A stretch of 64,000 nt of DNA from Vibrio tarriae (GTDB lineage: Bacteria; Pseudomonadota; Gammaproteobacteria; Enterobacterales; Vibrionaceae), in the NCBI RefSeq assembly GCF_002216685.1, contig NZ_CP022353.1:2604001-2668000 (forward strand). The letters are read 5' to 3'. Position 1 is the first letter of the stretch. Each line of letters starts with the position of its first letter. This document shows positions 1 through 64,000 of this stretch, piece after piece. Both the position numbers and the translations under genes were made by a program. The notes under the pieces are model-generated. The model was not told the DNA's origin. It saw nothing but the letters and a program-made list of their open reading frames with translations, and ran no database searches.

Positions 1-147
1 TGGGACAATCCGGCGATCACCATCACACCGTACATCGCGGCGGTCAGCTTTCCAGAGCAAGTGGTCGATATCTTCGCCGATAACTACCAACGTTGGTGCG
101 ATAACTTGCCACTGCGTAACCAGATTGATTTTGAAAAAGGCTACTGA
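1..147 (+). CDS. ghrA: GhrA-like 2-hydroxyacid dehydrogenase, C-terminal end only
   Basis: The first 48 codons, open from the window edge, read as the tail of a D-2-hydroxyacid dehydrogenase. The segment TITPYIAAVS followed by an ending in EKGY matches the end of E. coli glyoxylate/hydroxypyruvate reductase A, which has ITPHVAA and ends in RARGY. GhrA reduces glyoxylate and hydroxypyruvate with NADPH in the cytoplasm. The catalytic and cofactor-binding parts are outside the window. The stop TGA shares its last base with the ATG of the next gene, so the two are probably translationally coupled. The exact substrate cannot be told from this fragment. Confidence 0.7.
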   Translation, partial: WDNPAITITPYIAAVSFPEQVVDIFADNYQRWCDNLPLRNQIDFEKGY

Positions 148-719
148 TGCTTGAGTCACTGCTGACGGAAATTCGCCAGTGCACAGTGTGTGAACCCCAT
201 TTACCCTTGGGCGCGAATCCGGTGATCCGCGCCCATCCGGCGGCGAAGATTTTAATTATTGGCCAAGCACCGGGCACTAAGGTGCACAACACTTCAATTC
301 CGTGGAATGATGCCAGCGGTGAGCGGCTGCGTCAGTGGTTGGGTTTAGATCGCGAAGCATTTTACTGCGAAGAAAACATCGCCATCATGCCCATGGGGCT
401 TTGCTATCCGGGCAAAGGGCGCAGCGGAGATTTACCGCCACGTAAAGAGTGTGCGCCACTTTGGCATGCCAAAGTGTTGGAGCAACTGCCCAATCGGCAA
501 CTCACTCTCCTGATTGGACAATATGCACAGCATTATTATCTATCGGACAAACCCAGCACCTTGACCGAAACGGTACAGCAGTGGCAACGCTGGGCGCCTT
601 CGGTCTTACCGCTGCCGCATCCCTCTCCACGCAACACCTTATGGCTGAGAAATCACCCTTGGTTTGAGCAAGATATCGTGCCCTACCTACGCCAACGAGT
701 GAAGCAAGTACTTACATAG
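147..719 (+). CDS. Uracil-DNA glycosylase family protein
   Basis: A 190-residue protein of the uracil-DNA glycosylase superfamily (COG1573-like). The active-site loop GQAPG is at residues 39-43, followed by the IPWND segment, and a second motif HPSPRN lies at 158-163. These correspond to the GxxPG and HPS-type uracil-binding loops. A CxxC pair at residues 12-15 resembles the start of the Fe-S ligand set of family 4 enzymes, but the full ligand set was not established. Predicted role: removal of uracil from DNA, or a related base-excision or nucleotide function. It follows the ghrA-like gene in a TGATG overlap. Confidence 0.8.
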   Translation: MLESLLTEIRQCTVCEPHLPLGANPVIRAHPAAKILIIGQAPGTKVHNTSIPWNDASGERLRQWLGLDREAFYCEENIAIMPMGLCYPGKGRSGDLPPRKECAPLWHAKVLEQLPNRQLTLLIGQYAQHYYLSDKPSTLTETVQQWQRWAPSVLPLPHPSPRNTLWLRNHPWFEQDIVPYLRQRVKQVLT

Positions 720-773
720 CAAGCCGTTAGGGTTTGAGGTAGTATGGCGCGCAGATTGATTAAGGAGTAAGCC

Positions 774-2012
774 ATGCTTGAAACATTAACCTTGTGGTTA
801 CAGAAGTTTGATATTGAAATTGAACGCGTGATCCAGCTTGCGGAAGCGCTCGGGCTGATCGCGGCCATTTCGATTGCCATTCATCTCGTGTTACACCGTG
901 GAGTGCTGCTGTGGCTCAAACGCCATACCCACCATGAGCAAAGCGTTTGGCGCAATGCTCTGTTTAAAGAGCACCTATTTAGCCGCGTTGCCTTACTGAT
1001 CCAAGGTGTGGTGATTGCGGTGCAAACCCAGTTGTGGCTAAGCCCTAACACCTTTGCTTACGATGTTCTGCACACCCTGACCTCACTGTGGATTGTGGTG
1101 TTTGGCATGCTGGCCACTTATTCCGTACTCAACGTGCTGGAACTGCTGATCAGCCGAACCCAAGTGGGAAAAAACCTGCCAACACGCGGCATTTTGCAAA
1201 GCATCAAGCTGATTGTGTTTATTATCGCGGCGCTGTTTTTCACCTCAATTTTGATCGGTAAATCGCCGGTGATTCTGCTCAGCGGCTTAGGTGCGATGAC
1301 CGCCGTCTTTATGTTGGTGTTTAAAGACCCGATCCTCGGCTTAGTTGCGGGGGTTCAACTTTCGGCCAACAAAATGCTCTCGGTCGGTGATTGGTTGGAA
1401 ATGCCCAAATATGGCGCAGATGGCTCAGTGATTGATATCAGCCTAACCACAGTCAAAGTGCAGAACTGGGATAAAACCATCACCACCATTCCAAGTTACG
1501 CCCTGATTTCAGATTCATTTAAAAACTGGAAAGGGATGCAAGAGTCCGGTGGTCGCCGCATCAAACGCAGCATTTTGATTGATGCCACCAGCGTGCATTT
1601 TTTAACAGAAGAAGAGAAACAAGCGCTGAAAAAAGCGCAACTGCTTGAGCCGTACTTGGCCGAGAAAGAGCAAGAGATCAGCAGCTACAACCAACAAAAA
1701 CATTGGGATTTGGCCTGCCGTATCAATGGCCGCCGCCTGACCAACATCGGCAGTTTCCGCGCTTATTTAGAGCGCTACCTGCGTACTCACCCCAATATTC
1801 ACCAAGATATGACGCTGATGGTACGTCAGTTAGCGCCCACTCACGATGGCATTTCGCTAGAGGTGTACTGCTTTACCAGCACCACAGTTTGGGTGGAGTA
1901 TGAGCGTATTCAGTCTGATATTTTTGATCATATTTACGCGGTACTGCCCGAGTTTGACCTGCGCGTCTCGCAAGCCCCCACAGGCAATGACTTTCGCACT
2001 CTGAGAGGCTAA
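774..2012 (+). CDS. ybdG: YbdG-type mechanosensitive channel (MscS family)
   Basis: A 412-residue inner-membrane protein matching E. coli YbdG (about 415 residues) over its whole length. Several hydrophobic segments occupy the N-terminal half. The MscS-type pore and beta-domain region starts near residue 180 (VFKDPILG, then GDWLEMPKYGADG). The tail QSDIFDHI and SPTGND-like ending are also shared with YbdG. YbdG is a miniconductance channel that helps cells withstand osmotic downshift. A GGAG-type ribosome site (aaggagtaagcc) lies just before the ATG. It is a housekeeping gene outside the exchangeable polysaccharide block. Confidence 0.88.
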   Translation: MLETLTLWLQKFDIEIERVIQLAEALGLIAAISIAIHLVLHRGVLLWLKRHTHHEQSVWRNALFKEHLFSRVALLIQGVVIAVQTQLWLSPNTFAYDVLHTLTSLWIVVFGMLATYSVLNVLELLISRTQVGKNLPTRGILQSIKLIVFIIAALFFTSILIGKSPVILLSGLGAMTAVFMLVFKDPILGLVAGVQLSANKMLSVGDWLEMPKYGADGSVIDISLTTVKVQNWDKTITTIPSYALISDSFKNWKGMQESGGRRIKRSILIDATSVHFLTEEEKQALKKAQLLEPYLAEKEQEISSYNQQKHWDLACRINGRRLTNIGSFRAYLERYLRTHPNIHQDMTLMVRQLAPTHDGISLEVYCFTSTTVWVEYERIQSDIFDHIYAVLPEFDLRVSQAPTGNDFRTLRG

Positions 2013-2044
2013 ACACCGCCCTCCATTCGAGAGCAGTTGCTCTT

Positions 2045-2113
2045 ACTCCCCTCCCTTCGCGAACATCAAACCTTGCTCCTCCCCCTTCTAGGGGGAGGGC
2101 GGGAGGGGGTATT
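2045..2113. repeat. C/G-rich hairpin repeat after ybdG
   Basis: The short gap between the convergent ybdG and rjg genes contains nested C-rich and G-rich arms. The inner stem is CCTCCCCC (2078-2085) with GGGGGAGG (2091-2098). Outer arms CTCCCCTCCC and GGGAGGGGG may add to it. It could act as a two-way terminator. Similar C/G-rich palindromes occur at 18507-18529 and near 49060-49204, so it is probably a dispersed intergenic element. Confidence 0.55.
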
Positions 2114-2185
2114 TCACACCAAGCCAAACAGAAGCTACACAACCTAAGCATCCGCAAGCGCCAAATACCCCACCAAGCTTCCCAC

Positions 2186-3502
2186 TCAAAGCACCGAATA
2201 TCCGAGTTGAGTAAGCTCAGCCGCGAACGCTTGCTTGGCTGAGGCTTCACCGTGGATCAGATGCACTTGCTTGGGCTTTTCAGGAATGCTAGTAATAAAG
2301 CGCAGCAAATCGGCCTTATCGGCGTGGGCGGAATAACCGGACATCGTATGAATATGCGCGTTGACTTCCACTTCAGTCCCCTCAATCCAGACCGAAGGTT
2401 GACCACTTTGAATACTGCGCCCAAGCGTACCTTCTGCTTGAAAGCCGGCCAAAATCAGGTCGGTTCGCTTATCCGGCAGCAGCGCTTCTAAATAATCCAT
2501 AATGCGGCCGCCCTGACACATCCCCGAAGCCGCCACCACAATCGCGGCCTCTCCGGTTGAGGCTAAACGGTTGACCAAACGCTCATGGGTTCGGTGATCT
2601 TCCACCGTAATACACTGCTCAAACGCCAAAGGATGCCGATGCATTTGCAGCCGCGCTTTGGCTTCTCGTCCCCATAACTGCTTAAAGCGACGATAAGAAC
2701 GCGTCACCCGCTGCGCCATCGGCGAATCGAGAATAATCGGCAAATTAGCATCGATTTGCTGAGAAAAGATAAGCTGCTCAATATCAAAGAGCAGCTCTTG
2801 CGTGCGCCCGACACTGAACGCCGGAATCAAAATCGCACCACCGTCAGTCAGTGAGCGCTCAATCATCGCGCGCAGCCGCTGCCCTCGGCTCTGTACATCC
2901 TCGTGCTGCTTATCACCATAAGTGGTTTCAATAAACAGATAATCTGCCCGCTCTGGCGACTGCGGATCAGGCAACAAAGGCGTATGGCTTGGCCCCAAAT
3001 CCCCCGAAAACACCACCACCTCACCATTCGGACGCCGAATTTCCACATACGCCGAGCCTAAAATATGCCCCGCAGGCTGAAAGCGCACCCAGAGCGAATC
3101 GGCACGTTTAGGCTGCACAGCAAACCACTTCTGGTAATCTTGCACCCGCAGCAAACGGCGCACCTCGGTAAGTACGCGCTCACTCTGCTTGGGAGACATG
3201 CCTAACTGCAGCTTTAAACCATCTTCCAGCATCAATGGCACCAGCTCCGCCGTTGCCGCCGTACAGTAAATCGGCTGCTTAAAACCGGCTGCCAATAACC
3301 AAGGCAAACGGCCAATATGGTCGATGTGCGCATGGGTTAAGATCAGAGCATCCACATGCCCCAGCGCAAACTCCACCGCCAACGGGCGTTCATCCGCCCC
3401 TTGAAACAGGCCGCAATCAATCAGCAGCGCTTGCCCATCGGCTCGCAATTCATGACATGAACCCGTGACACTCGCCTTCCCTCCGTGATGAACCACTTCC
3501 AT
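2186..3502 (-). CDS. rjg: MBL-fold/beta-CASP RNA-processing exonuclease family protein (rjg)
   Basis: A 438-residue metallo-beta-lactamase protein with the zinc-binding HAHIDH motif at residues 57-62 and the later beta-CASP and RNA-specificity regions (SGDLG, ETTYGD, SAHAD near the C-terminus). The family includes mRNA 3'-end-processing factor homologues and bacterial RNases. The start was set at 3502 because AGGAG lies seven bases before that ATG; a further in-frame ATG at 3526 lacks such a site. In V. cholerae this gene (right junction gene) marks the conserved edge of the O-antigen block opposite gmhD, which fits its position here. The RNA target is unknown. Confidence 0.85.
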   Translation of the reverse strand: MEVVHHGGKASVTGSCHELRADGQALLIDCGLFQGADERPLAVEFALGHVDALILTHAHIDHIGRLPWLLAAGFKQPIYCTAATAELVPLMLEDGLKLQLGMSPKQSERVLTEVRRLLRVQDYQKWFAVQPKRADSLWVRFQPAGHILGSAYVEIRRPNGEVVVFSGDLGPSHTPLLPDPQSPERADYLFIETTYGDKQHEDVQSRGQRLRAMIERSLTDGGAILIPAFSVGRTQELLFDIEQLIFSQQIDANLPIILDSPMAQRVTRSYRRFKQLWGREAKARLQMHRHPLAFEQCITVEDHRTHERLVNRLASTGEAAIVVAASGMCQGGRIMDYLEALLPDKRTDLILAGFQAEGTLGRSIQSGQPSVWIEGTEVEVNAHIHTMSGYSAHADKADLLRFITSIPEKPKQVHLIHGEASAKQAFAAELTQLGYSVL

Positions 3503-3606
3503 GTTGTTTCTCCTGTTTTGCGCCACACTTTTTGCGCCACCTTGCCGTGGTTAGCTCGCCTCAGCAACGCACCGAGCCACCAAACTGCGAGCCAATCACC
3601 ACAAAC

Positions 3607-3993
3607 TCAGCGATAAGCAACAGCCCATCGACAAAACAGTGCGTAAATCACCACACCCAACAGCACACCCGCGCCATTGGCGGCCATATCTGCCCATGAG
3701 AACTCACGCCCAATCGATTCTTGAACAAACTCCGCCACCACACCAAAACCAAACAGCAGCAGCGGCGCAATCCATACTCGGCGTGATAATCCTGCACACC
3801 CGAGCAGCGTCAGCACCAAATAAGCCAAAGTGTGCTCCGCTTTATCAATGTAGGGCACATCGATCACCTTAACTAAAGACGGAGAAAAGGAGAGATAACA
3901 CACCGCAGCCAACACGAGAATACCGAGGTAGCGAGCAAGTTTAGAACCGTTAATATTAAAAATTCGATTTTTGAAGCCCATTAATTCCCACAT
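3607..3993 (-). CDS. VanZ-like small membrane protein
   Basis: A 128-residue protein with about four hydrophobic segments and the VanZ-family pattern: DKAEH near the second segment, then EFVQESIGREFSWADMAANGAG, where acidic and aromatic residues sit between membrane helices. VanZ-like proteins are poorly understood inner-membrane proteins. An internal ATG at 3981 preceded by GGGAA is an equally good start and would give 124 residues. It is transcribed toward rjg and belongs to the conserved flank. Confidence 0.75.
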   Translation of the reverse strand: MWELMGFKNRIFNINGSKLARYLGILVLAAVCYLSFSPSLVKVIDVPYIDKAEHTLAYLVLTLLGCAGLSRRVWIAPLLLFGFGVVAEFVQESIGREFSWADMAANGAGVLLGVVIYALFCRWAVAYR

Positions 3994-4449
3994 TCATAAA
4001 CATCCGTAGAGCAGCACTGAAATCAACCAACAATCATTCGTTGTGGTGAGTTTTTAGCCAAACAAATTAATCTCAAGAATACTGAAAATATAGAAATGCT
4101 CATTCTTTCGACACAGATAACACCAAAATCAATTTCCCAATTAATGACTCCATCTTGAAACAGTTTACGTACAAACAACAGTAAACAATGAAATTCATCG
4201 CATTATTTAGACTAGGTTCTAACCAAACGACCGTCAAAGCGGTTAGTTTTTGAGCTAAAAAATCCAAGTTCATAAAAAAAACTTGAGTTCAAATAAAAAA
4301 CTTAGCGATAGTCTCATTTTAATCAAAAATAACTGACAAAAATGACACCAGAATCAATAACTAATAGATGATAAAACTCTTTATCAACCAAAAGCATTAG
4401 ACTAAAATCGCGCCACTTAAAAATTTATAAAAACCAGTTGGCAGAATCG
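3994..4449. other. AT-rich intergenic region upstream of wecA
   Basis: This stretch separates the divergent VanZ-like gene and wecA. No credible coding frame, RNA gene or ops element was seen. It must hold the wecA promoter; TATAAA at 4428-4433 is a possible -10, but no convincing -35 was identified. It marks the change from flank to polysaccharide block. Confidence 0.4.
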
Positions 4450-5532
4450 ATGTTCATGGAAATATCAATCATCTTTGCGCTCTCTACTACCTTACTTTTT
4501 GTAATGAGAAAAATCGCCAAAAGAATCGGGCTCGTTGATAAGCCGAATGCAAGAAAACTCCATCAAGGCGTTATCCCCCTTGTCGGCGGAATATCGATCT
4601 GCTCCACACTGAGCCTTTATTTACTGTTTAACCCTAATCTATTCCCGCACCAAGCGCTCTACCTGATGTCGATTATTATTTTGACTCTGGTTGGTGCGTT
4701 AGATGATAAATACGATCTCAGTGTTAAAGCCCGCATGACGGTACAAGCGCTACTCTCTATTTTGATGATGTATCAGACTGGGATCGATCTAAACTACCTT
4801 GGCAATCTCTTAGGGATGGGTGATATCCACCTTGGCATGTTTGCTGCGGTCGTCACCATATTGGCCGTAATTGGCGCGATAAACGCATTTAATATGGTGG
4901 ACGGTATTGACGGGTTGCTTGGCGGCCTTTCAATGGTGACCTTCGGCGGGATTGGTATTCTGGCGTTTGTGAATGGAAGCGTCGGCTTTAGCCAACTCTG
5001 TACACTCCTCGTCATCGCTATGCTGCCTTACATCATGTTCAACTTGGGCATTTTTGGCCGTAAACGCAAAGTGTTTATGGGAGATGCGGGCAGTATGATG
5101 ATTGGTTTTACCGCAATCTGGTTACTGATCGGTCTCAGCCAGAATGAAAACCAACATACCATGCGACCAATTACCGCATTATGGTTGATTGCGATTCCAC
5201 TGATGGATATGGCCGCGATTATGATCCGCCGTATTCGCCGCGGACATTCTCCGTTTAAACCCGATCGCGAACATCTGCACCACATTTTCCAACGCTTAGG
5301 GTTAAGCTCACACCAAACCTTAGCGGTAATTTGTGCGTTCGCTGCTTTATTTGCTGCGTTTGGTATTTACGGCGAAATGAAAAAGATCCCAGAACCTGTG
5401 ATGTTCTTTAGCTTTATGCTCTGCTTCTTGGTGTATTCGCTACTGCTCGCGTACGTTTGGCGAATCACCCGCTTCCTGCGCAGAATCTTTGGTCGAGGGG
5501 AGCAAGTGGAAGAATCTGTAAACCAATTCTAA
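4450..5532 (+). CDS. wecA: WecA: undecaprenyl-phosphate HexNAc-1-phosphate transferase
   Basis: A 360-residue polytopic phosphoglycosyl transferase closely resembling E. coli WecA (367 residues). It moves GlcNAc-1-phosphate (or a related HexNAc-1-P) from a UDP-sugar to undecaprenyl phosphate, the first membrane step of O-antigen or capsule repeat synthesis. Diagnostic motifs are the DD pair at residues 85-86 (ALDDKYD), NAFNMVDGIDGL at 145-156, and HLHH at 275-278. Many hydrophobic segments are present. The ATG at 4450 is used; a TTG at 4438 would extend it by four residues. It faces the leftward L-QuiNAc/glycosyltransferase operon across a shared terminator and probably starts that polymer. 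An acceptor sugar other than GlcNAc is possible. Confidence 0.88.
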   Translation: MFMEISIIFALSTTLLFVMRKIAKRIGLVDKPNARKLHQGVIPLVGGISICSTLSLYLLFNPNLFPHQALYLMSIIILTLVGALDDKYDLSVKARMTVQALLSILMMYQTGIDLNYLGNLLGMGDIHLGMFAAVVTILAVIGAINAFNMVDGIDGLLGGLSMVTFGGIGILAFVNGSVGFSQLCTLLVIAMLPYIMFNLGIFGRKRKVFMGDAGSMMIGFTAIWLLIGLSQNENQHTMRPITALWLIAIPLMDMAAIMIRRIRRGHSPFKPDREHLHHIFQRLGLSSHQTLAVICAFAALFAAFGIYGEMKKIPEPVMFFSFMLCFLVYSLLLAYVWRITRFLRRIFGRGEQVEESVNQF

Positions 5533-5566
5533 TTTTGACAAACACCTCATGTTTTTATCAGCTACA

Positions 5567-5595
5567 AAAAAAGGGAATACAACATTCCCTTTTTT
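5567..5595. terminator. Bidirectional intrinsic terminator
   Basis: A perfect 12-base inverted repeat, AAAAAAGGGAAT and ATTCCCTTTTTT, with loop ACAAC. It works as a terminator in both directions, ending wecA on the + strand and the long leftward operon on the - strand. Confidence 0.85.
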
Positions 5596-5613
5596 AATTA
5601 TAAATAAAAGCAT

Positions 5614-6807
5614 TTATAATTTTCGCAATATATTCTCTGCCGACGCAGCGACAGAAAACTCATTCTCAAGCAGTTTGTAAGCATTAGTACCAAGTTCATT
5701 TCTTAACTGTGGGTTTTGATAAAGTCTTAAAGCATTTTCAAAAAGCAGATCATCTTGACCATTTATAGAAATATAACCAGCACTATTGTGGTTTACTATC
5801 TCTTGTAAATCATTGCCACCGTTAACACTACCAAGAATTGGGATAGATTGAACCATATAGCCCAATAGTTTTCCTGGAAAATTATGAGCTGTATGATTTG
5901 CCGAAAGAGAGAAAAGACCGATATCGACTTCTGAAAGAATATTTTTAAACTCATCCTGATCCACAGAAGGCAGATAGGTAAAGTTATGAAGTCCCCACTT
6001 TTGAGCTAGTTCATTAACTAAATTAACTTCATCACCTTGCCCCACAAACAAAAAATGGGCATTAGCATATTCTTTCATTGACTTAACAAGACGCATTAAA
6101 TTAGACATATCTTGGGCGTGCCCAATGTTACCACCGTAGAAAAAAATCAGCTTATCTTTCAAGTTAAATTTTTCTCTTATTCCGACATATTCAGATCCAA
6201 CACTATGAGGTTGCAACTGAGCCCAGTTTCTTAATACCTCGGTTGGATATGATTCATTCGTTAGTGAATCAAATAACTCTTTATTTTTTTCGGACATTAA
6301 ACCTATTGTTTCGGCCTGTTTATATGAGCATTTCTCAAAGAAACGGAAATATTTTTCAATCAATGAACCATTTTTGATCATGCCAGAATCAATCACCCAC
6401 TGAGGGAAGAGATCTCGCAAAACCAAGTAGGATTTACAATGACAACGAGCCTTAATTTTTTCTACTAGATAACCGAAGAATATTGAAGGTGAATAATAAA
6501 CTACACCATCAAAACTATCTGGTTTTACTTCAGACTGAATGGCGAACCAAGCACGCACTGAAAGGAGCGACTCATTGATCGCGCGTTTAACCTTAGAAAC
6601 ATCCTTAATCGCCCCACTTGAAAAATACCAAATATTGACATTATCGATCCGAGCCTTGACTAAAGGCCTTTTTTGGCCGTTAGCTGGTGTGATAACAGTC
6701 ACCTCATGACCTAAAGTAACGTAATGACAGGCGAGTTCATGGAACATTTTTGCCCCAACACGTGTACTATGGGGCAAATAGTCATCAATAATTAAGGCTA
6801 AACGCAT
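5614..6807 (-). CDS. Glycosyltransferase family 4 (WbuB/WbjE-like)
   Basis: A 397-residue GT-B glycosyltransferase. The N-terminal half has the Rossmann-type start RLALIIDDYLP and a G-rich loop (STRVGAKMFHEL). The C-terminal half holds the donor domain FYGGNIGHAQD and the sequence FPGKLLGYM. The gene directly follows the UDP-L-QuiNAc pathway genes, as wbuB/wbjE-type genes follow fnl/wbj genes elsewhere. This suggests it adds the L-QuiNAc (or similar) residue to the WecA-made lipid-linked sugar. The start at 6807 overlaps the preceding stop (TAATG). It is the last gene of its operon. Donor and acceptor are inferred from context only. Confidence 0.75.
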   Translation of the reverse strand: MRLALIIDDYLPHSTRVGAKMFHELACHYVTLGHEVTVITPANGQKRPLVKARIDNVNIWYFSSGAIKDVSKVKRAINESLLSVRAWFAIQSEVKPDSFDGVVYYSPSIFFGYLVEKIKARCHCKSYLVLRDLFPQWVIDSGMIKNGSLIEKYFRFFEKCSYKQAETIGLMSEKNKELFDSLTNESYPTEVLRNWAQLQPHSVGSEYVGIREKFNLKDKLIFFYGGNIGHAQDMSNLMRLVKSMKEYANAHFLFVGQGDEVNLVNELAQKWGLHNFTYLPSVDQDEFKNILSEVDIGLFSLSANHTAHNFPGKLLGYMVQSIPILGSVNGGNDLQEIVNHNSAGYISINGQDDLLFENALRLYQNPQLRNELGTNAYKLLENEFSVAASAENILRKL

Positions 6808-7937
6808 TAATATTTTTTCCAAACAACACGGTTTATGTAATCGGTATAACTCAATATCGTTCTTAATACTTTATCTGACACATTCGGAGCAATATAGTCT
6901 TTCACCTTGTTGATAGAACGTTCAACACCGCGAGTTTGATTGGCCAAAATATCAATAGCTTGAAGAATTCGCTCAATACTCATTCCTGTAAACATTACAG
7001 CACCTTCTTCAAAACCTTCGGGACGCTCTTGAGCATCACGAATGTTAATAGCGGGGAAATTAAGAATCGATGACTCTTCGGTAATCGTTCCGCTATCACT
7101 TAACACGACTTTAGCATTGTTCTGCAGATTAACATAATCGCTAAAGCCTAGCGGTTTCATGAGATTAACTAATTTATGAAACTTAAGATCTAGTAACTCA
7201 ATTTTTTTACGTGTGCGAGGATGTGTCGAAACAATAATAGGTAATTGATATTTTTCAGCCAATGTATTCAGCACGTGCACATATTTGTGTATGTTTTTTT
7301 CTGAATCGACATTTTCCTCTCTATGCACACTGACTAAGAAATACTCTTCTTTTATTAGTTCAAGTCTTTCAAGAACTGTAGACTCAGCAATTTTTTCTTC
7401 ATAGAAAGAAAGTACTTCATCCATAGGACTACCCGTCTTAACAATCAAATCTGGCTTAATGCCTTCACTCAGTAGATATTCACGAGCGATATCACTGTAT
7501 GGCATGTTAACATCAGAAATATGATCAACAATCTTGCGGTTAATTTCTTCTGGAACGCGCAGATCAAAACAGCGATTGCCTGCCTCCATGTGAAATATTG
7601 GAATCTTCTTACGTTTAGCAGGAATCGCGGATAATGCACTATTCGTATCACCTAAAATCAGAACTGCATCTGGCTTTATCTCTTCGAATAATTTATCTGC
7701 TTTACTAATAACCTGTGCCATAGTTTCAGCTGCGGAAGCACCTGCACATTCTAAAAATCTATCAGGTGAACGAATACCAAGATCATCAAAAAATATTTGA
7801 TTTAATTCGTAGTCGTAATTTTGGCCAGTATGAACCAATATATGCTCACAGTACTGATCTAATTTTGCAATAGTGCGTGAGAGCCGAATAATTTCAGGGC
7901 GAGTACCAACAACGGTTACAACTTTAAGCTTATTCAT
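6807..7937 (-). CDS. wbvD: UDP-HexNAc 2-epimerase (WbvD/FnlC/WbjD type)
   Basis: A 376-residue member of the non-hydrolysing UDP-GlcNAc 2-epimerase family. Visible signatures are VVGTRPEIIRLSR at the N-terminus, GDTNSALSA near residue 100, HMEAGNR, VSVHREEN and the SDSGTITEES loop. In the L-FucNAc/L-QuiNAc pathways this class performs the last C-2 inversion. The gene overlaps its upstream partner by four bases (ATGA), forming a wbvB-wbvR-wbvD-type cassette. Final product inferred: UDP-L-QuiNAc. WecB (UDP-ManNAc) is the main alternative but fits the neighbours less well. Confidence 0.8.
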   Translation of the reverse strand: MNKLKVVTVVGTRPEIIRLSRTIAKLDQYCEHILVHTGQNYDYELNQIFFDDLGIRSPDRFLECAGASAAETMAQVISKADKLFEEIKPDAVLILGDTNSALSAIPAKRKKIPIFHMEAGNRCFDLRVPEEINRKIVDHISDVNMPYSDIAREYLLSEGIKPDLIVKTGSPMDEVLSFYEEKIAESTVLERLELIKEEYFLVSVHREENVDSEKNIHKYVHVLNTLAEKYQLPIIVSTHPRTRKKIELLDLKFHKLVNLMKPLGFSDYVNLQNNAKVVLSDSGTITEESSILNFPAINIRDAQERPEGFEEGAVMFTGMSIERILQAIDILANQTRGVERSINKVKDYIAPNVSDKVLRTILSYTDYINRVVWKKY

Positions 7938-8806
7938 GCGCTATACCTTTCCAAATAATTTTGATGCATGTATTTAATTAGATCATTCCATGAAGGTGGC
8001 TGAAACCCAGTGGCTTCACGAAATCTTGAAGAGTCTAAGGAGCGATCAATCACTAAATCTTGAGACTCTTTAATCTCAATACTTTTTCCATATACATCTG
8101 CCACAAGAGTAAGCAAGCTGAACTTGTCAATGGGCTCCACCGAAAGATGATACAACCCAGAAAGATTGGAATTTGGCAAAATCATTTCTACAAGCAGCTT
8201 AGCGATATAACACGTTGGCAATCCTGAAAAAACCGCTTTTGAAAAGCCATTGGCGACTCCCTCTTGAGAAAGGAACCAATCGACGAGACTGACAGATGAC
8301 GTAAGTTCGTGACCAATAATGGATGTACGCAGTGTAAGGTGATTCCCATAGGTAACTTCACCAAGGCATTTTGATTTACCGTATAAATCTAATGCGTCGG
8401 GAAGATCATTTTCGGAATACCCTCCTTTTTTCCCCGTAAAAACACAATCCGTTGAAAAATGGATCAGTCGAGCATCAATACGATCACACAGGTTGGCCAA
8501 CTCATGAGGGAGTAAGGAATTGATTTTGATAGCATCAATGTGTTGCTTTGAAATACTATGTTGTTTGATAAGTCCAATGCAATTAATAACAACATCAGGC
8601 CTAATTGTTCCGAATACTTTTTCTAGCGAAGCGATATTATAAACATCAACATCAAGGAGCAATTTTTCTTCATAGCCTCGGAAAAACCTCTCTTTACCTT
8701 TAAGAGTGCGCAAAGTACCAAATACACTCAGTGCTTTGTAGTTTGACAAATTCGTAAACAAGCTATAACCGAGCATCCCTGTTGCACCAAGAATCAATAC
8801 TCGCAT
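7934..8806 (-). CDS. wbvR: RmlD-like 4-ketoreductase (WbvR type)
   Basis: A 290-residue SDR reductase of the RmlD family. The N-terminal NAD(P)-binding loop reads GATGMLGYS, then INCIGLIKQ, STDCVFTGKKGGYSE and YGKSK (YxxxK). The corresponding FnlB/WbjC/CapF enzymes carry an extra C-terminal cupin domain; this protein ends after the reductase fold. That matches the WbvR class, which leads to L-QuiNAc rather than L-FucNAc. Start chosen at ATG 8806, preceded by AGAAGGTG; a GTG at 8815 would overlap the preceding stop. Sugar identity is inferred from architecture, not shown. Confidence 0.75.
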   Translation of the reverse strand: MRVLILGATGMLGYSLFTNLSNYKALSVFGTLRTLKGKERFFRGYEEKLLLDVDVYNIASLEKVFGTIRPDVVINCIGLIKQHSISKQHIDAIKINSLLPHELANLCDRIDARLIHFSTDCVFTGKKGGYSENDLPDALDLYGKSKCLGEVTYGNHLTLRTSIIGHELTSSVSLVDWFLSQEGVANGFSKAVFSGLPTCYIAKLLVEMILPNSNLSGLYHLSVEPIDKFSLLTLVADVYGKSIEIKESQDLVIDRSLDSSRFREATGFQPPSWNDLIKYMHQNYLERYSA

Positions 8807-8807
8807 G

Positions 8808-9845
8808 TTAAACACCTTCTGGAACGACTAAATTACCCGCTTCAATCTCACGGATAAAATCTAATTTACGTAGTAAATGCTTCATTCCCTCAACATCAAG
8901 CCTTTCGGTATTATGAGAGTTATAATCTACGACAGAAGAAAGATCTTTTTCGCCTTCTTCAAAGTACTTAGCATAATTTAAATCCCGATTATCAGCAGGA
9001 ACTCGATAATAATTTCCTTGGTCTTGTGCAACAAACATTTCTTCACGGCTACAGAGTGCTTCAAATTGCTTTTCACCGTGTCGTGTACCAATAATATTTA
9101 CTGGATGACTTGGCTTATCCATAATCTCTAGGATCGCTCTCACCAAAACCTCAATTGTCGCAGCAGGCGCTTTTTGAACGAAAATATCGCCATTAGTACC
9201 ATTTTGGAAGGCATGTAATACAAGATCGACTGCATCATCTAATGTCATCATGAAGCGGGTCATATTAGGATCAGTAATGGTTATAGGCTTACCATTGGCG
9301 ATTTGACGGATAAATAGAGGAATAACAGAACCACGTGAAGCCATTACATTACCGTAACGGGTAGTACTAATAGTTGTGTTAGTGCTCTCAAGGTTACGAC
9401 TTTTAGCCACGATAACCTTTTCCATCATTGCCTTTGAAATGCCCATTGCATTAATTGGGTAAACTGCTTTATCTGTGCTTAAACAAACCACGCGCTCAAC
9501 GCCGTGGTTAATTGCTGCTTCAAGAACATTTTCAGTACCAATCACATTCGTTTTTACTGCCTCTAGCGGGTAAAACTCACAAGATGGCACTTGCTTTAAT
9601 GCTGCCGCATGATAGACATAATCAACACCACGCATTGCATTAGCAACACTCTGGTAGTCTCTGACATCACCGATATAGAATTTTAGCTTATTAGACTGAA
9701 AGTGCTTTCGCATATCATCTTGTTTCTTTTCATCACGAGAAAAAACACGAATTTCACCAATATCAGTATCTAAAAACCGACGTAGTACTGCGTTACCAAA
9801 AGAACCAGTACCACCTGTAATAAGCAAATTTTTATTTTTAAACAT
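8808..9845 (-). CDS. wbvB: UDP-GlcNAc 4,6-dehydratase/5-epimerase (WbvB/FnlA/CapE type)
   Basis: A 345-residue extended SDR enzyme. The NAD loop is TGGTGSFGNAV. The sequence STDKAVYPINAMGISK replaces the usual YxxxK by MxxxK, a known trait of the FnlA/WbjB/CapE and WbpM families. It should convert UDP-D-GlcNAc to the 4-keto-6-deoxy-L-arabino intermediate used by the next two genes. Length agrees with the family. It lies just downstream of the broken glycosyltransferase gene and nine bases from it. A plain 4,6-dehydratase activity without C5 inversion cannot be excluded by eye. Confidence 0.82.
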   Translation of the reverse strand: MFKNKNLLITGGTGSFGNAVLRRFLDTDIGEIRVFSRDEKKQDDMRKHFQSNKLKFYIGDVRDYQSVANAMRGVDYVYHAAALKQVPSCEFYPLEAVKTNVIGTENVLEAAINHGVERVVCLSTDKAVYPINAMGISKAMMEKVIVAKSRNLESTNTTISTTRYGNVMASRGSVIPLFIRQIANGKPITITDPNMTRFMMTLDDAVDLVLHAFQNGTNGDIFVQKAPAATIEVLVRAILEIMDKPSHPVNIIGTRHGEKQFEALCSREEMFVAQDQGNYYRVPADNRDLNYAKYFEEGEKDLSSVVDYNSHNTERLDVEGMKHLLRKLDFIREIEAGNLVVPEGV

Positions 9846-9854
9846 ATTTAATTT

Positions 9855-10960
9855 CTACATTAATTCAAAAAAGTCGTACCAGCTTGTTTGATACTTTGGC
9901 ACAAATCGTGAGTTATAGGTACAGCCATGTTCTAAAAGTCGATTTAGATGTTCAGCCCATAAATTAGGGTTATATTCTATGAAGTCGACTCCTTCATAGC
10001 CTTCTAAAACCTCCCGTGCAAAGCTTGTATCCAAAGACAGTACATGTTTGCCAAGCATTGCAGCTTCTAACAAAGGCAAACCAAATGATTCTATAGAGCT
10101 TGAAAAGGTAACTACATCACATGAGTCATAGTAGTTCTTGACCTGTTCGTAAGAAATTGTCCCGATGAACTCACAATACTGCTTTATACTCGGGTTGTCT
10201 CTAAGATAGTCATAAATATGTGTATTAATCTCTGAGTTTACATCAAGAGTATATATTGCTTTTAACTGAAGCTTCCTATTAGAGGCCGAATAATCAAGAT
10301 GTAGCTTTCGAATTGATTCCAAAAGTAACAAGTGATTCTTAAATAACTCACCTGTAGCTGGATAAAACAAAATTAATTCATTATTTTTTGCCCCCCCTCG
10401 ACTATTGAATTATCCCGAGACCAAGGGGTAATATTAGGCTTAATGTTAAACACATTGGATTTTGATATTCTAAAATTATCAATTAGAGCATTTTTCATCC
10501 ATTCTGTTTGAACAACAAATCGTGTTGTAGACTTGGAAAATGCGAAAACAAATATTGGGTATATATATTTATAGAATGCATATTTTCGTTCACGGGATAA
10601 AAACGGATTCCAAGATCTTTTATGTAAAAACAAACCTTGATGAAGGTAAACTATCTGCCGTACGCCGCGAACATTCAAAGTTGTATTCTGTAAAGAAATA
10701 ACTAAGCTAATTTTATGTTTTAGCTTTGATATTTCTTTTCTTGCCATCCAAAAGTCCCATTTCACACGGTCTAGTCGACTATTTTCAACAACTCTAATAA
10801 AAGATACATTTTCCTTATTAATATATTCTAGCTCTAGATTAAGTTTGCTATTAATAGCAATCACAAAATTAATACTCGACTTACAATTTGTTATAAACTG
10901 CTTTAATATATTGAGAGCTCCACCACTAACAATAGAAGTTGCGCTTACAAAAACGTGCAT
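9855..10960 (-). pseudogene. Glycosyltransferase family 4 gene, frameshifted in a G7 tract
   Basis: Two adjoining frames make one GT4-type glycosyltransferase. The first, from ATG 10960, carries FVSATSIVSGGALNIL and stops at 10373. The second continues with ILFYPATGELFKN, GTISYEQVKNYYDSCDVV and SSSIESFGLPLLEAAMLGK, which is a standard GT4 donor site. The break lies at a run of seven C on the + strand (10391-10397). With eight, the frames join into about 368 residues, a normal length. So the gene is inactive as read unless slippage or phase variation restores it, or the run was miscounted. It sits between the pyruvyltransferase-like gene and wbvB. Substrate unknown. Confidence 0.8.
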
Positions 10961-10964
10961 AACC

Positions 10965-12056
10965 TTACATCTCTAGGCTTGAGAACAAGTAATCCTTGGA
11001 CTTTTTCCTTTCTATTTCCAAACGCTTGTTTACATCAGTAAAGTCTAATGTATAGTTGCTTAAGTCAATCGATTTTAAAAAACTCTCATCGTGAATTATT
11101 CGTGAGTCAAGCCCTACAACTTCAAGTAAGCTACTAATACGGTTAATATTAGCACCAGGAGAAACTGAGAAAAATGGCTTGTTAAAGATCAAAGAGAATG
11201 TTGTTCCGTGAAAGGAGTCTGTTACAACAAACTTTGCATTATTAAATAAGCTAATAAAGTCTCTTGGTCCAGCATCTCTGATGTGCTCGTCGACAATAGT
11301 ATCAAAGTATAAGCCCTGCTCGCATAATATGACCTTTACTTTTAGATCTTCTTTTAACTTGTGGATAACCTTCTTTAAAAGAGGTGTCTTTTTTATAACA
11401 TAAAGTAAAATATAGTCATCTTCTCGAAAATTATTGTCTCCAAGTCGGTCTAGCCACTCATTTTTAGTTAAAAGAAGGGTTGGGTCCAAAACATGTTCAA
11501 CATCAAGCTTTGTTAATAAAGATAAATACTTGCTAGCTTTACTCTCACGAGTTGACAATGCATCGTAGTCACTAAGATATTCACGTAGAATAGTTTCTTC
11601 CGAAGAAGAATACTCATAGGATCCACAACTTGATGCGTATGCAATTTTCTTTTGATTTGCGGTTGCAAATGAGAGGAAATACTCTGGTATGAATTGTTTG
11701 TCTTGCGAAACACAAGCAGGGTTCCAAATTTGATCACTCCCAGAAATTAATATATCAAATTTACCAATTTGATCAGAATTATAAGGAACTATATCCATTT
11801 CATCTCTGATAAATTTTTTAAATTTAGGAATAACTCTCAGTCGTGGCAAAATTCGGCAAATATCTTTCGCCGTTCCTAAAAAAGAATGAATAGTTGTTCC
11901 AAAACGAACATAATCCAAACTTTTTGAAACATGGCGATTGTCGAAATCAATAATATTCACATCATATTTTTTCTTGACTATTTCTTTCAATGCATAGGCT
12001 TGAAATACAGCCCCATAATTACTAACGTTGTGAATAGTAATAATACCTACATTCAT
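10965..12056 (-). CDS. Polysaccharide pyruvyl transferase family protein
   Basis: A 363-residue protein of the polysaccharide pyruvyl transferase family (WcaK/CsaB-like). Visible marks are the N-terminal ITIHNVSNYGAVFQA, the central ISGSDQIWNP, and C-terminal VTDSFHGTTFSLIFNKPF. The SFHG motif is typical of the family. Such enzymes add a pyruvate ketal from PEP to a sugar; many relatives are only predicted. The start at 12056 (MNVGII) is preferred over an upstream in-frame codon that would overlap the previous gene. It lies in the Wzx/Wzy operon next to a nitroreductase-like gene, a pairing often seen in polysaccharide clusters. Confidence 0.78.
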   Translation of the reverse strand: MNVGIITIHNVSNYGAVFQAYALKEIVKKKYDVNIIDFDNRHVSKSLDYVRFGTTIHSFLGTAKDICRILPRLRVIPKFKKFIRDEMDIVPYNSDQIGKFDILISGSDQIWNPACVSQDKQFIPEYFLSFATANQKKIAYASSCGSYEYSSSEETILREYLSDYDALSTRESKASKYLSLLTKLDVEHVLDPTLLLTKNEWLDRLGDNNFREDDYILLYVIKKTPLLKKVIHKLKEDLKVKVILCEQGLYFDTIVDEHIRDAGPRDFISLFNNAKFVVTDSFHGTTFSLIFNKPFFSVSPGANINRISSLLEVVGLDSRIIHDESFLKSIDLSNYTLDFTDVNKRLEIERKKSKDYLFSSLEM

Positions 12057-12057
12057 T

Positions 12058-13060
12058 TTATATCTCTGAGTAAACTTCAACTATTGGGCGACGAGGAGAA
12101 ACACATAATTTATTATCTGCTTTAGGATTTCCGATTGCCAACATCATAATGATTGTATGTGATTTATCGATGACTTGAAATGCATTTCTAAAGTGTTTAT
12201 CTTGAAGCCCTTGTTGACTCCAATTTAAACAACATGATGCTATACCTTTTGAGTGCAATGCATATATTAATGACATGGAATACATTCCTCCATCAATCCA
12301 ATGCTGGTATCGCTCACTACCAGAATTAAATGCTCTGACATCAGAACAAACAATTAGTAAATCATGAATTTCTTGTGTAAATCCTCTATTTCCAGATTGA
12401 TAACTTAGTGCTAAATCAATTTTTTTTTCTATCTGAGATATAATATACGTGCCATGGTTGTCTATTACACGCTGATGGAGTTTTTAGCGAAAGTTCAATG
12501 GCCTCCAATAATAAACCACGTTCAATTCTTTCTTTTGAAAATTCACGAACACTATAGCGACTTTCAAAAAACTTTTTGGGCTCGTCAAGAACCCCTGACA
12601 AAAGTTCATCCCTACTTAAATTAATAATACCTGATTCATTATACTGATGATTTTTTATCTTAGGCCAGCTTGCATTTATTAATTCAAGTTTTTTTCTAAC
12701 TTTATCAGATAATTTTGTCTTTGTGACTCCATTATTAGAAATCACAAATTTATTTAAAACATCAAATCCTAAGTGATCATGAAACCCGATATTATTATAA
12801 TGCAAGGCAGACTCTAAAATATTAGCTAAAATCGCAGCGTTACCCCACCCAGAATCAGGATTTCTATTTGAAAAGCTCATGCTTTTCTCTAAACTATGAT
12901 AGACCTTTACTGAATAGTAATTCCTTTTTTTTTCACAAGATAATTGATTTCTCCACCCCCCATATTTAATGAATCTAAGAAAATCATATGATGCTCCACA
13001 TAACCACTTTATCAATCTACCTAGAGGCTTTAATTTACTACATAACATAATATCACTCAT
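12058..13060 (-). pseudogene. Nitroreductase-like protein gene, frameshifted in an A9 tract
   Basis: The first frame, starting at ATG 13060, runs to SVREFSKERI and TPSACNRQPWHVYYISDRKK, a nitroreductase FMN-binding pattern. It then hits a stop after a homopolymer (nine T on the + strand, 12420-12428). With eight, translation continues through IDLALSYQSG, LLIVCSDVRAF and WIDGGMYSMSL to the end at 12058, giving about 333 residues. The second half includes ASCCLNWS and LAIGNPKAD, typical of nitroreductase C-termini. The N-terminal about 150 residues precede the fold and are unassigned. A redox role in making or modifying the polymer is only inferred from position. Confidence 0.78.
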
Positions 13061-14266
13061 TTAATTAAATATGTTGAATTTATATTTATTAACTCCATAA
13101 TGAAATAATAAACATAAAACAATCTCAGTTAAAACTGTTGTAAGCGCAGCAGCATAAGCACCATACTTTGGTATGAAAATAATATTTAACACTAAATTTA
13201 AAACAGCACAGAGTGCCATATATTTATTCTTAATACTTATCAAATTTTCCGTAACAAGAAACACACCTGCATTTGAAGATAGATATCTAAAAAACACACA
13301 AAAAGATAATATTTTAAGAAAATTGACAGCGTTTATATACTGTTCATCAAAAATGAGGATAATAAGATCTCTAGAAAAACCATAAAAGAACAATGTTCCT
13401 ATAGAACCAAGTAAAAACATCACTTTAAAACCATTATTAAATAAGCCTCTCTCTTTTCCATGTTCATTAACATTTATATAATGCACTTTAGGAAGCAGAA
13501 ATTTTTGATATATCACAGATGGAACTATATAAGCAGATATTAATATAGTAAATGCCACACTGTAATAACCAGCATATTCTGATGAATATAGCTTATTTAA
13601 AATAAATATATCACTCTGAAAATAAATCAAATGAAAAAATACTGAAAGCCCAAAAGGATAAGCATTTTTAACAAATGTCCAGAGAGTAACTTCCTGTTCT
13701 GCCCCACTTATGTCATTATTATTTATTCTTATTAAAAAAGCCAAAGAAAGAAAAAACAAGCATAGAGAAATTAAGGAATATAGATAGTAAATTTTTTCAG
13801 GCGTTAGAAAATTAAATATTAATAATAATACAACGCCCATTAACCTAGCTATTGGTTGTGCGGCTAAAAGCACTGACACCATTTTAAAACGAAACCTTAT
13901 CTGGCTATGAGCAACAGCGATATTAATAATAGCCTGAGATAAAACTATTATAAAAAATAAAAAACCATAACTAGAACTTAGCTGAATATACAATATGTAA
14001 CATGGAGCCAGAGTTAAAAAAAAATACCTAACAGACTGGAAATTAAAAAATTTAATTTCACCTTTATTTTCCATGTAATACTTAAGTAAATACCCATCCA
14101 CCCCCATAGATATTAATGGTGTCAATAACATCACAAGAGAAATAGCAGAATTAAACTCACCAAAACTATTAGGACTGAAGCTTTTTGCTATATACATTTG
14201 TGTCAAAAATGATGCCAATGAGCTAACAACGCTACTCGTCAATAATATAAAAATAGTTTTAATCAC
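13061..14266 (-). CDS. wzx: Wzx-like O-unit/capsule flippase
   Basis: A 401-residue, almost entirely hydrophobic protein with about twelve predicted membrane segments. The start SSVVSSLASFLTQMYIAKSFSPNSFGEFN and length are typical of the polysaccharide_synt/Wzx family. It should flip lipid-linked repeat units from the cytoplasmic to the periplasmic face for the Wzy polymerase. The start is GTG at 14266 and overlaps the Wzy-like gene by eight bases. The gene is AT-rich, like most Wzx genes. It contains an intact nine-base A run (14016-14024), so nine-base runs are not always disruptive here. Confidence 0.8.
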   Translation of the reverse strand: MIKTIFILLTSSVVSSLASFLTQMYIAKSFSPNSFGEFNSAISLVMLLTPLISMGVDGYLLKYYMENKGEIKFFNFQSVRYFFLTLAPCYILYIQLSSSYGFLFFIIVLSQAIINIAVAHSQIRFRFKMVSVLLAAQPIARLMGVVLLLIFNFLTPEKIYYLYSLISLCLFFLSLAFLIRINNNDISGAEQEVTLWTFVKNAYPFGLSVFFHLIYFQSDIFILNKLYSSEYAGYYSVAFTILISAYIVPSVIYQKFLLPKVHYINVNEHGKERGLFNNGFKVMFLLGSIGTLFFYGFSRDLIILIFDEQYINAVNFLKILSFCVFFRYLSSNAGVFLVTENLISIKNKYMALCAVLNLVLNIIFIPKYGAYAAALTTVLTEIVLCLLFHYGVNKYKFNIFN

Positions 14267-15425
14267 GAATCGACCTCAGAAGAAAGCCAAGGATAGATAC
14301 TAATAGCAATGGCATAATAATAGCATTAAAAAATTGAACCTTAATGTAAGTGATAAAACCTTCTCTAAAAAAGTGGAACATCAGCAATGGCAATGAAGAA
14401 AGATAAATAGCATAGAAAAGTTTATTTTTCTTAGCCAAGCTCTTCATAAAACCAAATACAAATCCAATTAACGAAAAATATATAAAAAATAAAACACCAA
14501 AATTTATATGCACATTAACAAGTAAGCTACTTGCACCAAATGGGCTATATTCTTTTATATCGTACGCTATCGAATCAACGAGATCCCCTTTATTTGGCAT
14601 CAGTATGGATGGCGTAAAGTTAAATATTGAAGCTATAATATCATAGGGAAATTTAAACACAAAAAAGTCATCAATACTTTTAAAATAATTAACACTACTA
14701 ACTGACGTAAATAATGGCTCAGCGATAAATATACCAACTATTCCATCTAGATTAATATCACTTTTACTTCTCCAACCACCGACAACCAAAACTAGGATAA
14801 AAATACTAAAAATACTAAAAATAAATAATGGACTCCTTATAACCCTTGGATTAACACATATAATGTTAAGTAGCAAAGATATAGCCCCAAGGAGAAAGAA
14901 CATTCTAGAACCCAAACCAAGAAGAAGGACACTTGATATTAAAAAAATACTTAAAAAGATAAACTTATTTTTTCTACTCTCGAAATAATTCACAAAAATC
15001 ACTGAACAAAACACCGTGGTCGCATATGGACCAAGAATGGAAATATTGTAGTCTGAATATCCAGAAAATAACACCACCCCATCCATAACACCTTTTATTG
15101 TTGATACAAACAATATGAACAATAGAATTAAAGAAATAATTATTGGAGTTAATTTATAATGACAAACATCTTGCCCGATTGATACAGCCCTGAATTTTAT
15201 CTTCTCGCCAAACTTTAAGAAAAAATAAAAAAACAAAAGACCAAAAATTGAAACCATATAGTATTCTTCACCATATAGAGCACTATCAACATAAGTCTGA
15301 ACAATTTCAACTTGGCGATTATCACCAAGAAAGTGAATAGATACCACAGGTAAGATTAAATAATAAAAAAAACCAAATAAAAAAAACAACATTGCACTAG
15401 GAAGATATTTTACATTATCCATCAT
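14259..15425 (-). CDS. wzy: Wzy-like polysaccharide polymerase
   Basis: A 388-residue integral membrane protein with about ten or more hydrophobic segments and little else conserved, located between wzc and wzx. Oligosaccharide repeat polymerases (EpsG/Wzy class) look like this. A larger soluble loop lies around residues 210-280 (GGWRSKSDINLDG and following). Position beside Wzx and downstream of Wza-Wzb-Wzc makes a polymerase the best guess, but no signature proves it. Two adjacent ATG codons (15425, 15422) are possible starts. The 266 bases between this gene and the end of wzc hold no convincing gene. Confidence 0.65.
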   Translation of the reverse strand: MMDNVKYLPSAMLFFLFGFFYYLILPVVSIHFLGDNRQVEIVQTYVDSALYGEEYYMVSIFGLLFFYFFLKFGEKIKFRAVSIGQDVCHYKLTPIIISLILLFILFVSTIKGVMDGVVLFSGYSDYNISILGPYATTVFCSVIFVNYFESRKNKFIFLSIFLISSVLLLGLGSRMFFLLGAISLLLNIICVNPRVIRSPLFIFSIFSIFILVLVVGGWRSKSDINLDGIVGIFIAEPLFTSVSSVNYFKSIDDFFVFKFPYDIIASIFNFTPSILMPNKGDLVDSIAYDIKEYSPFGASSLLVNVHINFGVLFFIYFSLIGFVFGFMKSLAKKNKLFYAIYLSSLPLLMFHFFREGFITYIKVQFFNAIIMPLLLVSILGFLLRSIRD

Positions 15426-15691
15426 AATCTAATCTCATATTTTACGGTATTATTGTGCAATATTGAATTAACGAAGAATCGATATCTAATTTCAGAATAA
15501 AAATATTAGTCCACTTCTGGTATCTACCAAGTGATAAGACTTTAGTGAACTTATCACCGATTGAGGAATAACAAGCGAAGCGGATTATCCTTTTACGCAA
15601 CAAAGCTAATACAAGATGTAATAGCACAATTCAGCTCTCCTACCCTAACATACCGCCAAAGCAAGATAGTTAAGTCACAAATCAGTTATCG

Positions 15692-17854
15692 TTAGTTATC
15701 ATTTGAGTAGCGATAGTTGTAATACCCATAGCCATAGGTACTTGATGCTTTCTTCTCAACGGCGTTAAAAATTACGCCTTTTACTTCAATGCCGGATTGC
15801 TCAAAGCGGTGACGGGCCACATCAATCTCTTTCGCGGTATTTTGGCCAAAACGCGCCACCATTAAAGTCGTGCCGGCGTGGGCACCCACAATACTTGGAT
15901 CGGTTACGGCCAATACCGGCGGGGTATCCACAATCACCAAGTCATAATGCTCAGAGGCCCATTGCAGTAACTCTTCCATGCGCTTATGCATCAGCAGTTC
16001 TGAAGGGTTGGGCGGCACTTGGCCACGGGTGATAATCGCTAGGTTTTCCACTGGGCTGGTTTTAATGCAGCTTTCTAGGGCTAACTTGCCGGCAAGGTAA
16101 TCAGAAAGGCCATTTTCCCACTGCAAACCAAACGGCTTTTGTAGGTAGCCTTTACGCATATCAGCATCAATCAACAGCACTTTTTGGCCAGTTTTCGCGG
16201 CGACCGCAGCAAAGTTGGTCGAAACGAACGATTTACCAATACCCGGCGCTGGGCCAGAAATCATCAGGATATTGTTTTTCGCTTCCATCATCGCAAAGTG
16301 CAAACTGGTGCGAAGGCCACGCAGCGCTTCAATCGAGAGATCGGCTGGGTTGTATTCGGCCAATAGTGTGATCTCATCCTTTTTCCGACGCTTCATCAGC
16401 TTGTCAAAACCTTGCTGCATTTCTGATTTCGGGACACTGGCATACACCGAAAGCCCTAACGCTTCAATATCATCCGGGTTTTCAACGCCGCGGTGCAACG
16501 CCGCTTTCACCAGTACAAAACCGACACTCGCCATCGCGCCCAATAAGGTCGCTAATACAGCGATCAGCGGTTTTTTCGGTTTGACCGGTTGGGCATAGGC
16601 TTGTGCGTTATCCAAAATGCGCACATTACCAACCGTGCCCGCCTTAATCACATTCAGCTCTTGTACTTTGTTGAGTAGCTGAACGTAAATTTGTTGGTTG
16701 ACTTCCACATCACGCGTCATGCGTAGGATTTCGCGCTGGGTTTTCGGTAGCTTTTGTACTTGCTGGTTAATACGCTCACGCTCTTTCAGCAGCACTTGGC
16801 GCTTATCCAGCAGCGATTTGTAAGCAGGGTGATCCGTGGTAAAACGCTGACTGATTTCACTCTCTTTAAAGGTCAGTTCATTAAGTTGAGCTTCTAGCTT
16901 AACCATCACATCCAGCGTGGCTTTCGCTTCTAGGCTTAGGTCAATCGATTCGTTGTCTTGACGATAGCGGTTCAGTACATCTTCCGAACTGTCCAAATCG
17001 GTTTTGATATCCGGTAGGTGGCTTTGTAAAAAGCTCAGGCTTTTTTCAGCTTCGGCCGAGTTACGTTTTACGTTTTGCAAAAAGTAGTTTTGGCTGATGT
17101 TATCCAGCAGCGTACGGATTTGCGCTGGGTTTTCACCGGTCAGTGACAGCTCCACAATACCTGTCTGTTTGCCTTTTTCGGTAATCGAGAGGTTTTGCTT
17201 GAGTTCGTTAATCGCATCCAGTTCATTGATTTTGGCAATATTGAACGCAAAACCGCTTTCTGCTTCCATCCCCGTGACAAACAGGCGGTAGTCATCTTGC
17301 TCTGCCAGCTCACCCGCTACGCCTTGCAAAATCACTTTGCCATCACCACGCACCAGCTGGTAAGTGCCTTGCTCGGCATCTTGCACCAGGATTTGGTGTT
17401 CTAAGGTAGTCGCAAAATCCGGCAGTTCAAAACGGCTGACTTGCAGTTGATTCACTCGACCGCTTAAACGGGCTATGCCTTTACCGATGACGGGGAAATA
17501 ATCCGGCGTGACAAGGGTGGTGAGGTTAAATTTTTCAACGGTGTCGCCCAAAATCATCCGCGATTTGATGATTTCAATTTCCGTGGTCGCGGTGGAGTCC
17601 GAACTGAACAGTTCGCCCATATCTCCGCCTACCAGTGATGAGATGCCGCCGCCTTTTTTGGCTTCGATCTGGATTAAGGCATCCGCCTTATAAATGGGAG
17701 TGGAAAGAATGGCAAACGCGACCCCAAAAACGGCAAAAACCATTGTGGTAACGAGGATGATCCATTTTCCGTCAAGCAGTAAGCCAAAAAGTTTGCCCAG
17801 ATCGATTTCGTCAGAGGCGGAGTCGATGGTGCGCTTTGATGTTTGTGCTGTCAT
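15692..17854 (-). CDS. wzc: Wzc: capsule/exopolysaccharide tyrosine autokinase and chain-length protein
   Basis: A 720-residue inner-membrane protein, the same length as E. coli Wzc. Order: N-terminal membrane segment (KWIILVTTMVFAVFG), Wzz-type periplasmic domain with coiled-coil stretches, second membrane segment (IAVLATLLGAMASVGFVLV), then a BY-kinase domain. The kinase shows Walker A GPAPGIGKS near residue 535, Walker A' LLIDADMR, and VIVDTPPVL. The C-terminus has a tyrosine cluster (YGYGYYNYRY) for autophosphorylation. It controls chain length and works with Wza and Wzb. Start at ATG 17854 is chosen because it gives the standard length; an upstream TTG at 17908 lacks a clear ribosome site. 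Wzc-type export implies a true capsule. Confidence 0.9.
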   Translation of the reverse strand: MTAQTSKRTIDSASDEIDLGKLFGLLLDGKWIILVTTMVFAVFGVAFAILSTPIYKADALIQIEAKKGGGISSLVGGDMGELFSSDSTATTEIEIIKSRMILGDTVEKFNLTTLVTPDYFPVIGKGIARLSGRVNQLQVSRFELPDFATTLEHQILVQDAEQGTYQLVRGDGKVILQGVAGELAEQDDYRLFVTGMEAESGFAFNIAKINELDAINELKQNLSITEKGKQTGIVELSLTGENPAQIRTLLDNISQNYFLQNVKRNSAEAEKSLSFLQSHLPDIKTDLDSSEDVLNRYRQDNESIDLSLEAKATLDVMVKLEAQLNELTFKESEISQRFTTDHPAYKSLLDKRQVLLKERERINQQVQKLPKTQREILRMTRDVEVNQQIYVQLLNKVQELNVIKAGTVGNVRILDNAQAYAQPVKPKKPLIAVLATLLGAMASVGFVLVKAALHRGVENPDDIEALGLSVYASVPKSEMQQGFDKLMKRRKKDEITLLAEYNPADLSIEALRGLRTSLHFAMMEAKNNILMISGPAPGIGKSFVSTNFAAVAAKTGQKVLLIDADMRKGYLQKPFGLQWENGLSDYLAGKLALESCIKTSPVENLAIITRGQVPPNPSELLMHKRMEELLQWASEHYDLVIVDTPPVLAVTDPSIVGAHAGTTLMVARFGQNTAKEIDVARHRFEQSGIEVKGVIFNAVEKKASSTYGYGYYNYRYSNDN

Positions 17855-17963
17855 AGTTTTTGCTGTTTTTAGGGAGTTTCTGTTTAGGGTTGTCTGTTTT
17901 CGGGTCAAAACGCCGCTACACCCAACAAAGGGTGTAAATGAGCAGGTTAAGTATCCCGTTCGG

Positions 17964-18404
17964 TTAGAGTTTTTTTACCCAAGCCGCGGCCGCTTGTTCG
18001 ATCAGCGCGTAGGCGTGATCAAACGCTTCTTTACTTTGGCGGTACGGATCGGGAATGTCGCGTTGACCAATCCATTGTCCGAAAAGCATGGTTTTACCAC
18101 GCGCTTCGGGCGCGATGTCACTCAGGGCGTTAATGTGCCCTTTTTCCATCACGAGGATGAGATCAAATTGACTGCAAAGCTGTGGGGTAAGCTGTTGTGA
18201 TTGATGGCCATCCAGCGAGACACCGTGTTCTTGTGCAACTTGGATTGCCATATCATCAGCCGATTTGCCGACAAGTCGGCTTTTTTCAGAGGCGAGACCA
18301 GCAGAAGCGATATTTTTATGAGGCAGTTGTTGTTTTAGTAATCGTTCACCTATCGGTGAACGGCAGATATTGCCAACGCAGACGACTAATATGTTGTTGA
18401 ACAT
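17964..18404 (-). CDS. wzb: Wzb: low-molecular-weight protein-tyrosine phosphatase
   Basis: A 146-residue cytoplasmic phosphatase with the P-loop CVGNICRS starting at Cys9 (CX5R) and the catalytic acid in PDPYRQ near residue 117. Length equals E. coli Wzb. It dephosphorylates the Wzc tyrosine tail and so cycles capsule export. The start at 18404 (MFNNILV) puts the P-loop at the usual distance; longer upstream frames are unlikely. It sits between wza and wzc in the standard order. Confidence 0.9.
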   Translation of the reverse strand: MFNNILVVCVGNICRSPIGERLLKQQLPHKNIASAGLASEKSRLVGKSADDMAIQVAQEHGVSLDGHQSQQLTPQLCSQFDLILVMEKGHINALSDIAPEARGKTMLFGQWIGQRDIPDPYRQSKEAFDHAYALIEQAAAAWVKKL

Positions 18405-18506
18405 CGTGTTTCTTGGGTTTTGTGAACAAATTGGGCTGTTGAGTCTAATTGTGTTTGTTATTTTCTCAACCGCCACACCGCGATTTTTTGATACCTGTGC
18501 ATGCTT

Positions 18507-18529
18507 TCCCCTCCCCTAGAAGGGGAGGG
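18507..18529. repeat. C/G-rich hairpin between wza and wzb
   Basis: CCCTCCCCT (18509-18517) and AGGGGAGGG (18521-18529) form a nine-base stem with loop AGA. No T tract follows on the - strand, so it is more likely an mRNA-processing or stability hairpin, or a dispersed repeat, than a terminator. It lies within the gap of about 150 bases separating wza from wzb. Confidence 0.5.
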
Positions 18530-18553
18530 ACCTAAGTAACCTACCTAAAGAGA

Positions 18554-19711
18554 TTAAGGCCAGTTTTTAACGCGTAGCGCACCTTCGGTGATTTCATTGA
18601 AGCCACTGATGGTTGGGATTAGCTGACGCACCAAGCGGTTCCAACGTGAAATTGGCGCAGCAGTCACGTACACCACATCATAAGGACGCAGTTCAAACTC
18701 GGTGCCCATTACTAGCGCGGTCGCATCTTGAATGTTGAGTTGGTAAATGCTGGCGATTGGCTCGTCTTGCCCCATCGCGATACCGTTTTGATTGCTGCGC
18801 TCTTGGTTACTACGGATAACAAAAATACCCGTAGCATCGGCTTCCGCTTCATTGATGCCGCCTACTGTGCTTAGGGCTTCGGTTAAGCTCATGCCAGTGC
18901 GGTCAATCTTGAGCATTTGTGGCTGTTTCACTTCGCCCATAACAAATACTTTTTGCGCATCGTTACGTGGAATATGCACGATATCGCCATCACGCAGTAA
19001 ACGGTTTTGGGTTAAGTCACCCTTTTGAATCAATGCGTACAGTGAAATTTGTTCTTCCACGCCGTTACGAGTCAAGGTGACGTTACGCCAATCAGCATCT
19101 TTCGTGATGCCACCAGCACGGTTAACGGCATCGAGTAAAGTCAGCGGAATGTTGGAGATTGGCTGCTGGCCTGGGCTTGTCACTTCACCTGTGATGTAGG
19201 ATTTTTGTGAGCGAAAAGCCGCCACGTTGACATCCACTTGCGGCGCTTCAATAAATTTGGCGAGTTTTTCCGCCAGCATGGTACGAACTTCGGTCACGGT
19301 TTTCCCCGCAACACTGACTTGGCCAATGTAGGGATAGAAGATGGTGCCATCAGCGTGTACCCAGTTACCGGCTTCAGCAGAACTGCGGTATGAACCAGCA
19401 GGAATGGTCAGCTCTGGGTGATCCCAAATCGTGACGTTCAGTACATCACCCGCACCAATACGGTATTCGTAGTGGGCAATATCTTGCTCTAAAGTGAGGT
19501 TAGGTTGAGTGGCCACAGCTTGTTGTTGGTATTTAAGCTCTTTGATCAGCGTCGGTGTGACCGGATAAACGTTAACTAACGCCGAGAGCGACTCCTGCTC
19601 TTCCGCTTCCCAAGCAACATTTTTATCGCCCGTAGGAAGATGAGCGCCGGGAATGCTACAACCGGTTAGCCCAGCAGAGAGAATGAGTAAAAGTAGGGAC
19701 TTCTTTGACAC
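18554..19711 (-). CDS. wza: Wza: outer-membrane polysaccharide export lipoprotein
   Basis: A 385-residue lipoprotein: signal peptide with lipobox LTGC, lipidated Cys18, then the poly_export domain ([19 protein letters not shown]) and SLBB repeats ([24 protein letters not shown]). Wza forms the octameric outer-membrane channel for capsule chains. Start codon is GTG at 19711 with AAGG eight bases upstream. It is the first gene of a long leftward operon whose leader carries an ops element. In V. cholerae O139 related genes are called otnA/otnB; the relation of names is not certain here. Confidence 0.9.
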
Positions 19712-19746
19712 GCGAACAACCTTGCGATTCCGATTTTAATAACTTG

Positions 19747-19779
19747 AAGCTGTTTGCAGCTTTTTCCTATGCTACCGCC
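19747..19779 (-). promoter_or_regulatory. JUMPStart/ops element in the wza leader
   Basis: Read on the - strand, 19779-19768 is GGCGGTAGCATA, an ops core (consensus GGCGGTAGCnT). It is followed by a hairpin made of AAGCTG and CAGCTT (19747-19762). Ops DNA pauses RNA polymerase and recruits RfaH, which suppresses termination in long polysaccharide operons. It lies 57 bases or more before the wza start, so it is transcribed in the leader, as required. RfaH control is inferred from the motif. Confidence 0.8.
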
Positions 19780-20017
19780 CTGAGGTGTCGTTCCTCCCAA
19801 CGCGGCTATTCCTTATTTTTATGAGTCTGGCCTATTTATTGCGAGCAATTTCACAAAAAGCCTCAATTAATGATTAAAACATCAGCAAAATATAATTTTT
19901 CGAACGAGTCGAAATGTCATCTTAATGACCTAATTTGACGCGGAATCATACAGAGGTTGTCTAGGATTGTGAAGCTTATATTTTGTCAATTTACTAGTTC
20001 ATTTCTACTCGCAAATT

Positions 20018-20144
20018 ACATCGTTATTATTAATATCTTTCACTGTAGACTCCTTTATTTTGTTTACATTAAAAGCAATTCTGTTTATCTTTTGCGTCGT
20101 CCGCGATTAACGCGGATATACATCGATGTAATTAATATCTTTCA
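20018..20144. repeat. Duplicated leader segment and hairpin upstream of the yjbE-like gene
   Basis: ACATCG followed five bases later by ATTAATATCTTTCA occurs at 20018-20042 and again at 20120-20144, ending just before the ribosome site of the yjbE-like gene. Between them lies the palindrome TCCGCG-ATTAA-CGCGGA (20100-20116). The region from 19780 to 20155 has no gene and must contain divergent promoters for wza and the yjb-type operon. Function of the repeat is unknown; it may bind a regulator or come from a small duplication. Confidence 0.55.
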
Positions 20145-20155
20145 TGGAGAAGACT

Positions 20156-20431
20156 ATGAAAAAAACAGCACTTGTGTTGTTGGGGATGTTTGCATTTAGT
20201 GGTGTAGCAGTAGCAGCAACAGAAGAAGCGGCAGCGACAACTTCTAGCACTTCTACGACTACCACTGCAGCAACTACCTCTGCAGCAGGCGGCGGTGCTG
20301 CTGGTGCAGCGGCAGTCGGTACAGTAACAGCAACCGCAGTGGGTATCACTGCTGCAGCTGTTGCAGTCGCAGCAGTAGCATCAAGCAACTCAGGTACAGC
20401 CACTACGACCACTGTTACAGCGGCGCAGTAA
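20156..20431 (+). CDS. yjbE: YjbE-like small secreted Ala/Thr-rich protein
   Basis: A 91-residue protein with a clear signal peptide (MKKTALVLLGMFAFSGVAVA, cleavage near residue 20). The mature part is nearly all Ala, Thr, Ser, Gly and Val. E. coli YjbE (about 80 residues) has the same character and also leads the yjbEFGH operon, which is linked to extracellular polysaccharide production. GGAGAAG lies directly upstream of ATG 20156, which is why the ATG at 20144 was not used. The protein is periplasmic or exported; its biochemical role is unknown. A strong hairpin follows the gene. Confidence 0.75.
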   Translation: MKKTALVLLGMFAFSGVAVAATEEAAATTSSTSTTTTAATTSAAGGGAAGAAAVGTVTATAVGITAAAVAVAAVASSNSGTATTTTVTAAQ

Positions 20432-20441
20432 TCTGACCTTT

Positions 20442-20468
20442 AAAACAACCGCATATTGCGGTTGTTTT
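20442..20468 (+). terminator. Intra-operon terminator/attenuator after the yjbE-like gene
   Basis: A perfect 12-base inverted repeat, AAAACAACCGCA and TGCGGTTGTTTT, with a three-base loop. It is placed between the yjbE-like and yjbF-like genes. It probably ends most transcripts, giving more of the small secreted protein than of the following genes. Confidence 0.8.
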
Positions 20469-20494
20469 CTTATAAACTTTTAGACCAACCTCTC

Positions 20495-21184
20495 ATGCGC
20501 AAAATATATTATTTATTTTTTTGTCAGTTATTCCTTCTTTCCGGATGTGCAAAGAATGCGCAGCATTTATCTGACTCTTTGCAACTCGCCATTTTCGGAC
20601 CAGAACAATCGGTTATTTCTGCAGAAAAAGTCGCCAGTATTCCTTACGCAAGTATCTATATTCAGCAAAATGATAACCCGCTGGCTTTAATGGTTTTAGC
20701 TTGGGCTGAACCAGCAAAAAATAATACACATACCGCGTTGAAATGGATCTCGGCTGGGCAAGAAATGGTGGTGACTGAAGGGGGGCGAATTACCAAAACC
20801 CTTAATTTAGGTGGTGGGAATTTAGTCAATATTGAATCTCACTCTGTCGATCCTTTGCTATTAGGGCTACATAACGCGAGTACGCCGCGCTATTGGGAGT
20901 TCTATTTGAGCTGGCAACCCGGCTATCACTTTCACTATTTGGCGCAATCTCGTTTTGTGAGTGAAGGCGAGCAAATCAAGCAGTTGCCCAATGGCGAATC
21001 TCGCTCTCTGCTGCTGTTCAATGAGCAGATTACGATTGCAGCGCTGGATCAGCAGTATCACAACTATTACTGGATCGACCCGACTTCAGGGGCGGTCGTC
21101 GCCACCGAGCAGCAATTGGCTCCGGGCTTGAACCGTTATGCCCTCGCGGTGGGTAAATCTTATTTGAATCAAGGAGGCATCTAA
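20495..21184 (+). CDS. yjbF: YjbF-like outer-membrane lipoprotein
   Basis: A 229-residue lipoprotein of the YjbF/GfcB family: signal ending in FLLSGC with lipidated Cys18, followed by a mostly beta-rich domain. GfcB and YjbF are encoded with capsule or exopolysaccharide secretion genes. ATG 20495 is used since it gives a proper signal peptide; a TTG further upstream lies within the terminator hairpin. The stop overlaps the next ATG (TAATG). V. cholerae O139 homologues have been called wbfD. Exact molecular role unknown. Confidence 0.75.
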   Translation: MRKIYYLFFCQLFLLSGCAKNAQHLSDSLQLAIFGPEQSVISAEKVASIPYASIYIQQNDNPLALMVLAWAEPAKNNTHTALKWISAGQEMVVTEGGRITKTLNLGGGNLVNIESHSVDPLLLGLHNASTPRYWEFYLSWQPGYHFHYLAQSRFVSEGEQIKQLPNGESRSLLLFNEQITIAALDQQYHNYYWIDPTSGAVVATEQQLAPGLNRYALAVGKSYLNQGGI

Positions 21185-21954
21185 TGCTGAAACGTTGGGT
21201 AACCTTGATTACTTTGGTCGGCGGACTCTGTGCTCACTCACTGTTTGCCGCACCTTTGGCGACTACGCTAGAAACTCGTTTTGCTGGCAACGCCACTCTG
21301 TTGCGCTTTGAGGAGCCGATTCGCCTTGATCAAGCGGTCATGCAAACGCTGGAACATTATCAACTCAGCACGTTGGATGTGGAGTGGTCAAGCGCTGGGC
21401 TGTTCGATTTAAGTCATCCGTTCTCGTTTAAGCAGCATGTGCTGTTGGTGTTAGCGCATCAGCAATCTGCCGCGCCCATGGCGCAAAAAGTGTTATGGGA
21501 AACGCTGCGCGATCAATTACGCCTTTCTGCGTTTGCAAAGCGTATTTTTACCCCTATCGATCCTGATTGGACACGGCTAGCCGCGCAAGATAACCCGCGC
21601 CTAAACGGTCAGTGGTTATTAACGCTCAATCCGAGAGTGGCGGAAGTTTCCGTTTACGGGGCAGTGAAAAAGCCCGGAGATGTCACGTGGCGAGGTCGTC
21701 AATCGGCTAAGGATTATGCGCAAGCCGCCGGTTTAGTCGATGAGCAGATCAGCGAAATTGTGGTGATTCAACCCGATGGCGTGGTGCAAAAACATTCGGT
21801 GGCGTATTGGAATATGACCTTTGCTGAGGTTGCTCCCGGGGCCATTGTGTACGTGCCCATGCCGCTGCACGACTCTTCTTTTTATCCTGATACTCCAAGC
21901 ACTGACGCTAATCAGTTAGTGATCGAACTGCTGAGAAATAGATTACCGCTATGA
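21184..21954 (+). CDS. yjbG: YjbG-like periplasmic protein
   Basis: A 256-residue protein with an N-terminal signal (VTLITLVGGLCAHSLFA). It resembles the YjbG/GfcC family of capsule-associated periplasmic proteins. The segment VSVYGAVKKPGDVTW resembles an SLBB-like beta-grasp unit, as in GfcC and Wza. It is coupled to both neighbours by overlapping stop and start codons. It may interact with the export channel or the growing chain; this is inference from the family. Confidence 0.75.
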   Translation: MLKRWVTLITLVGGLCAHSLFAAPLATTLETRFAGNATLLRFEEPIRLDQAVMQTLEHYQLSTLDVEWSSAGLFDLSHPFSFKQHVLLVLAHQQSAAPMAQKVLWETLRDQLRLSAFAKRIFTPIDPDWTRLAAQDNPRLNGQWLLTLNPRVAEVSVYGAVKKPGDVTWRGRQSAKDYAQAAGLVDEQISEIVVIQPDGVVQKHSVAYWNMTFAEVAPGAIVYVPMPLHDSSFYPDTPSTDANQLVIELLRNRLPL

Positions 21955-24173
21955 AAACTGGCCGCTGTCCTCAACTTAATACTTCTCTCTCACTGCTTGC
22001 CGTTGTGGTCAGCAGTGCGTTGTTGGTGCCAAGGTATGCCAACGCCGATGAATTCAGCTATCCACAACTGCGTCATTCGCAAACAGATTTTGGCGGCGCG
22101 GGGCTGATTCAAATGCCGAGTGCGCGCATGATGCCCGAAGGCGAACTGAGCCTCGCGGTGACCAACAATGATGATTACATTCACTACGCAGTTTCGCTGC
22201 AACTGTTCCCGTGGCTAGAAACAACGGTACGTTACACCCAAGTGCATGAGCTGCTGTACAGTGGAGATTCAGGGTTTAGCGGTGACACTGAGTACACGGA
22301 TAAATCGATTGATGCCAAATTGCGCCTATGGGAAGAGAGCTACTGGCTACCTGAGATTTCGCTGGGTCTGCGCGATGTCGGCGGTACTGGCCTGTTTGAT
22401 GGCGAGTACTTGGTGGCAAGTAAGAATTTTGGCTCGCTCGATTTTACTTTGGGTGTTGGCTGGGGTTATTTAGGTAATCGCGCCAATCTAACCGGCGATA
22501 AATCCAAAACACCCGACTGTGGGCGTGATGGTAGCTACGGCGGCAAAGGCGGGATGTTTGATCTCGGCCGAATGTTTACGGGGTGTACTGCGCTGTTTGG
22601 TGGCGTGGAATATCAAACACCTTTTGAACCGCTACGCCTAAAGGTGGAATACGATGGCAATGACTACCGCAGTGATTTTCCGGTCACGCGCGCTTCTAAT
22701 GCAAAAAATAAGCAGTCGATGCCCGTCGATACACCTTGGAACTTTGGGGTGGTTTACGCGCTCACTGACTGGGCAGATTTGCGCCTGAGTTATGAACGCG
22801 GCAATACGTTTACTGCGGGGGTGACTTTCGGTACTAACGTCGCAGCTCTCACCCCCACATGGGTCGATTCTCCCGCGCCAGCTTACCAGCCTGCACCAAG
22901 CAAAACCGAACTCACGGATGAAGAATGGCAACGCTTAAGCCAAGATTTGGCGACGGTAGCTGGCTATCAATCGGTGGAAGTGTATCAAGCGGCAGATAGC
23001 GTTACGGTGAAAGGGGCACAGGTGAAATACCGTGACCGCCAAGAGGCAGAGCAAAGAGCCGCCACTTTGATTGCCAATACGGGGATTGATGCCAGAACTT
23101 ATCGCATTATTGAAACGGGTGAAGATCAGCCATTAACTGAGACTCGCTTAAACAGCACCTCCTTCAAGCGCATTGCTGATCGCGATTATCCGGATGCCAA
23201 ATTGGATGATGCCAAACAGACCGGTAACCCAGCCCCGATTTCGGGTGACCTAAAAGCCGCGCAAATCGAGCGTTGGAGTTTTGGTTTTTCTCCTGTGTTA
23301 CAGCAGTCGTTCGGTGGTTCAGAAGATTTCTACCTCTACGCGATTGGGGTGAATGCGAATGCCCGTTATAAAGCCGGCGATCACTGGCTATTTTCAGGCA
23401 CGCTTTATGGCAACCTGACCGATAACTACGACAAGTACAAATACACGGTGCCACCCGATGGTACTAATGTGAAACGTGTGCGTACCTTGTCGCGCCAATA
23501 CTATGAAGAAGTGGTACGGGTGGATAATTTGCAACTGACTTACTTTGACCAATGGAACCAATTCTATGGTCAGGCGTATGCCGGCTATCTGGAAACCATG
23601 TTTGCTGGTGTAGGTAGCGAGATTTTGTATCGTCCACTTGGTAAGAATTGGGCGATCGGAGTGGACGGTAACTATGTTAAGCAGCGCGATCCTAGCTCGA
23701 CTTTTGGTCTGTATGAGCAAGAGCGTCAGTACGATCCACAAACTGGCCGCTATTATCGAGTGCAAACGGGTACGGTGACTGGACATGCGACCCTCTACTG
23801 GCAGCCACAATTTTGGTCATTGCTGGATAACACCTTGCTTAAACTGAGTGCGGGACGGTATTTGACAGAGGATATCGGCTTTACGATCGATTTCTCTAAG
23901 CAGTTCGCCAGCGGTGTCGTAGCAGGAGCCTTTGCGACTAAGACGGATCTCTCCGCTGAAGAGTTTGGTGAAGGGAGTTTCTCCAAAGGGTTCTATATTT
24001 CAATTCCGTTGGATTTGATGACCATTCGCCCAAGTACTGAGCGCGTGAACATTTCTTGGCTGCCACTGCAACGCGATGGCGGACAGATGTTAGGACGTCA
24101 ACATACTCTGTTTGATATGACCGATGCTCGCGCACCTTGGTTTACCCGCCCTATTCAGCCGATTGCCGAGTAA
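21951..24173 (+). CDS. yjbH: YjbH-like outer-membrane beta-barrel protein
   Basis: A 740-residue secreted protein of the YjbH/GfcD family. A signal peptide (residues 1 to about 31) is followed by the typical DFGGAGLIQMPSARM segment and many alternating aromatic/polar strands, consistent with two outer-membrane beta barrels separated by a soluble part (about residues 310-430). Family members are proposed to help secrete polysaccharide across the outer membrane. It overlaps the yjbG-like gene by four bases (ATGA) and is followed by an intrinsic terminator. V. cholerae O139 homologues have been called wbfB. Confidence 0.8.
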   Translation: MKTGRCPQLNTSLSLLAVVVSSALLVPRYANADEFSYPQLRHSQTDFGGAGLIQMPSARMMPEGELSLAVTNNDDYIHYAVSLQLFPWLETTVRYTQVHELLYSGDSGFSGDTEYTDKSIDAKLRLWEESYWLPEISLGLRDVGGTGLFDGEYLVASKNFGSLDFTLGVGWGYLGNRANLTGDKSKTPDCGRDGSYGGKGGMFDLGRMFTGCTALFGGVEYQTPFEPLRLKVEYDGNDYRSDFPVTRASNAKNKQSMPVDTPWNFGVVYALTDWADLRLSYERGNTFTAGVTFGTNVAALTPTWVDSPAPAYQPAPSKTELTDEEWQRLSQDLATVAGYQSVEVYQAADSVTVKGAQVKYRDRQEAEQRAATLIANTGIDARTYRIIETGEDQPLTETRLNSTSFKRIADRDYPDAKLDDAKQTGNPAPISGDLKAAQIERWSFGFSPVLQQSFGGSEDFYLYAIGVNANARYKAGDHWLFSGTLYGNLTDNYDKYKYTVPPDGTNVKRVRTLSRQYYEEVVRVDNLQLTYFDQWNQFYGQAYAGYLETMFAGVGSEILYRPLGKNWAIGVDGNYVKQRDPSSTFGLYEQERQYDPQTGRYYRVQTGTVTGHATLYWQPQFWSLLDNTLLKLSAGRYLTEDIGFTIDFSKQFASGVVAGAFATKTDLSAEEFGEGSFSKGFYISIPLDLMTIRPSTERVNISWLPLQRDGGQMLGRQHTLFDMTDARAPWFTRPIQPIAE

Positions 24174-24192
24174 GCCTAAACCCTGATGTTTT

Positions 24193-24219
24193 AAGCCCTG
24201 CTTTCAAGCGGGGCTTTTT
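24193..24219 (+). terminator. Intrinsic terminator after the yjbH-like gene
   Basis: AAGCCC and GGGCTT arms (24193-24198, 24211-24216) enclose an inner GCTT/AAGC stem and are followed by a T run. It ends the yjb-type operon. Confidence 0.8.
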
Positions 24220-24470
24220 ATTACCTTAAAACTAAGATTTTTTTTGCGACAAAAACCGTCATTTTTATGACATGTAACTAATAATTTTATCTTTATTTCA
24301 TAGGGTTATTAATTGACAATTAAATGACCATAAAATCAATAAAACAAAACAAAAGTGTGACATTATGCAACTAACAAAAGGAAATCTATACTCATTAAGG
24401 AGCAGTAAAAATCGATCTTGAATGCGCATCTTGATCTCACTATCACAATGAGAATTTTCAGGAGGGCTTT

Positions 24471-25247
24471 ATGCACCTTCTCAATCTTGATGCGTTTTCA
24501 TCAAAACCATTTTTATCCAAATTTATCGTTACTCTTGCGACAATATTATCGCTGTCGGGTTGCGCCTCCAGTAATGGTCCATTGCAGGTAACAGAGCACA
24601 ACAAAGCGCCTGCAATTGATTTCGAAATGACAGGGATACCACTCATCTACTTTGGCTATGGATCGAGTGTACCAATCACAGAAAACCTAAGCTTAACTGC
24701 AGCTCATGTCGCCAAACTTAATTATGACCGCGTGATCGCCTATCACCCCACCTGTGATATCGCCTTGGTAGAATCCGATAACCGCGGAAAGAACTTTCCT
24801 AAAATGGGGTTAGTTTATCAAGATCAGCCAGTCACGACTTACGGAGTAAACGGCAGTGGTGCTGTGGTTTCTGGCTATGGCCACTATCGTATGGACTTAA
24901 ATTTTGTAAATTACCGATATTTTAAAGACTGCCCTGCGAGTGTAATGGACGCTCCCGTACAAGCAGGCATGAGCGGTGGTGGCACATTTAATAACCGCGG
25001 TGACTTGGTAGGCATTATCGCTGCGATGGCTGATAAAGACAGCACTCGCTTAGTCAACGGTGAGGCTCTTCCTTACGATAGACTCAGCCTGTTTATTTCC
25101 ATTAACTATGTCCGAGGATGGCTAGATAACGCCGTCAATCAATATTACGGCGGACAAAACCAAAGGTTGACGTGGCGGTTAGAGGGAGGGGATGACACGG
25201 AGCAACTCGCAAAAACAACCCCATCGCCTCTTTCTGTTCAAGAGTAA
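24471..25247 (+). CDS. Trypsin-like serine protease lipoprotein
   Basis: A 258-residue lipoprotein. The signal region ends in SLSGC (Cys31 or so). A chymotrypsin/trypsin-fold triad can be seen: His79 in TAAHV, Asp96 in CDIALVES, and Ser168 in GMSGGG. Start ATG 24471 has GGAGGG nearby. It is a separate unit after the yjb-type operon and before the polysaccharide genes on the other strand. A role in processing or quality control of secretion components is possible but unproven. It is not a standard member of Wza/Wzc systems. The 250 bases before it are AT-rich and hold its presumed promoter. Confidence 0.72.
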   Translation: MHLLNLDAFSSKPFLSKFIVTLATILSLSGCASSNGPLQVTEHNKAPAIDFEMTGIPLIYFGYGSSVPITENLSLTAAHVAKLNYDRVIAYHPTCDIALVESDNRGKNFPKMGLVYQDQPVTTYGVNGSGAVVSGYGHYRMDLNFVNYRYFKDCPASVMDAPVQAGMSGGGTFNNRGDLVGIIAAMADKDSTRLVNGEALPYDRLSLFISINYVRGWLDNAVNQYYGGQNQRLTWRLEGGDDTEQLAKTTPSPLSVQE

Positions 25248-25268
25248 CCGAACCGCATCTCGATATCC

Positions 25269-25290
25269 AAGCCGTCCAACTGGACGGCTT
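25269..25290. terminator. Terminator-like hairpin between convergent genes
   Basis: AAGCCGTCCA and TGGACGGCTT pair perfectly over ten bases with a two-base loop. The T tract is weak on both sides. It sits between the protease gene and the leftward phosphoglycosyl transferase gene, so it may stop both. Confidence 0.7.
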
Positions 25291-25295
25291 GATTG

Positions 25296-25850
25296 TTATG
25301 GTTTAACACGATCACCCGCTCCCTTGCCTAAAACGGTCTGAATGATATACGTAAAGTAGTTTTTTAAATTCAGCGTTTGAATCATCTGTTGATCAAGCTC
25401 TGCAAGCTTTACCGGTGTCGACATATCCACTTCGTTTACTTGAGCCAGCCCCGTAATGCCAGGGAGAACGGTAAACACCCCACGGGATTCTCGTTCAACA
25501 ATCAGATCTTGTTGATTAAACAAGCAAGGTCGAGGCCCAACTAAGCTCATTTCCCCCTTAAGCACATTGATCAATTGTGGAAGCTCATCAAGCTTGGTTT
25601 TGCGCAGAAACTGACCAAGCCTAGTCACAGAAGAAGCGCCAACCAAATGGGTTGCCACCGACGCCGTATTCTTTGGCATGGTTCGAAATTTAATGAGGGT
25701 AAATGGGCGCTGATTCTTACCGACTCGCTGTTGGCAGAAAATAGGGGAGCCAGTATCAAAGTAGCCCAAAATGCACACAATCAGTAACACAGGCCAGAGT
25801 AACAACAGCCCAACTAGAGCAAAAATAAAATCAAGAAATCGAATAACCAT
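25296..25850 (-). CDS. Monotopic phosphoglycosyl transferase (PglC/WreU-like initiating sugar transferase)
   Basis: A 184-residue enzyme with one N-terminal re-entrant hydrophobic segment (residues 8-30) and the bacterial sugar transferase core: IKFRTM at 53-58, the catalytic Asp-Glu pair at 88-89 (KLDELPQ), and LVGPRP at 103-108. It transfers a sugar-1-phosphate to undecaprenyl phosphate. Short versions such as PglC and WreU use 6-deoxy-HexNAc donors (diNAcBac, QuiNAc). This fits the nearby 4,6-dehydratase and reductases. It gives the window a second initiating enzyme besides WecA. Donor identity is inferred. Confidence 0.85.
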   Translation of the reverse strand: MVIRFLDFIFALVGLLLLWPVLLIVCILGYFDTGSPIFCQQRVGKNQRPFTLIKFRTMPKNTASVATHLVGASSVTRLGQFLRKTKLDELPQLINVLKGEMSLVGPRPCLFNQQDLIVERESRGVFTVLPGITGLAQVNEVDMSTPVKLAELDQQMIQTLNLKNYFTYIIQTVLGKGAGDRVKP

Positions 25851-25857
25851 GTCTTTA

Positions 25858-26130
25858 TCACTTAGATGATTGAGATAAGTAGAAATTTACCGTGCGCGCT
25901 ATGCCCTGTTCGAAACTCACAGGTGGCGACCAGTGTAGTGTTTTTTGGGTATGAGTGATATCCAGTTGTAGGTTATCGCATAAGCGCTGCCCCAGCTCTG
26001 GCTTACCCAATAGCCTCAGTAACCACTGCAGTCCGATTTGTGGAATGGGTAATAATCGGGGTCGAATCTGCATTGCTTGGGCGATAGTTCTAAGAAGAGT
26101 GGTCAAAGAAACGTCGTGGTTATCTGAAAC
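25858..26130 (-). pseudogene. 3' remnant of a WbpV/WreQ-like nucleotide-sugar reductase gene
   Basis: The readable frame begins abruptly after a TAA at 26131-26133 with VSDNHDVSLTTLLRTIA, then RLLPIPQIGLQWLLR and LHWSPPVSFEQGIARTV. These are the C-terminal about 90 residues of the UDP-sugar epimerase/reductase family (compare ISDNRVWSTKQLIQEL in the intact gene at 28246-29145). The NAD-binding and catalytic parts are absent. A TTG at 26106 could start an 82-residue product, but a functional protein is unlikely. The fragment lies directly upstream of the phosphoglycosyl transferase and suggests the recombination point where newer DNA was joined. Confidence 0.78.
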
Positions 26131-26336
26131 TTAAAAAATCTCCCCTGCAGCTTTGGGGTGATGGCAACACATCATGAACCATACAATAACCACCAATTTT
26201 ACAGAGCTACGTCAACGCACGACATCATGAGTCTGGTAAACGTCTCGCAAGCAAACTACAATTCGCACAATATAATATAACACCAAACAAGATCAACCTA
26301 CTGGGTTGGCAGGTTTATAAGGCAAGCTGCAACGCA

Positions 26337-28208
26337 ATGTTTACTCCGATTCAATTACTCTTAAATGCCCAACGTCATCATAAGCGTATAATTACTCTAC
26401 TTTACGATGTACTCGCACTGATGTTTTCCCTTTATGCTGCCTTTGCATTACGCCTAGACACTTTATCACTTGTTTTTGGTTGGCCTGAATTACTTAGCAT
26501 GGCGACCACTATATGTGTTACTTTATACTGTTTTATAAAACTAGGCATGTATCGAGCGATATTGCGTTACATGATGCTTCCTGCAATCGGTTATATCTTC
26601 TTATCAGTTATTATCTCGGCAGTAACTCTTGCACTTAGCGGTTTTTTCTTTCAGGCATTCATTCCTCGTAGTGTCCCGTTTATTTATGCTGGACTGGCTA
26701 CACTGACTTTAGGCGGGCCACGGATTTTTATCCGCACTATTTACTACCACCATTATAAACGACAAAAACCCAACGTATTTATATATGGTGCTGGAGCCAC
26801 AGGGCGCGATTTAGCCTATGCCTTAATACAAGGTGACGAGTATCATCCTGTGATTTTCCTTGATGATGATCCAGCTAAAGCGGGACAAATTATTTTTGGT
26901 GTTCGAGTACATCACAGCCGTGAGTTTGACTCTCTCAGAAATCTTTATGAACCAGTAAAACTGCTAATAGCAATAAATAACATTAGAAAAAGTTCTCGTT
27001 TGAAACTGCTTGAGCGAATTTCACACTGGCCAATTGAAATTCAGTCTGTCCCATCGGTTGAAGACATTGCTGCTGGACGAGCAAAAGCAACTGATGTACA
27101 AGATTTAGATGTAGCAGATCTACTTGGTCGAGCTCCTATCGATCCTGACATTCAACTTCTACAGAAAAATATCACAGGAAAATCTGTGATGGTCACAGGA
27201 GCTGGCGGTTCAATTGGTTCAGAGCTATGTCGCCAAATCATTCTTCAGCGGCCACAGACTCTTGTCTTGTTTGAATTAAATGAATTTAATCTTTATACAA
27301 TCGACCAAGAATTAGCCAAAATTAAGCAAAGTCTGAAACTTGATACGCATATCATTGCGGCCTTAGGATCCGTGCAGCAGAAACATAGAGTACATAAGTT
27401 ACTTATTACCTATAACGTAGAAACGCTATACCATGCAGCAGCCTATAAACATGTACCGATTGTAGAAGACAACATCATCGAAGGAATACAGAATAATGTA
27501 TTTGGTACGTATGCTTGTGCCTATGCAGCTATTGATGCAGGCGTAAAAAATTTCACTTTAATTTCAACTGATAAAGCAGTTCGTCCCACTAATATTATGG
27601 GAGCTAGCAAAAGGCTGGCTGAGCTAGTGCTCCAAGCTCTAGCGGAAAATAAAACGGATACAAATTTTACAATGGTACGCTTTGGTAACGTTTTGGGTTC
27701 ATCAGGCTCCGTTGTACCCCTCTTTAAAAAACAAATTCGAGACGGTGGCCCAGTTACGGTGACTCATCCTGATATAACTCGTTACTTTATGCTAATTCCG
27801 GAAGCAGCCCAACTCGTTATCCAAGCAAGTGCTATGGGGCAAAATGGACAAGTATTCGTTCTAGACATGGGAGAGCCAATTAAAATTATTGATCTCGCGA
27901 AACGTATGATCCATCTAATGGGTATGAAAGAGTTTTATGATGGAAAAGGTGATGAGGGTGATATCGAGATTAAATTCACAGGTCTTCGTCCCGGTGAAAA
28001 ACTCTATGAGGAATTATTAATTGGAGGCAACGTACAAGGAACGTCTCATCCAAAAATAATGACGGCATGTGAAGAAAAATTAAACTGGGAAGAGATGAAA
28101 ATAGTACTATCGCAGTTGGAAGATTATTGCCACAAGTTTGACCTAGATGGAATTAAAAAAGTGATTCTAGAAGCTCCCACAGGCTATATAACTTTATCTA
28201 ATAAATAA
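26337..28208 (+). CDS. WbpM/FlaA1-like UDP-HexNAc 4,6-dehydratase (large membrane form)
   Basis: A 623-residue protein with four N-terminal membrane segments (to about residue 140), a nucleotide-binding domain (VFIYGAGATGRDLA) and a C-terminal SDR dehydratase domain (VTGAGGSIGSELC near 285; STDKAVRPTNIMGASK near 410-425, with MxxxK replacing YxxxK as in WbpM). It should make UDP-4-keto-6-deoxy-GlcNAc, the precursor of QuiNAc or FucNAc. It is alone on the + strand within leftward genes. Its partners are probably the reductase at 28246-29145 and the phosphoglycosyl transferase at 25296-25850. The 206 bases before it hold no gene. Confidence 0.85.
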   Translation: MFTPIQLLLNAQRHHKRIITLLYDVLALMFSLYAAFALRLDTLSLVFGWPELLSMATTICVTLYCFIKLGMYRAILRYMMLPAIGYIFLSVIISAVTLALSGFFFQAFIPRSVPFIYAGLATLTLGGPRIFIRTIYYHHYKRQKPNVFIYGAGATGRDLAYALIQGDEYHPVIFLDDDPAKAGQIIFGVRVHHSREFDSLRNLYEPVKLLIAINNIRKSSRLKLLERISHWPIEIQSVPSVEDIAAGRAKATDVQDLDVADLLGRAPIDPDIQLLQKNITGKSVMVTGAGGSIGSELCRQIILQRPQTLVLFELNEFNLYTIDQELAKIKQSLKLDTHIIAALGSVQQKHRVHKLLITYNVETLYHAAAYKHVPIVEDNIIEGIQNNVFGTYACAYAAIDAGVKNFTLISTDKAVRPTNIMGASKRLAELVLQALAENKTDTNFTMVRFGNVLGSSGSVVPLFKKQIRDGGPVTVTHPDITRYFMLIPEAAQLVIQASAMGQNGQVFVLDMGEPIKIIDLAKRMIHLMGMKEFYDGKGDEGDIEIKFTGLRPGEKLYEELLIGGNVQGTSHPKIMTACEEKLNWEEMKIVLSQLEDYCHKFDLDGIKKVILEAPTGYITLSNK

Positions 28209-28245
28209 AGCACCTACTAGAATGTAAGCACTTTATCGAGTCACT

Positions 28246-29145
28246 TCATTCAAGCGGCATCCATGATAATACTGTACGAGCTTTAGCGTTATTTACCAAT
28301 AAGTCTCCAAGAATTTGATTAGAAAGATATTTTCTACCAATAATGTTCAATCCTATACGCAGTAAAGCTACCGGGACAGGGATTAAAATAACCATTCTTC
28401 CATGGGCATGCGCTAATTCCTGAATCAACTGTTTTGTGCTCCAAACTCTATTATCAGAAATGACAAAAATCTGTCCAGCGGCTTCAGGCTTGAAAATACA
28501 TAGTTCAAGAAAGGTAATAAGATTTTCGATCGATACAAAACTTTTTTTGTTATTTACAGAGCCAAACGGCAGTATTGGAAAAATCTTCATAAACCTAGTC
28601 AACTTAGCGATATTTCCAGGTGCTGAAGGTGAATAAACTAATGGAGGTCGAACAATAACAAGTTCTGTAGTAGACTCAGAAGCTAGTTTCCTTAATACTT
28701 TCTCAGCCTCATATTTAGAACACGCATAAGGTTCATTTGGATTACATTCTGATTCTTCATCAAATGGAATATCTTTTGTCTGATTTCCAATAACACCAAT
28801 TGAACTAACAAAGATAAAACGCTTTACTCCTGCCTTTTCAGATTGCTTAAATAGATTAACCACAGCATTAACATTCACTTCCATGAGCAACTTCGTGCAA
28901 TCCAAAGTTTTAGGTAGCCTGTTATGAGCTAAGGCAGCCAAATGCACAATTGATTCAACCCCTTCAAGAGCTGTCCCCCAATTAGTACTCCCTGAAATAT
29001 TACCCACAACAAAAGATCCACCTTCCATATTGTCAGGTGCCTGACGATATGCTGCAATAACATTGGCACGAGCTTTGAGATGCTCAACTAGATGAGAACC
29101 AATATATCCACTAGCCCCTGTAATTAGTATTTTTTTACGATACAT
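28246..29145 (-). CDS. NAD-dependent UDP-sugar 4-reductase/epimerase (WbpV/WreQ-like)
   Basis: A 299-residue extended SDR enzyme: ITGASGYIGSHL at the N-terminus, SSIGVIG, and YACSKYEAEK (YxxxK), with the substrate domain ending in LSWMP. Its C-terminal part resembles the remnant at 25858-26130. WbpV/WreQ enzymes reduce UDP-4-keto-6-deoxy-HexNAc to UDP-D-QuiNAc (or FucNAc), complementing the dehydratase at 26337. The start ATG 29145 is used because it lies directly before the Rossmann motif and just after the GtrA-like stop; a longer start would run into that gene. A general epimerase function cannot be ruled out. Confidence 0.78.
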   Translation of the reverse strand: MYRKKILITGASGYIGSHLVEHLKARANVIAAYRQAPDNMEGGSFVVGNISGSTNWGTALEGVESIVHLAALAHNRLPKTLDCTKLLMEVNVNAVVNLFKQSEKAGVKRFIFVSSIGVIGNQTKDIPFDEESECNPNEPYACSKYEAEKVLRKLASESTTELVIVRPPLVYSPSAPGNIAKLTRFMKIFPILPFGSVNNKKSFVSIENLITFLELCIFKPEAAGQIFVISDNRVWSTKQLIQELAHAHGRMVILIPVPVALLRIGLNIIGRKYLSNQILGDLLVNNAKARTVLSWMPLE

Positions 29146-29146
29146 A

Positions 29147-29536
29147 TCAAAACTTAAACCAATTATTTGCCACTTTAAAATAGTATTTGGTAATAATAAA
29201 ACCAATCGGAACTGAAGTTAACAATGAAATACCGTATGCCAACCATTCAGGCAAAGAATAGCTTTCCACCCCTAACTTCATAGAAAAAAATCCCACAAAG
29301 AATTGGCACAGATAAGCTAATGGATAGCATAGCAAAGCTAAATAACCTAACCTAGCTGAAAATGTCCATTTACCATTCAATATGTAAGATGATATCAGAC
29401 CTAAACCATAAGAAAGTGCATAAGACACCTGATAGTCAAATATCATATTTAATAAAAGAAATGAAACATAAGATATCGCTGTATTTGTAATCCCAACAAT
29501 GACAAATCTTATAAATTTACTCTCGATACTAATCAT
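29147..29536 (-). CDS. GtrA-family membrane protein
   Basis: A 129-residue protein with four hydrophobic segments and the GtrA pattern at its start (KFIRFVIVGITNTAISYVSF) and middle (YILNGKWTFS). GtrA proteins are thought to flip undecaprenyl-phosphate-linked sugars across the inner membrane for side-chain addition. It lies near a GtrB-type transferase (30446-31438) and a large polytopic protein (31446-33104), which together make a three-part O-antigen side-branch module. Confidence 0.82.
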   Translation of the reverse strand: MISIESKFIRFVIVGITNTAISYVSFLLLNMIFDYQVSYALSYGLGLISSYILNGKWTFSARLGYLALLCYPLAYLCQFFVGFFSMKLGVESYSLPEWLAYGISLLTSVPIGFIITKYYFKVANNWFKF

Positions 29537-30443
29537 TGTGACTTAACCATTCAACGTAAATCTTCTTAATATTAACCTCCAGTGAAGAAGGTAGCCATAG
29601 GCCTGCATAGCTGTTCTTGACACAAGGAATATCCAAAGCATTTTGCTTCTCCTTAGAAAAGGATAGCAACAATGGCCTGCAGATCAGACGCTCAACAATA
29701 TACTGGATCTGCAATATTGAGCTAGGTTTCCCAGACACCAGATGAAACACTTTTCCTTCAAAATAACGACGACCTACGAGATCAACAGTAAAGCGGGCAA
29801 TATCATCGACAAATACATAATCCCGCAACGTGTCTAGTGTACCAAAAATCATCGAGTTACTTCGCTGTAGTCCGTTTAAAATCAGTACCTGTATCAATCC
29901 CATACGTAAGTTCTTACGTATAGGGCCATACACCGAAGATAACCGTAACACGATAACATGGAAGTTTGTCATCACTCGTTGCGCGGTTTCTTCCTGATAA
30001 AGTTTAAGGACGCCATAAGGACGAAGAGGATTTGGTGAAGAACAATCACTGATAGCACTTTGTCCCTCAAACAAACCACCAATAGAACTGAAGAGAACAA
30101 ACCGAGGTTTTACTTTTTCTACAAAATTCAACCTAGACAATGACTGACACAAATTCATGAAAACATTCTGTTCTGACACTATTTCATCATTAGTAGCACT
30201 GAATCCTAGCTTGCCTGCTGACCATAATACGGTCAACTGACACTCCCTATCAATAATAGATATTTTATGACTGATGAATGCTGAAATAAGCTTGATACAT
30301 TCCGTTTTAGACCAGTCTAACCTATGAGATTCTTCAAGATAATACCCCTGTTGTATAAGATTAGTATAAATAGAATCACCAACTAGGCCTTTTCCTACCA
30401 AAATAACTGCACTATTTCGATTTTCTGAAAACATGAAATACAC
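29529..30443 (-). CDS. NAD-dependent epimerase/dehydratase family protein
   Basis: A 304-residue SDR-type protein. The N-terminal loop is VGKGLVGDSIY rather than the usual GGxGxxG. Family features follow: FSSIGGLFEG, RPYGVLKLYQEE (YxxxK), LRLSSVYGP and DYVFVDDIARF. The atypical cofactor loop and its place between gtrB-like and gtrA-like genes suggest it makes or alters the sugar added as side chain. GTG at 30443 with AGGA nine bases upstream is the preferred start. Reaction not identified. Confidence 0.7.
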   Translation of the reverse strand: MYFMFSENRNSAVILVGKGLVGDSIYTNLIQQGYYLEESHRLDWSKTECIKLISAFISHKISIIDRECQLTVLWSAGKLGFSATNDEIVSEQNVFMNLCQSLSRLNFVEKVKPRFVLFSSIGGLFEGQSAISDCSSPNPLRPYGVLKLYQEETAQRVMTNFHVIVLRLSSVYGPIRKNLRMGLIQVLILNGLQRSNSMIFGTLDTLRDYVFVDDIARFTVDLVGRRYFEGKVFHLVSGKPSSILQIQYIVERLICRPLLLSFSKEKQNALDIPCVKNSYAGLWLPSSLEVNIKKIYVEWLSHND

Positions 30444-30445
30444 GA

Positions 30446-31438
30446 TTACAATTCCTTGAAGAACTCACGAATTATTTCATCTTTAGAACGGTCAACAACA
30501 GAGTAAGTCGGTTTACCGTGAATATGTTGAACAATTACTGCCAGATATTCCGCAATAACACTCAATGTAATCGCAAGGCCCGAACCAATGAATAACGTAG
30601 TCACAATTTGAGATGTCCATCCTGTAACACCAATACTTTCGGGATCAAAAGCTTTATTCAACAAAATATAGAAAGCCATCAACACACTAACAACAAGCAT
30701 AACTAGACCAAAAATAGCCGCAAAACGTAATAATTTAGCATCAGACGTCATGACTAGCCGTCTTGCATGAGAAACTAAGCGACTTAGATTGTAACCAGAA
30801 GTACCAGTTTCAACATATCGCTTATCAAGCATAGTCGTTTTATAAACAGATACTTTATTTGTGAACCAAGAAATCACAATGTCAAGATAGCCATCATGGC
30901 TACACACTGCTGCGGCAGAGCGACCAACACTACCACGAATTAATCGGAAACTATTGAAATTACCAATATACCTATTCTTTGTCAGATACATCATCAATTT
31001 CTTATAATATTTAGACGACAAATCTCGATAGGGAGATTTGTGTATCGCTTCAGTAGAATTGGTATAAACAACATCTGCCGATTCAGCGACTGCCAGCTTC
31101 AGCATATTTAAAATATGCTTGGGGTGATGCTGCAAATCTTCGTCCAAGGTGACAATCCAATCACCAGACGAATAAGAAATGCCTGCAGCAGTCGCTGGAT
31201 GCTGACCATAGTTTCTAGCTAGCGTAATAATATGAATCCATTCGACTTGTTCGTATTTTTTTAAAACCTCACATGAACCATCCTTAGAATCATCATCGAC
31301 GAAAATCAATTCAGAAATATAACAAGGGAATTCTTCTGATATCCATTTCTTTCTAATTTGTTCTATTTCATAAACGAGAGAATCTAGGTATTTTTCTCCG
31401 GCGTAAACCGGAACAACAATAGATACACTAATAGACAT
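30446..31438 (-). CDS. GtrB-like undecaprenyl-phosphate glycosyltransferase (GT2)
   Basis: A 330-residue enzyme: a GT2 domain (VSIVVPVYAGEK, FVDDDSKDGS, TLDEDLQHHP) followed by two C-terminal membrane segments around 240-305, and the end LAVIVQHIHGKPTYSV typical of GtrB/Dpm1-type transferases. It should attach a sugar from its nucleotide donor to undecaprenyl phosphate on the cytoplasmic face. Its place with the GtrA-like gene and a polytopic GT-C-like gene supports a side-chain module. Confidence 0.85.
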   Translation of the reverse strand: MSISVSIVVPVYAGEKYLDSLVYEIEQIRKKWISEEFPCYISELIFVDDDSKDGSCEVLKKYEQVEWIHIITLARNYGQHPATAAGISYSSGDWIVTLDEDLQHHPKHILNMLKLAVAESADVVYTNSTEAIHKSPYRDLSSKYYKKLMMYLTKNRYIGNFNSFRLIRGSVGRSAAAVCSHDGYLDIVISWFTNKVSVYKTTMLDKRYVETGTSGYNLSRLVSHARRLVMTSDAKLLRFAAIFGLVMLVVSVLMAFYILLNKAFDPESIGVTGWTSQIVTTLFIGSGLAITLSVIAEYLAVIVQHIHGKPTYSVVDRSKDEIIREFFKEL

Positions 31439-31445
31439 ATTCTAA

Positions 31446-33104
31446 TCACTCAGGCTTGGCATAAATTAAAATTTTCTCACCATCAATAATTCGATTTTTT
31501 TTGTAATCATCCAACATCTCAAGATAAGCATTAACACAATTTATTGTTGAGTTAAAAATATCTAAGACAGCAAGAATATATAATCTTTTTTCATTATAAT
31601 TTGGTATTGCACATACAGTCCTTTCAATCGGTTCTTTATCAAAAACTTGAACTAAATTATAGCCATTCTCACGAACAAAGCGCTCATAATCAGAGCGATT
31701 ATAATGGGGATAATCAGGGCTCATCACAACTAAATCCGGAGAATATTTAGTTAAGCTATCAATATCATTACATCCTTGCCAGGCATGGCATCCTGTCTTC
31801 TTCAACTTATCTGGCATTGCTACATTTGGTGAGTAAGCCACTTTAATGCCTTGATTAAATTTATCAAGAAAGTTCCAACTTAAATTTTTCGTTCTTAATT
31901 CTTCTTTGAAATATCTAGACTGTTGCTTATAAATTGAGAATGCAATATTATTACAAAGAATTAACAATATTATTACCAGCACAAAAACCTTAATAAAATA
32001 AAAAGTCTTCGATAACTTAACAAATATGAATTCGCTAAAAAAATAGGCTACATTTAAAAATGAAAAAAGAAAGACTGGCAATAAATAGGTGTCAGCAATC
32101 CAAAGCCTCGCCTTATAAATATAGATAGCGCTAACTAAATTCGAAAATATCAGACTAAGTGCTAAAATACTATGCTTTTTAAAAAAAAATGGCACAAAAA
32201 AAACCAACAGTGCATTCAATACAACAATAGGATTGTTAGATAACACGTCCATCCAAAGAGGAAATACATCTGAGAATGCTTTACTAGAATGCTCATCGCT
32301 TATATAAGCTTGAGCCGATAAAAACCTTTCTGGTTGAATAAAAGCAAAAGGATGTACAATAAAAAAAACGACAAAGAAAGTAACAAATGCCTTTATAATC
32401 GATTTTCTTACTTCAAAAAATCCAATTTTCCTCTCGACTTCATATATAGAAATAAAGTATAAAAACAAGAAATTTATACCAACGAAGAAATTGGAAATAA
32501 TAAATGCCTGTTTACATAAACTAGACAATGATAAAAATATAATTGCCAAAATAAATTTATTACCACCTATCGACTTTGATTGGTAAATATCGACAAATAA
32601 TAGAATTGAGACAATCTGTAAAAATAGACCCAACGATTCTGGATGAATCTCATTAAGAAAATGAGACAACATTGGATTTGTTATAAATGCAACAGTTATG
32701 ATAAAGGCGATAAAGAAAGAATCAAATATTTTCCTGCTTAAAAATAGCATCGATATCGCACAAAACAATCCAATAATAAAGTGAGTTGCTCTTACAATAA
32801 TGTTAATAGCAACAGGTTCAGAAACTCCAACTATTTTCGCAAAACCTACAATAAAGAAGTTTAGAGAAAAGTAAGTCCATCCATAGTATTGTGAATGGTA
32901 ATTAGCATTCATATTGTAGTATGAATGTGATGTCAGACCGTTAATAGAATCTATAATGGAATGTTCATCAACTCCCATAAACTCAACAGAACTTACATTC
33001 CCTAAAACACAAACAAAGTAAAGGATAAAAAAAATCAAGACCAAAAGTATTTGGTATTTATCATCACATTTAAAATAACTCATACAATTTTCCATAAAAA
33101 TCAA
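31446..33104 (-). CDS. Large polytopic membrane protein, probable GT-C glycosyltransferase
   Basis: A 552-residue protein with about ten to twelve hydrophobic segments and a C-terminal soluble part of about 140 residues. Near the first loop is the acidic sequence MGVDEHSI; Asp/Glu pairs at this place are common in GT-C transferases that use lipid-phosphate sugars. With GtrA and GtrB partners directly downstream, it is the likely serotype-specific transferase of the module. A Wzy-type polymerase is the alternative, since no other candidate polymerase is visible in this operon. Start codon choice between 33104 and internal ATGs at 33095 and 33083 is open. The 200 bases upstream hold no gene. 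Confidence 0.6.
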   Translation of the reverse strand: MIFMENCMSYFKCDDKYQILLVLIFFILYFVCVLGNVSSVEFMGVDEHSIIDSINGLTSHSYYNMNANYHSQYYGWTYFSLNFFIVGFAKIVGVSEPVAINIIVRATHFIIGLFCAISMLFLSRKIFDSFFIAFIITVAFITNPMLSHFLNEIHPESLGLFLQIVSILLFVDIYQSKSIGGNKFILAIIFLSLSSLCKQAFIISNFFVGINFLFLYFISIYEVERKIGFFEVRKSIIKAFVTFFVVFFIVHPFAFIQPERFLSAQAYISDEHSSKAFSDVFPLWMDVLSNNPIVVLNALLVFFVPFFFKKHSILALSLIFSNLVSAIYIYKARLWIADTYLLPVFLFSFLNVAYFFSEFIFVKLSKTFYFIKVFVLVIILLILCNNIAFSIYKQQSRYFKEELRTKNLSWNFLDKFNQGIKVAYSPNVAMPDKLKKTGCHAWQGCNDIDSLTKYSPDLVVMSPDYPHYNRSDYERFVRENGYNLVQVFDKEPIERTVCAIPNYNEKRLYILAVLDIFNSTINCVNAYLEMLDDYKKNRIIDGEKILIYAKPE

Positions 33105-33304
33105 AAAAACAAATGATTTTCATAACAAACATTAACGCCATTCCAAAAATCAATCCAAGCTCTTAAATATAATCAAACCTTTATAAGGAATGTTATGGAA
33201 ACTATTGCTTTATTTAAGGGTTCATTTTAAGATTAGAATAATCAAGAGAGAAAATTAATAACACTCAACTCCCATTTGTATTTTTATGCTTACAAAGAAC
33301 ATAA

Positions 33305-34063
33305 TTAATTCTTAAAAAGACCCATTCTTTCATACAGTTTTAACTCATCCACTGTGTCTACCTCTACCCATCCATTATTAATAAAATCAGGTTTAACATT
33401 CCAGCCATTGTCAATTAGAGCTTGAATAAAACTAGTCATATACATGTTTTCAAAATTTTTTCCATCATAGACTTTCGCACGTTCTAACGAATGATAGAAA
33501 TTTATAAAATCCTTAATTTTTCCGGCAGAGACTTTGACAAGGCCTATATATTGAGCTTGAATTTCATCTTTAGACTTGGCCTTTTTCCCTAGCTGACAGA
33601 CAAATCCCATACTGTTTGTTTTAAAAGTTTCTGCATCATCTAATGGATTTTCCATCCTGAGTGACCATAGTTTTTCCCAATCTAAATCAGCTGTAATAAC
33701 TACATCACCGGATGTATTGAGTAAGGATTGTAACACTTCTAACTTATAGACTATGTCACCATAGACGATGACTAAGTCTTCATCATCTTTCATGAAACTC
33801 TCAGCACAAAATAGAGTTTCCACCATATTAGTTTCTGCAAAATTTTCATTGCGATATTGTTTGATACTGGGAGCAATAATTTTATCTTGCAGATAACCAC
33901 CAACTAAAGCTATATCCTTATTGTCTATGCCTAACATACACATGATATCTAACTGATGGTGTAATAATGGTTTTCCACTTAACTCGACCATACACTTAGG
34001 CCTGTCGTTTGTATAAGGACGAAGCCGAGTACCCTGACCTGCGGCTAGAATGATAATTTTCAT
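33305..34063 (-). CDS. Nucleotidyltransferase, probable CTP:phosphoglutamine cytidylyltransferase (Cj1416-like)
   Basis: A 252-residue NTP transferase with the classic LAAGQGTRL loop at residues 6-14, RPKCMVEL with Lys23, the metal-binding YGDIVY segment, and a C-terminal WVEVDT. The fold suits LicC-like cytidylyltransferases. It overlaps the amidohydrolase gene and follows the glutamine-kinase homologue, in the same transcription order as C. jejuni Cj1418-Cj1417-Cj1416. By that analogy it would join CTP and L-glutamine phosphate into CDP-L-glutamine. The ATG at 34063 is chosen because TTGGAGG precedes it. It is the last gene of the predicted phosphoramidate set. Activity inferred from family and context. 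Confidence 0.78.
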   Translation of the reverse strand: MKIIILAAGQGTRLRPYTNDRPKCMVELSGKPLLHHQLDIMCMLGIDNKDIALVGGYLQDKIIAPSIKQYRNENFAETNMVETLFCAESFMKDDEDLVIVYGDIVYKLEVLQSLLNTSGDVVITADLDWEKLWSLRMENPLDDAETFKTNSMGFVCQLGKKAKSKDEIQAQYIGLVKVSAGKIKDFINFYHSLERAKVYDGKNFENMYMTSFIQALIDNGWNVKPDFINNGWVEVDTVDELKLYERMGLFKN

Positions 34064-34677
34064 TTTGCCTCCAATAAAAAATGGGATTTTATAATTTGTA
34101 CGTCCCAACTATCGGGTGTACTTTTTCGCTCAGGATGCCACATAATACCAAGCCATGGATATATTTTATGTTTAATCGCTTCAATAACACCATCTTCTGT
34201 TTCCATTAGTGGTATCAAATCTTTGCCTAGCCCTTCTATTTTTATTGCAAAGTTATGAAAGCTATTTATCTTAGTAATACCCAGTTGTACAGGCAACAGC
34301 CCAATTAATAAAGTATGATCAATAGCAACATGCCCTGAAACTTTAACTAATAAGCCATCTTGATAGTTATTAATATATTGCATACCTCTACATACACCTA
34401 AAACAGGAAGACTATTTTGTTTGGAGTACTCGAGTATGGCCAGTTCTAATTCATCGCGCTTGGGCATTTCTCCAATATCATTGCCCCCAGAAAGAATGAA
34501 ACCATCTAACCCCAATGCCTGAAAATAATGAGTGTGATTTTCTATCTCACTACAAAGGGGAATCGGTAACAATCCTATTTTATACAATAAAGATGCCCAA
34601 TTAACATCTAGCGCATCTCTCACTTCCTTACCACCCAAAATAATATCTCGTCGTTGTGTTATTCCTATTCGCTTCAT
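34060..34677 (-). CDS. Class I glutamine amidotransferase-like hydrolase (Cj1417-like)
   Basis: A 205-residue peptidase C26/GATase1-fold enzyme. Nucleophile Cys96 is in LGVCRGMQ, and His181 with Glu183 is in WHPER, giving a full Cys-His-Glu triad. C. jejuni Cj1417 of this family hydrolyses CDP-L-glutamine to cytidine diphosphoramidate plus glutamate. Here the gene lies between homologues of the kinase (two bases away) and the cytidylyltransferase (overlapping), so the same role is likely. A generic gamma-glutamyl hydrolase is the alternative, but it would not explain the conserved trio. Confidence 0.8.
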   Translation of the reverse strand: MKRIGITQRRDIILGGKEVRDALDVNWASLLYKIGLLPIPLCSEIENHTHYFQALGLDGFILSGGNDIGEMPKRDELELAILEYSKQNSLPVLGVCRGMQYINNYQDGLLVKVSGHVAIDHTLLIGLLPVQLGITKINSFHNFAIKIEGLGKDLIPLMETEDGVIEAIKHKIYPWLGIMWHPERKSTPDSWDVQIIKSHFLLEAK

Positions 34678-34679
34678 AA

Positions 34680-37600
34680 TTAATAAATCACTCTGATTAA
34701 TGAGTTGGAAGGGTCTAATTCTAGCTTATGTGCTTGAGATAATCTCCTATACAAATTCTCACCAATCCCTATCGCAGCAGGTAGGCCAAATTCAGCAGAA
34801 CGAATTGCCATATGAGAATTTGCTCCACCATACATTGTAATAAGACCTGCTATTCCTTGACCAAATAACCAATCATACCCAGGATCTGCTTGAGGAATCA
34901 TCACTATTTTATCTTTGACATTTAATTCTTTAGTATGATTTTTCAAATTTAAAACTAGAGCACAAACTTTTTTTGAACTTATATAATTAGGATGGCTTTC
35001 ATTTAGAGTAAAAAATAAAAAATCTTGTTCAGAAGTAATTAAAGGCGGCAGTTCACAAGCTTGGCTAAGCATTCTTTCAGATTTATTTAATTTTGCTTGA
35101 CTACGTAGTATGTCCGACTGTTCATACGACATTATTTTCTGATCAAGGAAACTCAGTAAATATGTAATTGGTAACTCTGCTAACTCTTGTCGCGATAATT
35201 TATTTTTTTCTCCCCAAATCACAATCCCATCCAGCGCTTTAGACAGACTTCGGCTGAAGATAAACTTTGCTTTCTCTCGACCTTCAATCGCTGAACGCAT
35301 AAAACTTTCTAATTGTTTGTCTGAACCATTAATGCCTAGCTTACGCAATTCATTAAAAAATGGAATCTTTTCTTTATCCCAAAAATGTGTGCTAGCTTTT
35401 TTCTGGGATGATAAAGACGTATGCTCAACTATAGGAGCTAGAAAACTAGTAGGATCTTCATGATAAGCTTGTGAGGTAATATCATATGTTCCAGGTCTTA
35501 AGTGACCATATTTTTTTACAAACTCACTCCACAAGAGTTGTTTATGAAGAACCTTATTAGCATCTTCAGATAGTGTATGTGAAACCGTATTGAGCGATAA
35601 TAGAAACTCTTCCTGAGCTCTTAGTGTGATTAAGCCAATTGACACTGCATCTTTTAGAAAATTTACGGCAATAAAGCCAGCTCGCGCTAAGTGAGAAAAT
35701 GGTAAAGTGCCCAAACGCTTACAATCATCTAGTAAGGCTTTAATCTGGTCAAGTGAGGTGGTTTCAGTCAAGAATAGGTAATTAAGCTTACTAGAGAGTA
35801 GTTCTATTTTATTAAGATCAGATTCAACTCTCAAAATTCCATTATTCGTTATATTAATCAAACCTTGTTTGAGCAACTTGACATCTTTTAATGAAAATTC
35901 ACCTTGTTCGATTAAGCGTTTCTCCCAACGTCCAAAATTCAAGCTAAGACATGTTGGTATAACATCAAACTCAATTTTATCATGCAAATGCGGGTGAGTC
36001 ACAAGCCAATCTATATAGAAGTCAACTAATCGAGTAGCGAGTTCATTAGGTAATATTTGAGGAATAAAGGAATTAAAACTGGCTCGAACATCAATATATG
36101 GTTTACCAGCAAAACGTTTGAGCAAGCCATAGGGACGCACATCTCGGTAGCCATATTCAAAACGTTGTTCAGCCCATATATCATCTAGAATTAGATACTT
36201 ATATAGTGAATATGCAAGCTCTCCAGGATTGGTACCAATTATCTCTGCCGGGTTCCAATCTGGCATGTTTCCAAAAATAATTTTACTACCTAATAGGGAA
36301 GAATCAGAAACTTGTAAATGGCAATAATAATCACGGGCTTGTTTAATTTTTTCAGTCACACGAATATCTAAATGTTCAGAAAACTCTTGACTTAAAGTAA
36401 TAGGCCTAACCTGAAAAATATGCACATCATTTTGATTATCAATTGCAAATTCAATATCAAGCGCATCGTAACCTAATAATGCTTCTATTTCTTGGATTGC
36501 AATAAGTAACTTTTTAATTTTTGCACATGAAACTAAATCAATATTTGTTTTTTTATAAAAATAAAAGACAGTATTTTTAGTTACTTTTCCTGATGTAATA
36601 CCTTCTGTAGAACCAGACTCTTCATAATTAATAACTAAATATGGAGAGCCATGTTCTAAGGTACGTGTAAAAACAACACCACTCATGATTACATCAGTCA
36701 ACATTGGCTGTATTAGAACCTGATCTTCATCTTGCAAATTATGATACGAAGCAATAACAGCCTCTATTGCACTATCTAAGCTCTTTGCATCATTTTTAAC
36801 ATTTAATAAACTCGTATATGCTCCTGCATTTGATTGACTAAATGAATCTTCACTACACGCACTAGAGCGGACGACTAAATTCTCACACTTGAACATTAAC
36901 TGTATTTTATTGATAAAAATATTTTTCTTACATTTCCAGTCAGCAACACTAAACGATACTTGATCTTGTATAACGGCAGTCTTTAACATCATTCTCAATC
37001 GGGCGAGGGTTTCTGCTTTAGTACCCATTACAAAATGAGCTAAATCACGCGGTTCATTCAATTCTGCCCATTGCCCCTTTACATCAACCCCTATTAGATC
37101 GATACCTTTCGTTCGAATTAACTCAAGAAGATCCGGTAAAGTAAAATTTTTATAAATTTTATTGTTTTCAGATTGAATTGATTTTAAGAGATTCAGGGCT
37201 TTACCTCGCATACATACTAGCCCAACAAATTCACCTGTAGCCCAATCGAGCTCTATATTACTACCTAAACTCTGTACTCTATTTTCTGAAACAATAACTT
37301 TTTCTGATTCATTAATATCTTTCTGCTCTCGAGCCAAGTAGCGAGTTCGCCAATCACTATCATAGGCAATAGCGGTTTCAATACCCATTCTAGAGAGAAT
37401 ATCCACTATGTGAGAATGATATAAAACGTCACCATAACTTATCCATAACTCATCTACTTGTGCTAAATCAACCATTAGTAATGAACCTGCACTTTTAGTC
37501 TTTTCCCAATCCTTATTTTCCAAAAAATTCACTGGGAGATGAAAATCATGCTTTATTTCATTTGCTTTAAATCCAAGAACAACGTCAACATCTGCTGATA

Positions 37601-37718
37601 GTGATCTGAGGCTATTGAGTTGCCAGTCTAAAACTGTGGTACCATTTACAACTTTTGACAGAGTAGGATCAATTCCTAAGTGAGGTAAACCTGCTGCTAA
37701 GATTACTATTTTTTTCAT
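34680..37718 (-). CDS. NTP-transferase-like domain fused to an L-glutamine kinase homologue (Cj1418-like)
   Basis: A 1012-residue multidomain protein. Residues 1 to about 235 are an NTP-transferase-like domain (IVILAAGLPHLG, SYGDVLYH, WAELNEPRDLA) that lacks the GxGTR signature. Residues about 260-450 are a PEP-synthase/PPDK-type ATP-grasp domain (VVRSSACSEDSF, AGAYTS, MSGVVFTRT, FQVRPIT). A helical middle region follows, and the C-terminus is a phosphohistidine domain with GGANSHMAIRSAEFGLPAAIG, His969 being the swivelling phosphate carrier. C. jejuni Cj1418 (about 770 residues) has the ATP-grasp and His domains and phosphorylates the glutamine amide nitrogen. Here the same kinase part is extended N-terminally. 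Neighbours overlap or abut on both sides. Confidence 0.82.
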   Translation of the reverse strand: MKKIVILAAGLPHLGIDPTLSKVVNGTTVLDWQLNSLRSLSADVDVVLGFKANEIKHDFHLPVNFLENKDWEKTKSAGSLLMVDLAQVDELWISYGDVLYHSHIVDILSRMGIETAIAYDSDWRTRYLAREQKDINESEKVIVSENRVQSLGSNIELDWATGEFVGLVCMRGKALNLLKSIQSENNKIYKNFTLPDLLELIRTKGIDLIGVDVKGQWAELNEPRDLAHFVMGTKAETLARLRMMLKTAVIQDQVSFSVADWKCKKNIFINKIQLMFKCENLVVRSSACSEDSFSQSNAGAYTSLLNVKNDAKSLDSAIEAVIASYHNLQDEDQVLIQPMLTDVIMSGVVFTRTLEHGSPYLVINYEESGSTEGITSGKVTKNTVFYFYKKTNIDLVSCAKIKKLLIAIQEIEALLGYDALDIEFAIDNQNDVHIFQVRPITLSQEFSEHLDIRVTEKIKQARDYYCHLQVSDSSLLGSKIIFGNMPDWNPAEIIGTNPGELAYSLYKYLILDDIWAEQRFEYGYRDVRPYGLLKRFAGKPYIDVRASFNSFIPQILPNELATRLVDFYIDWLVTHPHLHDKIEFDVIPTCLSLNFGRWEKRLIEQGEFSLKDVKLLKQGLINITNNGILRVESDLNKIELLSSKLNYLFLTETTSLDQIKALLDDCKRLGTLPFSHLARAGFIAVNFLKDAVSIGLITLRAQEEFLLSLNTVSHTLSEDANKVLHKQLLWSEFVKKYGHLRPGTYDITSQAYHEDPTSFLAPIVEHTSLSSQKKASTHFWDKEKIPFFNELRKLGINGSDKQLESFMRSAIEGREKAKFIFSRSLSKALDGIVIWGEKNKLSRQELAELPITYLLSFLDQKIMSYEQSDILRSQAKLNKSERMLSQACELPPLITSEQDFLFFTLNESHPNYISSKKVCALVLNLKNHTKELNVKDKIVMIPQADPGYDWLFGQGIAGLITMYGGANSHMAIRSAEFGLPAAIGIGENLYRRLSQAHKLELDPSNSLIRVIY

Positions 37719-39097
37719 AAAGAGACCGTGAGAGATTTTTTTATTTCTTCAACAATTAAATCTGAAGGTTTTTTATCAGCGTAGTATTGCTGTATATATT
37801 TTCTTAGCTCTTTATTTTTCTTTATCAACACATTACCTTCTATCACATCATGCACAAACTTGCTAATTACTTCTTTTTTATCACTTATAATATAATATGA
37901 AATGAAAATCTTACCAAAATCATTTACCAGTGAGTTAATCTTTTCAGGATTCATCAAATAAAGTGCTGGCTTATTAGTAAAAACATACTCAGCAAGGAAT
38001 GAACTACTATCATGAATTATAGCGTCTGAATAGTAAAAGAGACTTTCATATTCACCTTCATCTAATTGTGTAAAGTCATTCATTTTCCAAAAATTATAAT
38101 AATCATTGGTTTTATCAACCCCCCAATCCTCATGTTCGTACAATTTTGACTTTAATATAGGATGTGGTTTAAAACTCCATTGAGCACTGTCGGAATATTT
38201 AATAGCTAACTTTTTTATAAAATCTGCCAACACTAAAAAAGAAGATAAGGAATTATTATTTTTCTCGATAGTATGGTGGGGAGCGAATATTATTTTCTTT
38301 TTTAAGACTTTTTGCGGTTTCCACACATTAAAATACTTAAAATTATCATTAATAAAAATTTCTGAAGCAGGGTAACCCAGAGCGAAACCATTCTTTATAT
38401 GATATCCTGCTACTTTATTCTGACATTTTAAATGGTAACTATCCGGCCAAAAAACTTTGAACATCTCTAATATAAATTTTGAATTATATATTTCATTTTT
38501 ATCACCAGCGTGATCTGTTGCCATATAATAGTATGGAATATAAAAGCTTAAATATTTCTCATATATTTCTGTATAATACTCAGGTTTAGTTATATTATGA
38601 TGGTTAGTAAATAAAATAAGATCCGGTTTAAGATCTTTTATTTTTATCCAGGAGTCATTTAACTCGTCATAAGAATTTATTACTGGGTATTTTTTATTTT
38701 CAAAATATTCATATGCTAGGTTTAATTCCTCCAACATTTTATCTCTACCATACTGTATATATGGACAAACTAAAATTATTGGCTCAAAAAACGGGTCTAG
38801 TAACATCTTCCTAAAAACTGAATCTACTTTCCATACACTCCTGTGCGTAACTAAGAAAACAATTTTAACCTTACTTTTTTTCTCTATTTTCTTTAAAAAT
38901 TCTTTATGTTTACTCCGTATAGAGTAGATATATATCATTCTTTTTAATTGATAAAAAAAAGCCATTTCCTCTAATTTGGAAAAAATACTATTTTTAAATC
39001 TTAAATAAATAAACGTAGGATTTGACAGAATTTGGTTAAATTTTATTATTTTGATTTTAATTCCTTTTGGAATATATCTCTTTATTAATTTAATCAT
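37715..39097 (-). CDS. CDP-glycerol/polyol-phosphotransferase-like enzyme, candidate phosphoramidate transferase
   Basis: A 460-residue AT-rich gene. The C-terminal half looks like the TagF/CDP-glycerol glycerophosphotransferase family: FAPHHTIEKN, WSFKPHPILKSKL, and SDAIIHDSSSFLAEYVFTNKPALYL. Such enzymes move a phosphate-containing group from a CDP donor. It overlaps by four bases the glutamine-kinase gene, and the pathway's expected product is a CDP-linked phosphoramidate. It is therefore a good candidate for the transferase that decorates the glycan. A glycerol- or other polyol-phosphate transferase is the alternative, though no CDP-glycerol-forming gene was seen. Confidence 0.65.
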   Translation of the reverse strand: MIKLIKRYIPKGIKIKIIKFNQILSNPTFIYLRFKNSIFSKLEEMAFFYQLKRMIYIYSIRSKHKEFLKKIEKKSKVKIVFLVTHRSVWKVDSVFRKMLLDPFFEPIILVCPYIQYGRDKMLEELNLAYEYFENKKYPVINSYDELNDSWIKIKDLKPDLILFTNHHNITKPEYYTEIYEKYLSFYIPYYYMATDHAGDKNEIYNSKFILEMFKVFWPDSYHLKCQNKVAGYHIKNGFALGYPASEIFINDNFKYFNVWKPQKVLKKKIIFAPHHTIEKNNNSLSSFLVLADFIKKLAIKYSDSAQWSFKPHPILKSKLYEHEDWGVDKTNDYYNFWKMNDFTQLDEGEYESLFYYSDAIIHDSSSFLAEYVFTNKPALYLMNPEKINSLVNDFGKIFISYYIISDKKEVISKFVHDVIEGNVLIKKNKELRKYIQQYYADKKPSDLIVEEIKKSLTVSL

Positions 39098-39173
39098 ATT
39101 GACATCCGGATATTATAATTTAAAATTCATATTTTTAAATCATTTAAAAATCAGTTAATTAATATAGATTAGA

Positions 39174-40103
39174 TTAACATTTTTGTTTTTTAGTTATGAA
39201 AGTTCTATTAATTAGAAAAAATAATTTCAAAAACCTAAAAAACCATTTTTTTGATGAAAAGAAATATGGGAAAATAAAGATTATTTTTTTTAAAAAGATA
39301 GTAATCTCTTTTTTATAAATAGACTCTAATATTTCATCGTATAGTGCTGTCCTTGAGAATCGATTTGCAGCCTGGATGTAACCATACTTTTCAATAATAA
39401 TTCTAGCTGCTAATCTACGTTCTTCAGAGAAAGTTTTGGTGTCCATTATGCTTGAACCATGCTTTCTATAAAAAACTAATGTTTCATCAATATAAATAAC
39501 ACCATTTCCAAGAATACCTAGTTCAACTGACAGTAAATAATCGTTAATATATTTTAAGGCATTATTATAACGTACAATTTCTAGAGCTTTTCTTCGGATA
39601 CAAAGAGTAGGAGTAGGAATTATCGCATCAGATATAATCTCATCAATCGACAAAGTAGGTTTAAATATAAAATTAAAATGATTGATTATTTTTTTCCCTG
39701 TGCAACTATCAAACCATATCATATTAGAGTAACAAAGTTGAACTTCAGGTTGAGCCTGCAATGCTCTTACCTGCCGTTCTATCTTATCCTCCCTCATCAT
39801 GTCATCACCTGCAAATGGAATAATATATTCAACTTCACTATCTTTAAGAGCTTTTTCAATCAAAGAATTATAATTATCAGATATGCCTTTATTTTCCTTG
39901 TTAAAAATGATGTGAAGCCTTAGACCTTTTTTTTGAATATAATTCCGAATTACATCTCTTGTTTTATCTGATGAGTCATCATCTGCAATATAAATATCAA
40001 CTTTAGAATATGTTTGACTCAGAACTGACTCTAGACACGGTATAATAAAATTTTCGTGGTTGTAACAGCCAATTAATACTGCTACTTTGGGTTGTTCAGT
40101 CAT
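39174..40103 (-). CDS. Glycosyltransferase family 2
   Basis: A 309-residue GT-A enzyme: VAVLIGCYNHENFI at the start, IADDDSSDKT (DxD region) near residue 40, and FAGDDMM near residue 95. Length and AT-rich composition are typical for O-antigen glycosyltransferases. It should add one sugar to the lipid-linked repeat at the cytoplasmic face. It lies just downstream of the ABC flippase gene. The last about 45 residues are hydrophobic and basic and may bind the membrane. Sugar and linkage unknown. Confidence 0.8.
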   Translation of the reverse strand: MTEQPKVAVLIGCYNHENFIIPCLESVLSQTYSKVDIYIADDDSSDKTRDVIRNYIQKKGLRLHIIFNKENKGISDNYNSLIEKALKDSEVEYIIPFAGDDMMREDKIERQVRALQAQPEVQLCYSNMIWFDSCTGKKIINHFNFIFKPTLSIDEIISDAIIPTPTLCIRRKALEIVRYNNALKYINDYLLSVELGILGNGVIYIDETLVFYRKHGSSIMDTKTFSEERRLAARIIIEKYGYIQAANRFSRTALYDEILESIYKKEITIFLKKIIFIFPYFFSSKKWFFRFLKLFFLINRTFITKKQKC

Positions 40104-40108
40104 ATCTT

Positions 40109-41890
40109 TTAGTACCTAGATAACTCCACCATCTTACGGAATCCATCGTTACGGGTAAGTAGATCATTAAAACTTCCATTATCCGTGACAGTTCCATGAT
40201 CAAAAATGATCAATCGGTCAGCATTTTTTAGCGTAGAAAGACGATGAGCGATCACTATAATCGTTCTATCTCCTTTGAGAGATGTAATCACATTAGATAT
40301 ATCATGTTCGGTCGTGGCATCCAGAGCTGAGGTAGCTTCATCTAAGACAATAATTTCTCGGTTAAAATACAACGCTCTGGCAATTACTACCCTCTGCCGT
40401 TGCCCGCCGGATAAATTCTTACCATTTTCCCCAAGATTAAAATCTATACCACGTTCATTACAAAGGTCAGATAATCCAGCTTTACTCAAAGCATCGATAA
40501 CGATCAGATCATCAATTTCGGTCGAATTTACGCCAAATGCGACATTCTCGCGAAGCGACCCATGAAGAATAAAAGGAGCCTGACTTACATAACTGATGCT
40601 GTTGCGAATACCTTTATACTCATTTAAAGAAATTGCTTTACCATCAATCATAATTTCACCAGAATCTATAGGAAGCAGCCCAGATAACACATCAGCGAAG
40701 GTAGTTTTACCTGCACCAGAAGTACCTACGATTCCTATAAACTCCCCTCTATTAACTTTAATATTTATATTTTTAATTCCTTTGCCTTCTTTGCCAAGAT
40801 AAGAGAAATTAACATTTCTAAAATCAATACTATCGCTGAATGTCAATTTTTTCGATATGTTATCGTTATTTTTTTCCAAGGACTGAAACTCTTCAATAAT
40901 TGTTTCAACTGCATTACTGGATGATTTAATTTGAGAGTAACAATACAAGAGCCTGTTCATCATTGGAGCAAGACGAATAGCAATAGCTGCCAGCAAAGTA
41001 ATGCTCGCAATTCCTTCTGAAGGATCTGATGATGTAATTAAGATATAGCAAATAAAAATAACAATCCCGAACATTAGAATTGCTTCACTCAAATATACAG
41101 GTATATATTGAACTAGCATGTTTTTTTTATCTATTTCGCTTACTTTTCTATTAGAACTATCATATTTATCTAAAAATACTTTTTCTTTACCAATCAATTT
41201 GGTATCTTTAATTCCAGCTAGTGACATTGTCAAAATTGAAATATTTTCTTGATTAGCCTTAACATATTTAGCATTAATTTCATGCGTAACACGTCTTATT
41301 ACTTTCATTTGAATCCATAACAATCCACCAACCACTATAGCTGTAATCATAGATATACCTGAATATTTCATCATTAATATCATAATCAAAGAAAAACAGA
41401 CCATAGCGTTAGATATAAACATTATGCACTGGATAAGATAAGAATTTACAACCCTACTGACGACTGCAGTCAGATTATTGATAATGTTAGATGAATTTTT
41501 AGTCAAATGATAAGTCATCGGCGCGTGGATATACCCGGACATAAGATTTTTACAAATATCATTGCGCCAATCTCTAACCATATCAAACTGGAACTTCTGC
41601 TGAAATAGCATGTAAATGTTCTTGATAATAAAAGACATGCCAACACAAACGGCGATAAATATTACAAAAGTTCGAGTATCAGAGAATCCCAAAGTATCAT
41701 ATACTTGTTTTATTGCCCCATTATCAGTAACAATATCGGGGTTCATCGAAATAGTAACCAAGGGATATAACAGTGCTACTCCCATAACCTCAAATGACGC
41801 GGATACCACTGCGGAGAGCAGCACCAATACCATTCGAAACTTGAAATCAGAGCCGTATTTTTCTACAAATTCAAAAAAAAGTTTAAACAT
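40109..41890 (-). CDS. PglK/MsbA-like ABC transporter (probable oligosaccharide flippase)
   Basis: A 593-residue fused ABC exporter half: six membrane segments in the first about 310 residues, then an ATPase domain with Walker A GTSGAGKTT, Q-loop SQAPF, signature LSGGQRQRV, Walker B IIVLDEATSALD and an H-loop IAHRLST. PglK-type flippases of this kind move complete lipid-linked oligosaccharides. No Wzx is present in this operon (rmlB to 28.2 kb), so this is the likely flippase for its repeat unit. Lipid A export by MsbA is less likely, because that gene is normally elsewhere and next to lpxK. Confidence 0.82.
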   Translation of the reverse strand: MFKLFFEFVEKYGSDFKFRMVLVLLSAVVSASFEVMGVALLYPLVTISMNPDIVTDNGAIKQVYDTLGFSDTRTFVIFIAVCVGMSFIIKNIYMLFQQKFQFDMVRDWRNDICKNLMSGYIHAPMTYHLTKNSSNIINNLTAVVSRVVNSYLIQCIMFISNAMVCFSLIMILMMKYSGISMITAIVVGGLLWIQMKVIRRVTHEINAKYVKANQENISILTMSLAGIKDTKLIGKEKVFLDKYDSSNRKVSEIDKKNMLVQYIPVYLSEAILMFGIVIFICYILITSSDPSEGIASITLLAAIAIRLAPMMNRLLYCYSQIKSSSNAVETIIEEFQSLEKNNDNISKKLTFSDSIDFRNVNFSYLGKEGKGIKNINIKVNRGEFIGIVGTSGAGKTTFADVLSGLLPIDSGEIMIDGKAISLNEYKGIRNSISYVSQAPFILHGSLRENVAFGVNSTEIDDLIVIDALSKAGLSDLCNERGIDFNLGENGKNLSGGQRQRVVIARALYFNREIIVLDEATSALDATTEHDISNVITSLKGDRTIIVIAHRLSTLKNADRLIIFDHGTVTDNGSFNDLLTRNDGFRKMVELSRY

Positions 41891-41893
41891 GCC

Positions 41894-43261
41894 CTACTTT
41901 TTTTCCATAACTGACTTAACCAAATTATAATCAATACTGAAACCAAGCTTCGTCGCCAAAAAATATAATGGCCTACGTGCAGCTTTAGGAAGCATACTTG
42001 CCGTAAAGCCAATCGTGTTAGCATACAGCGTATAATAGGCTTTCAAGTAACTTTTTCGACTGAGCATCATAGCAGAACCATGTGACTCAAGATTAATTAA
42101 ACAGATTCCCAAAGCGTCCTCAATTTCCTGAAAACGATGTTCCCAACGGCCTTTGGCTTGAATACAGGCTTGTGAACCAGCGATAATTTCCGCTCGATGA
42201 GCATCATCTTTCAGCAATTTTCTTGCTATATCATATGCTTCTGCTGATGAACGGAACATTGGGATATCAACATACCCCTTTGTGAACCTTTCAATACCAG
42301 AGTTATAACTCGATATTAAACATCCATTTGACGCCATAATATCCATGATTCGCCAAGGGAATCCATCAACCGCCTGCGCATGAGAAACACTTAAGCAAAG
42401 GTGACTACGATTGTAAATGTCTTGATTATGGCGAAGGCTGTAAACAGCCTGTGGATGAAATGCCATCGCCAAATTCGGGCAAGCCTCTACAGTATCCAAC
42501 CAACTGCTAGTTCCAAAAAGAGCTAAACCTAAATCAGACATTAAACTCAATGTACAAATACGGTTTTGTGCACTACTGATCGCACCAAAATCCTGAGGCT
42601 TAAGATAATCAAGAATAAAACTTAGATTCTTCTCCTTCAGATATGCTTCTGGATCGGCATAAAAGTTTTCCGATAGGTATTGTACCGCTCGTTTAACATC
42701 TGGCGTATTATGAGCTTGTAATAGCGTATTCAGACCATGCGGTCCTTTAAAATTACTGCCAATAAAACTGATATTATGCAACTTATCGATTGGCTCGGCT
42801 TCCACCGCAGTACCAGAATTGATCATATGAATGTAATTTTCAGAGACCCCATTCGATTTTATTTGCTCCCTTGCATCATTGGACAAACAAAAAAAGTGAT
42901 ACCTCTCAGGATTAGCAAGGATCTTTTCTTTATCATTGTAGAATGTAAACGAATCAGCTTCCCAAATTACAATAGGACAATCAAACTGATCTTCAATAAA
43001 CGAGGGCTTCGTATTGTTAAAGCTAATAACTAAGTCTGGACGAAAGTCTTTAATATCAGCCTTCAATTTATCCGAATCTACAAAACTAGATTCTTGGTTA
43101 TTACTATTCCAAGATTTAAGTAGAAACTCAGCACAGTTAACAACCATCACTTGATTGCCACTCTTTTCCAGTGCTTTTATCAGACCTTCGTAGTAACTAA
43201 TTAGTTTGAACTCGCCATTAACAAACAAATGTGATGAGAAAGAAAGCAGAACCTTGGCCAT
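41894..43261 (-). CDS. CgeB-like glycosyltransferase
   Basis: A 455-residue GT-B type protein. Recognisable parts are an N-terminal region (KVLLSFSSHLFVNGEFKL), ISFIGSNFKGPHG before the donor domain, and DGFPWRIMDIMASNGCLISSYNSG, which resembles the CgeB/GT1-like donor site with a glycine-rich tail. Such proteins occur widely in O-antigen loci. It is two bases from the aminotransferase gene and two from the ABC transporter gene, so it is co-translated with the 3-amino-sugar genes. It may transfer that sugar; this is inference from position. Confidence 0.72.
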   Translation of the reverse strand: MAKVLLSFSSHLFVNGEFKLISYYEGLIKALEKSGNQVMVVNCAEFLLKSWNSNNQESSFVDSDKLKADIKDFRPDLVISFNNTKPSFIEDQFDCPIVIWEADSFTFYNDKEKILANPERYHFFCLSNDAREQIKSNGVSENYIHMINSGTAVEAEPIDKLHNISFIGSNFKGPHGLNTLLQAHNTPDVKRAVQYLSENFYADPEAYLKEKNLSFILDYLKPQDFGAISSAQNRICTLSLMSDLGLALFGTSSWLDTVEACPNLAMAFHPQAVYSLRHNQDIYNRSHLCLSVSHAQAVDGFPWRIMDIMASNGCLISSYNSGIERFTKGYVDIPMFRSSAEAYDIARKLLKDDAHRAEIIAGSQACIQAKGRWEHRFQEIEDALGICLINLESHGSAMMLSRKSYLKAYYTLYANTIGFTASMLPKAARRPLYFLATKLGFSIDYNLVKSVMEKK

Positions 43262-43262
43262 A

Positions 43263-44372
43263 TTAATTTACCTGGAAACGGTTGACTGCCTCAATTACAG
43301 ACTCAACTTCATCACTGGTCATCACTGGGCTTATGGGTAAACTCAATACTTGTTCATGAATCTTCTCCGTAGTGGGCAGTGACAGATGATTAAATTCTTT
43401 ATATGCAATCTGCTTATGTGGTGGGATCGGATAATGAACCAACGTCGCAATACCTGCGTCCGCCAGGTGTCTGATTAACGCATCACGGTGTTGTGTCTTT
43501 ATCACAAATAAATGCCAAACATGTTCTGCAACCACTTTATTCTGCGGTAGAGTCACAAGAGGGTTATCAATGCCCGTGAGATATTTGCTTGCTATGCTCT
43601 GTCTGACTTGAGTTTCTCTAGGTAGATACTTAAGTTTTACAGACAGCATCGCAGCCTGAATTTCATCTAAACGACTGTTAGTCCCCTGATACTCATTCTG
43701 ATATTTTTTGTGGGAACCATAATTACTCAACGCTTTCAGAACTTGGTAAAGTTCGGCATCATTGGTTGTTATCATACCTGCATCACCAAGAGCCCCCAGA
43801 TTTTTACCAGGATAGAAGCTAAATCCAGCTGCATGTCCCCAGTTACCCGTTCTCTTACCCTCTAACTCTGCGCCATGAGCTTGAGCACTATCTTCCAAAA
43901 CCAGTAAGTTGTATTTTTCTGCAACAGCCATAATCCCTTTCATATCTGAGATTTGTCCGTAAAGGTGTACAGGTAAAATCGCTTTAGTTTTAGCTGTAAT
44001 ATACTGTTCCAATGTTTCTGAAGATAAGTTAAACGTATTTTCATCTGGCTCAACCAGCACAGGAACCAGATTATTGTTTGTGATAGCCAGTATAGAAGCA
44101 ATATATGTATTTGCCTGAACAATGACTTCATCACCATCTTGCAACTTACCTAACTCTTTCCAAGCCCGTAAAACTAAAATCAGAGCATCGAGACCATTTG
44201 CAACGCCTACTGCATATTGAACACCGCAATACTCAGCAAACATTGTTTCAAAGCTTTCCAGCTCTTTTCCCTGAATATACCAACCAGAATCGATGACTCG
44301 TGCACAAGCTTCTTTCAACTCTTTCTGATATTGGTTATTAATTTGTTTTAAATCTAAAAAAGAAATCATCAT
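43263..44372 (-). CDS. dTDP-3-keto-6-deoxyhexose 3-aminotransferase (FdtB/QdtB type)
   Basis: A 369-residue PLP enzyme of the DegT/DnrJ/EryC1 family. The PLP lysine lies near residue 190 in [14 protein letters not shown], and [10 protein letters not shown] holds the cofactor-contacting Asp. It follows rmlB, rmlA and a 3,4-ketoisomerase, so it should aminate C-3 of the dTDP-keto sugar, giving dTDP-Fuc3N or dTDP-Qui3N. The two products cannot be told apart by eye. Two adjacent ATG codons (44372, 44369) are possible starts, both overlapping the preceding frameshifted gene. Confidence 0.85.
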
Positions 44373-44783
44373 ATTTTCTCAGGAATATATATTTCAGCTT
44401 GGCCAGTAATAACTTTTTGCTTACCAACTTTACAATAAGTATCGAAATAAACTCTTCTTTTCTCTTTATCAATACTATTGACGACAACTGTCGCGACAAC
44501 AGTATCATCGATATATACTGGCTTTCTGAATTTTAAAGATTGCGATACATAGACACAGCCCTCTCCAGGCAGTTTCGTCCCGAATAAAGCAGAAAAAAAA
44601 ACTTGAACTTATCATTCCATGAGCAATACGTTTTTTAAACCTAGACTGATTCGCATAGTTTTCATCTAGATGCACTGGGTTACGATCCCCTGATAAGCCA
44701 GCAAATTGTTTTATATCCGCATCTGTTATCGTTTGTGAATAGGATGCACTCATTCCAATTTCAAGATCACCAATATCATACAT
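44369..44783 (-). pseudogene. MaoC-like (R)-hydratase gene, frameshifted in a homopolymer
   Basis: The start (GMSASYSQTITDADIKQFAGLSGDRNPVHLDE) is a textbook MaoC/hot-dog enoyl-CoA hydratase, with the Asp-His pair in GDRNPVHLD. The frame is lost at nine A on the + strand (44593-44601). With eight, it continues through SALFGTKLPGEGCVYV and KFRKPVYIDD to TGQAEIYIP and a stop at 44369, about 137 residues, the normal size. It lies inside the dTDP-3-amino-sugar genes, next to an N-acyltransferase. A likely role is making an (R)-3-hydroxyacyl-CoA for N-acylation. As read, the product would be truncated and would end with unrelated residues. Confidence 0.83.
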
Positions 44784-45531
44784 TCTCTGACACCTCTAAA
44801 ACCCATTCTGTGACCACATTTTCAGGATAACCACGGTGGAAATGCTTTCTCCAAGGATAAGCAGGTCTTCTTGTACCATCTTTAAGTCTGATTTTTGCTG
44901 CTGGACCAATTTTTTTAGCTGGTGAACCAGCATAAAGCATATCTTTTTCTGTCTTACCACCAATAGAAGAATGAGCACCAACAAATACACCCTTCTCAAT
45001 AACAGTACCAGGTAAAACCACAGACATCGTTGCGATAACAGCAAAGTCTGCAATAGTAACACCTTGCATAACATTACTTGGTGGATGAGGATCATTAGTT
45101 AAAACCACATATGGAAAAAGCCATACAAAATTACCAATCTCACTCTTCTGACCAATGTGTACATTACTGTGTGTTCTAACAAAGTCGCCAATCTTACAGT
45201 GACCCTGAATATCGCTAAGTGTACCTAGTTGGAAATTTTCGCCAGCTATTGTTTTCTCTCTTACTGTCACATTATGACCTGTCACCAAACGCGGACCAAA
45301 TGTAGAACCTTCATAGAAGGTACTTCGAGAACGAATGTGGGAGTTTTCACCAATAACCAATTTCTCACCTTGCGATAAGTGGTTCGCAACCCCCAACTCA
45401 CAATAGGACTCGATCACCGAATTTGCCTTAATTACCACGTTGTCATGGATAACTGTAAAGGCACCAACAGAAACGTTTTCGCCGATTTCAGCTTTATTAG
45501 ATATAATTGCTGTGGGATGAATAGTTGTCAT
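44776..45531 (-). CDS. Left-handed beta-helix N-acyltransferase (QdtC/FdtC-like)
   Basis: A 251-residue hexapeptide-repeat acyltransferase. Repeats begin at once (IHPTAIISNKAEIGENVSVGAF) and continue to residue about 200 (IEKGVFVGAHSSIGGK), followed by a short C-terminal tail. The position after the 3,4-ketoisomerase and before the aminotransferase indicates N-acylation of the 3-amino-3,6-dideoxyhexose. Acetyl-CoA is the usual donor; the adjacent hydratase gene opens the possibility of a 3-hydroxyacyl donor. It overlaps both neighbours by a few bases. Confidence 0.82.
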   Translation of the reverse strand: MTTIHPTAIISNKAEIGENVSVGAFTVIHDNVVIKANSVIESYCELGVANHLSQGEKLVIGENSHIRSRSTFYEGSTFGPRLVTGHNVTVREKTIAGENFQLGTLSDIQGHCKIGDFVRTHSNVHIGQKSEIGNFVWLFPYVVLTNDPHPPSNVMQGVTIADFAVIATMSVVLPGTVIEKGVFVGAHSSIGGKTEKDMLYAGSPAKKIGPAAKIRLKDGTRRPAYPWRKHFHRGYPENVVTEWVLEVSENV

Positions 45532-45926
45532 TTTACTTCCTTCACAAAATCGTCGTAATTTCTAATGTAATCAGATTCCATATAGTGTTCGCTCGCTAGA
45601 ACCACCAATACACAATCGTGACTAAAATCGTGCATCTCCCGCCATAAACAAGAATCGATCAATAATCCTTCATCTGGCTTATTAAGCACTACATCCTCTC
45701 GAGTTGCGCCGTCATCCAAAATAAAACGGCAGGAACCATGTATAGCTATCGCAACTTGTTTGAGTTCTCGATGAGCATGCAACCCTCTGACAGCTTCTGG
45801 ATGCGTACCATAAACGTAGTAGACACGTTTTACGTCAAAAGGAATGTCTTTATTTGATTCCAAAGCAACAAGCTCGCCACGGGCATCACCTAGCGATTTA
45901 AATTTGATAAGCTTAACTAGGCTCAT
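45528..45926 (-). CDS. dTDP-4-keto-6-deoxyglucose 3,4-ketoisomerase (FdtA/QdtA type)
   Basis: A 132-residue cupin protein with the FdtA/QdtA/WxcM pattern: [31 protein letters not shown] (catalytic His pair) and [24 protein letters not shown] ending. It moves the keto group of dTDP-4-keto-6-deoxyglucose from C-4 to C-3, the substrate for the aminotransferase. Whether the product has galacto (FdtA) or gluco (QdtA) stereochemistry cannot be decided by eye. It overlaps rmlA by four bases. Confidence 0.88.
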
Positions 45927-46795
45927 CGTTCACCCTTCAGCAATGATAATAAATACTGTCCATAGCTGTTTTTCGACATATTCGATCCCAGCTCAGCGAT
46001 TTCCTGATCACTAAGCCACTTATTACGCCATGCAATTTCTTCCAAGCAGGCGATCTTAAATCCTTGCCTTTTCTCAATTGTTTCAACAAACGTAGCTGCT
46101 TCAAGTAGACTATCGTGAGTCCCTGTATCCAACCAGGCAAATCCGCGCCCTAACAATTCAACTGTCAAAGAACCATCGTTTAGATACATTTCATTTAAGG
46201 TCGTAATTTCCAGTTCACCACGATGCGATGGTTTCACCTGTTTAGCAAGCTCCACTACTCGATTGTCATAAAAATACAGACCTGTCACAGCGAAATTAGA
46301 TTTAGGATGAGCAGGTTTCTCTTCAATTGAAACAGCTCGCATATTCTCATCAAATTCAACGACACCAAAACGCTCAGGATCTTTAACTTCATAGCCAAAG
46401 ACTGTTGCACCTTCTGTTTTTCTAGCTGCGTTAAGCAACTTAGGTGAAAATCCCTGTCCCCAGAAGATATTATCACCAAGAACCAAACACACAGATTCTT
46501 CACCTATAAACTCTTCACCGATAAGAAAAGCCTGAGCTAAACCATCTGGACTAGGTTGAACTGCATATTGAAGGTGAATACCAAAATCACTACCATCGCC
46601 CAGTAGACGCTTAAAGCTGTCATTATCTTCTTGCGTAGTAATAATTAATATATCTTTAATTCCTGCCAGCATCAGCGTTGATAGTGGATAGTAAATCATT
46701 GGCTTATCGTAAACAGGTAATAACTGTTTCGAGACACCACGCGTAATCGGATATAAACGTGTACCTGAACCACCAGCTAGAATAATACCTTTCAT
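45923..46795 (-). CDS. rmlA: Glucose-1-phosphate thymidylyltransferase
   Basis: A 290-residue RmlA. Signatures: [14 protein letters not shown] with the nucleotide loop, [28 protein letters not shown] and [20 protein letters not shown]. It forms dTDP-glucose from dTTP and glucose-1-phosphate. Length matches the family. The gene follows rmlB directly and precedes the ketoisomerase; no rmlC or rmlD accompanies it, which shows that the pathway branches to a 3-amino sugar rather than L-rhamnose. Confidence 0.93.
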
Positions 46796-46796
46796 C

Positions 46797-47861
46797 TTAT
46801 TCTCCTTCTCCTAAACGCTCACGGCTGTATGAGCCGTCCAACACTCGGCTCCACCATTCACGGTGATGTAAATACCACTCTACAGTTTTGCGAATGCCGG
46901 ATTCAAAGGTCTCTTCTGGCTTCCAGCCCAGCTCTCGCTCGATTTTCGACGCATCAATCGCGTAGCGAACATCATGCCCTGGGCGGTCTTTCACGTAAGT
47001 AATGAGGTCGGCGTAATGGGCAATACCCACGGGCTTATTCGGTACCAACTCTTCAAGTAATGCACAGAGCGTGTTGACGACTTCAATATTGGCTTTTTCA
47101 TTGTGTCCACCAATGTTGTAGGTTTCCCCCACCAGACCTTCGGTCACCACTTTATACAGTGCTCGTGCGTGGTCTTCGACAAACAGCCAATCACGAATTT
47201 GCATACCATCGCCATACACAGGCAGGGCTTTTCCTTCCAGTGCATTCAAAATCATCAATGGAATGAGCTTTTCTGGAAAATGATAGGGGCCGTAGTTGTT
47301 TGAGCAGTTGGTGACTATAGTGGGTAAACCATAAGTACGTAGCCAAGCGCGCACCAAGTGGTCACTGGATGCTTTGGAAGCAGAATAAGGACTACTTGGT
47401 TCATAGGCGGTCGTTTCGGTAAAGAGGTCGTCCGTACCTTCTAAATCGCCATACACCTCATCGGTTGAAATGTGATGAAAACGAAACGCGGCTTTACGTT
47501 CACTCTCTAAATGGCTCCAGTAATGACGAGCCGCTTCGAGGAGGGTATAGGTGCCAATAATATTGGTTTCGATAAAGGCAGCTGGACCATCAATAGAGCG
47601 GTCAACATGAGATTCAGCCGCTAAGTGCATAACCGCATCGGGTTGATACTCTGCAAAAATACGGTCTAGCTCGGCACGGTCACAGATATCGATTTGCTCA
47701 AAAGCATAACGTTCGCTACCAGCCACTGACGCTAAAGATTCTAAATTGCCTGCATAAGTCAATTTATCTAAGTTTACGACACTGTCTTGAGTGTTCTGGA
47801 TGATATGACGAACAACAGCAGAGCCAATAAAACCGGCGCCACCTGTAACTAATATCTTCAT
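46797..47861 (-). CDS. rmlB: dTDP-glucose 4,6-dehydratase
   Basis: A 354-residue RmlB of the SDR family: [46 protein letters not shown], and [14 protein letters not shown] (YxxxK). It makes dTDP-4-keto-6-deoxyglucose. The start at 47861 gives the usual N-terminus and has GGA a few bases upstream; a longer frame from 47912 would add 17 unlikely residues. First gene of the long leftward operon, with a JUMPStart element just upstream. Base composition is closer to the flank than to the AT-rich interior. Confidence 0.93.
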
Positions 47862-47919
47862 TCTACGTCCATTTTTTGTTAGAGGCTTATTACGATGCGT
47901 CTGCATACACATTTACAGG

Positions 47920-47960
47920 AACGCTACCGCCCTTGGGTAATGCTCCCAATAGCGTGATCG
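47920..47960 (-). promoter_or_regulatory. JUMPStart/ops element upstream of rmlB
   Basis: On the - strand 47931-47920 reads GGCGGTAGCGTT, an almost perfect ops core, preceded by the JUMPStart-like ATTGGGAGCATTACCCAA. It lies between divergent rmlB and rfaD, in the transcribed leader of rmlB, as expected for RfaH recruitment in a 20-kb operon. Confidence 0.85.
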
Positions 47961-48060
47961 ACGAATTTTCATTGCACGAGTCTAAACCAAAACGCTGTGA
48001 CGGGCGAGCTTTGGAAAGAGACGAGATAGATTTTGTGATTACAGCATTAGAATGACGGGC

Positions 48061-48066
48061 TATAAT
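48061..48066 (+). promoter_or_regulatory. Probable -10 box of the rfaD promoter
   Basis: TATAAT, a perfect -10, lies 34 bases before the rfaD ATG. The -35 is weak; TTACAG at 48039-48044 has a 16-base spacer. The promoter fires away from the rmlB operon. Confidence 0.5.
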
Positions 48067-48099
48067 GCGTGCAACTGTTCGCATCTATAGGAATTCATA

Positions 48100-49044
48100 A
48101 TGATTATCGTAACTGGCGGCGCTGGCATGATTGGCAGCAACATTATCAAAGCGCTTAATGAGCGCGGTATCACAGACATTCTGGTCGTCGATCATTTGAA
48201 AAATGGTCGTAAATTCAAAAATCTGGTTGACCTACAGATCGCTGACTATATGGATCGAGATGACTTCCTAGCTCAGATCATGGCCGGCGATGATTTCGGG
48301 CCCATTGACGCCATTTTCCATGAAGGTGCTTGCTCTGCCACCACAGAGTGGGATGGCAAATATGTCATGCTCAACAACTATGAATACTCTAAAGAGCTGC
48401 TGCACTACTGTTTAGATCGTGAAATTCCCTTTCTGTATGCCTCTTCGGCTGCCACTTATGGTGAAACAGATACCTTTATTGAAGAGCCGCAGTATGAAGG
48501 TGCACTCAACGTTTACGGTTATTCGAAGCAGCAATTTGATAACTATGTGCGCCGCCTATGGGCAGATGCAGCGCAGCATGGTGAAACTTTATCGCAAATT
48601 ACCGGTTTTCGTTACTTCAACGTCTACGGTCCTCGTGAGCAACATAAAGGTTCGATGGCTTCGGTTGCCTTTCATTTGAACAATCAAATGAACGCGGGTG
48701 AAAATCCAAAACTGTTTGCTGGCAGCGAGAATTTCAAACGTGATTTCGTATATGTCGGCGATGTCGCTGCGGTCAATTTATGGTTTTTAGATAACGGTGT
48801 ATCCGGTATTTTTAACTGCGGCACAGGTAAAGCGGAGTCGTTCAACGAAGTGGCGAAAGCGGTAATCGCTTTCCATGGTCGTGGCGAAGTCGAAACCATT
48901 CCATTCCCAGACCATCTTAAAGGTGCTTACCAAGAGTTTACTGAGGCTGATCTTACTAAGCTTCGCGCTGCTGGCTGTGATGTAAAGTTCAAGAGCGTGG
49001 CTGAAGGTGTCGCTGAATATATGGCGCTGATTAATCGAAAATAA
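48100..49044 (+). CDS. rfaD: ADP-L-glycero-D-manno-heptose 6-epimerase
   Basis: A 314-residue SDR epimerase (also gmhD/hldD). Signatures: [45 protein letters not shown], and YGYSKQQFD (YxxxK), ending LINRK. It supplies L,D-heptose for the LPS inner core. In V. cholerae this gene is the conserved left boundary of the O-antigen block, and here the exchangeable DNA begins on its other side. GGAATTCATA precedes the ATG. Confidence 0.95.
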
Positions 49045-49204
49045 GGGATACACCTATCCCCTCTTAACTTCTCCCTAAAACGGGAGGAAAAAATGGGATT
49101 ACCACTGGGTGGAACAAACGGAATCAACCGCTTGCTGGGTGGACAAATGGATTTGTCCCCTTGTAGAGAGGGATAGATAGAGTAATTGCTTCCCAAAAGG
49201 GAAG
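49045..49204. repeat. Mosaic of small palindromes and a direct repeat after rfaD
   Basis: Palindromes: GGGATA/TATCCC (49045-49060), CTCCC/GGGAG near 49072-49086, GGACAAAT/ATTTGTCC (49141-49158) and CTTCCC/GGGAAG (49189-49204). A near-identical pair, CTGGGTGGAACAAACGGA and CTGGGTGGACAAATGG, lies at 49105 and 49135. Part may terminate rfaD transcription. The composition recalls the C/G-rich repeats at 2045 and 18507. No coding sequence was found between 49045 and 49260. Confidence 0.55.
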
Positions 49205-49260
49205 GTGTAAAAAATTGGCTCCTAAGGGGCGTATAACCATATGTGGAAATTGGAGTTTAG

Positions 49261-51033
49261 ATGAATGTTTTGATGGCCCTATCCCAACTCGAAGTAACGG
49301 GAGCCGAGGTGTACGCCACTAGTGTAGGTAATGAGCTCACTCGACGTGGCCATCAGGTATTTTATGTTTCCGATACGCTCACCAAAGCTCACGATGGCCT
49401 GTTTTTTAAACTGCGCTTTAATAAACGCAGCATCCCGCGGCGCTTTTGGCATGTCGCCTATCTGGTTTACCTGATCAAGAAACATCAGATCCAGTTAGTC
49501 CATGCTCACTCACGAGCATCAAGCTGGAGTTGCCATATTGCCTGCCGCTTGACTAATACCCCTATGGTTACCACGGTCCATGGCCGTCAACCGGTACATG
49601 CTTCGCGCAAAAAATTCCATGCAATGGGAGATAAAGCGCTCCCGGTTTGTGAAGCTATACGAGATCAATTAATCAAAGATCTCGATGTACCAGCGAGCCA
49701 ACTGCACGTAAGCCGTAATGGGATAGAAACAAGTACCTTTAAACGTAGCGCTGCACCCAATAATCCTAAGCCGGTTATCTCTATCATTGGCCGACTCAGT
49801 GGCCCGAAAGGTGAAATTTGCTATAGGTTGCTGACAGAGTGTTTAGACCTCGAGCGCTACCAAGTTCAAGTGATCACAGGTACACCGTTAACTGAGCGTT
49901 TTAGTGCACTACAAGCTAAAGTCTCATTTCCCGGCTACAGCGCTAACGTTGAACAGGTCATGGGTCAATCAGATTTGGTGATTGGTGCAGGGCGAGTCGC
50001 GATGGAGGCACTCCTATGTGGCCGCCCGACCCTTGCGATTGGTGAAGCAAGCTGCGTGGGGATTATCGAACAGGATAATCTAAACCAAGCCATGGCAACC
50101 AATTTTGGCGACATCGGCCCACAAGATTTGGCGATAGATTTCCAGCAGATCCCCGCTTTGATTGAGCAAGGCCTAAGTCAACCGCACTGCGCTCAAGAGA
50201 TCACTGAACAGATCAAGCTTAACTATGATTTACAAGTGATTGTGAATGAGCTTGAAAGCCTTTATCAAACGGTTTATGTCAACAAGTTACAACGAGAAGT
50301 CCCCATCATCATGTACCACCGCTTTATTCGTGATGACAGCGAAAAAGGTGTACATGGTACTTATTTGCATGTTCAGCAGCTTGAGAAACATTTTCGGTTG
50401 CTTAAAAAGATGGGCTTTGAAACTCTGACCTTCAAAGATCTCTCTGAGAAGGGATTTATTCATCGCTTACAATCGGGCAAGCGTTTTATCATAATTACCG
50501 TGGATGATGGCTATCGCGATAACTATGAATTGTTACTGCCGCTGCTCAACAAGTATCAATTTAAAGCCGTGGTGTATGTGGTGACTGGGGAGAATTTTAA
50601 TCGCTGGGATGTCGAAGTGAGTGACAACCCAGAAAAAGTGGTCCCTTTGATGTCACCTGAACAAGTTAAAGCGTTACATGACTCTGGATTAGTAGAAATT
50701 GGTGGCCATACGGTGACTCATCCTTTTTTGAGTAAGCTCAGCGAATCAGAACAGCGCGAAGAGATATTGCGCAACAAACTCGAACTTGAAGCGCTAATCG
50801 GAGAGCCACTGACCTCCTTTGCTTATCCTTATGGTGACCATGATACAACCTCTAAACAACTCGCTCAGGCGCTGGGTTACCCATTTGCCGTAGCAACCAA
50901 CAGTGGTCCACTTTTGATGCACAAAGATCCCTATCAAATACGTCGGATTGCGATTTTTCCAAGAACCGACACTTTTGGTCTGTGGCGAAAAGTGAAAGGG
51001 AATTACCTATTTAGAAAAATGAACAAAAAATAA
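49261..51033 (+). CDS. Glycosyltransferase family 4 fused to NodB-type polysaccharide deacetylase
   Basis: A 590-residue two-domain protein. Residues 1 to about 345 are a GT-B glycosyltransferase (TGAEVYATSVGNEL, HAHSRASSW, ISIIGRLSGPKG, GAGRVAMEALLCGRP). Residues about 350-590 are a NodB deacetylase: Asp415-Asp416 in ITVDDGYRDN, the metal pair His483 and His487 in GGHTVTHP, and SFAYPYGDHD. It could add a HexNAc and remove its acetyl group, giving a core amino sugar. Start ATG 49261 has GGAG six bases before. First of the core genes after rfaD; similar fusions sit in this position in V. cholerae. Sugar specificity unknown. Confidence 0.8.
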   Translation: MNVLMALSQLEVTGAEVYATSVGNELTRRGHQVFYVSDTLTKAHDGLFFKLRFNKRSIPRRFWHVAYLVYLIKKHQIQLVHAHSRASSWSCHIACRLTNTPMVTTVHGRQPVHASRKKFHAMGDKALPVCEAIRDQLIKDLDVPASQLHVSRNGIETSTFKRSAAPNNPKPVISIIGRLSGPKGEICYRLLTECLDLERYQVQVITGTPLTERFSALQAKVSFPGYSANVEQVMGQSDLVIGAGRVAMEALLCGRPTLAIGEASCVGIIEQDNLNQAMATNFGDIGPQDLAIDFQQIPALIEQGLSQPHCAQEITEQIKLNYDLQVIVNELESLYQTVYVNKLQREVPIIMYHRFIRDDSEKGVHGTYLHVQQLEKHFRLLKKMGFETLTFKDLSEKGFIHRLQSGKRFIIITVDDGYRDNYELLLPLLNKYQFKAVVYVVTGENFNRWDVEVSDNPEKVVPLMSPEQVKALHDSGLVEIGGHTVTHPFLSKLSESEQREEILRNKLELEALIGEPLTSFAYPYGDHDTTSKQLAQALGYPFAVATNSGPLLMHKDPYQIRRIAIFPRTDTFGLWRKVKGNYLFRKMNKK

Positions 51034-51047
51034 ATAAGAGGTTGCAG

Positions 51048-51608
51048 ATGGCTGGCTTTGGTTTAATTGCAAAATTACGTAATAAAATTCGGGTAAAACC
51101 TAACAACAGTATTCAAATAGGTAAAAACACACGTATTCGCTATTGCGACATTTATGTGAATGGAGAGAATAATCGACTCATTATTCATGATGGTGCAAAT
51201 TTAAAAGGCGTCTCGATTGAACTCAATGGTAATAATTGCCTTTTAGAAATTGGCGAAAACTGCGTAATTGGCGAAAATTGTTTTTTATCATGCCGAGAAT
51301 ATGACACAACATTAATTATTGGTAGCGAATGCATGTTTTCGCGCAATGTAAAACTGATGACCAGTGACGGACATGATATTTTATATAAAGGGGAGAGGAT
51401 AAATCCTGCTCGTGATATAACAATTGGAGACCACGTTTGGTTAGCGGATAACGTCACGATCTTAAAAGGAGTGGATATCGGTTCCGGTTCGATTATTGGT
51501 ATCAACTCTACGGTGACAAAATCGATTGACCAGTATTGTATTGCCGCAGGCAACCCTGCGAAAAAAATCAAAGGCAATATTAATTGGAACACGACCCTGA
51601 GCTATTAA
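51048..51608 (+). CDS. Hexapeptide-repeat acetyltransferase
   Basis: A 186-residue left-handed beta-helix acyltransferase. Irregular hexapeptides run from about residue 20 to 165 (IGKNTRIRYCD, IGENCVIGENC, IGDHVWLADNVTILKGVDIGSGSIIG) and the AAGNPAKKIKG motif is near the end, as in colanic acid and maltose-type acetyltransferases. Start at ATG 51048 has AAGAGG upstream. It precedes waaL and probably O-acetylates core or O-antigen sugar. Target unknown. Confidence 0.8.
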   Translation: MAGFGLIAKLRNKIRVKPNNSIQIGKNTRIRYCDIYVNGENNRLIIHDGANLKGVSIELNGNNCLLEIGENCVIGENCFLSCREYDTTLIIGSECMFSRNVKLMTSDGHDILYKGERINPARDITIGDHVWLADNVTILKGVDIGSGSIIGINSTVTKSIDQYCIAAGNPAKKIKGNINWNTTLSY

Positions 51609-51609
51609 A

Positions 51610-52810
51610 ATGAATAATAAAATAACTAAAGTATCAATTTTTTTTTACTGTTTCACTACTTTTAATTACGCCTGGATTTTCTGTTGCAACGGTAGGATTA
51701 CTGACTCTCTACTCTAGTGTTAAATTAATTAAAAATGGCTTAAATCTTAATAAATTCGACATTATTCCTCTTATAAGCCTGAGTGCGTATTTTTTGTCAA
51801 ACTTACCAATTACAATTATTGATGGTGGTACTTTAAGATATTTAGATGCAGGAATTCGTACTCTGTTATGTATACCTATATACTTTTTCATTAAGAATGA
51901 AATTTCCAAAGGCGCAAATTTAGATAACACACTATGCACATCAACCATATTGGCTTCTTTTGGTGCTTTAGCTTTTGCTTTTTATCAATTTTTCATATTG
52001 AACATGCCACGCGTTGATGGTTTTCTATTTAGTATTAACTTTGGTTATCTCGCAGCAGCTTTAGCCATCATATCTTTTGGCTTATCCTTCACACAAACTC
52101 AGTTCAAACATTATTTGTATCTCTCAGCGATAGCTGCAACTGTGGCGACAACTCTAACCTTAACAAGAGGAGCTATTTTAACGCTACCCTTAGTTTTCAT
52201 ATTGTTCTTTATCGTCAATGTAAGAAAATTAAAATTTAAACAGACCCTCTTTTTTACTCTAGTTGGCTTTTTATTACTCTCGGCCAGTTATCAAATCTCA
52301 CCGCGTATACAAGAGCGCGTTGATTTTACCATTTTTGAAATATCCAGCATTGCTAGTAACAATGTCCAGGCTGCAGCTTCATCAGGTGCTCGGCTTCAAC
52401 TCTGGTACGCTGCTCTTGAAGCATTTAAACGCAGTCCTATTTTGGGTACGACATATTCGGAAAGAGAAAGCTTAAATATTGAACTTTTTAAAGAAGGAAA
52501 AGTGGATGAATGGACGAGCACGGTGCCCAGAGGTCATGCACATAGCCAGTATTTTGAAGCTATAGCCAGTAATGGAACATTGGGAATTCTGGCGATTTTC
52601 GCGATGCTTGTTTTACCATTTGGGGTATTTTTAAGCGACTATCGAAAAACAGGCTGTCCAATCAGCCAAACTGGATACCTTTTTGTCTTTGGTTTTATCC
52701 TTTTCTGTTTAACTGAAGCACCGTTACAAGCCAATCTTATTGGAACCTTTTATGGCTTTATGGTGGCAATTTTCTATGCTTACATCGCAGCCAGAAGAGC
52801 AAAAAATTGA
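51610..52810 (+). pseudogene. waaL: WaaL O-antigen ligase gene, frameshifted near the start in a T9 tract
   Basis: From ATG 51610 the frame runs MNNKITKVSIFF, then breaks in nine T (51638-51646). With eight, it continues TVSLLLITPGFSVATVG and on through about ten membrane segments and the ligase signature (SGARLQLWYAALEAF, RGHAHSQYFEAIASNGTLGIL) to a stop at 52810, about 399 residues. WaaL joins undecaprenyl-linked O antigen to the core. As read, only a product starting at an internal codon such as TTG 51794 would form, lacking the first membrane segments. It is either a real defect (rough phenotype), a phase switch, or a sequencing error. It overlaps waaF by one base or so. Confidence 0.8.
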
Positions 52811-53847
52811 TGAAAATTCTTGTTATTGGCCCATCTTGGGTTGGCGATATGGTCATGTCACAAAGCTTGTACCAGCGCCTCAAACAGCAGCACCCTGACG
52901 CACAGATTGACGTTCTAGCGCCGGCTTGGTGTAAGCCCATTTTGGAACGTATGCCTGAGGTCAATCAAGCGATTGAAATGACTATCGGTCATGGTGCTTT
53001 CAATCTGCTTGGGCGCCGCGCTATTGGGTGTGAGCTGAGAGATAATCGTTATACACATGCCATTGTGCTACCTAATTCAGCCAAATCAGCCTTGATCCCT
53101 TGGTTTGCTAACATTCCAAAACGTACCGGCTGGAAAGGTGAATTTCGTTATGGGCTGCTTAATGACTTACGTCCGGACAAACGTGTTTTTCAATACATGG
53201 TTGAAAGGTACGTCGCATTAGCTCATCCAAAAGCCACTATGCTTGCAGACGTTTCGTTAGAACATTGCCCAAGACCTAAACTCGTCATCGACGCCATCGC
53301 GCAGCAAGCCGCTCGACAGCGACTCGGTTTAGTCTCATCGCGTCCCGTCATTGGACTCTGTCCTGGTGCAGAATTTGGCCCCGCGAAACGCTGGCCTGAC
53401 CATTACTACTCTGAAGTCGCTCGTTATGCTATTGAGCAAGGTTTTCAAGTATGGCTTTTTGGCTCAGCAAAAGATCACCCCGTCACCACCCAAATTCAAC
53501 TGGCTTTAAGTGAAGAGCAACAGGAATACTGCGCCAATCTCGCCGGCGAAACCTCTCTCATCGAAGCCGTTGATCTGCTTGCAGCTTGCCATACTGTGGT
53601 CAGTAACGATTCTGGTCTAATGCACGTTTCAGCCGCTGTTGGTTGTAACATTGTGGCAATTTATGGTTCAAGCTCTCCCAAGTATACGCCACCACTGACG
53701 GATAAACTGGCCGTCGTACATACAGAGATCGAATGTCGTCCGTGCTTTAAACGAGTTTGTCCGTTAGAACATTTAAATTGCTTAAATCAACTAAAACCTG
53801 CACAAGTCATTAAAGCTTTAGATAACTTTATTGGAAAAGATTCATGA
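52810..53847 (+). CDS. waaF: ADP-heptose:LPS heptosyltransferase II
   Basis: A 345-residue GT9 enzyme closely resembling E. coli WaaF. Matching stretches include KILVIGPSWVGDMVMSQSL, LPNSAKSALIPW, GLCPGAEFGPAKRWP and SNDSGLMHVSAAVG. It adds the second heptose of the inner core from ADP-heptose. The start ATG overlaps the waaL stop (TGATG), so waaF is translationally coupled. A Cys pair near the C-terminus (ECRPCFKRVCP) is common in Vibrio-type WaaF. Housekeeping core gene. Confidence 0.93.
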   Translation: MKILVIGPSWVGDMVMSQSLYQRLKQQHPDAQIDVLAPAWCKPILERMPEVNQAIEMTIGHGAFNLLGRRAIGCELRDNRYTHAIVLPNSAKSALIPWFANIPKRTGWKGEFRYGLLNDLRPDKRVFQYMVERYVALAHPKATMLADVSLEHCPRPKLVIDAIAQQAARQRLGLVSSRPVIGLCPGAEFGPAKRWPDHYYSEVARYAIEQGFQVWLFGSAKDHPVTTQIQLALSEEQQEYCANLAGETSLIEAVDLLAACHTVVSNDSGLMHVSAAVGCNIVAIYGSSSPKYTPPLTDKLAVVHTEIECRPCFKRVCPLEHLNCLNQLKPAQVIKALDNFIGKDS

Positions 53848-54893
53848 AACACCTCTGGTTTGAAAAAGGTGCTTATGCTTCGAAAGCGGCACGCCAATAC
53901 TTAAATGACCATTTTAACCCTCTAGCAGTTAAGAAAATCGCTGTCATTCGTCATGCAGCGCTTGGCGACCAAGTCATTGTGCGCCCCTTTTTAGTTGAGG
54001 CTAGAAAGTTCTTCCCTAATGCCGAAATCACCTTGGTAACAGTGTCAAACTACCTCTATGGAACCCCCTCAGAGCTAGCGGACAAAACAGTAATAATGAA
54101 AAGCCGCGATGATTCCAAACAGCTGTCACTCAAGCAAAAATGGCAAGACTATAACCAACTGGAAGCACAAGACATTATCTTTGATGTGGCTGGTACGAAT
54201 CGCTCTTACTGGATGACATTACTGACTAAAGCGAAACTCAAAGTGGGTTTTCCTTACAAACCCTTTTTATGTGGCACTTTGTATAACTTGGCAGTCTTTC
54301 GCTCTGATTTTCAACCGGAAGTGGAATGCATGCTCGATATGCTGAAAATCCTTGGCCATAACCCGAGTTATCCGCTTGATTTTGCTTACCCTGACAATAG
54401 GCAGATCTGCGATCATGCCGCTCCGTATATCGTCTATTTCAGTGGAGCCTCCCAGCTGCGCAAAATTTTAACTAAGCCTGAGATGCGGGCAGTGATTGAG
54501 CAAACTATTCAACAACAACCGAATGTGAAACATGTCTTTCTTGAAGGAAAGAATGAGTTTGAAAAAGGTGAGTATCTACAAGACCTAGCCGACAATGGCT
54601 CGTTAACGATTCAGCCATGTTTGCCTCTTGATGACTTAGTCACCTTCATTGCGAAAGCAACTCTAGTGATTGCTCCCGATACGGGCATCCGAAACGTGGC
54701 AATATCAACTCACACACCAACGGTGGGGATTTTTTATGCTACGGTTCCCTTTCGTTACACCCCCCTCTATGAAGCGCATACTATCGTGATGAATGCGAAT
54801 GGTGAAAAACCGTCTACTGAGCAAATTACCTCAGCGATTGATACAACATTAAAAATGCGCTTGGCTGCAGCCAAAAACACACAGGAACAATGA
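53844..54893 (+). CDS. Glycosyltransferase family 9 (heptosyltransferase-like)
   Basis: A 349-residue GT9-fold protein: KIAVIRHAALGDQVIVRPFL at residues 30-50, and near the C-terminus VIAPDTGIRNVAISTHTPTVGIFYA, which corresponds to the DTGxxH donor site but with Arg-Asn in place of the usual His. It lies between waaF and a GT32 gene in the core operon, overlapping both. It probably adds a heptose or other sugar to the core; the departure from the canonical DTGPxH makes the donor uncertain. Confidence 0.78.
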   Translation: MKHLWFEKGAYASKAARQYLNDHFNPLAVKKIAVIRHAALGDQVIVRPFLVEARKFFPNAEITLVTVSNYLYGTPSELADKTVIMKSRDDSKQLSLKQKWQDYNQLEAQDIIFDVAGTNRSYWMTLLTKAKLKVGFPYKPFLCGTLYNLAVFRSDFQPEVECMLDMLKILGHNPSYPLDFAYPDNRQICDHAAPYIVYFSGASQLRKILTKPEMRAVIEQTIQQQPNVKHVFLEGKNEFEKGEYLQDLADNGSLTIQPCLPLDDLVTFIAKATLVIAPDTGIRNVAISTHTPTVGIFYATVPFRYTPLYEAHTIVMNANGEKPSTEQITSAIDTTLKMRLAAAKNTQEQ

Positions 54894-55678
54894 ATATGAG
54901 CAAAGTAACCGTATTGATCGCCAATCGACTGATCCGCCTGACTGGCAACCTGTTTAAGATGCTCTCTTACCCGTTTCATTGGATGTTTCCAAAGCTGCGG
55001 TTTACGATTCCCGCTTACTCACCCGCCAAGCTAAAAATGCGCGCCAATGCCACCATTCCACGCACCATTTGGCAAACCAACTTCACCGATCAAGCTTCAT
55101 TACCGGTTTATCTTAACTATTTGTTTAACCGTCTCATGTCGCTCAACTGTGACTATCGCTATGTGAGTACCGAAGCGCGTGGTGAGTTCTTAAAAGAACA
55201 TGCATCACCAGAAGTTTATGACGCTTATTCACGCCTCACTAACGGTGCAGCCCAAGCTGACTTATGGCGTTTAGTGGTACTCAATACCTATGGTGGTGTG
55301 TATATGGATATTGATGCCACGCTGGTATGGCCGCTCGATAAGCTGCTCGGCGACTCACAAGAGCTGTATATTCGCATTAAAAATAATACCGAGATCACCA
55401 ACTACTTCATTGCGACTGCACCAAACAATCCCGATCTGCAGGCCACTATTGAACAGGTGGTTTATAACGTGAATCACTACGAGCCTTCGATGGGGGTGTA
55501 TCACTCCACAGGACCAACGGTACTCAATAACATCTTGTCTGCTAAAGCGGTGATTCACACCCAAGATCGTAAATACGTATGTATTCAGGGCACCTTTACC
55601 AATGAACACTTCCAGTACATTGATAAACCTCGTGGTAAATGGACACACATCAATCCCGAAGATCTCGTGAAAAAATAA
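54890..55678 (+). CDS. GT32-like glycosyltransferase (DXD sugar-binding family)
   Basis: A 262-residue protein of the Gly_transf_sug/GT32 family: TIPRTIWQTNF at the start of the domain, AAQADLWRLVVLNTYGGVYMDIDATL with the DxD motif, and STGPTVLNN. These are hallmarks of Och1/capsular transferase-like enzymes using a metal-bound nucleotide sugar. It overlaps the previous gene by four bases and waaA by one. Probably adds an outer-core hexose. ATG 54890 or 54896 may be the start. Confidence 0.82.
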   Translation: MNMSKVTVLIANRLIRLTGNLFKMLSYPFHWMFPKLRFTIPAYSPAKLKMRANATIPRTIWQTNFTDQASLPVYLNYLFNRLMSLNCDYRYVSTEARGEFLKEHASPEVYDAYSRLTNGAAQADLWRLVVLNTYGGVYMDIDATLVWPLDKLLGDSQELYIRIKNNTEITNYFIATAPNNPDLQATIEQVVYNVNHYEPSMGVYHSTGPTVLNNILSAKAVIHTQDRKYVCIQGTFTNEHFQYIDKPRGKWTHINPEDLVKK

Positions 55679-56958
55679 TGCTGCTCCGTACGCTTTATAC
55701 GCTTTTACTCACTTTAGCTGCACCGTTTTTACTGTATGGCCTCTATCGCCATAAACAGGGGAAACCCAGTGTCGGAAAACGTTGGAAAGAGCATTTCGGC
55801 GCTACCCCACCACTAAAAGCCACAAACCCACCGATCTGGATCCATGCCGCGTCGGTGGGTGAAACCCTAGCGGTAACGCCACTCATAAAACAAATTAAGC
55901 AACGTTCACCGAATACACCAATTCTGCTGACTACCACGACCCCGACGGGTGCAGAACAAGCGGAAAAGTTGGCGGATTGGGTTGAGCATCGCTATACCCC
56001 GATTGATTTTTCGTTTGCAGTAAGAGGCTTTTTGCGTCGTGTCCGACCTTGCCAATTGATCATAGTGGAAACAGAACTGTGGCCAAATACTCTGCATACC
56101 GTTGCCAAAGCGGGTTTGCCGATTACACTCGTGAATGCACGACTTTCGGAAAAATCCTATCGCGGCTATCAGCGTATTCGCCCGTTCTTTAACAGTATGG
56201 CGAAACCTCTCAGCCTAGTGTTATGTCAATTTGCAGACGATGCGCAGCGTTTTATTCAGCTCGGTGTGGCTGAGACAAAAATCAAAATTACCGGTTCGAT
56301 TAAGTTTGATATCAACATCACCTATGAGGTGATTGCTCAAGGTGAAGCGCTCAGAACGGCTTTAGGTAAACATCGTCCAGTCTGGATAGCCGCCAGCACA
56401 CATCAAGGTGAAGATGAAATTGTGCTTGCGGCACATCAAGAAATCCTCAAGCAGCATCCTAATGCTTTGTTGATTTTAGTGCCGCGCCATCCTGAACGTT
56501 TTGCGGCAGTGCATAAGCTCGCAGCTAGCCTTTTTTCAGTGCAAACTCGTAGCAGCCAACAAACCATAACCTCCGACACTCAAGTGTATCTCGGCGATAC
56601 CATGGGAGAGATGCTGGTATTACTCGGCGCTTCTGATGTGTGTTTTATGGGTGGCAGTTTAGTGGGCAAAAAAGTCGGTGGGCATAATTTGCTTGAACCT
56701 GCTGCACTGGCAAAACCCATCATTACAGGCTCTAGTTTTTACAACTTTACTGATATCACCCACGCGCTCATCAATGCACATGCCTGTGTGATTGCTGACC
56801 AATCAGAAACTATTGCCAAGCTGGTAAACCATTGGTTTGCTGATGTTCAAGAACGGCAGCAGTGCGGAAAAAATGCCTTAGCGATTGTGATGCAAAATCG
56901 TGGAGCTCTCGAAAACACCTTGACCGAATTAGGTTTTACTAAGGAATTCGCCCAATGA
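55678..56958 (+). CDS. waaA: 3-deoxy-D-manno-octulosonic acid transferase
   Basis: A 426-residue WaaA (KdtA) with an N-terminal membrane anchor (LYTLLLTLAAPFLLYGLY). Conserved parts: IWIHAASVGE, TTTTPTGAEQAEKL, ETELWPN, WIAASTHQGEDEI, LVPRHPERF, MGGSLVGKKVGGHNLLEPA. It moves Kdo from CMP-Kdo to lipid IVA. Start ATG 55678 overlaps the previous TAA. Vibrio WaaA enzymes add one Kdo, which is then phosphorylated by KdkA; kdkA is present at 61543-62298. Confidence 0.93.
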   Translation: MLLRTLYTLLLTLAAPFLLYGLYRHKQGKPSVGKRWKEHFGATPPLKATNPPIWIHAASVGETLAVTPLIKQIKQRSPNTPILLTTTTPTGAEQAEKLADWVEHRYTPIDFSFAVRGFLRRVRPCQLIIVETELWPNTLHTVAKAGLPITLVNARLSEKSYRGYQRIRPFFNSMAKPLSLVLCQFADDAQRFIQLGVAETKIKITGSIKFDINITYEVIAQGEALRTALGKHRPVWIAASTHQGEDEIVLAAHQEILKQHPNALLILVPRHPERFAAVHKLAASLFSVQTRSSQQTITSDTQVYLGDTMGEMLVLLGASDVCFMGGSLVGKKVGGHNLLEPAALAKPIITGSSFYNFTDITHALINAHACVIADQSETIAKLVNHWFADVQERQQCGKNALAIVMQNRGALENTLTELGFTKEFAQ

Positions 56959-57335
56959 AAAAATTAATCGTCGACCTCGACGGCACTCTCACCCAAGCCA
57001 ATACTTCAGATTATCGTAACGTGCTACCTCGGCTTGATGTGATTGAACAGCTTCGCGAGTACCACCAACAAGGGTTTGAGATTGTGATTTCGACGGCGCG
57101 TAATATGCGCACTTATGAAGGTAACGTCGGCAAAATCAATATCCACACGCTTCCTATCATTACTGAGTGGCTGGATAAACACCAAGTGCCTTATGATGAA
57201 ATTTTAGTAGGAAAACCTTGGTGTGGGCACGATGGCTTTTACATTGATGATCGCGCCGTGCGCCCTTCCGAATTTGCCTCGATGAGTTTGGAAGAGATCC
57301 ACCAACTCTTTGAGAAGGAAAAATCATGTTCCTAA
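56955..57335 (+). CDS. HAD-superfamily phosphatase (capsular biosynthesis type)
   Basis: A 126-residue minimal HAD phosphatase: the nucleophile motif KLIVDLDGTLTQ, motif II ISTARNMR, Lys in VGKPWCG, and acidic motif YIDDRAV. Short HAD proteins like this accompany NTP-transferases in surface-glycan clusters. It overlaps waaA by four bases and the NTP-transferase/kinase fusion by ten, so the three are co-translated. Substrate unknown; probably a small sugar or polyol phosphate that is then activated by the next genes. Confidence 0.78.
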   Translation: MKKLIVDLDGTLTQANTSDYRNVLPRLDVIEQLREYHQQGFEIVISTARNMRTYEGNVGKINIHTLPIITEWLDKHQVPYDEILVGKPWCGHDGFYIDDRAVRPSEFASMSLEEIHQLFEKEKSCS

Positions 57336-58909
57336 TTATGTCTGGTGCCTATGTTGGCCAAGAGTTGGAATCTGAATTTGGGCGTATTCCTCCGAGTTTT
57401 CTGCCGTTAGGCAATCGTCGCCTGTTTCAGCATCAAGTCGCTTTGGCACCACAAGGCGTAAAAGTCTATCTCTCTTTGCCTGAGTCTTATGTGGTCTCAG
57501 AGATTGACCGCCAATGGCTTGAACAACATCAGGTGACAATTATCGCGACGCCGGATGGACTCAGTTTAGGGGCATCACTGGTGGCGGCACTCAATATTAG
57601 TGGGCACTTACTCAATGCACCACTGCACATCCTCTACGGTGATACGCTATTTAACCAACTACCCGTTGGCGATGATATCGTCAGCGTTTCCACCGCAAAA
57701 GACAGCTATAACTGGGCCGTATTAACTAATGATGACGTTGATTGGCTACAAGATGCCAATACGCCCATGAGTCACGAAAGTCAGCGAATTATCGATGGTT
57801 ACTTCAAATTCAGCCGACCACGGGAACTGGTTCGTTGTATCACACAGAGTGAATGGAAGTTTATTGCAGGCCTCAATCGCTATCATAAAAGCGTCGGCTT
57901 AAGTGCCGTCAATTCCATCGGTTGGCTCGATTTTGGCCATGTGAATACTTACTATCACTCTAAAGCCGAATTCACCACTCAGCGCGCCTTTAATGAACTG
58001 ACCATCACCGCTAAATGGATTGAAAAGTCGAGCATCAAAAACCAAAAAATCGCCGCTGAAGCTTACTGGTTTGACAATCTGCCGATGGCGATGCGTGGTT
58101 TCATTCCACAATATTTAGGCAGCCAAAACAGCGAGGGGAAAATTTCCTATCGTTTAGAGTATCTCTACCTAACAGCACTGAACGAATTATTCGTTTTTTC
58201 CAGATTACCGAGCCAAATCTGGCAGAAAATCTTAGCTAGCGCAGTGGAGTTTTTAAGTCTATGCCTTGAGCAAACGGTCGAGCCCAATGCTCCCATCAAT
58301 ACTCTCGACATACTGTTTGCCGATAAAACCGCTCTACGCCTTAACGAATTCTGTACAGCGCGACACATCACTTTAGAAGATCAATGGCAGTTTGCTGGAC
58401 AAAATATTTCGCTAGCGCAAATTCTACGTGATAGCCAAAAACATCTACCTGATAGCAAACCCTTGCTAGGGGTCTTACACGGTGATTTTTGCTTTAGCAA
58501 TATTTTGTATGACTTCCGAGCCAACAAAATTAAGACGATTGATCCTAGAGGAATGACGCCTGACGGGCAGAAAACACTGTATGGTGATATCCGCTACGAT
58601 CTCGCTAAACTGAGTCATTCGATTCTAGGTTTATATGACTGGATTATTGCCGGTTACTACCATGTTGAGATTGCCGATAACGCGATCGAATTAAAGATTG
58701 CCGAACAGAGCCATCATAAAGAGACGCAACAAGGTTTTATCGAACTGATTGAACAGACCTTCGGTCTCACGGCGAAAAATCTCTACGCGATGCAAATTCA
58801 ACTATTCCTCTCCATGTTGCCTTTGCATGCCGATGATCGTCGCCGCCAAGATGCCTTGTTTGCGAATGCATTTCGTCTCCACCAAATTTTATTAAGGCTT
58901 GCTCAATGA
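57326..58909 (+). CDS. NTP-transferase-like domain fused to an aminoglycoside-phosphotransferase-like kinase
   Basis: A 527-residue two-domain protein. Residues 1 to about 235 resemble an NTP-transferase (SGAYVGQELESEFGRIPPSFLPLGNRR, LYGDTLF) without the GxGTR loop. Residues about 255-527 are a kinase of the APH/choline-kinase fold: GVLHGDFCFSNILYD near 385 (catalytic Asp in HGD, metal Asn) and TIDPRGM. With the flanking HAD phosphatase and second NTP-transferase it forms a set typical of making a nucleotide-activated small group. Which group is added to the core is not known. Confidence 0.72.
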   Translation: MFLIMSGAYVGQELESEFGRIPPSFLPLGNRRLFQHQVALAPQGVKVYLSLPESYVVSEIDRQWLEQHQVTIIATPDGLSLGASLVAALNISGHLLNAPLHILYGDTLFNQLPVGDDIVSVSTAKDSYNWAVLTNDDVDWLQDANTPMSHESQRIIDGYFKFSRPRELVRCITQSEWKFIAGLNRYHKSVGLSAVNSIGWLDFGHVNTYYHSKAEFTTQRAFNELTITAKWIEKSSIKNQKIAAEAYWFDNLPMAMRGFIPQYLGSQNSEGKISYRLEYLYLTALNELFVFSRLPSQIWQKILASAVEFLSLCLEQTVEPNAPINTLDILFADKTALRLNEFCTARHITLEDQWQFAGQNISLAQILRDSQKHLPDSKPLLGVLHGDFCFSNILYDFRANKIKTIDPRGMTPDGQKTLYGDIRYDLAKLSHSILGLYDWIIAGYYHVEIADNAIELKIAEQSHHKETQQGFIELIEQTFGLTAKNLYAMQIQLFLSMLPLHADDRRRQDALFANAFRLHQILLRLAQ

Positions 58910-59649
58910 TTGTGATCCCAATGGCGGGAATGAGTTCTCGCTTCTTTAAAGCCGGCTATACCCAGCCTAAATATATGCTTGAAGCCCATGGTCAAACTCT
59001 GTTTGAACACTCGGTCAACAGCTTTGCCGCCTATTTTGCTAGCACTCCGTTTCTGTTTATTGTGCGCAATGTTTACGACACTGCAGCCTTTGTGCGCGAA
59101 AAAGCGACTCAGCTTGGCATTAACCAGTTTTACATTGCTGAATTGCATACCGAAACTCGCGGCCAAGCAGAAACGGTGACTTTGGGGTTAGAAGAACTCG
59201 CAAAACAGGGCGTGGACTATCAAGGCTCGATCACGGTGTTTAACATCGACACATTCCGTCCGAATTTTGTATTTCCTGACATTAGCCAACACAGCGATGG
59301 CTACCTAGAAGTATTTCAGGGCGGTGGTGACAACTGGTCTTTCGCTAAACCAGAACATGCTGGCAGCACCAAAGTGATTCAAACCGCCGAGAAGAATCCG
59401 ATTTCCGATCTCTGTAGTACTGGGCTTTATCACTTCAATCGTAAAGAGGATTACTTGGAGGCGTATCGCGAATACGTTGCCATGCCTAGCCAAGAATGGG
59501 AACGAGGCGAGCTATACATTGCGCCACTCTACAACCTGCTCATTCAAAAAGGGTTAAATATTCACTACCACTTGATCGCCCGTCATGAGGTCATTTTTTG
59601 TGGCGTACCAGATGAGTACACTGACTTTTTGAGGCAGCCACAACCATGA
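58906..59649 (+). CDS. Sugar nucleotidyltransferase-like protein
   Basis: A 247-residue NTP-transferase: IVIPMAGMSSRFFKAGYTQPKYML contains the GxSxRF loop and the Pro-Lys pair, FNIDTFRP is the metal-binding motif, and STGLYHFNRKEDY is near the product site. The start overlaps the upstream stop (ATGA). It likely activates a sugar or polyol phosphate with a nucleotide for the core modification made with the HAD and kinase-fusion proteins. Confidence 0.78.
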   Translation: MIVIPMAGMSSRFFKAGYTQPKYMLEAHGQTLFEHSVNSFAAYFASTPFLFIVRNVYDTAAFVREKATQLGINQFYIAELHTETRGQAETVTLGLEELAKQGVDYQGSITVFNIDTFRPNFVFPDISQHSDGYLEVFQGGGDNWSFAKPEHAGSTKVIQTAEKNPISDLCSTGLYHFNRKEDYLEAYREYVAMPSQEWERGELYIAPLYNLLIQKGLNIHYHLIARHEVIFCGVPDEYTDFLRQPQP

Positions 59650-60575
59650 TCAAGATTGATGATGAAGCGATCACCTTTGTTGTGCAGGGGCCGGTGCAAG
59701 CAAGCGCCAGTCGTCAGCAAATCGTGGGCATCACAGAGCAGTGTTTGAACTCCATACGGCGCTTTTTTCCTAAATCGACCATCATTCTTTCGACTTGGAA
59801 AGGGCAGCCGTTGGATGGGCTCGATTACGACCAAGTGTTGGAATTGGATGATCCCGGCGCAAATACCGTTTTTTATGACGGTCAGCCAATTAAACTCAAT
59901 AATAACCGTCAGATGTACAGCACCCACATGGGGCTGAAAGCGGTAAAAACGCCTTATGCAGTTAAGTTACGTACCGATAACCTGCTGACGGGTCGCCAAT
60001 TTGTTGAGTTGTATGAACAATATGCCGATCTCCCCCGAGCGCAAAATTATCAATTTTTGACTCAGCGAGTGCTCACCAGCAGTACGTTTTTTATTTCGAG
60101 CCACTACGGACATCCGGTGCATTTTCATAAAAGCGATCTGTTTGATTTTGGACTGACCCAAGATCTCCTGACTATTTGGTCTGATCGCTGGATACCAGAA
60201 TTACACTTCACGCTTAAGCCGGGCTACAAAGCACGCCCCCCAGCGACAGAGCAAGTTTTGTGTCTGAACTGGATCTCAGCGCTACTCGGTGAGGAGCACC
60301 ATATTGAAAGTAAAACCTGCGATCACGCAGGCTTAGGTGAAGAATTTTGGTCACAGTTTATGGCCAATAACTTACTCATGGATTGTCCAGAAAATATAGG
60401 GCTTGATATCACTGAGCGCTTCTATAAACGAGGCAATCTGGCACTTGAATATGACCTTAAGGATTGGCTGTATCTTAATCAAATAACATCAATACCATGT
60501 GATAAGAAACGTCTATACCGTTACTATAGAAATCAAATAGGCCGTATACTCAAAAAGATCTATTCTTTTAATTAA
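59646..60575 (+). CDS. WavE-family lipopolysaccharide synthesis protein
   Basis: A 309-residue protein of the WavE family, named after a V. cholerae core gene. Family marks: ITFVVQGPVQ at the start, STWKGQ, VYSTHMGLKAV-like region with KLRTDNLL, and HKSDLFDFG. KLRTDN resembles an acidic donor-binding motif of GT-A enzymes. It overlaps the NTP-transferase gene by four bases, so it may transfer the group activated by it. A second member lies convergently at 60652-61539. Confidence 0.8.
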   Translation: MIKIDDEAITFVVQGPVQASASRQQIVGITEQCLNSIRRFFPKSTIILSTWKGQPLDGLDYDQVLELDDPGANTVFYDGQPIKLNNNRQMYSTHMGLKAVKTPYAVKLRTDNLLTGRQFVELYEQYADLPRAQNYQFLTQRVLTSSTFFISSHYGHPVHFHKSDLFDFGLTQDLLTIWSDRWIPELHFTLKPGYKARPPATEQVLCLNWISALLGEEHHIESKTCDHAGLGEEFWSQFMANNLLMDCPENIGLDITERFYKRGNLALEYDLKDWLYLNQITSIPCDKKRLYRYYRNQIGRILKKIYSFN

Positions 60576-60602
60576 ATATCAATCTCTAACTTTAATAAAC
60601 AT

Positions 60603-60639
60603 AGGAGTTAAGGTTTTTCTTAATTTTAGCCTAACTCCT
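60603..60639. terminator. Hairpin between convergent WavE-family genes
   Basis: AGGAGTTA (60603-60610) and TAACTCCT (60632-60639) pair over eight bases with a 21-base T-rich loop. There is no good T tract, so termination is uncertain, but the location between convergent stops suits it. Confidence 0.35.
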
Positions 60640-60651
60640 TTCCTAATAGTC

Positions 60652-61539
60652 TTAATTATGAGTGAAAAATACCAAAAAAAATTTGAAGTTTAATGGAGTG
60701 TTTTTAGTTTTTAAAAACTCGTTTTCATACAACCATTTCCATCTTTGAAATGTAAAAAAATCGTAGGGATAGCTATTTGAGTGTCGAAGACGTTTTGGTA
60801 CATCTAATCCAAGTTCATCTCCGTCAACAATGATAAGATTATTTATCATAAAATTATACGATTGTTGCCTTGCAAAATGATCACCATGTTCATCTTTTAA
60901 TTCATAAGGATATAGTTTTCTTGCTGCATTGCTCCAAATTTTCTGCTCTACATTAACACTGTCATTTGGATAATATTTGTGCTGCTTCTTACCACTCAAT
61001 GTTGATTTGAAATCATAATCATTATATAAATCACAATCCCATACTTTAAGTAGATCCTCAACCTCACCAAATTGGAAAAAATCAGAGAAGAAGAAAGGTA
61101 CACGTAGCCCCCTCTCAAACTCCTTCGCGAAATAATTAGAACAAACAAGCCTGTTATTCAGAACTGCATAACCCTCCTTACGTAAAGGAAATTGCTCAAA
61201 AATTTCTAATACCCTTCTTTTGTTTAAAATATTATCAGCTCTCAATTTCGCTGCAAATTTAGTTTTTACATGGCGTAACCCAGAAACAGTTGACACAATT
61301 TGTCGATTTATATTAACAGGTATAGCATCATTTCGTTTACTATATACAAATATAGTTGAACCTGGATCTTTATTATAAATAATAAGATCAGCTTCAATAT
61401 CTTGCGTATTTTCTCCTTCCCAAGTAGATACGATAATTTGACAGCCTGGGAAAATTGATCGTAAACGTCGAACAGATGTGGAGGTAATGGACGGTGTAAT
61501 AGGTCCTTGAATTACGAATGTAATCTGATCGTATAGCAT
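60652..61539 (-). CDS. WavE-family protein, second copy
   Basis: A 295-residue WavE-family protein: ITFVIQGPITP, IVSTWEGE, VSGLRHVKTKFAAKLRADNIL and FFFSDFFQFG. The same motif order is found in the gene at 59646-60575, but the sequences are only moderately alike and this copy is more AT-rich. It lies downstream of kdkA on the - strand. Probably a core glycosyl or phospho-group transferase; substrate unknown. Confidence 0.78.
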   Translation of the reverse strand: MLYDQITFVIQGPITPSITSTSVRRLRSIFPGCQIIVSTWEGENTQDIEADLIIYNKDPGSTIFVYSKRNDAIPVNINRQIVSTVSGLRHVKTKFAAKLRADNILNKRRVLEIFEQFPLRKEGYAVLNNRLVCSNYFAKEFERGLRVPFFFSDFFQFGEVEDLLKVWDCDLYNDYDFKSTLSGKKQHKYYPNDSVNVEQKIWSNAARKLYPYELKDEHGDHFARQQSYNFMINNLIIVDGDELGLDVPKRLRHSNSYPYDFFTFQRWKWLYENEFLKTKNTPLNFKFFLVFFTHN

Positions 61540-61542
61540 ATT

Positions 61543-62298
61543 TTACTCTTCATGTTTATAGCTAGAAATAATAGCAAACGCTTCAAGACTCCAATTAATC
61601 CTTCGCTTGCAGACTTCTTTCTCAAACGACCTCTTCAATCGTTTGAGATTTCCTTGTTTCCAACTATGACCTGATTGCACATAACACTTATCAAAATCAA
61701 TAATCCATACCTTCTCTTGGTCATCAATCAAGATGTTATGAATATTAAGATCGGTGTGGTTGACTTGCGCATCGTGCATTTTGCGGATCTCACGGCCGAT
61801 TTTACGATAGAGTTCATCGCTAATCGGGCTTTCTTGCAAGATACTCACAAGATCGCGGGCATTCGGCACTTTTTCACTTAAGAGATCGGCTTTATACAGA
61901 AGTCCATGTTTTTGTACGCGAGCGGCAATCGGGCGCGGCACGTTAACGCCAGCATCGCGCAAGTGATTGAGCAGCATAAATTCTTGATAGCTGCGAGTCT
62001 TTTCCCAACCGATGAACCCGTAAGAATCGGCCACTAGTTTGCCAAACAAACCACCACGACGATAATGACGCAACGCACCTTGTGTCTGTTGCAACTGTAC
62101 AAACCACGTGGTGCCTCGCCCTGTCGCGCTTCCGAGCACTTTACCGTTTTGCTGCCAAAACTCGGGGTTACAACATTGACTTGGGTCTTCATGCAAAAGC
62201 GCGTCGTCAAACCAAACTTTCTGCTGCGCGTCGTTGAACGTCTGTATCAAGGGGCGATTCCTATCGTTATCCGGTAGTTTTGCAGTTTTGCTCTGCAT
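61543..62298 (-). CDS. kdkA: 3-deoxy-D-manno-octulosonic acid kinase
   Basis: A 251-residue kinase of the KdkA/lipopolysaccharide kinase family: LRHYRRGGLFGKLV near residue 78, VNHTDLNIHNILIDD (catalytic Asp) and WIIDFDKCYV (metal Asp). It phosphorylates the single Kdo of the inner core, a trait of Vibrio and Haemophilus LPS. Length equals the family. It shares a short 85-base promoter region with the divergent heptosyltransferase gene. Confidence 0.9.
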   Translation of the reverse strand: MQSKTAKLPDNDRNRPLIQTFNDAQQKVWFDDALLHEDPSQCCNPEFWQQNGKVLGSATGRGTTWFVQLQQTQGALRHYRRGGLFGKLVADSYGFIGWEKTRSYQEFMLLNHLRDAGVNVPRPIAARVQKHGLLYKADLLSEKVPNARDLVSILQESPISDELYRKIGREIRKMHDAQVNHTDLNIHNILIDDQEKVWIIDFDKCYVQSGHSWKQGNLKRLKRSFEKEVCKRRINWSLEAFAIISSYKHEE

Positions 62299-62383
62299 CT
62301 GGCGTGCTGCATTTTACATTTTCTGGTCAGCTCTGCATAATTCTGGCTCAATTATCGAATAGTTTTATCGAATAGGCTTGGCT

Positions 62384-63451
62384 ATGGCATTGTTTCAATC
62401 AGCCCCACACTCCCTCTGTATCCTGCGTTTATCGGCGATTGGTGATGTCTGTAATACGATAGCTGCCGTACAAGCGATTCAACGCCAATGGCCGCAAACA
62501 CGCATCACTTGGGTGACGGGTAAACTGGAAGCAGAACTTATCCAATCTCTGCCCGATATTCAGGTCATCGTGTTTGATAAAAAACTCGGATGGCGTGCTT
62601 ATACTCAGCTTTGGCAGCAATTAAAGTCTGAGCGTTTTGATGCGCTGCTGCACATGCAGTACGCTTTTCGCGCCAGCATTGCGACTTTGGGGATCAAAGC
62701 TCGCTATAAACTGGGTTTTGATGCGGCGCGCAGCCAAGATTTTCAAACTTGGTTTACCAATGTCAAAGTTCCCTCACCGGACAAAATGCACGTCTTAGAT
62801 GGTTTATTGGCGTTTGTTGAGCACTTAGGTATTCGCGATATTGAGCCTAAGTGGTCACTCACCTGCCAACCTGACGATCTGACATGGGCTGAGGCGCAGT
62901 TTCAGCCCGAGCAGCCTCGCTTAGTTGTGGTGCCCGGAGCAAGCAAAGCTTATAAGAATTGGACGGTAGAGGGCTATGCAGCAGTTATTGAACATGCCCA
63001 ACAACAAGGCTGGCAAGTGATCTTGGCCGGAAGCCCAGCACAAGTTGAGCGCGATCTGGCCGCGCAAGTGGAGCAAGCACTCGCTCACCCCGTCTTAAAC
63101 TTGGTGGGAAAAAGCACGCTGCAACAGATGCTCGCACTGCTCGCAAAGGCAGATTTGGTGATCGCCCCCGATACAGGCCCTGCGCATATGGCTAATGCCA
63201 TGCATACACCAATCATTGGTCTCTACGCTCACCATAATCCTGAGCGCACAGGTCCATACCATTATCGCCACTATGTTGTTTCCGCTTACCAAGAAGCTTT
63301 ACTTGCGGAAACCGGTAAAACGCCGCAGCAGGTTGATTGGCGCACGCGGGTTAAAGACCCCAATGCGATGCAGCGCATCACTGCGCAACAAGTGATTGCG
63401 ATGTTTGAGCGTGCCGCTGCTGACATCATGGCCACACGGGTGAACGATTGA
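62384..63451 (+). CDS. LPS heptosyltransferase (WaaC-type, GT9)
   Basis: A 355-residue GT9 enzyme: SLCILRLSAIGDVCNTIAAVQ at the start, VVVPGASKAYKNW and VIAPDTGPAHMANAMHTP (canonical DTGPxH). This class adds heptose I to Kdo; V. cholerae genes here are annotated rfaC-like. waaF is found elsewhere in the window, which makes heptosyltransferase I the natural reading. A third GT9 gene (53844-54893) leaves some doubt. ATG 62384 is used; a TTG two codons upstream is possible. Confidence 0.82.
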   Translation: MALFQSAPHSLCILRLSAIGDVCNTIAAVQAIQRQWPQTRITWVTGKLEAELIQSLPDIQVIVFDKKLGWRAYTQLWQQLKSERFDALLHMQYAFRASIATLGIKARYKLGFDAARSQDFQTWFTNVKVPSPDKMHVLDGLLAFVEHLGIRDIEPKWSLTCQPDDLTWAEAQFQPEQPRLVVVPGASKAYKNWTVEGYAAVIEHAQQQGWQVILAGSPAQVERDLAAQVEQALAHPVLNLVGKSTLQQMLALLAKADLVIAPDTGPAHMANAMHTPIIGLYAHHNPERTGPYHYRHYVVSAYQEALLAETGKTPQQVDWRTRVKDPNAMQRITAQQVIAMFERAAADIMATRVND

Positions 63452-63493
63452 CACACCTTTTATACCCAGATTTATTCGTAGCGAGGATTTTTC

Positions 63494-64000
63494 GTGAATA
63501 AACCAACGCTTGCTGTCGCATTGATAGTAAAAAATGAAGCGCGTCATCTGGATGAGTGCTTACAAACCGTGCACGACTGGGTTGATGAGATCGTAGTGCT
63601 CGATTCTGGCAGTCACGATGAAACCGAGCAGGTCGCGCATCGTTACACTGAAAAATTTTACGTGAATGCAAAGTGGCCGGGCTTTGGCCCGCAGCGCCAA
63701 TTGGCACAATCTTATGTCCAATCGGATTATGTGCTGTGGCTGGATGCCGATGAGCGAGTCACACCTGAGCTCAAGCAGAGCATTTTACAAGCCGTTGCCG
63801 CTAATAAGCCGGATACCTTGTATCAATTTGCACGCCTCAGTTGGGTGTTTGGTCGCTTTATCCGCCATAGTGGTTGGTACCCCGATCGCGTACTGCGCCT
63901 CTACCCAACTCAACTGACTCGCTACAATGGCGCATTAGTGCATGAAAAGGTACACGTTGAACCAAGCATGAAAGTCGAAACTTTAGCGGGCGATGCGATT
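63494..64000 (+). CDS. WaaE/KdtX-like core glycosyltransferase (GT2), cut by window end
   Basis: Starting at GTG 63494 with GAGGATTT upstream, 169 codons run open to the window edge. The product begins [19 protein letters not shown] and contains [21 protein letters not shown] and [13 protein letters not shown] (DxD motif), then [16 protein letters not shown]. This is the pattern of GT2 LPS core transferases such as WaaE/KdtX (beta-1,4-glucosyltransferase on heptose I). The C-terminal part is outside the window. Confidence 0.85.

What the first reader, a model, noticed from the sequence alone, without database searches (positions are those of the whole stretch)
33305..39097. Probable phosphoramidate biosynthesis and transfer cluster in a Vibrio O-antigen/capsule locus
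Four tightly coupled - strand genes encode, in transcription order, a TagF-like phosphotransferase, a PEP-synthase-like kinase with phospho-His domain, a Cys-His-Glu amidohydrolase and a cytidylyltransferase. The last three match the C. jejuni set Cj1418-Cj1417-Cj1416 in family and order. There they make L-glutamine phosphate, CDP-L-glutamine and cytidine diphosphoramidate for the capsule O-methyl phosphoramidate. Such a P-N modification would be an unusual decoration for a Vibrio surface glycan and could affect phage and complement sensitivity. Seen: motifs, order, overlaps. Known: the C. jejuni pathway. Inferred: the same chemistry here.
Basis: partly seen in the sequence, partly recalled or inferred. 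Interest (0 to 1): 0.92.

Follow-up and report, generated by a model that had tools for sequence, protein, structure and literature searches.

The report
Vibrio genes for phosphoramidate-tagged surface sugar
Four neighbouring genes in a Vibrio surface-sugar locus look like a kit for making a rare phosphorus-nitrogen group from glutamine and attaching it to a sugar, by a route that shares its first three steps with Campylobacter jejuni but seems to finish differently.

Summary
Four tightly coupled - strand genes at 33305-39097 encode a TagF-like transferase, a glutamine-kinase homologue, a gamma-glutamyl-CDP-amidate hydrolase homologue and a CTP-transferase, in that order. The last three are 39.7%, 38.0% and 44.9% identical to C. 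jejuni proteins, in the same gene order, so the chemistry up to CDP-phosphoramidate is well supported by homology; no assay exists. Such fused kinases form one clade, from Vibrio to Prochlorococcus and SAR86. Among 62 loci, those with fused kinases lack the C. jejuni-type 3'-kinase (MpnD): 0 of 13 against 34 of 49 unfused, and the neighbouring methyltransferase family: 0 of 13 against 26 of 49. Instead 10 of 13 have a TagF-family gene within 4 kb, against 6 of 49. Most likely the cluster transfers unmethylated phosphoramidate directly from CDP-phosphoramidate to an O-antigen or capsule sugar: a new variant of a known pathway. Transfer step and product are inferred; the contrasts rest on one clade, not on many independent events.

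The parts
37715..39097 (-). TagF-like (PF04464) transferase, proposed phosphoramidate transferase
34680..37046 (-). glutamine kinase core (MpnA/Cj1418 homologue): ATP-binding domain and phospho-histidine domain
   Evidence: NF004508 917 bits; 39.7% identity over 785 aa to C. jejuni, E 4e-170; PF01326 and PF00391
37035..37718 (-). fused N-terminal pseudo-nucleotidyltransferase domain of the kinase (residues about 1-228)
   Evidence: co-linear with the CTP-transferases; equivalents of G26, R28, K38 and D251 lost in 13 of 13, of W148 in 13 of 13 (12 Tyr, 1 Ser); D118, E160, W247, E249 kept in 13 of 13, R151 in 12 of 13
34812..34814 (-). codon of His969, the putative phospho-histidine in GGANSHMAIR
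   Evidence: conserved in at least 19 of 20 kinases; same motif in the C. jejuni protein; catalytic role recalled
34060..34677 (-). gamma-glutamyl-CDP-amidate hydrolase homologue (MpnB/Cj1417), Cys96-His181-Glu183
   Evidence: NF045546 123.8 bits, under the cut-off of 250; 38.0% identity over 208 aa to C. jejuni; the three residues conserved in at least 17 of 18
33305..34108 (-). CTP:phosphoglutamine cytidylyltransferase homologue (MpnC/Cj1416); likely start at 34063
   Evidence: 44.9% identity over 256 aa to C. jejuni, E 6e-70
39174..47912 (-). upstream part of the same glycan cluster: GT2, MsbA/PglK-like ABC protein, GT, aminotransferase, acyltransferase, FdtA, RmlA, RmlB (a dTDP-3-acetamido-hexose pathway, inferred)
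28246..33104 (-). downstream part of the glycan cluster: DUF6541 protein, GT2, two epimerase-family genes, GtrA-like protein

Best explanation
The four genes make and transfer an unmethylated phosphoramidate (P-NH2) to a sugar of the Vibrio O-antigen or capsule. [quoted passage not shown] the CTP-transferase converts it to CDP-L-glutamine; the amidohydrolase removes glutamate, leaving cytidine diphosphoramidate. The TagF-like GT-B protein then moves phosphoramidate from CDP-phosphoramidate to a sugar hydroxyl with release of CMP, as TagF does with CDP-glycerol, before export of the lipid-linked glycan. The fused N-terminal domain, a dead copy of the CTP-transferase that keeps several of its conserved residues, may bind or hand over the labile N-phosphoglutamine. 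Shown here: homology, order, residue conservation, gene associations. Inferred: every reaction here, the direct transfer, the role of the N-domain, the product. I hold the donor steps at about 0.9 and direct unmethylated transfer by the TagF-like protein at about 0.65.
For: C. jejuni homologues in the same order, E 4e-170, 3e-35 and 6e-70. Published pathway: Cj1415-Cj1418 make CDP-phosphoramidate 3'-phosphate from glutamine, ATP and CTP (PMC11800397, passages). The window's TagF-like family occurs in 5 of 196 Vibrio genomes, 4 of them among the 5 with the kinase (Fisher 4e-7), and beside the kinase in Roseivirga. Over 62 loci, an MpnD-type gene lies within 9 kb of 0 of 13 fused and 34 of 49 unfused kinases, a PF04464 gene within 4 kb of 10 of 13 and 6 of 49, a C. 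jejuni-type methyltransferase within 9 kb of 0 of 13 and 26 of 49, a PF13469 or DUF2972 gene within 9 kb of 0 of 13 and 17 of 49. The PF04464 neighbours fall into groups with only weak mutual similarity. No CDP-glycerol synthase over cut-off in the own genome.
Against: No assay and no glycan structure. The fused kinases are one clade, so the contrasts are not independent; independent-pair tests had too few pairs (MpnD against TagF: 8 pairs, median p 0.5). Within the unfused loci alone, TagF against MpnD gives p 0.06. Three of 13 fused loci have no PF04464 gene within 4 kb (L210, L213, L243). G030 has the TagF-like family in an LPS-core locus without the kinase, and among 398 Pseudomonadota genomes only the window's own is positive for both (8 TagF-like, 15 kinase). 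The window TagF-like protein passes PF04464 only marginally. The hydrolase is under the NCBIfam cut-off. Absence of the methyltransferases is weak evidence for an unmethylated product, because knock-outs of Cj1419 and Cj1420 gave no apparent change in the C. jejuni capsule (PMC11800397, passage).
Confidence: 0.65

Rival explanations
1. Campylobacter-like O-methyl phosphoramidate: the 3'-kinase and methyltransferase steps are supplied by genes elsewhere in the genome.
For: The own genome has an APS kinase, 35% identical to the C. jejuni MpnD-type protein over residues 4-142. Which gene adds the methyl in C. jejuni is not settled (PMC11800397, passage).
Against: That gene follows two genes that I recognise by eye as cysD and cysN, an ordinary sulfate-assimilation operon. 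No MpnD-type gene or C. jejuni-type methyltransferase was found within 9 kb of any of 13 fused kinases, and the own genome has no DUF2972 or PF13469 match.
Confidence: 0.11
2. Two separate systems: the triad makes a phosphoramidate attached by an unknown transferase, while the TagF-like protein adds glycerol- or polyol-phosphate, as tagF and tagD are thought to do in the C. jejuni HS1 capsule.
For: In C. jejuni HS1-type loci tagF and tagD sit with mpnABCD (PMC7901785, passages). The TagF-like family exists without the kinase in G030. G112 has a TagD over cut-off on another contig.
Against: No TagD over cut-off in the own genome: best 47 bits in a 487-aa frame against 165.4 needed; other CDP-polyol synthases were not searched for. 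The TagF-like gene overlaps the kinase gene and is tied to the kinase in Vibrio and Roseivirga.
Confidence: 0.14
3. The end product is a different glutamine-derived group: the TagF-like protein uses CDP-L-glutamine and transfers N-phosphoglutamine, or the hydrolase acts after transfer.
For: None direct; the order of the last two steps cannot be read from sequence.
Against: The hydrolase keeps Cys96, His181 and Glu183 and accompanies the kinase in 63 of 67 loci.
Confidence: 0.06
4. A decayed or silent acquired cluster with no product.
For: Low G+C (0.33 against 0.44-0.49 in flanks) suggests acquisition.
Against: All four frames are open, with overlapping or nearly touching ends and conserved catalytic residues.
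Confidence: 0.04

Closest known systems
C. jejuni mpnABCD (Cj1418-Cj1417-Cj1416-Cj1415) O-methyl phosphoramidate pathway
   Same: Three enzymes in the same families and the same order, 38-45% identical, in a surface-glycan locus
   Different: No mpnD-type 3'-kinase, C. jejuni-type methyltransferase or DUF2972 gene in the locus; kinase fused to a pseudo-nucleotidyltransferase; TagF-like gene attached
TagF/TarL CDP-polyol phosphotransferases (PF04464)
   Same: GT-B fold by model, marginal PF04464 match; CDP-linked donor and CMP release proposed
   Different: Distant (14-18% identity in structure alignments); found with a phosphoramidate module and no TagD over cut-off in the own genome
Roseovarius pelagicus and Pseudohalocynthiibacter plasmid clusters
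   Same: Same fused kinase (45.9% over 100% of the query); in Roseovarius the same order TagF-like, kinase, hydrolase, CTP-transferase
   Different: The Roseovarius TagF-like protein shows no BLAST match to the window's; PF04464 21.2 bits by hmmscan, 22.7 in the six-frame search, cut-off 22.1
Phosphoramide groups in Shewanella MR-4 and Xanthomonas campestris LPS
   Same: Phosphoramide reported on LPS (PMC3210612, PMC8042644; one passage each)
   Different: I could not check whether those genomes carry the triad

Membership tests
glutamine kinase, MpnA/Cj1418 type (NF004508/PRK05849) | full-length family match over the curated cut-off | tested here: met
   917 bits, cut-off 501, positions 5-788 of 789; the model itself is named hypothetical protein
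glutamine kinase, MpnA/Cj1418 type (NF004508/PRK05849) | ATP-binding and phospho-His domains with the GGANSHMAIR motif | tested here: met
   PF01326, PF00391; motif identical in C. jejuni; catalytic His recalled
glutamine kinase, MpnA/Cj1418 type (NF004508/PRK05849) | single-module enzyme of about 780 aa as in C. jejuni | tested here: not met
   1012 aa with fused N-terminal domain; the C. jejuni ORF is 774 aa
glutamine kinase, MpnA/Cj1418 type (NF004508/PRK05849) | ATP-dependent phosphorylation of glutamine amide N | not testable with these tools
   needs an assay
gamma-glutamyl-CDP-amidate hydrolase NF045546 (MpnB/Cj1417) | score over curated cut-off 250 | tested here: not met
   123.8 bits; 3 of 3 Campylobacter genomes pass with 305-324; of 17 further homologues scanned, none from Campylobacter, 15 match at 86-126 bits and 2 do not at E up to 1e-22
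gamma-glutamyl-CDP-amidate hydrolase NF045546 (MpnB/Cj1417) | class-I amidotransferase Cys-His-Glu triad | tested here: met
   C96, H181, E183; their role recalled
CTP:phosphoglutamine cytidylyltransferase (MpnC/Cj1416) | closer to the C. jejuni enzyme than to phosphocholine cytidylyltransferase, signature residues kept | tested here: met
   208 bits against 46 bits to 1jyk; G26, R28, K38, D118, D251 kept
C. jejuni O-methyl phosphoramidate system | MpnD-type 3'-kinase in the locus | tested here: not met
   none within 9 kb; the own-genome match lies elsewhere, after cysD- and cysN-like genes
C. jejuni O-methyl phosphoramidate system | neighbouring methyltransferases of the C. jejuni kind | tested here: not met
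   no match in the window
C. jejuni O-methyl phosphoramidate system | MeOPN transferase (DUF2972; that Cj1421/1422 belong to it is recalled) | tested here: not met
   no PF11186 match in the own genome; note that the C. jejuni genome searched, G584, had none either
PF04464 CDP-glycerol glycerophosphotransferase | Pfam gathering score in the window protein | tested here: inconclusive
   22.4 bits against 22.1 in the six-frame search, not listed by hmmscan; homologues 25-42 bits
PF04464 CDP-glycerol glycerophosphotransferase | TagF/TarL-like GT-B fold | tested here: inconclusive

The most novel reading that the evidence does not exclude
Kinases fused to a pseudo-nucleotidyltransferase mark a second branch of phosphoramidate biosynthesis. 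In C. jejuni the donor is given a 3'-phosphate, making it PAPS-like, which would suit the sulfotransferase-type genes found in part of the loci with MpnD; in this branch CDP-phosphoramidate is used directly by CDP-X, CMP-releasing transferases (TagF-like, or a CDP-alcohol phosphotransferase in SAR86), giving unmethylated P-NH2 on glycans of Vibrio, Roseovarius, Prochlorococcus, SAR86 and others.
Probability: 0.55. Interest if true: 0.85.

Novelty: new variant of a known kind. Interest (0 to 1): 0.72.

Why it matters
Biological P-N bonds are rare, and a 2019 review says that the O-methyl phosphoramidate modification of sugars had so far been identified only in Campylobacter (PMC6429109, passages). 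A Vibrio O-antigen or capsule cluster, and a broad clade of fused enzymes in mostly marine bacteria, would show that phosphoramidate decoration is wider and has at least two transfer chemistries. It makes testable why C. jejuni adds a 3'-phosphate to its donor, and gives a candidate for the transfer step. In C. jejuni the MeOPN group is reported as a receptor for several phages (PMC8949473, passages), so a similar role in marine phage-host pairs is an obvious question.

Tried and rejected
The first TagF-like model, from 4 sequences, had pLDDT 51 and was not used. A profile search of solved structures with 4 TagF-like rows found nothing up to E 1. I considered phosphocholine, polyol-phosphate and teichoic-type readings and rejected them as main reading for the reasons given under the rivals. 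I considered the fused domain as a second active CTP-transferase and rejected it, because the Gly, Arg and Lys of the nucleotide-binding signature and one of the two acidic residues taken as metal ligands are lost in 13 of 13 (roles of these residues recalled). Independent-pair tests on the tree had too few pairs to support or reject the associations. The tree is of the quick kind, without bootstrap. Promoter and terminator scans found no more than shuffles. Three papers on the C. jejuni enzymes were not held, so their details are recalled.

Of the 120, 113 showed the kinase and 77 both other genes in stretches of at most 8 kb. 42 of those genomes (43 handles typed, one twice) were taken for wide flanks by my choice, mostly leaving out Pelagibacter. 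39 regions were fetched; three genomes were left out (Legionella with the kinase in pieces, one with the same contig as a locus held, one with a partial kinase). Of 67 loci examined, 62 entered: four without hydrolase and CTP-transferase and one duplicate plasmid (L060, same as L042) were dropped; L214, lacking the CTP-transferase, was kept. itself counted 62 complete triads with the duplicate in and L214 out. One side of the kinase is under 4 kb in 1 of 13 fused loci and 10 of 49 unfused ones, and under 9 kb in many, so absences are weaker there. The Litorilituus neighbours were looked at by eye only.


Full report
What is there. The four ORFs lie exactly at the coordinates given, are open, on the - strand, and overlap or nearly touch. 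They sit in an O-antigen/capsule region: to one side (5614-19711) a cluster with Wzy-, flippase-, Wzc- and Wza-like genes, then GfcB-, GfcC- and YjbH-like genes (20456-24173), a sugar-1-phosphate transferase (25296-25850) and a PseB/FnlA-like dehydratase (26337-28208); around the finding, genes for RmlA, RmlB, FdtA, an aminotransferase and a hexapeptide acyltransferase (43263-47912), glycosyltransferases, an MsbA/PglK-like ABC protein and a GtrA-like protein; on the other side WaaL-like ligase, heptosyltransferase and Kdo transferase genes. G+C of the cluster is 0.33 against 0.44-0.49 in flanks, as often in acquired glycan loci.

Comparison with C. jejuni. Since the protein database was off, I reached C. 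jejuni by a pattern scan for the conserved histidine motif, which returned a C. jejuni strain (L081, later L190). Its genes run KIN-GAT-NT with overlaps, as here, with an APS-kinase gene and methyltransferase genes upstream. Window against C. jejuni: kinase core 39.7% over 785 aa, E 4e-170; hydrolase 38.0% over 208 aa, E 3e-35; CTP-transferase 44.9% over 256 aa, E 6e-70. The CTP-transferase finds phosphocholine cytidylyltransferase only at 46 bits. NF045546, gamma-glutamyl-CDP-amidate hydrolase, is the hydrolase's best NCBIfam model, but at 123.8 bits against a cut-off of 250. The three Campylobacter genomes searched pass it (305-324 bits). Of 17 further homologues that I scanned, none from Campylobacter, 15 match it with 86-126 bits, one finds a PuuD-type model instead and one finds none at E up to 1e-22. 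So the window protein is a homologue, not a formal member. Published work says that Cj1415-Cj1418 make CDP-phosphoramidate 3'-phosphate and that loss of Cj1421 and Cj1422 removes the modification from GalNAc and heptose (PMC11800397, passages). The names mpnA-D are from PMC7901785 (passages).

How common. The kinase family is over its cut-off in 5 of 196 Vibrio genomes and 15 of 398 Pseudomonadota genomes. Of 72,556 plasmid records 15 have a match, one of them only an ordinary PEP synthase; they include Roseovarius, Pseudohalocynthiibacter, Vibrio alfacsensis and Azospirillum. One unannotated phage-labelled record has a match. The pattern scan stopped at 120 stretches, ranging from Pelagibacter and Prochlorococcus to Helicobacter and Clostridium; 113 show the kinase and 77 also both other genes within stretches of at most 8 kb. 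In the wide-flank set the three genes keep one strand and one order in 59 of 61 loci.

The fused domain. Kinase residues 1-225 align along their length with the CTP-transferase. In all 13 fused kinases examined, the residues equivalent to Gly26, Arg28 and Lys38 (kept in 60, 61 and 61 of 61 CTP-transferases) are gone and Asp251 is Asn or Lys, while Asp118, Glu160, Trp247 and Glu249 are kept in 13 and Arg151 in 12; Trp148 is not kept. It is therefore probably a dead copy that may still bind something. On a tree of 62 kinases the 13 fused ones are one side of a single branch (SH-aLRT 100, quick method): the window and four other Vibrio genomes, Roseovarius, SAR86, Prochlorococcus, Dadabacteria, Litorilituus, Marinicaulis, an Osedax symbiont and Synergistaceae (names).

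What travels with it. Among the 62 loci an APS-kinase-like (MpnD-type) gene lies within 9 kb of 0 of 13 fused and 34 of 49 unfused kinases (Fisher 4.5e-6); a PF04464 gene within 4 kb of 10 of 13 and 6 of 49 (1.5e-5). Without the five Vibrio loci the fused counts are 0 of 8 and 5 of 8 (p 3e-4 and 0.005). Leaving out the one fused locus whose PF04464 match is under the Pfam cut-off gives 9 of 13 (p 1e-4). The C. jejuni-type methyltransferase is near 0 of 13 and 26 of 49 (3e-4); at a laxer threshold one SAR86 gene appears (E 3e-8). PF13469 sulfotransferase or DUF2972 genes are near 0 of 13 and 17 of 49 (0.013). These p values ignore relatedness. As the fused kinases are one clade, this is essentially one contrast; independent pairs could not reach significance, and inside the unfused set the TagF/MpnD exclusion is only p 0.06. 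What argues for function rather than mere common descent is that the TagF-like neighbours fall into groups with weak or no detected similarity: window, L039, L041, L060 and Roseivirga; L040, L212, L214, L231 and L243; Roseovarius; Prochlorococcus (strongest link of the window's to another group E 1e-5), and that they lie on different sides of the triad. Of the three fused loci without PF04464 inside 4 kb, SAR86 has a CDP-alcohol phosphatidyltransferase gene just before the kinase, Synergistaceae a PF04464 match under the cut-off at 5 kb, Litorilituus none on that contig. Among unfused loci without MpnD, Agrobacterium vitis has a CDP-alcohol phosphatidyltransferase gene and two others LicD genes nearby (L055, L247). 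All three families are known for CDP-linked donors (recalled).

Mechanism. The most economical reading is glutamine to N-phosphoglutamine to CDP-glutamine to CDP-phosphoramidate, then direct transfer of unmethylated phosphoramidate to a sugar hydroxyl by the TagF-like protein with release of CMP. In C. jejuni MpnD instead adds a 3'-phosphate, which makes the donor resemble PAPS; that would suit the sulfotransferase-type genes seen in part of the MpnD loci. This two-branch idea is inference: 22 of 34 MpnD loci show no PF13469 or DUF2972 gene within 9 kb, and that the product is unmethylated rests on missing genes whose role in C. jejuni is itself unproven (PMC11800397, passage).

Novelty. Searches of the open paper library listed no paper whose title or shown abstract reports phosphoramidate genes in Vibrio, the fused kinase or a TagF-like phosphoramidate transferase; one search listed 20 of its 30 papers, and the library lacks most subscription journals. 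Phosphoramide groups are reported in Shewanella MR-4 and Xanthomonas campestris LPS (PMC3210612, PMC8042644; single passages), so unmethylated phosphoramidate on LPS may have precedent. The cluster is a new variant of a known kind.

Noticed in passing
L063 (Agrobacterium vitis plasmid NZ_AP023281.1), 5143-15051: The triad lies with LysE exporters, an asparaginase, a tRNA-ligase-like protein and a CDP-alcohol phosphatidyltransferase, with no glycan gene annotated near it: perhaps a small phosphoramidate natural product.
   Followed up: partly
L040 6519-8267 and L212 13685-15961: A gene with a sulfatase-family match (24.3 and 36.7 bits, cut-off 25) follows the TagF-like gene in a Vibrio and in a Dadabacteria genome.
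   Followed up: partly
L060/L042 (Vibrio alfacsensis pVa1): The CTP-transferase and TagF-like genes look shortened or frame-shifted compared with relatives, and the CTP-transferase is not in the annotation table; described only.
   Followed up: no
L076 (Legionella tunisiensis): A fused-type kinase appears in several pieces; described only.
   Followed up: no
L200 9971-11227 (G030): The window's TagF-like family in a Vibrio LPS-core locus, beside what looks by eye like the Kdo transferase gene, with no kinase over cut-off in that genome.
   Followed up: partly
L064-L183: The glutamine-kinase motif turns up in many Pelagibacter and other marine single-cell genomes, and 36 of 113 kinase stretches show an APS-kinase-like gene, so phosphoramidate chemistry may be common in seawater bacteria.
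   Followed up: partly
MT837632.1 (phage-labelled record, 9540 bases), 673-3006: A glutamine-kinase homologue, 33.9% identical, in an unannotated record from human faecal samples labelled as bacteriophage.
   Followed up: no
window 5614-24173: A second glycan cluster with Wzy-like, pyruvyl transferase, Wzc, Wza and GfcB/GfcC/YjbH-like genes.
   Followed up: no
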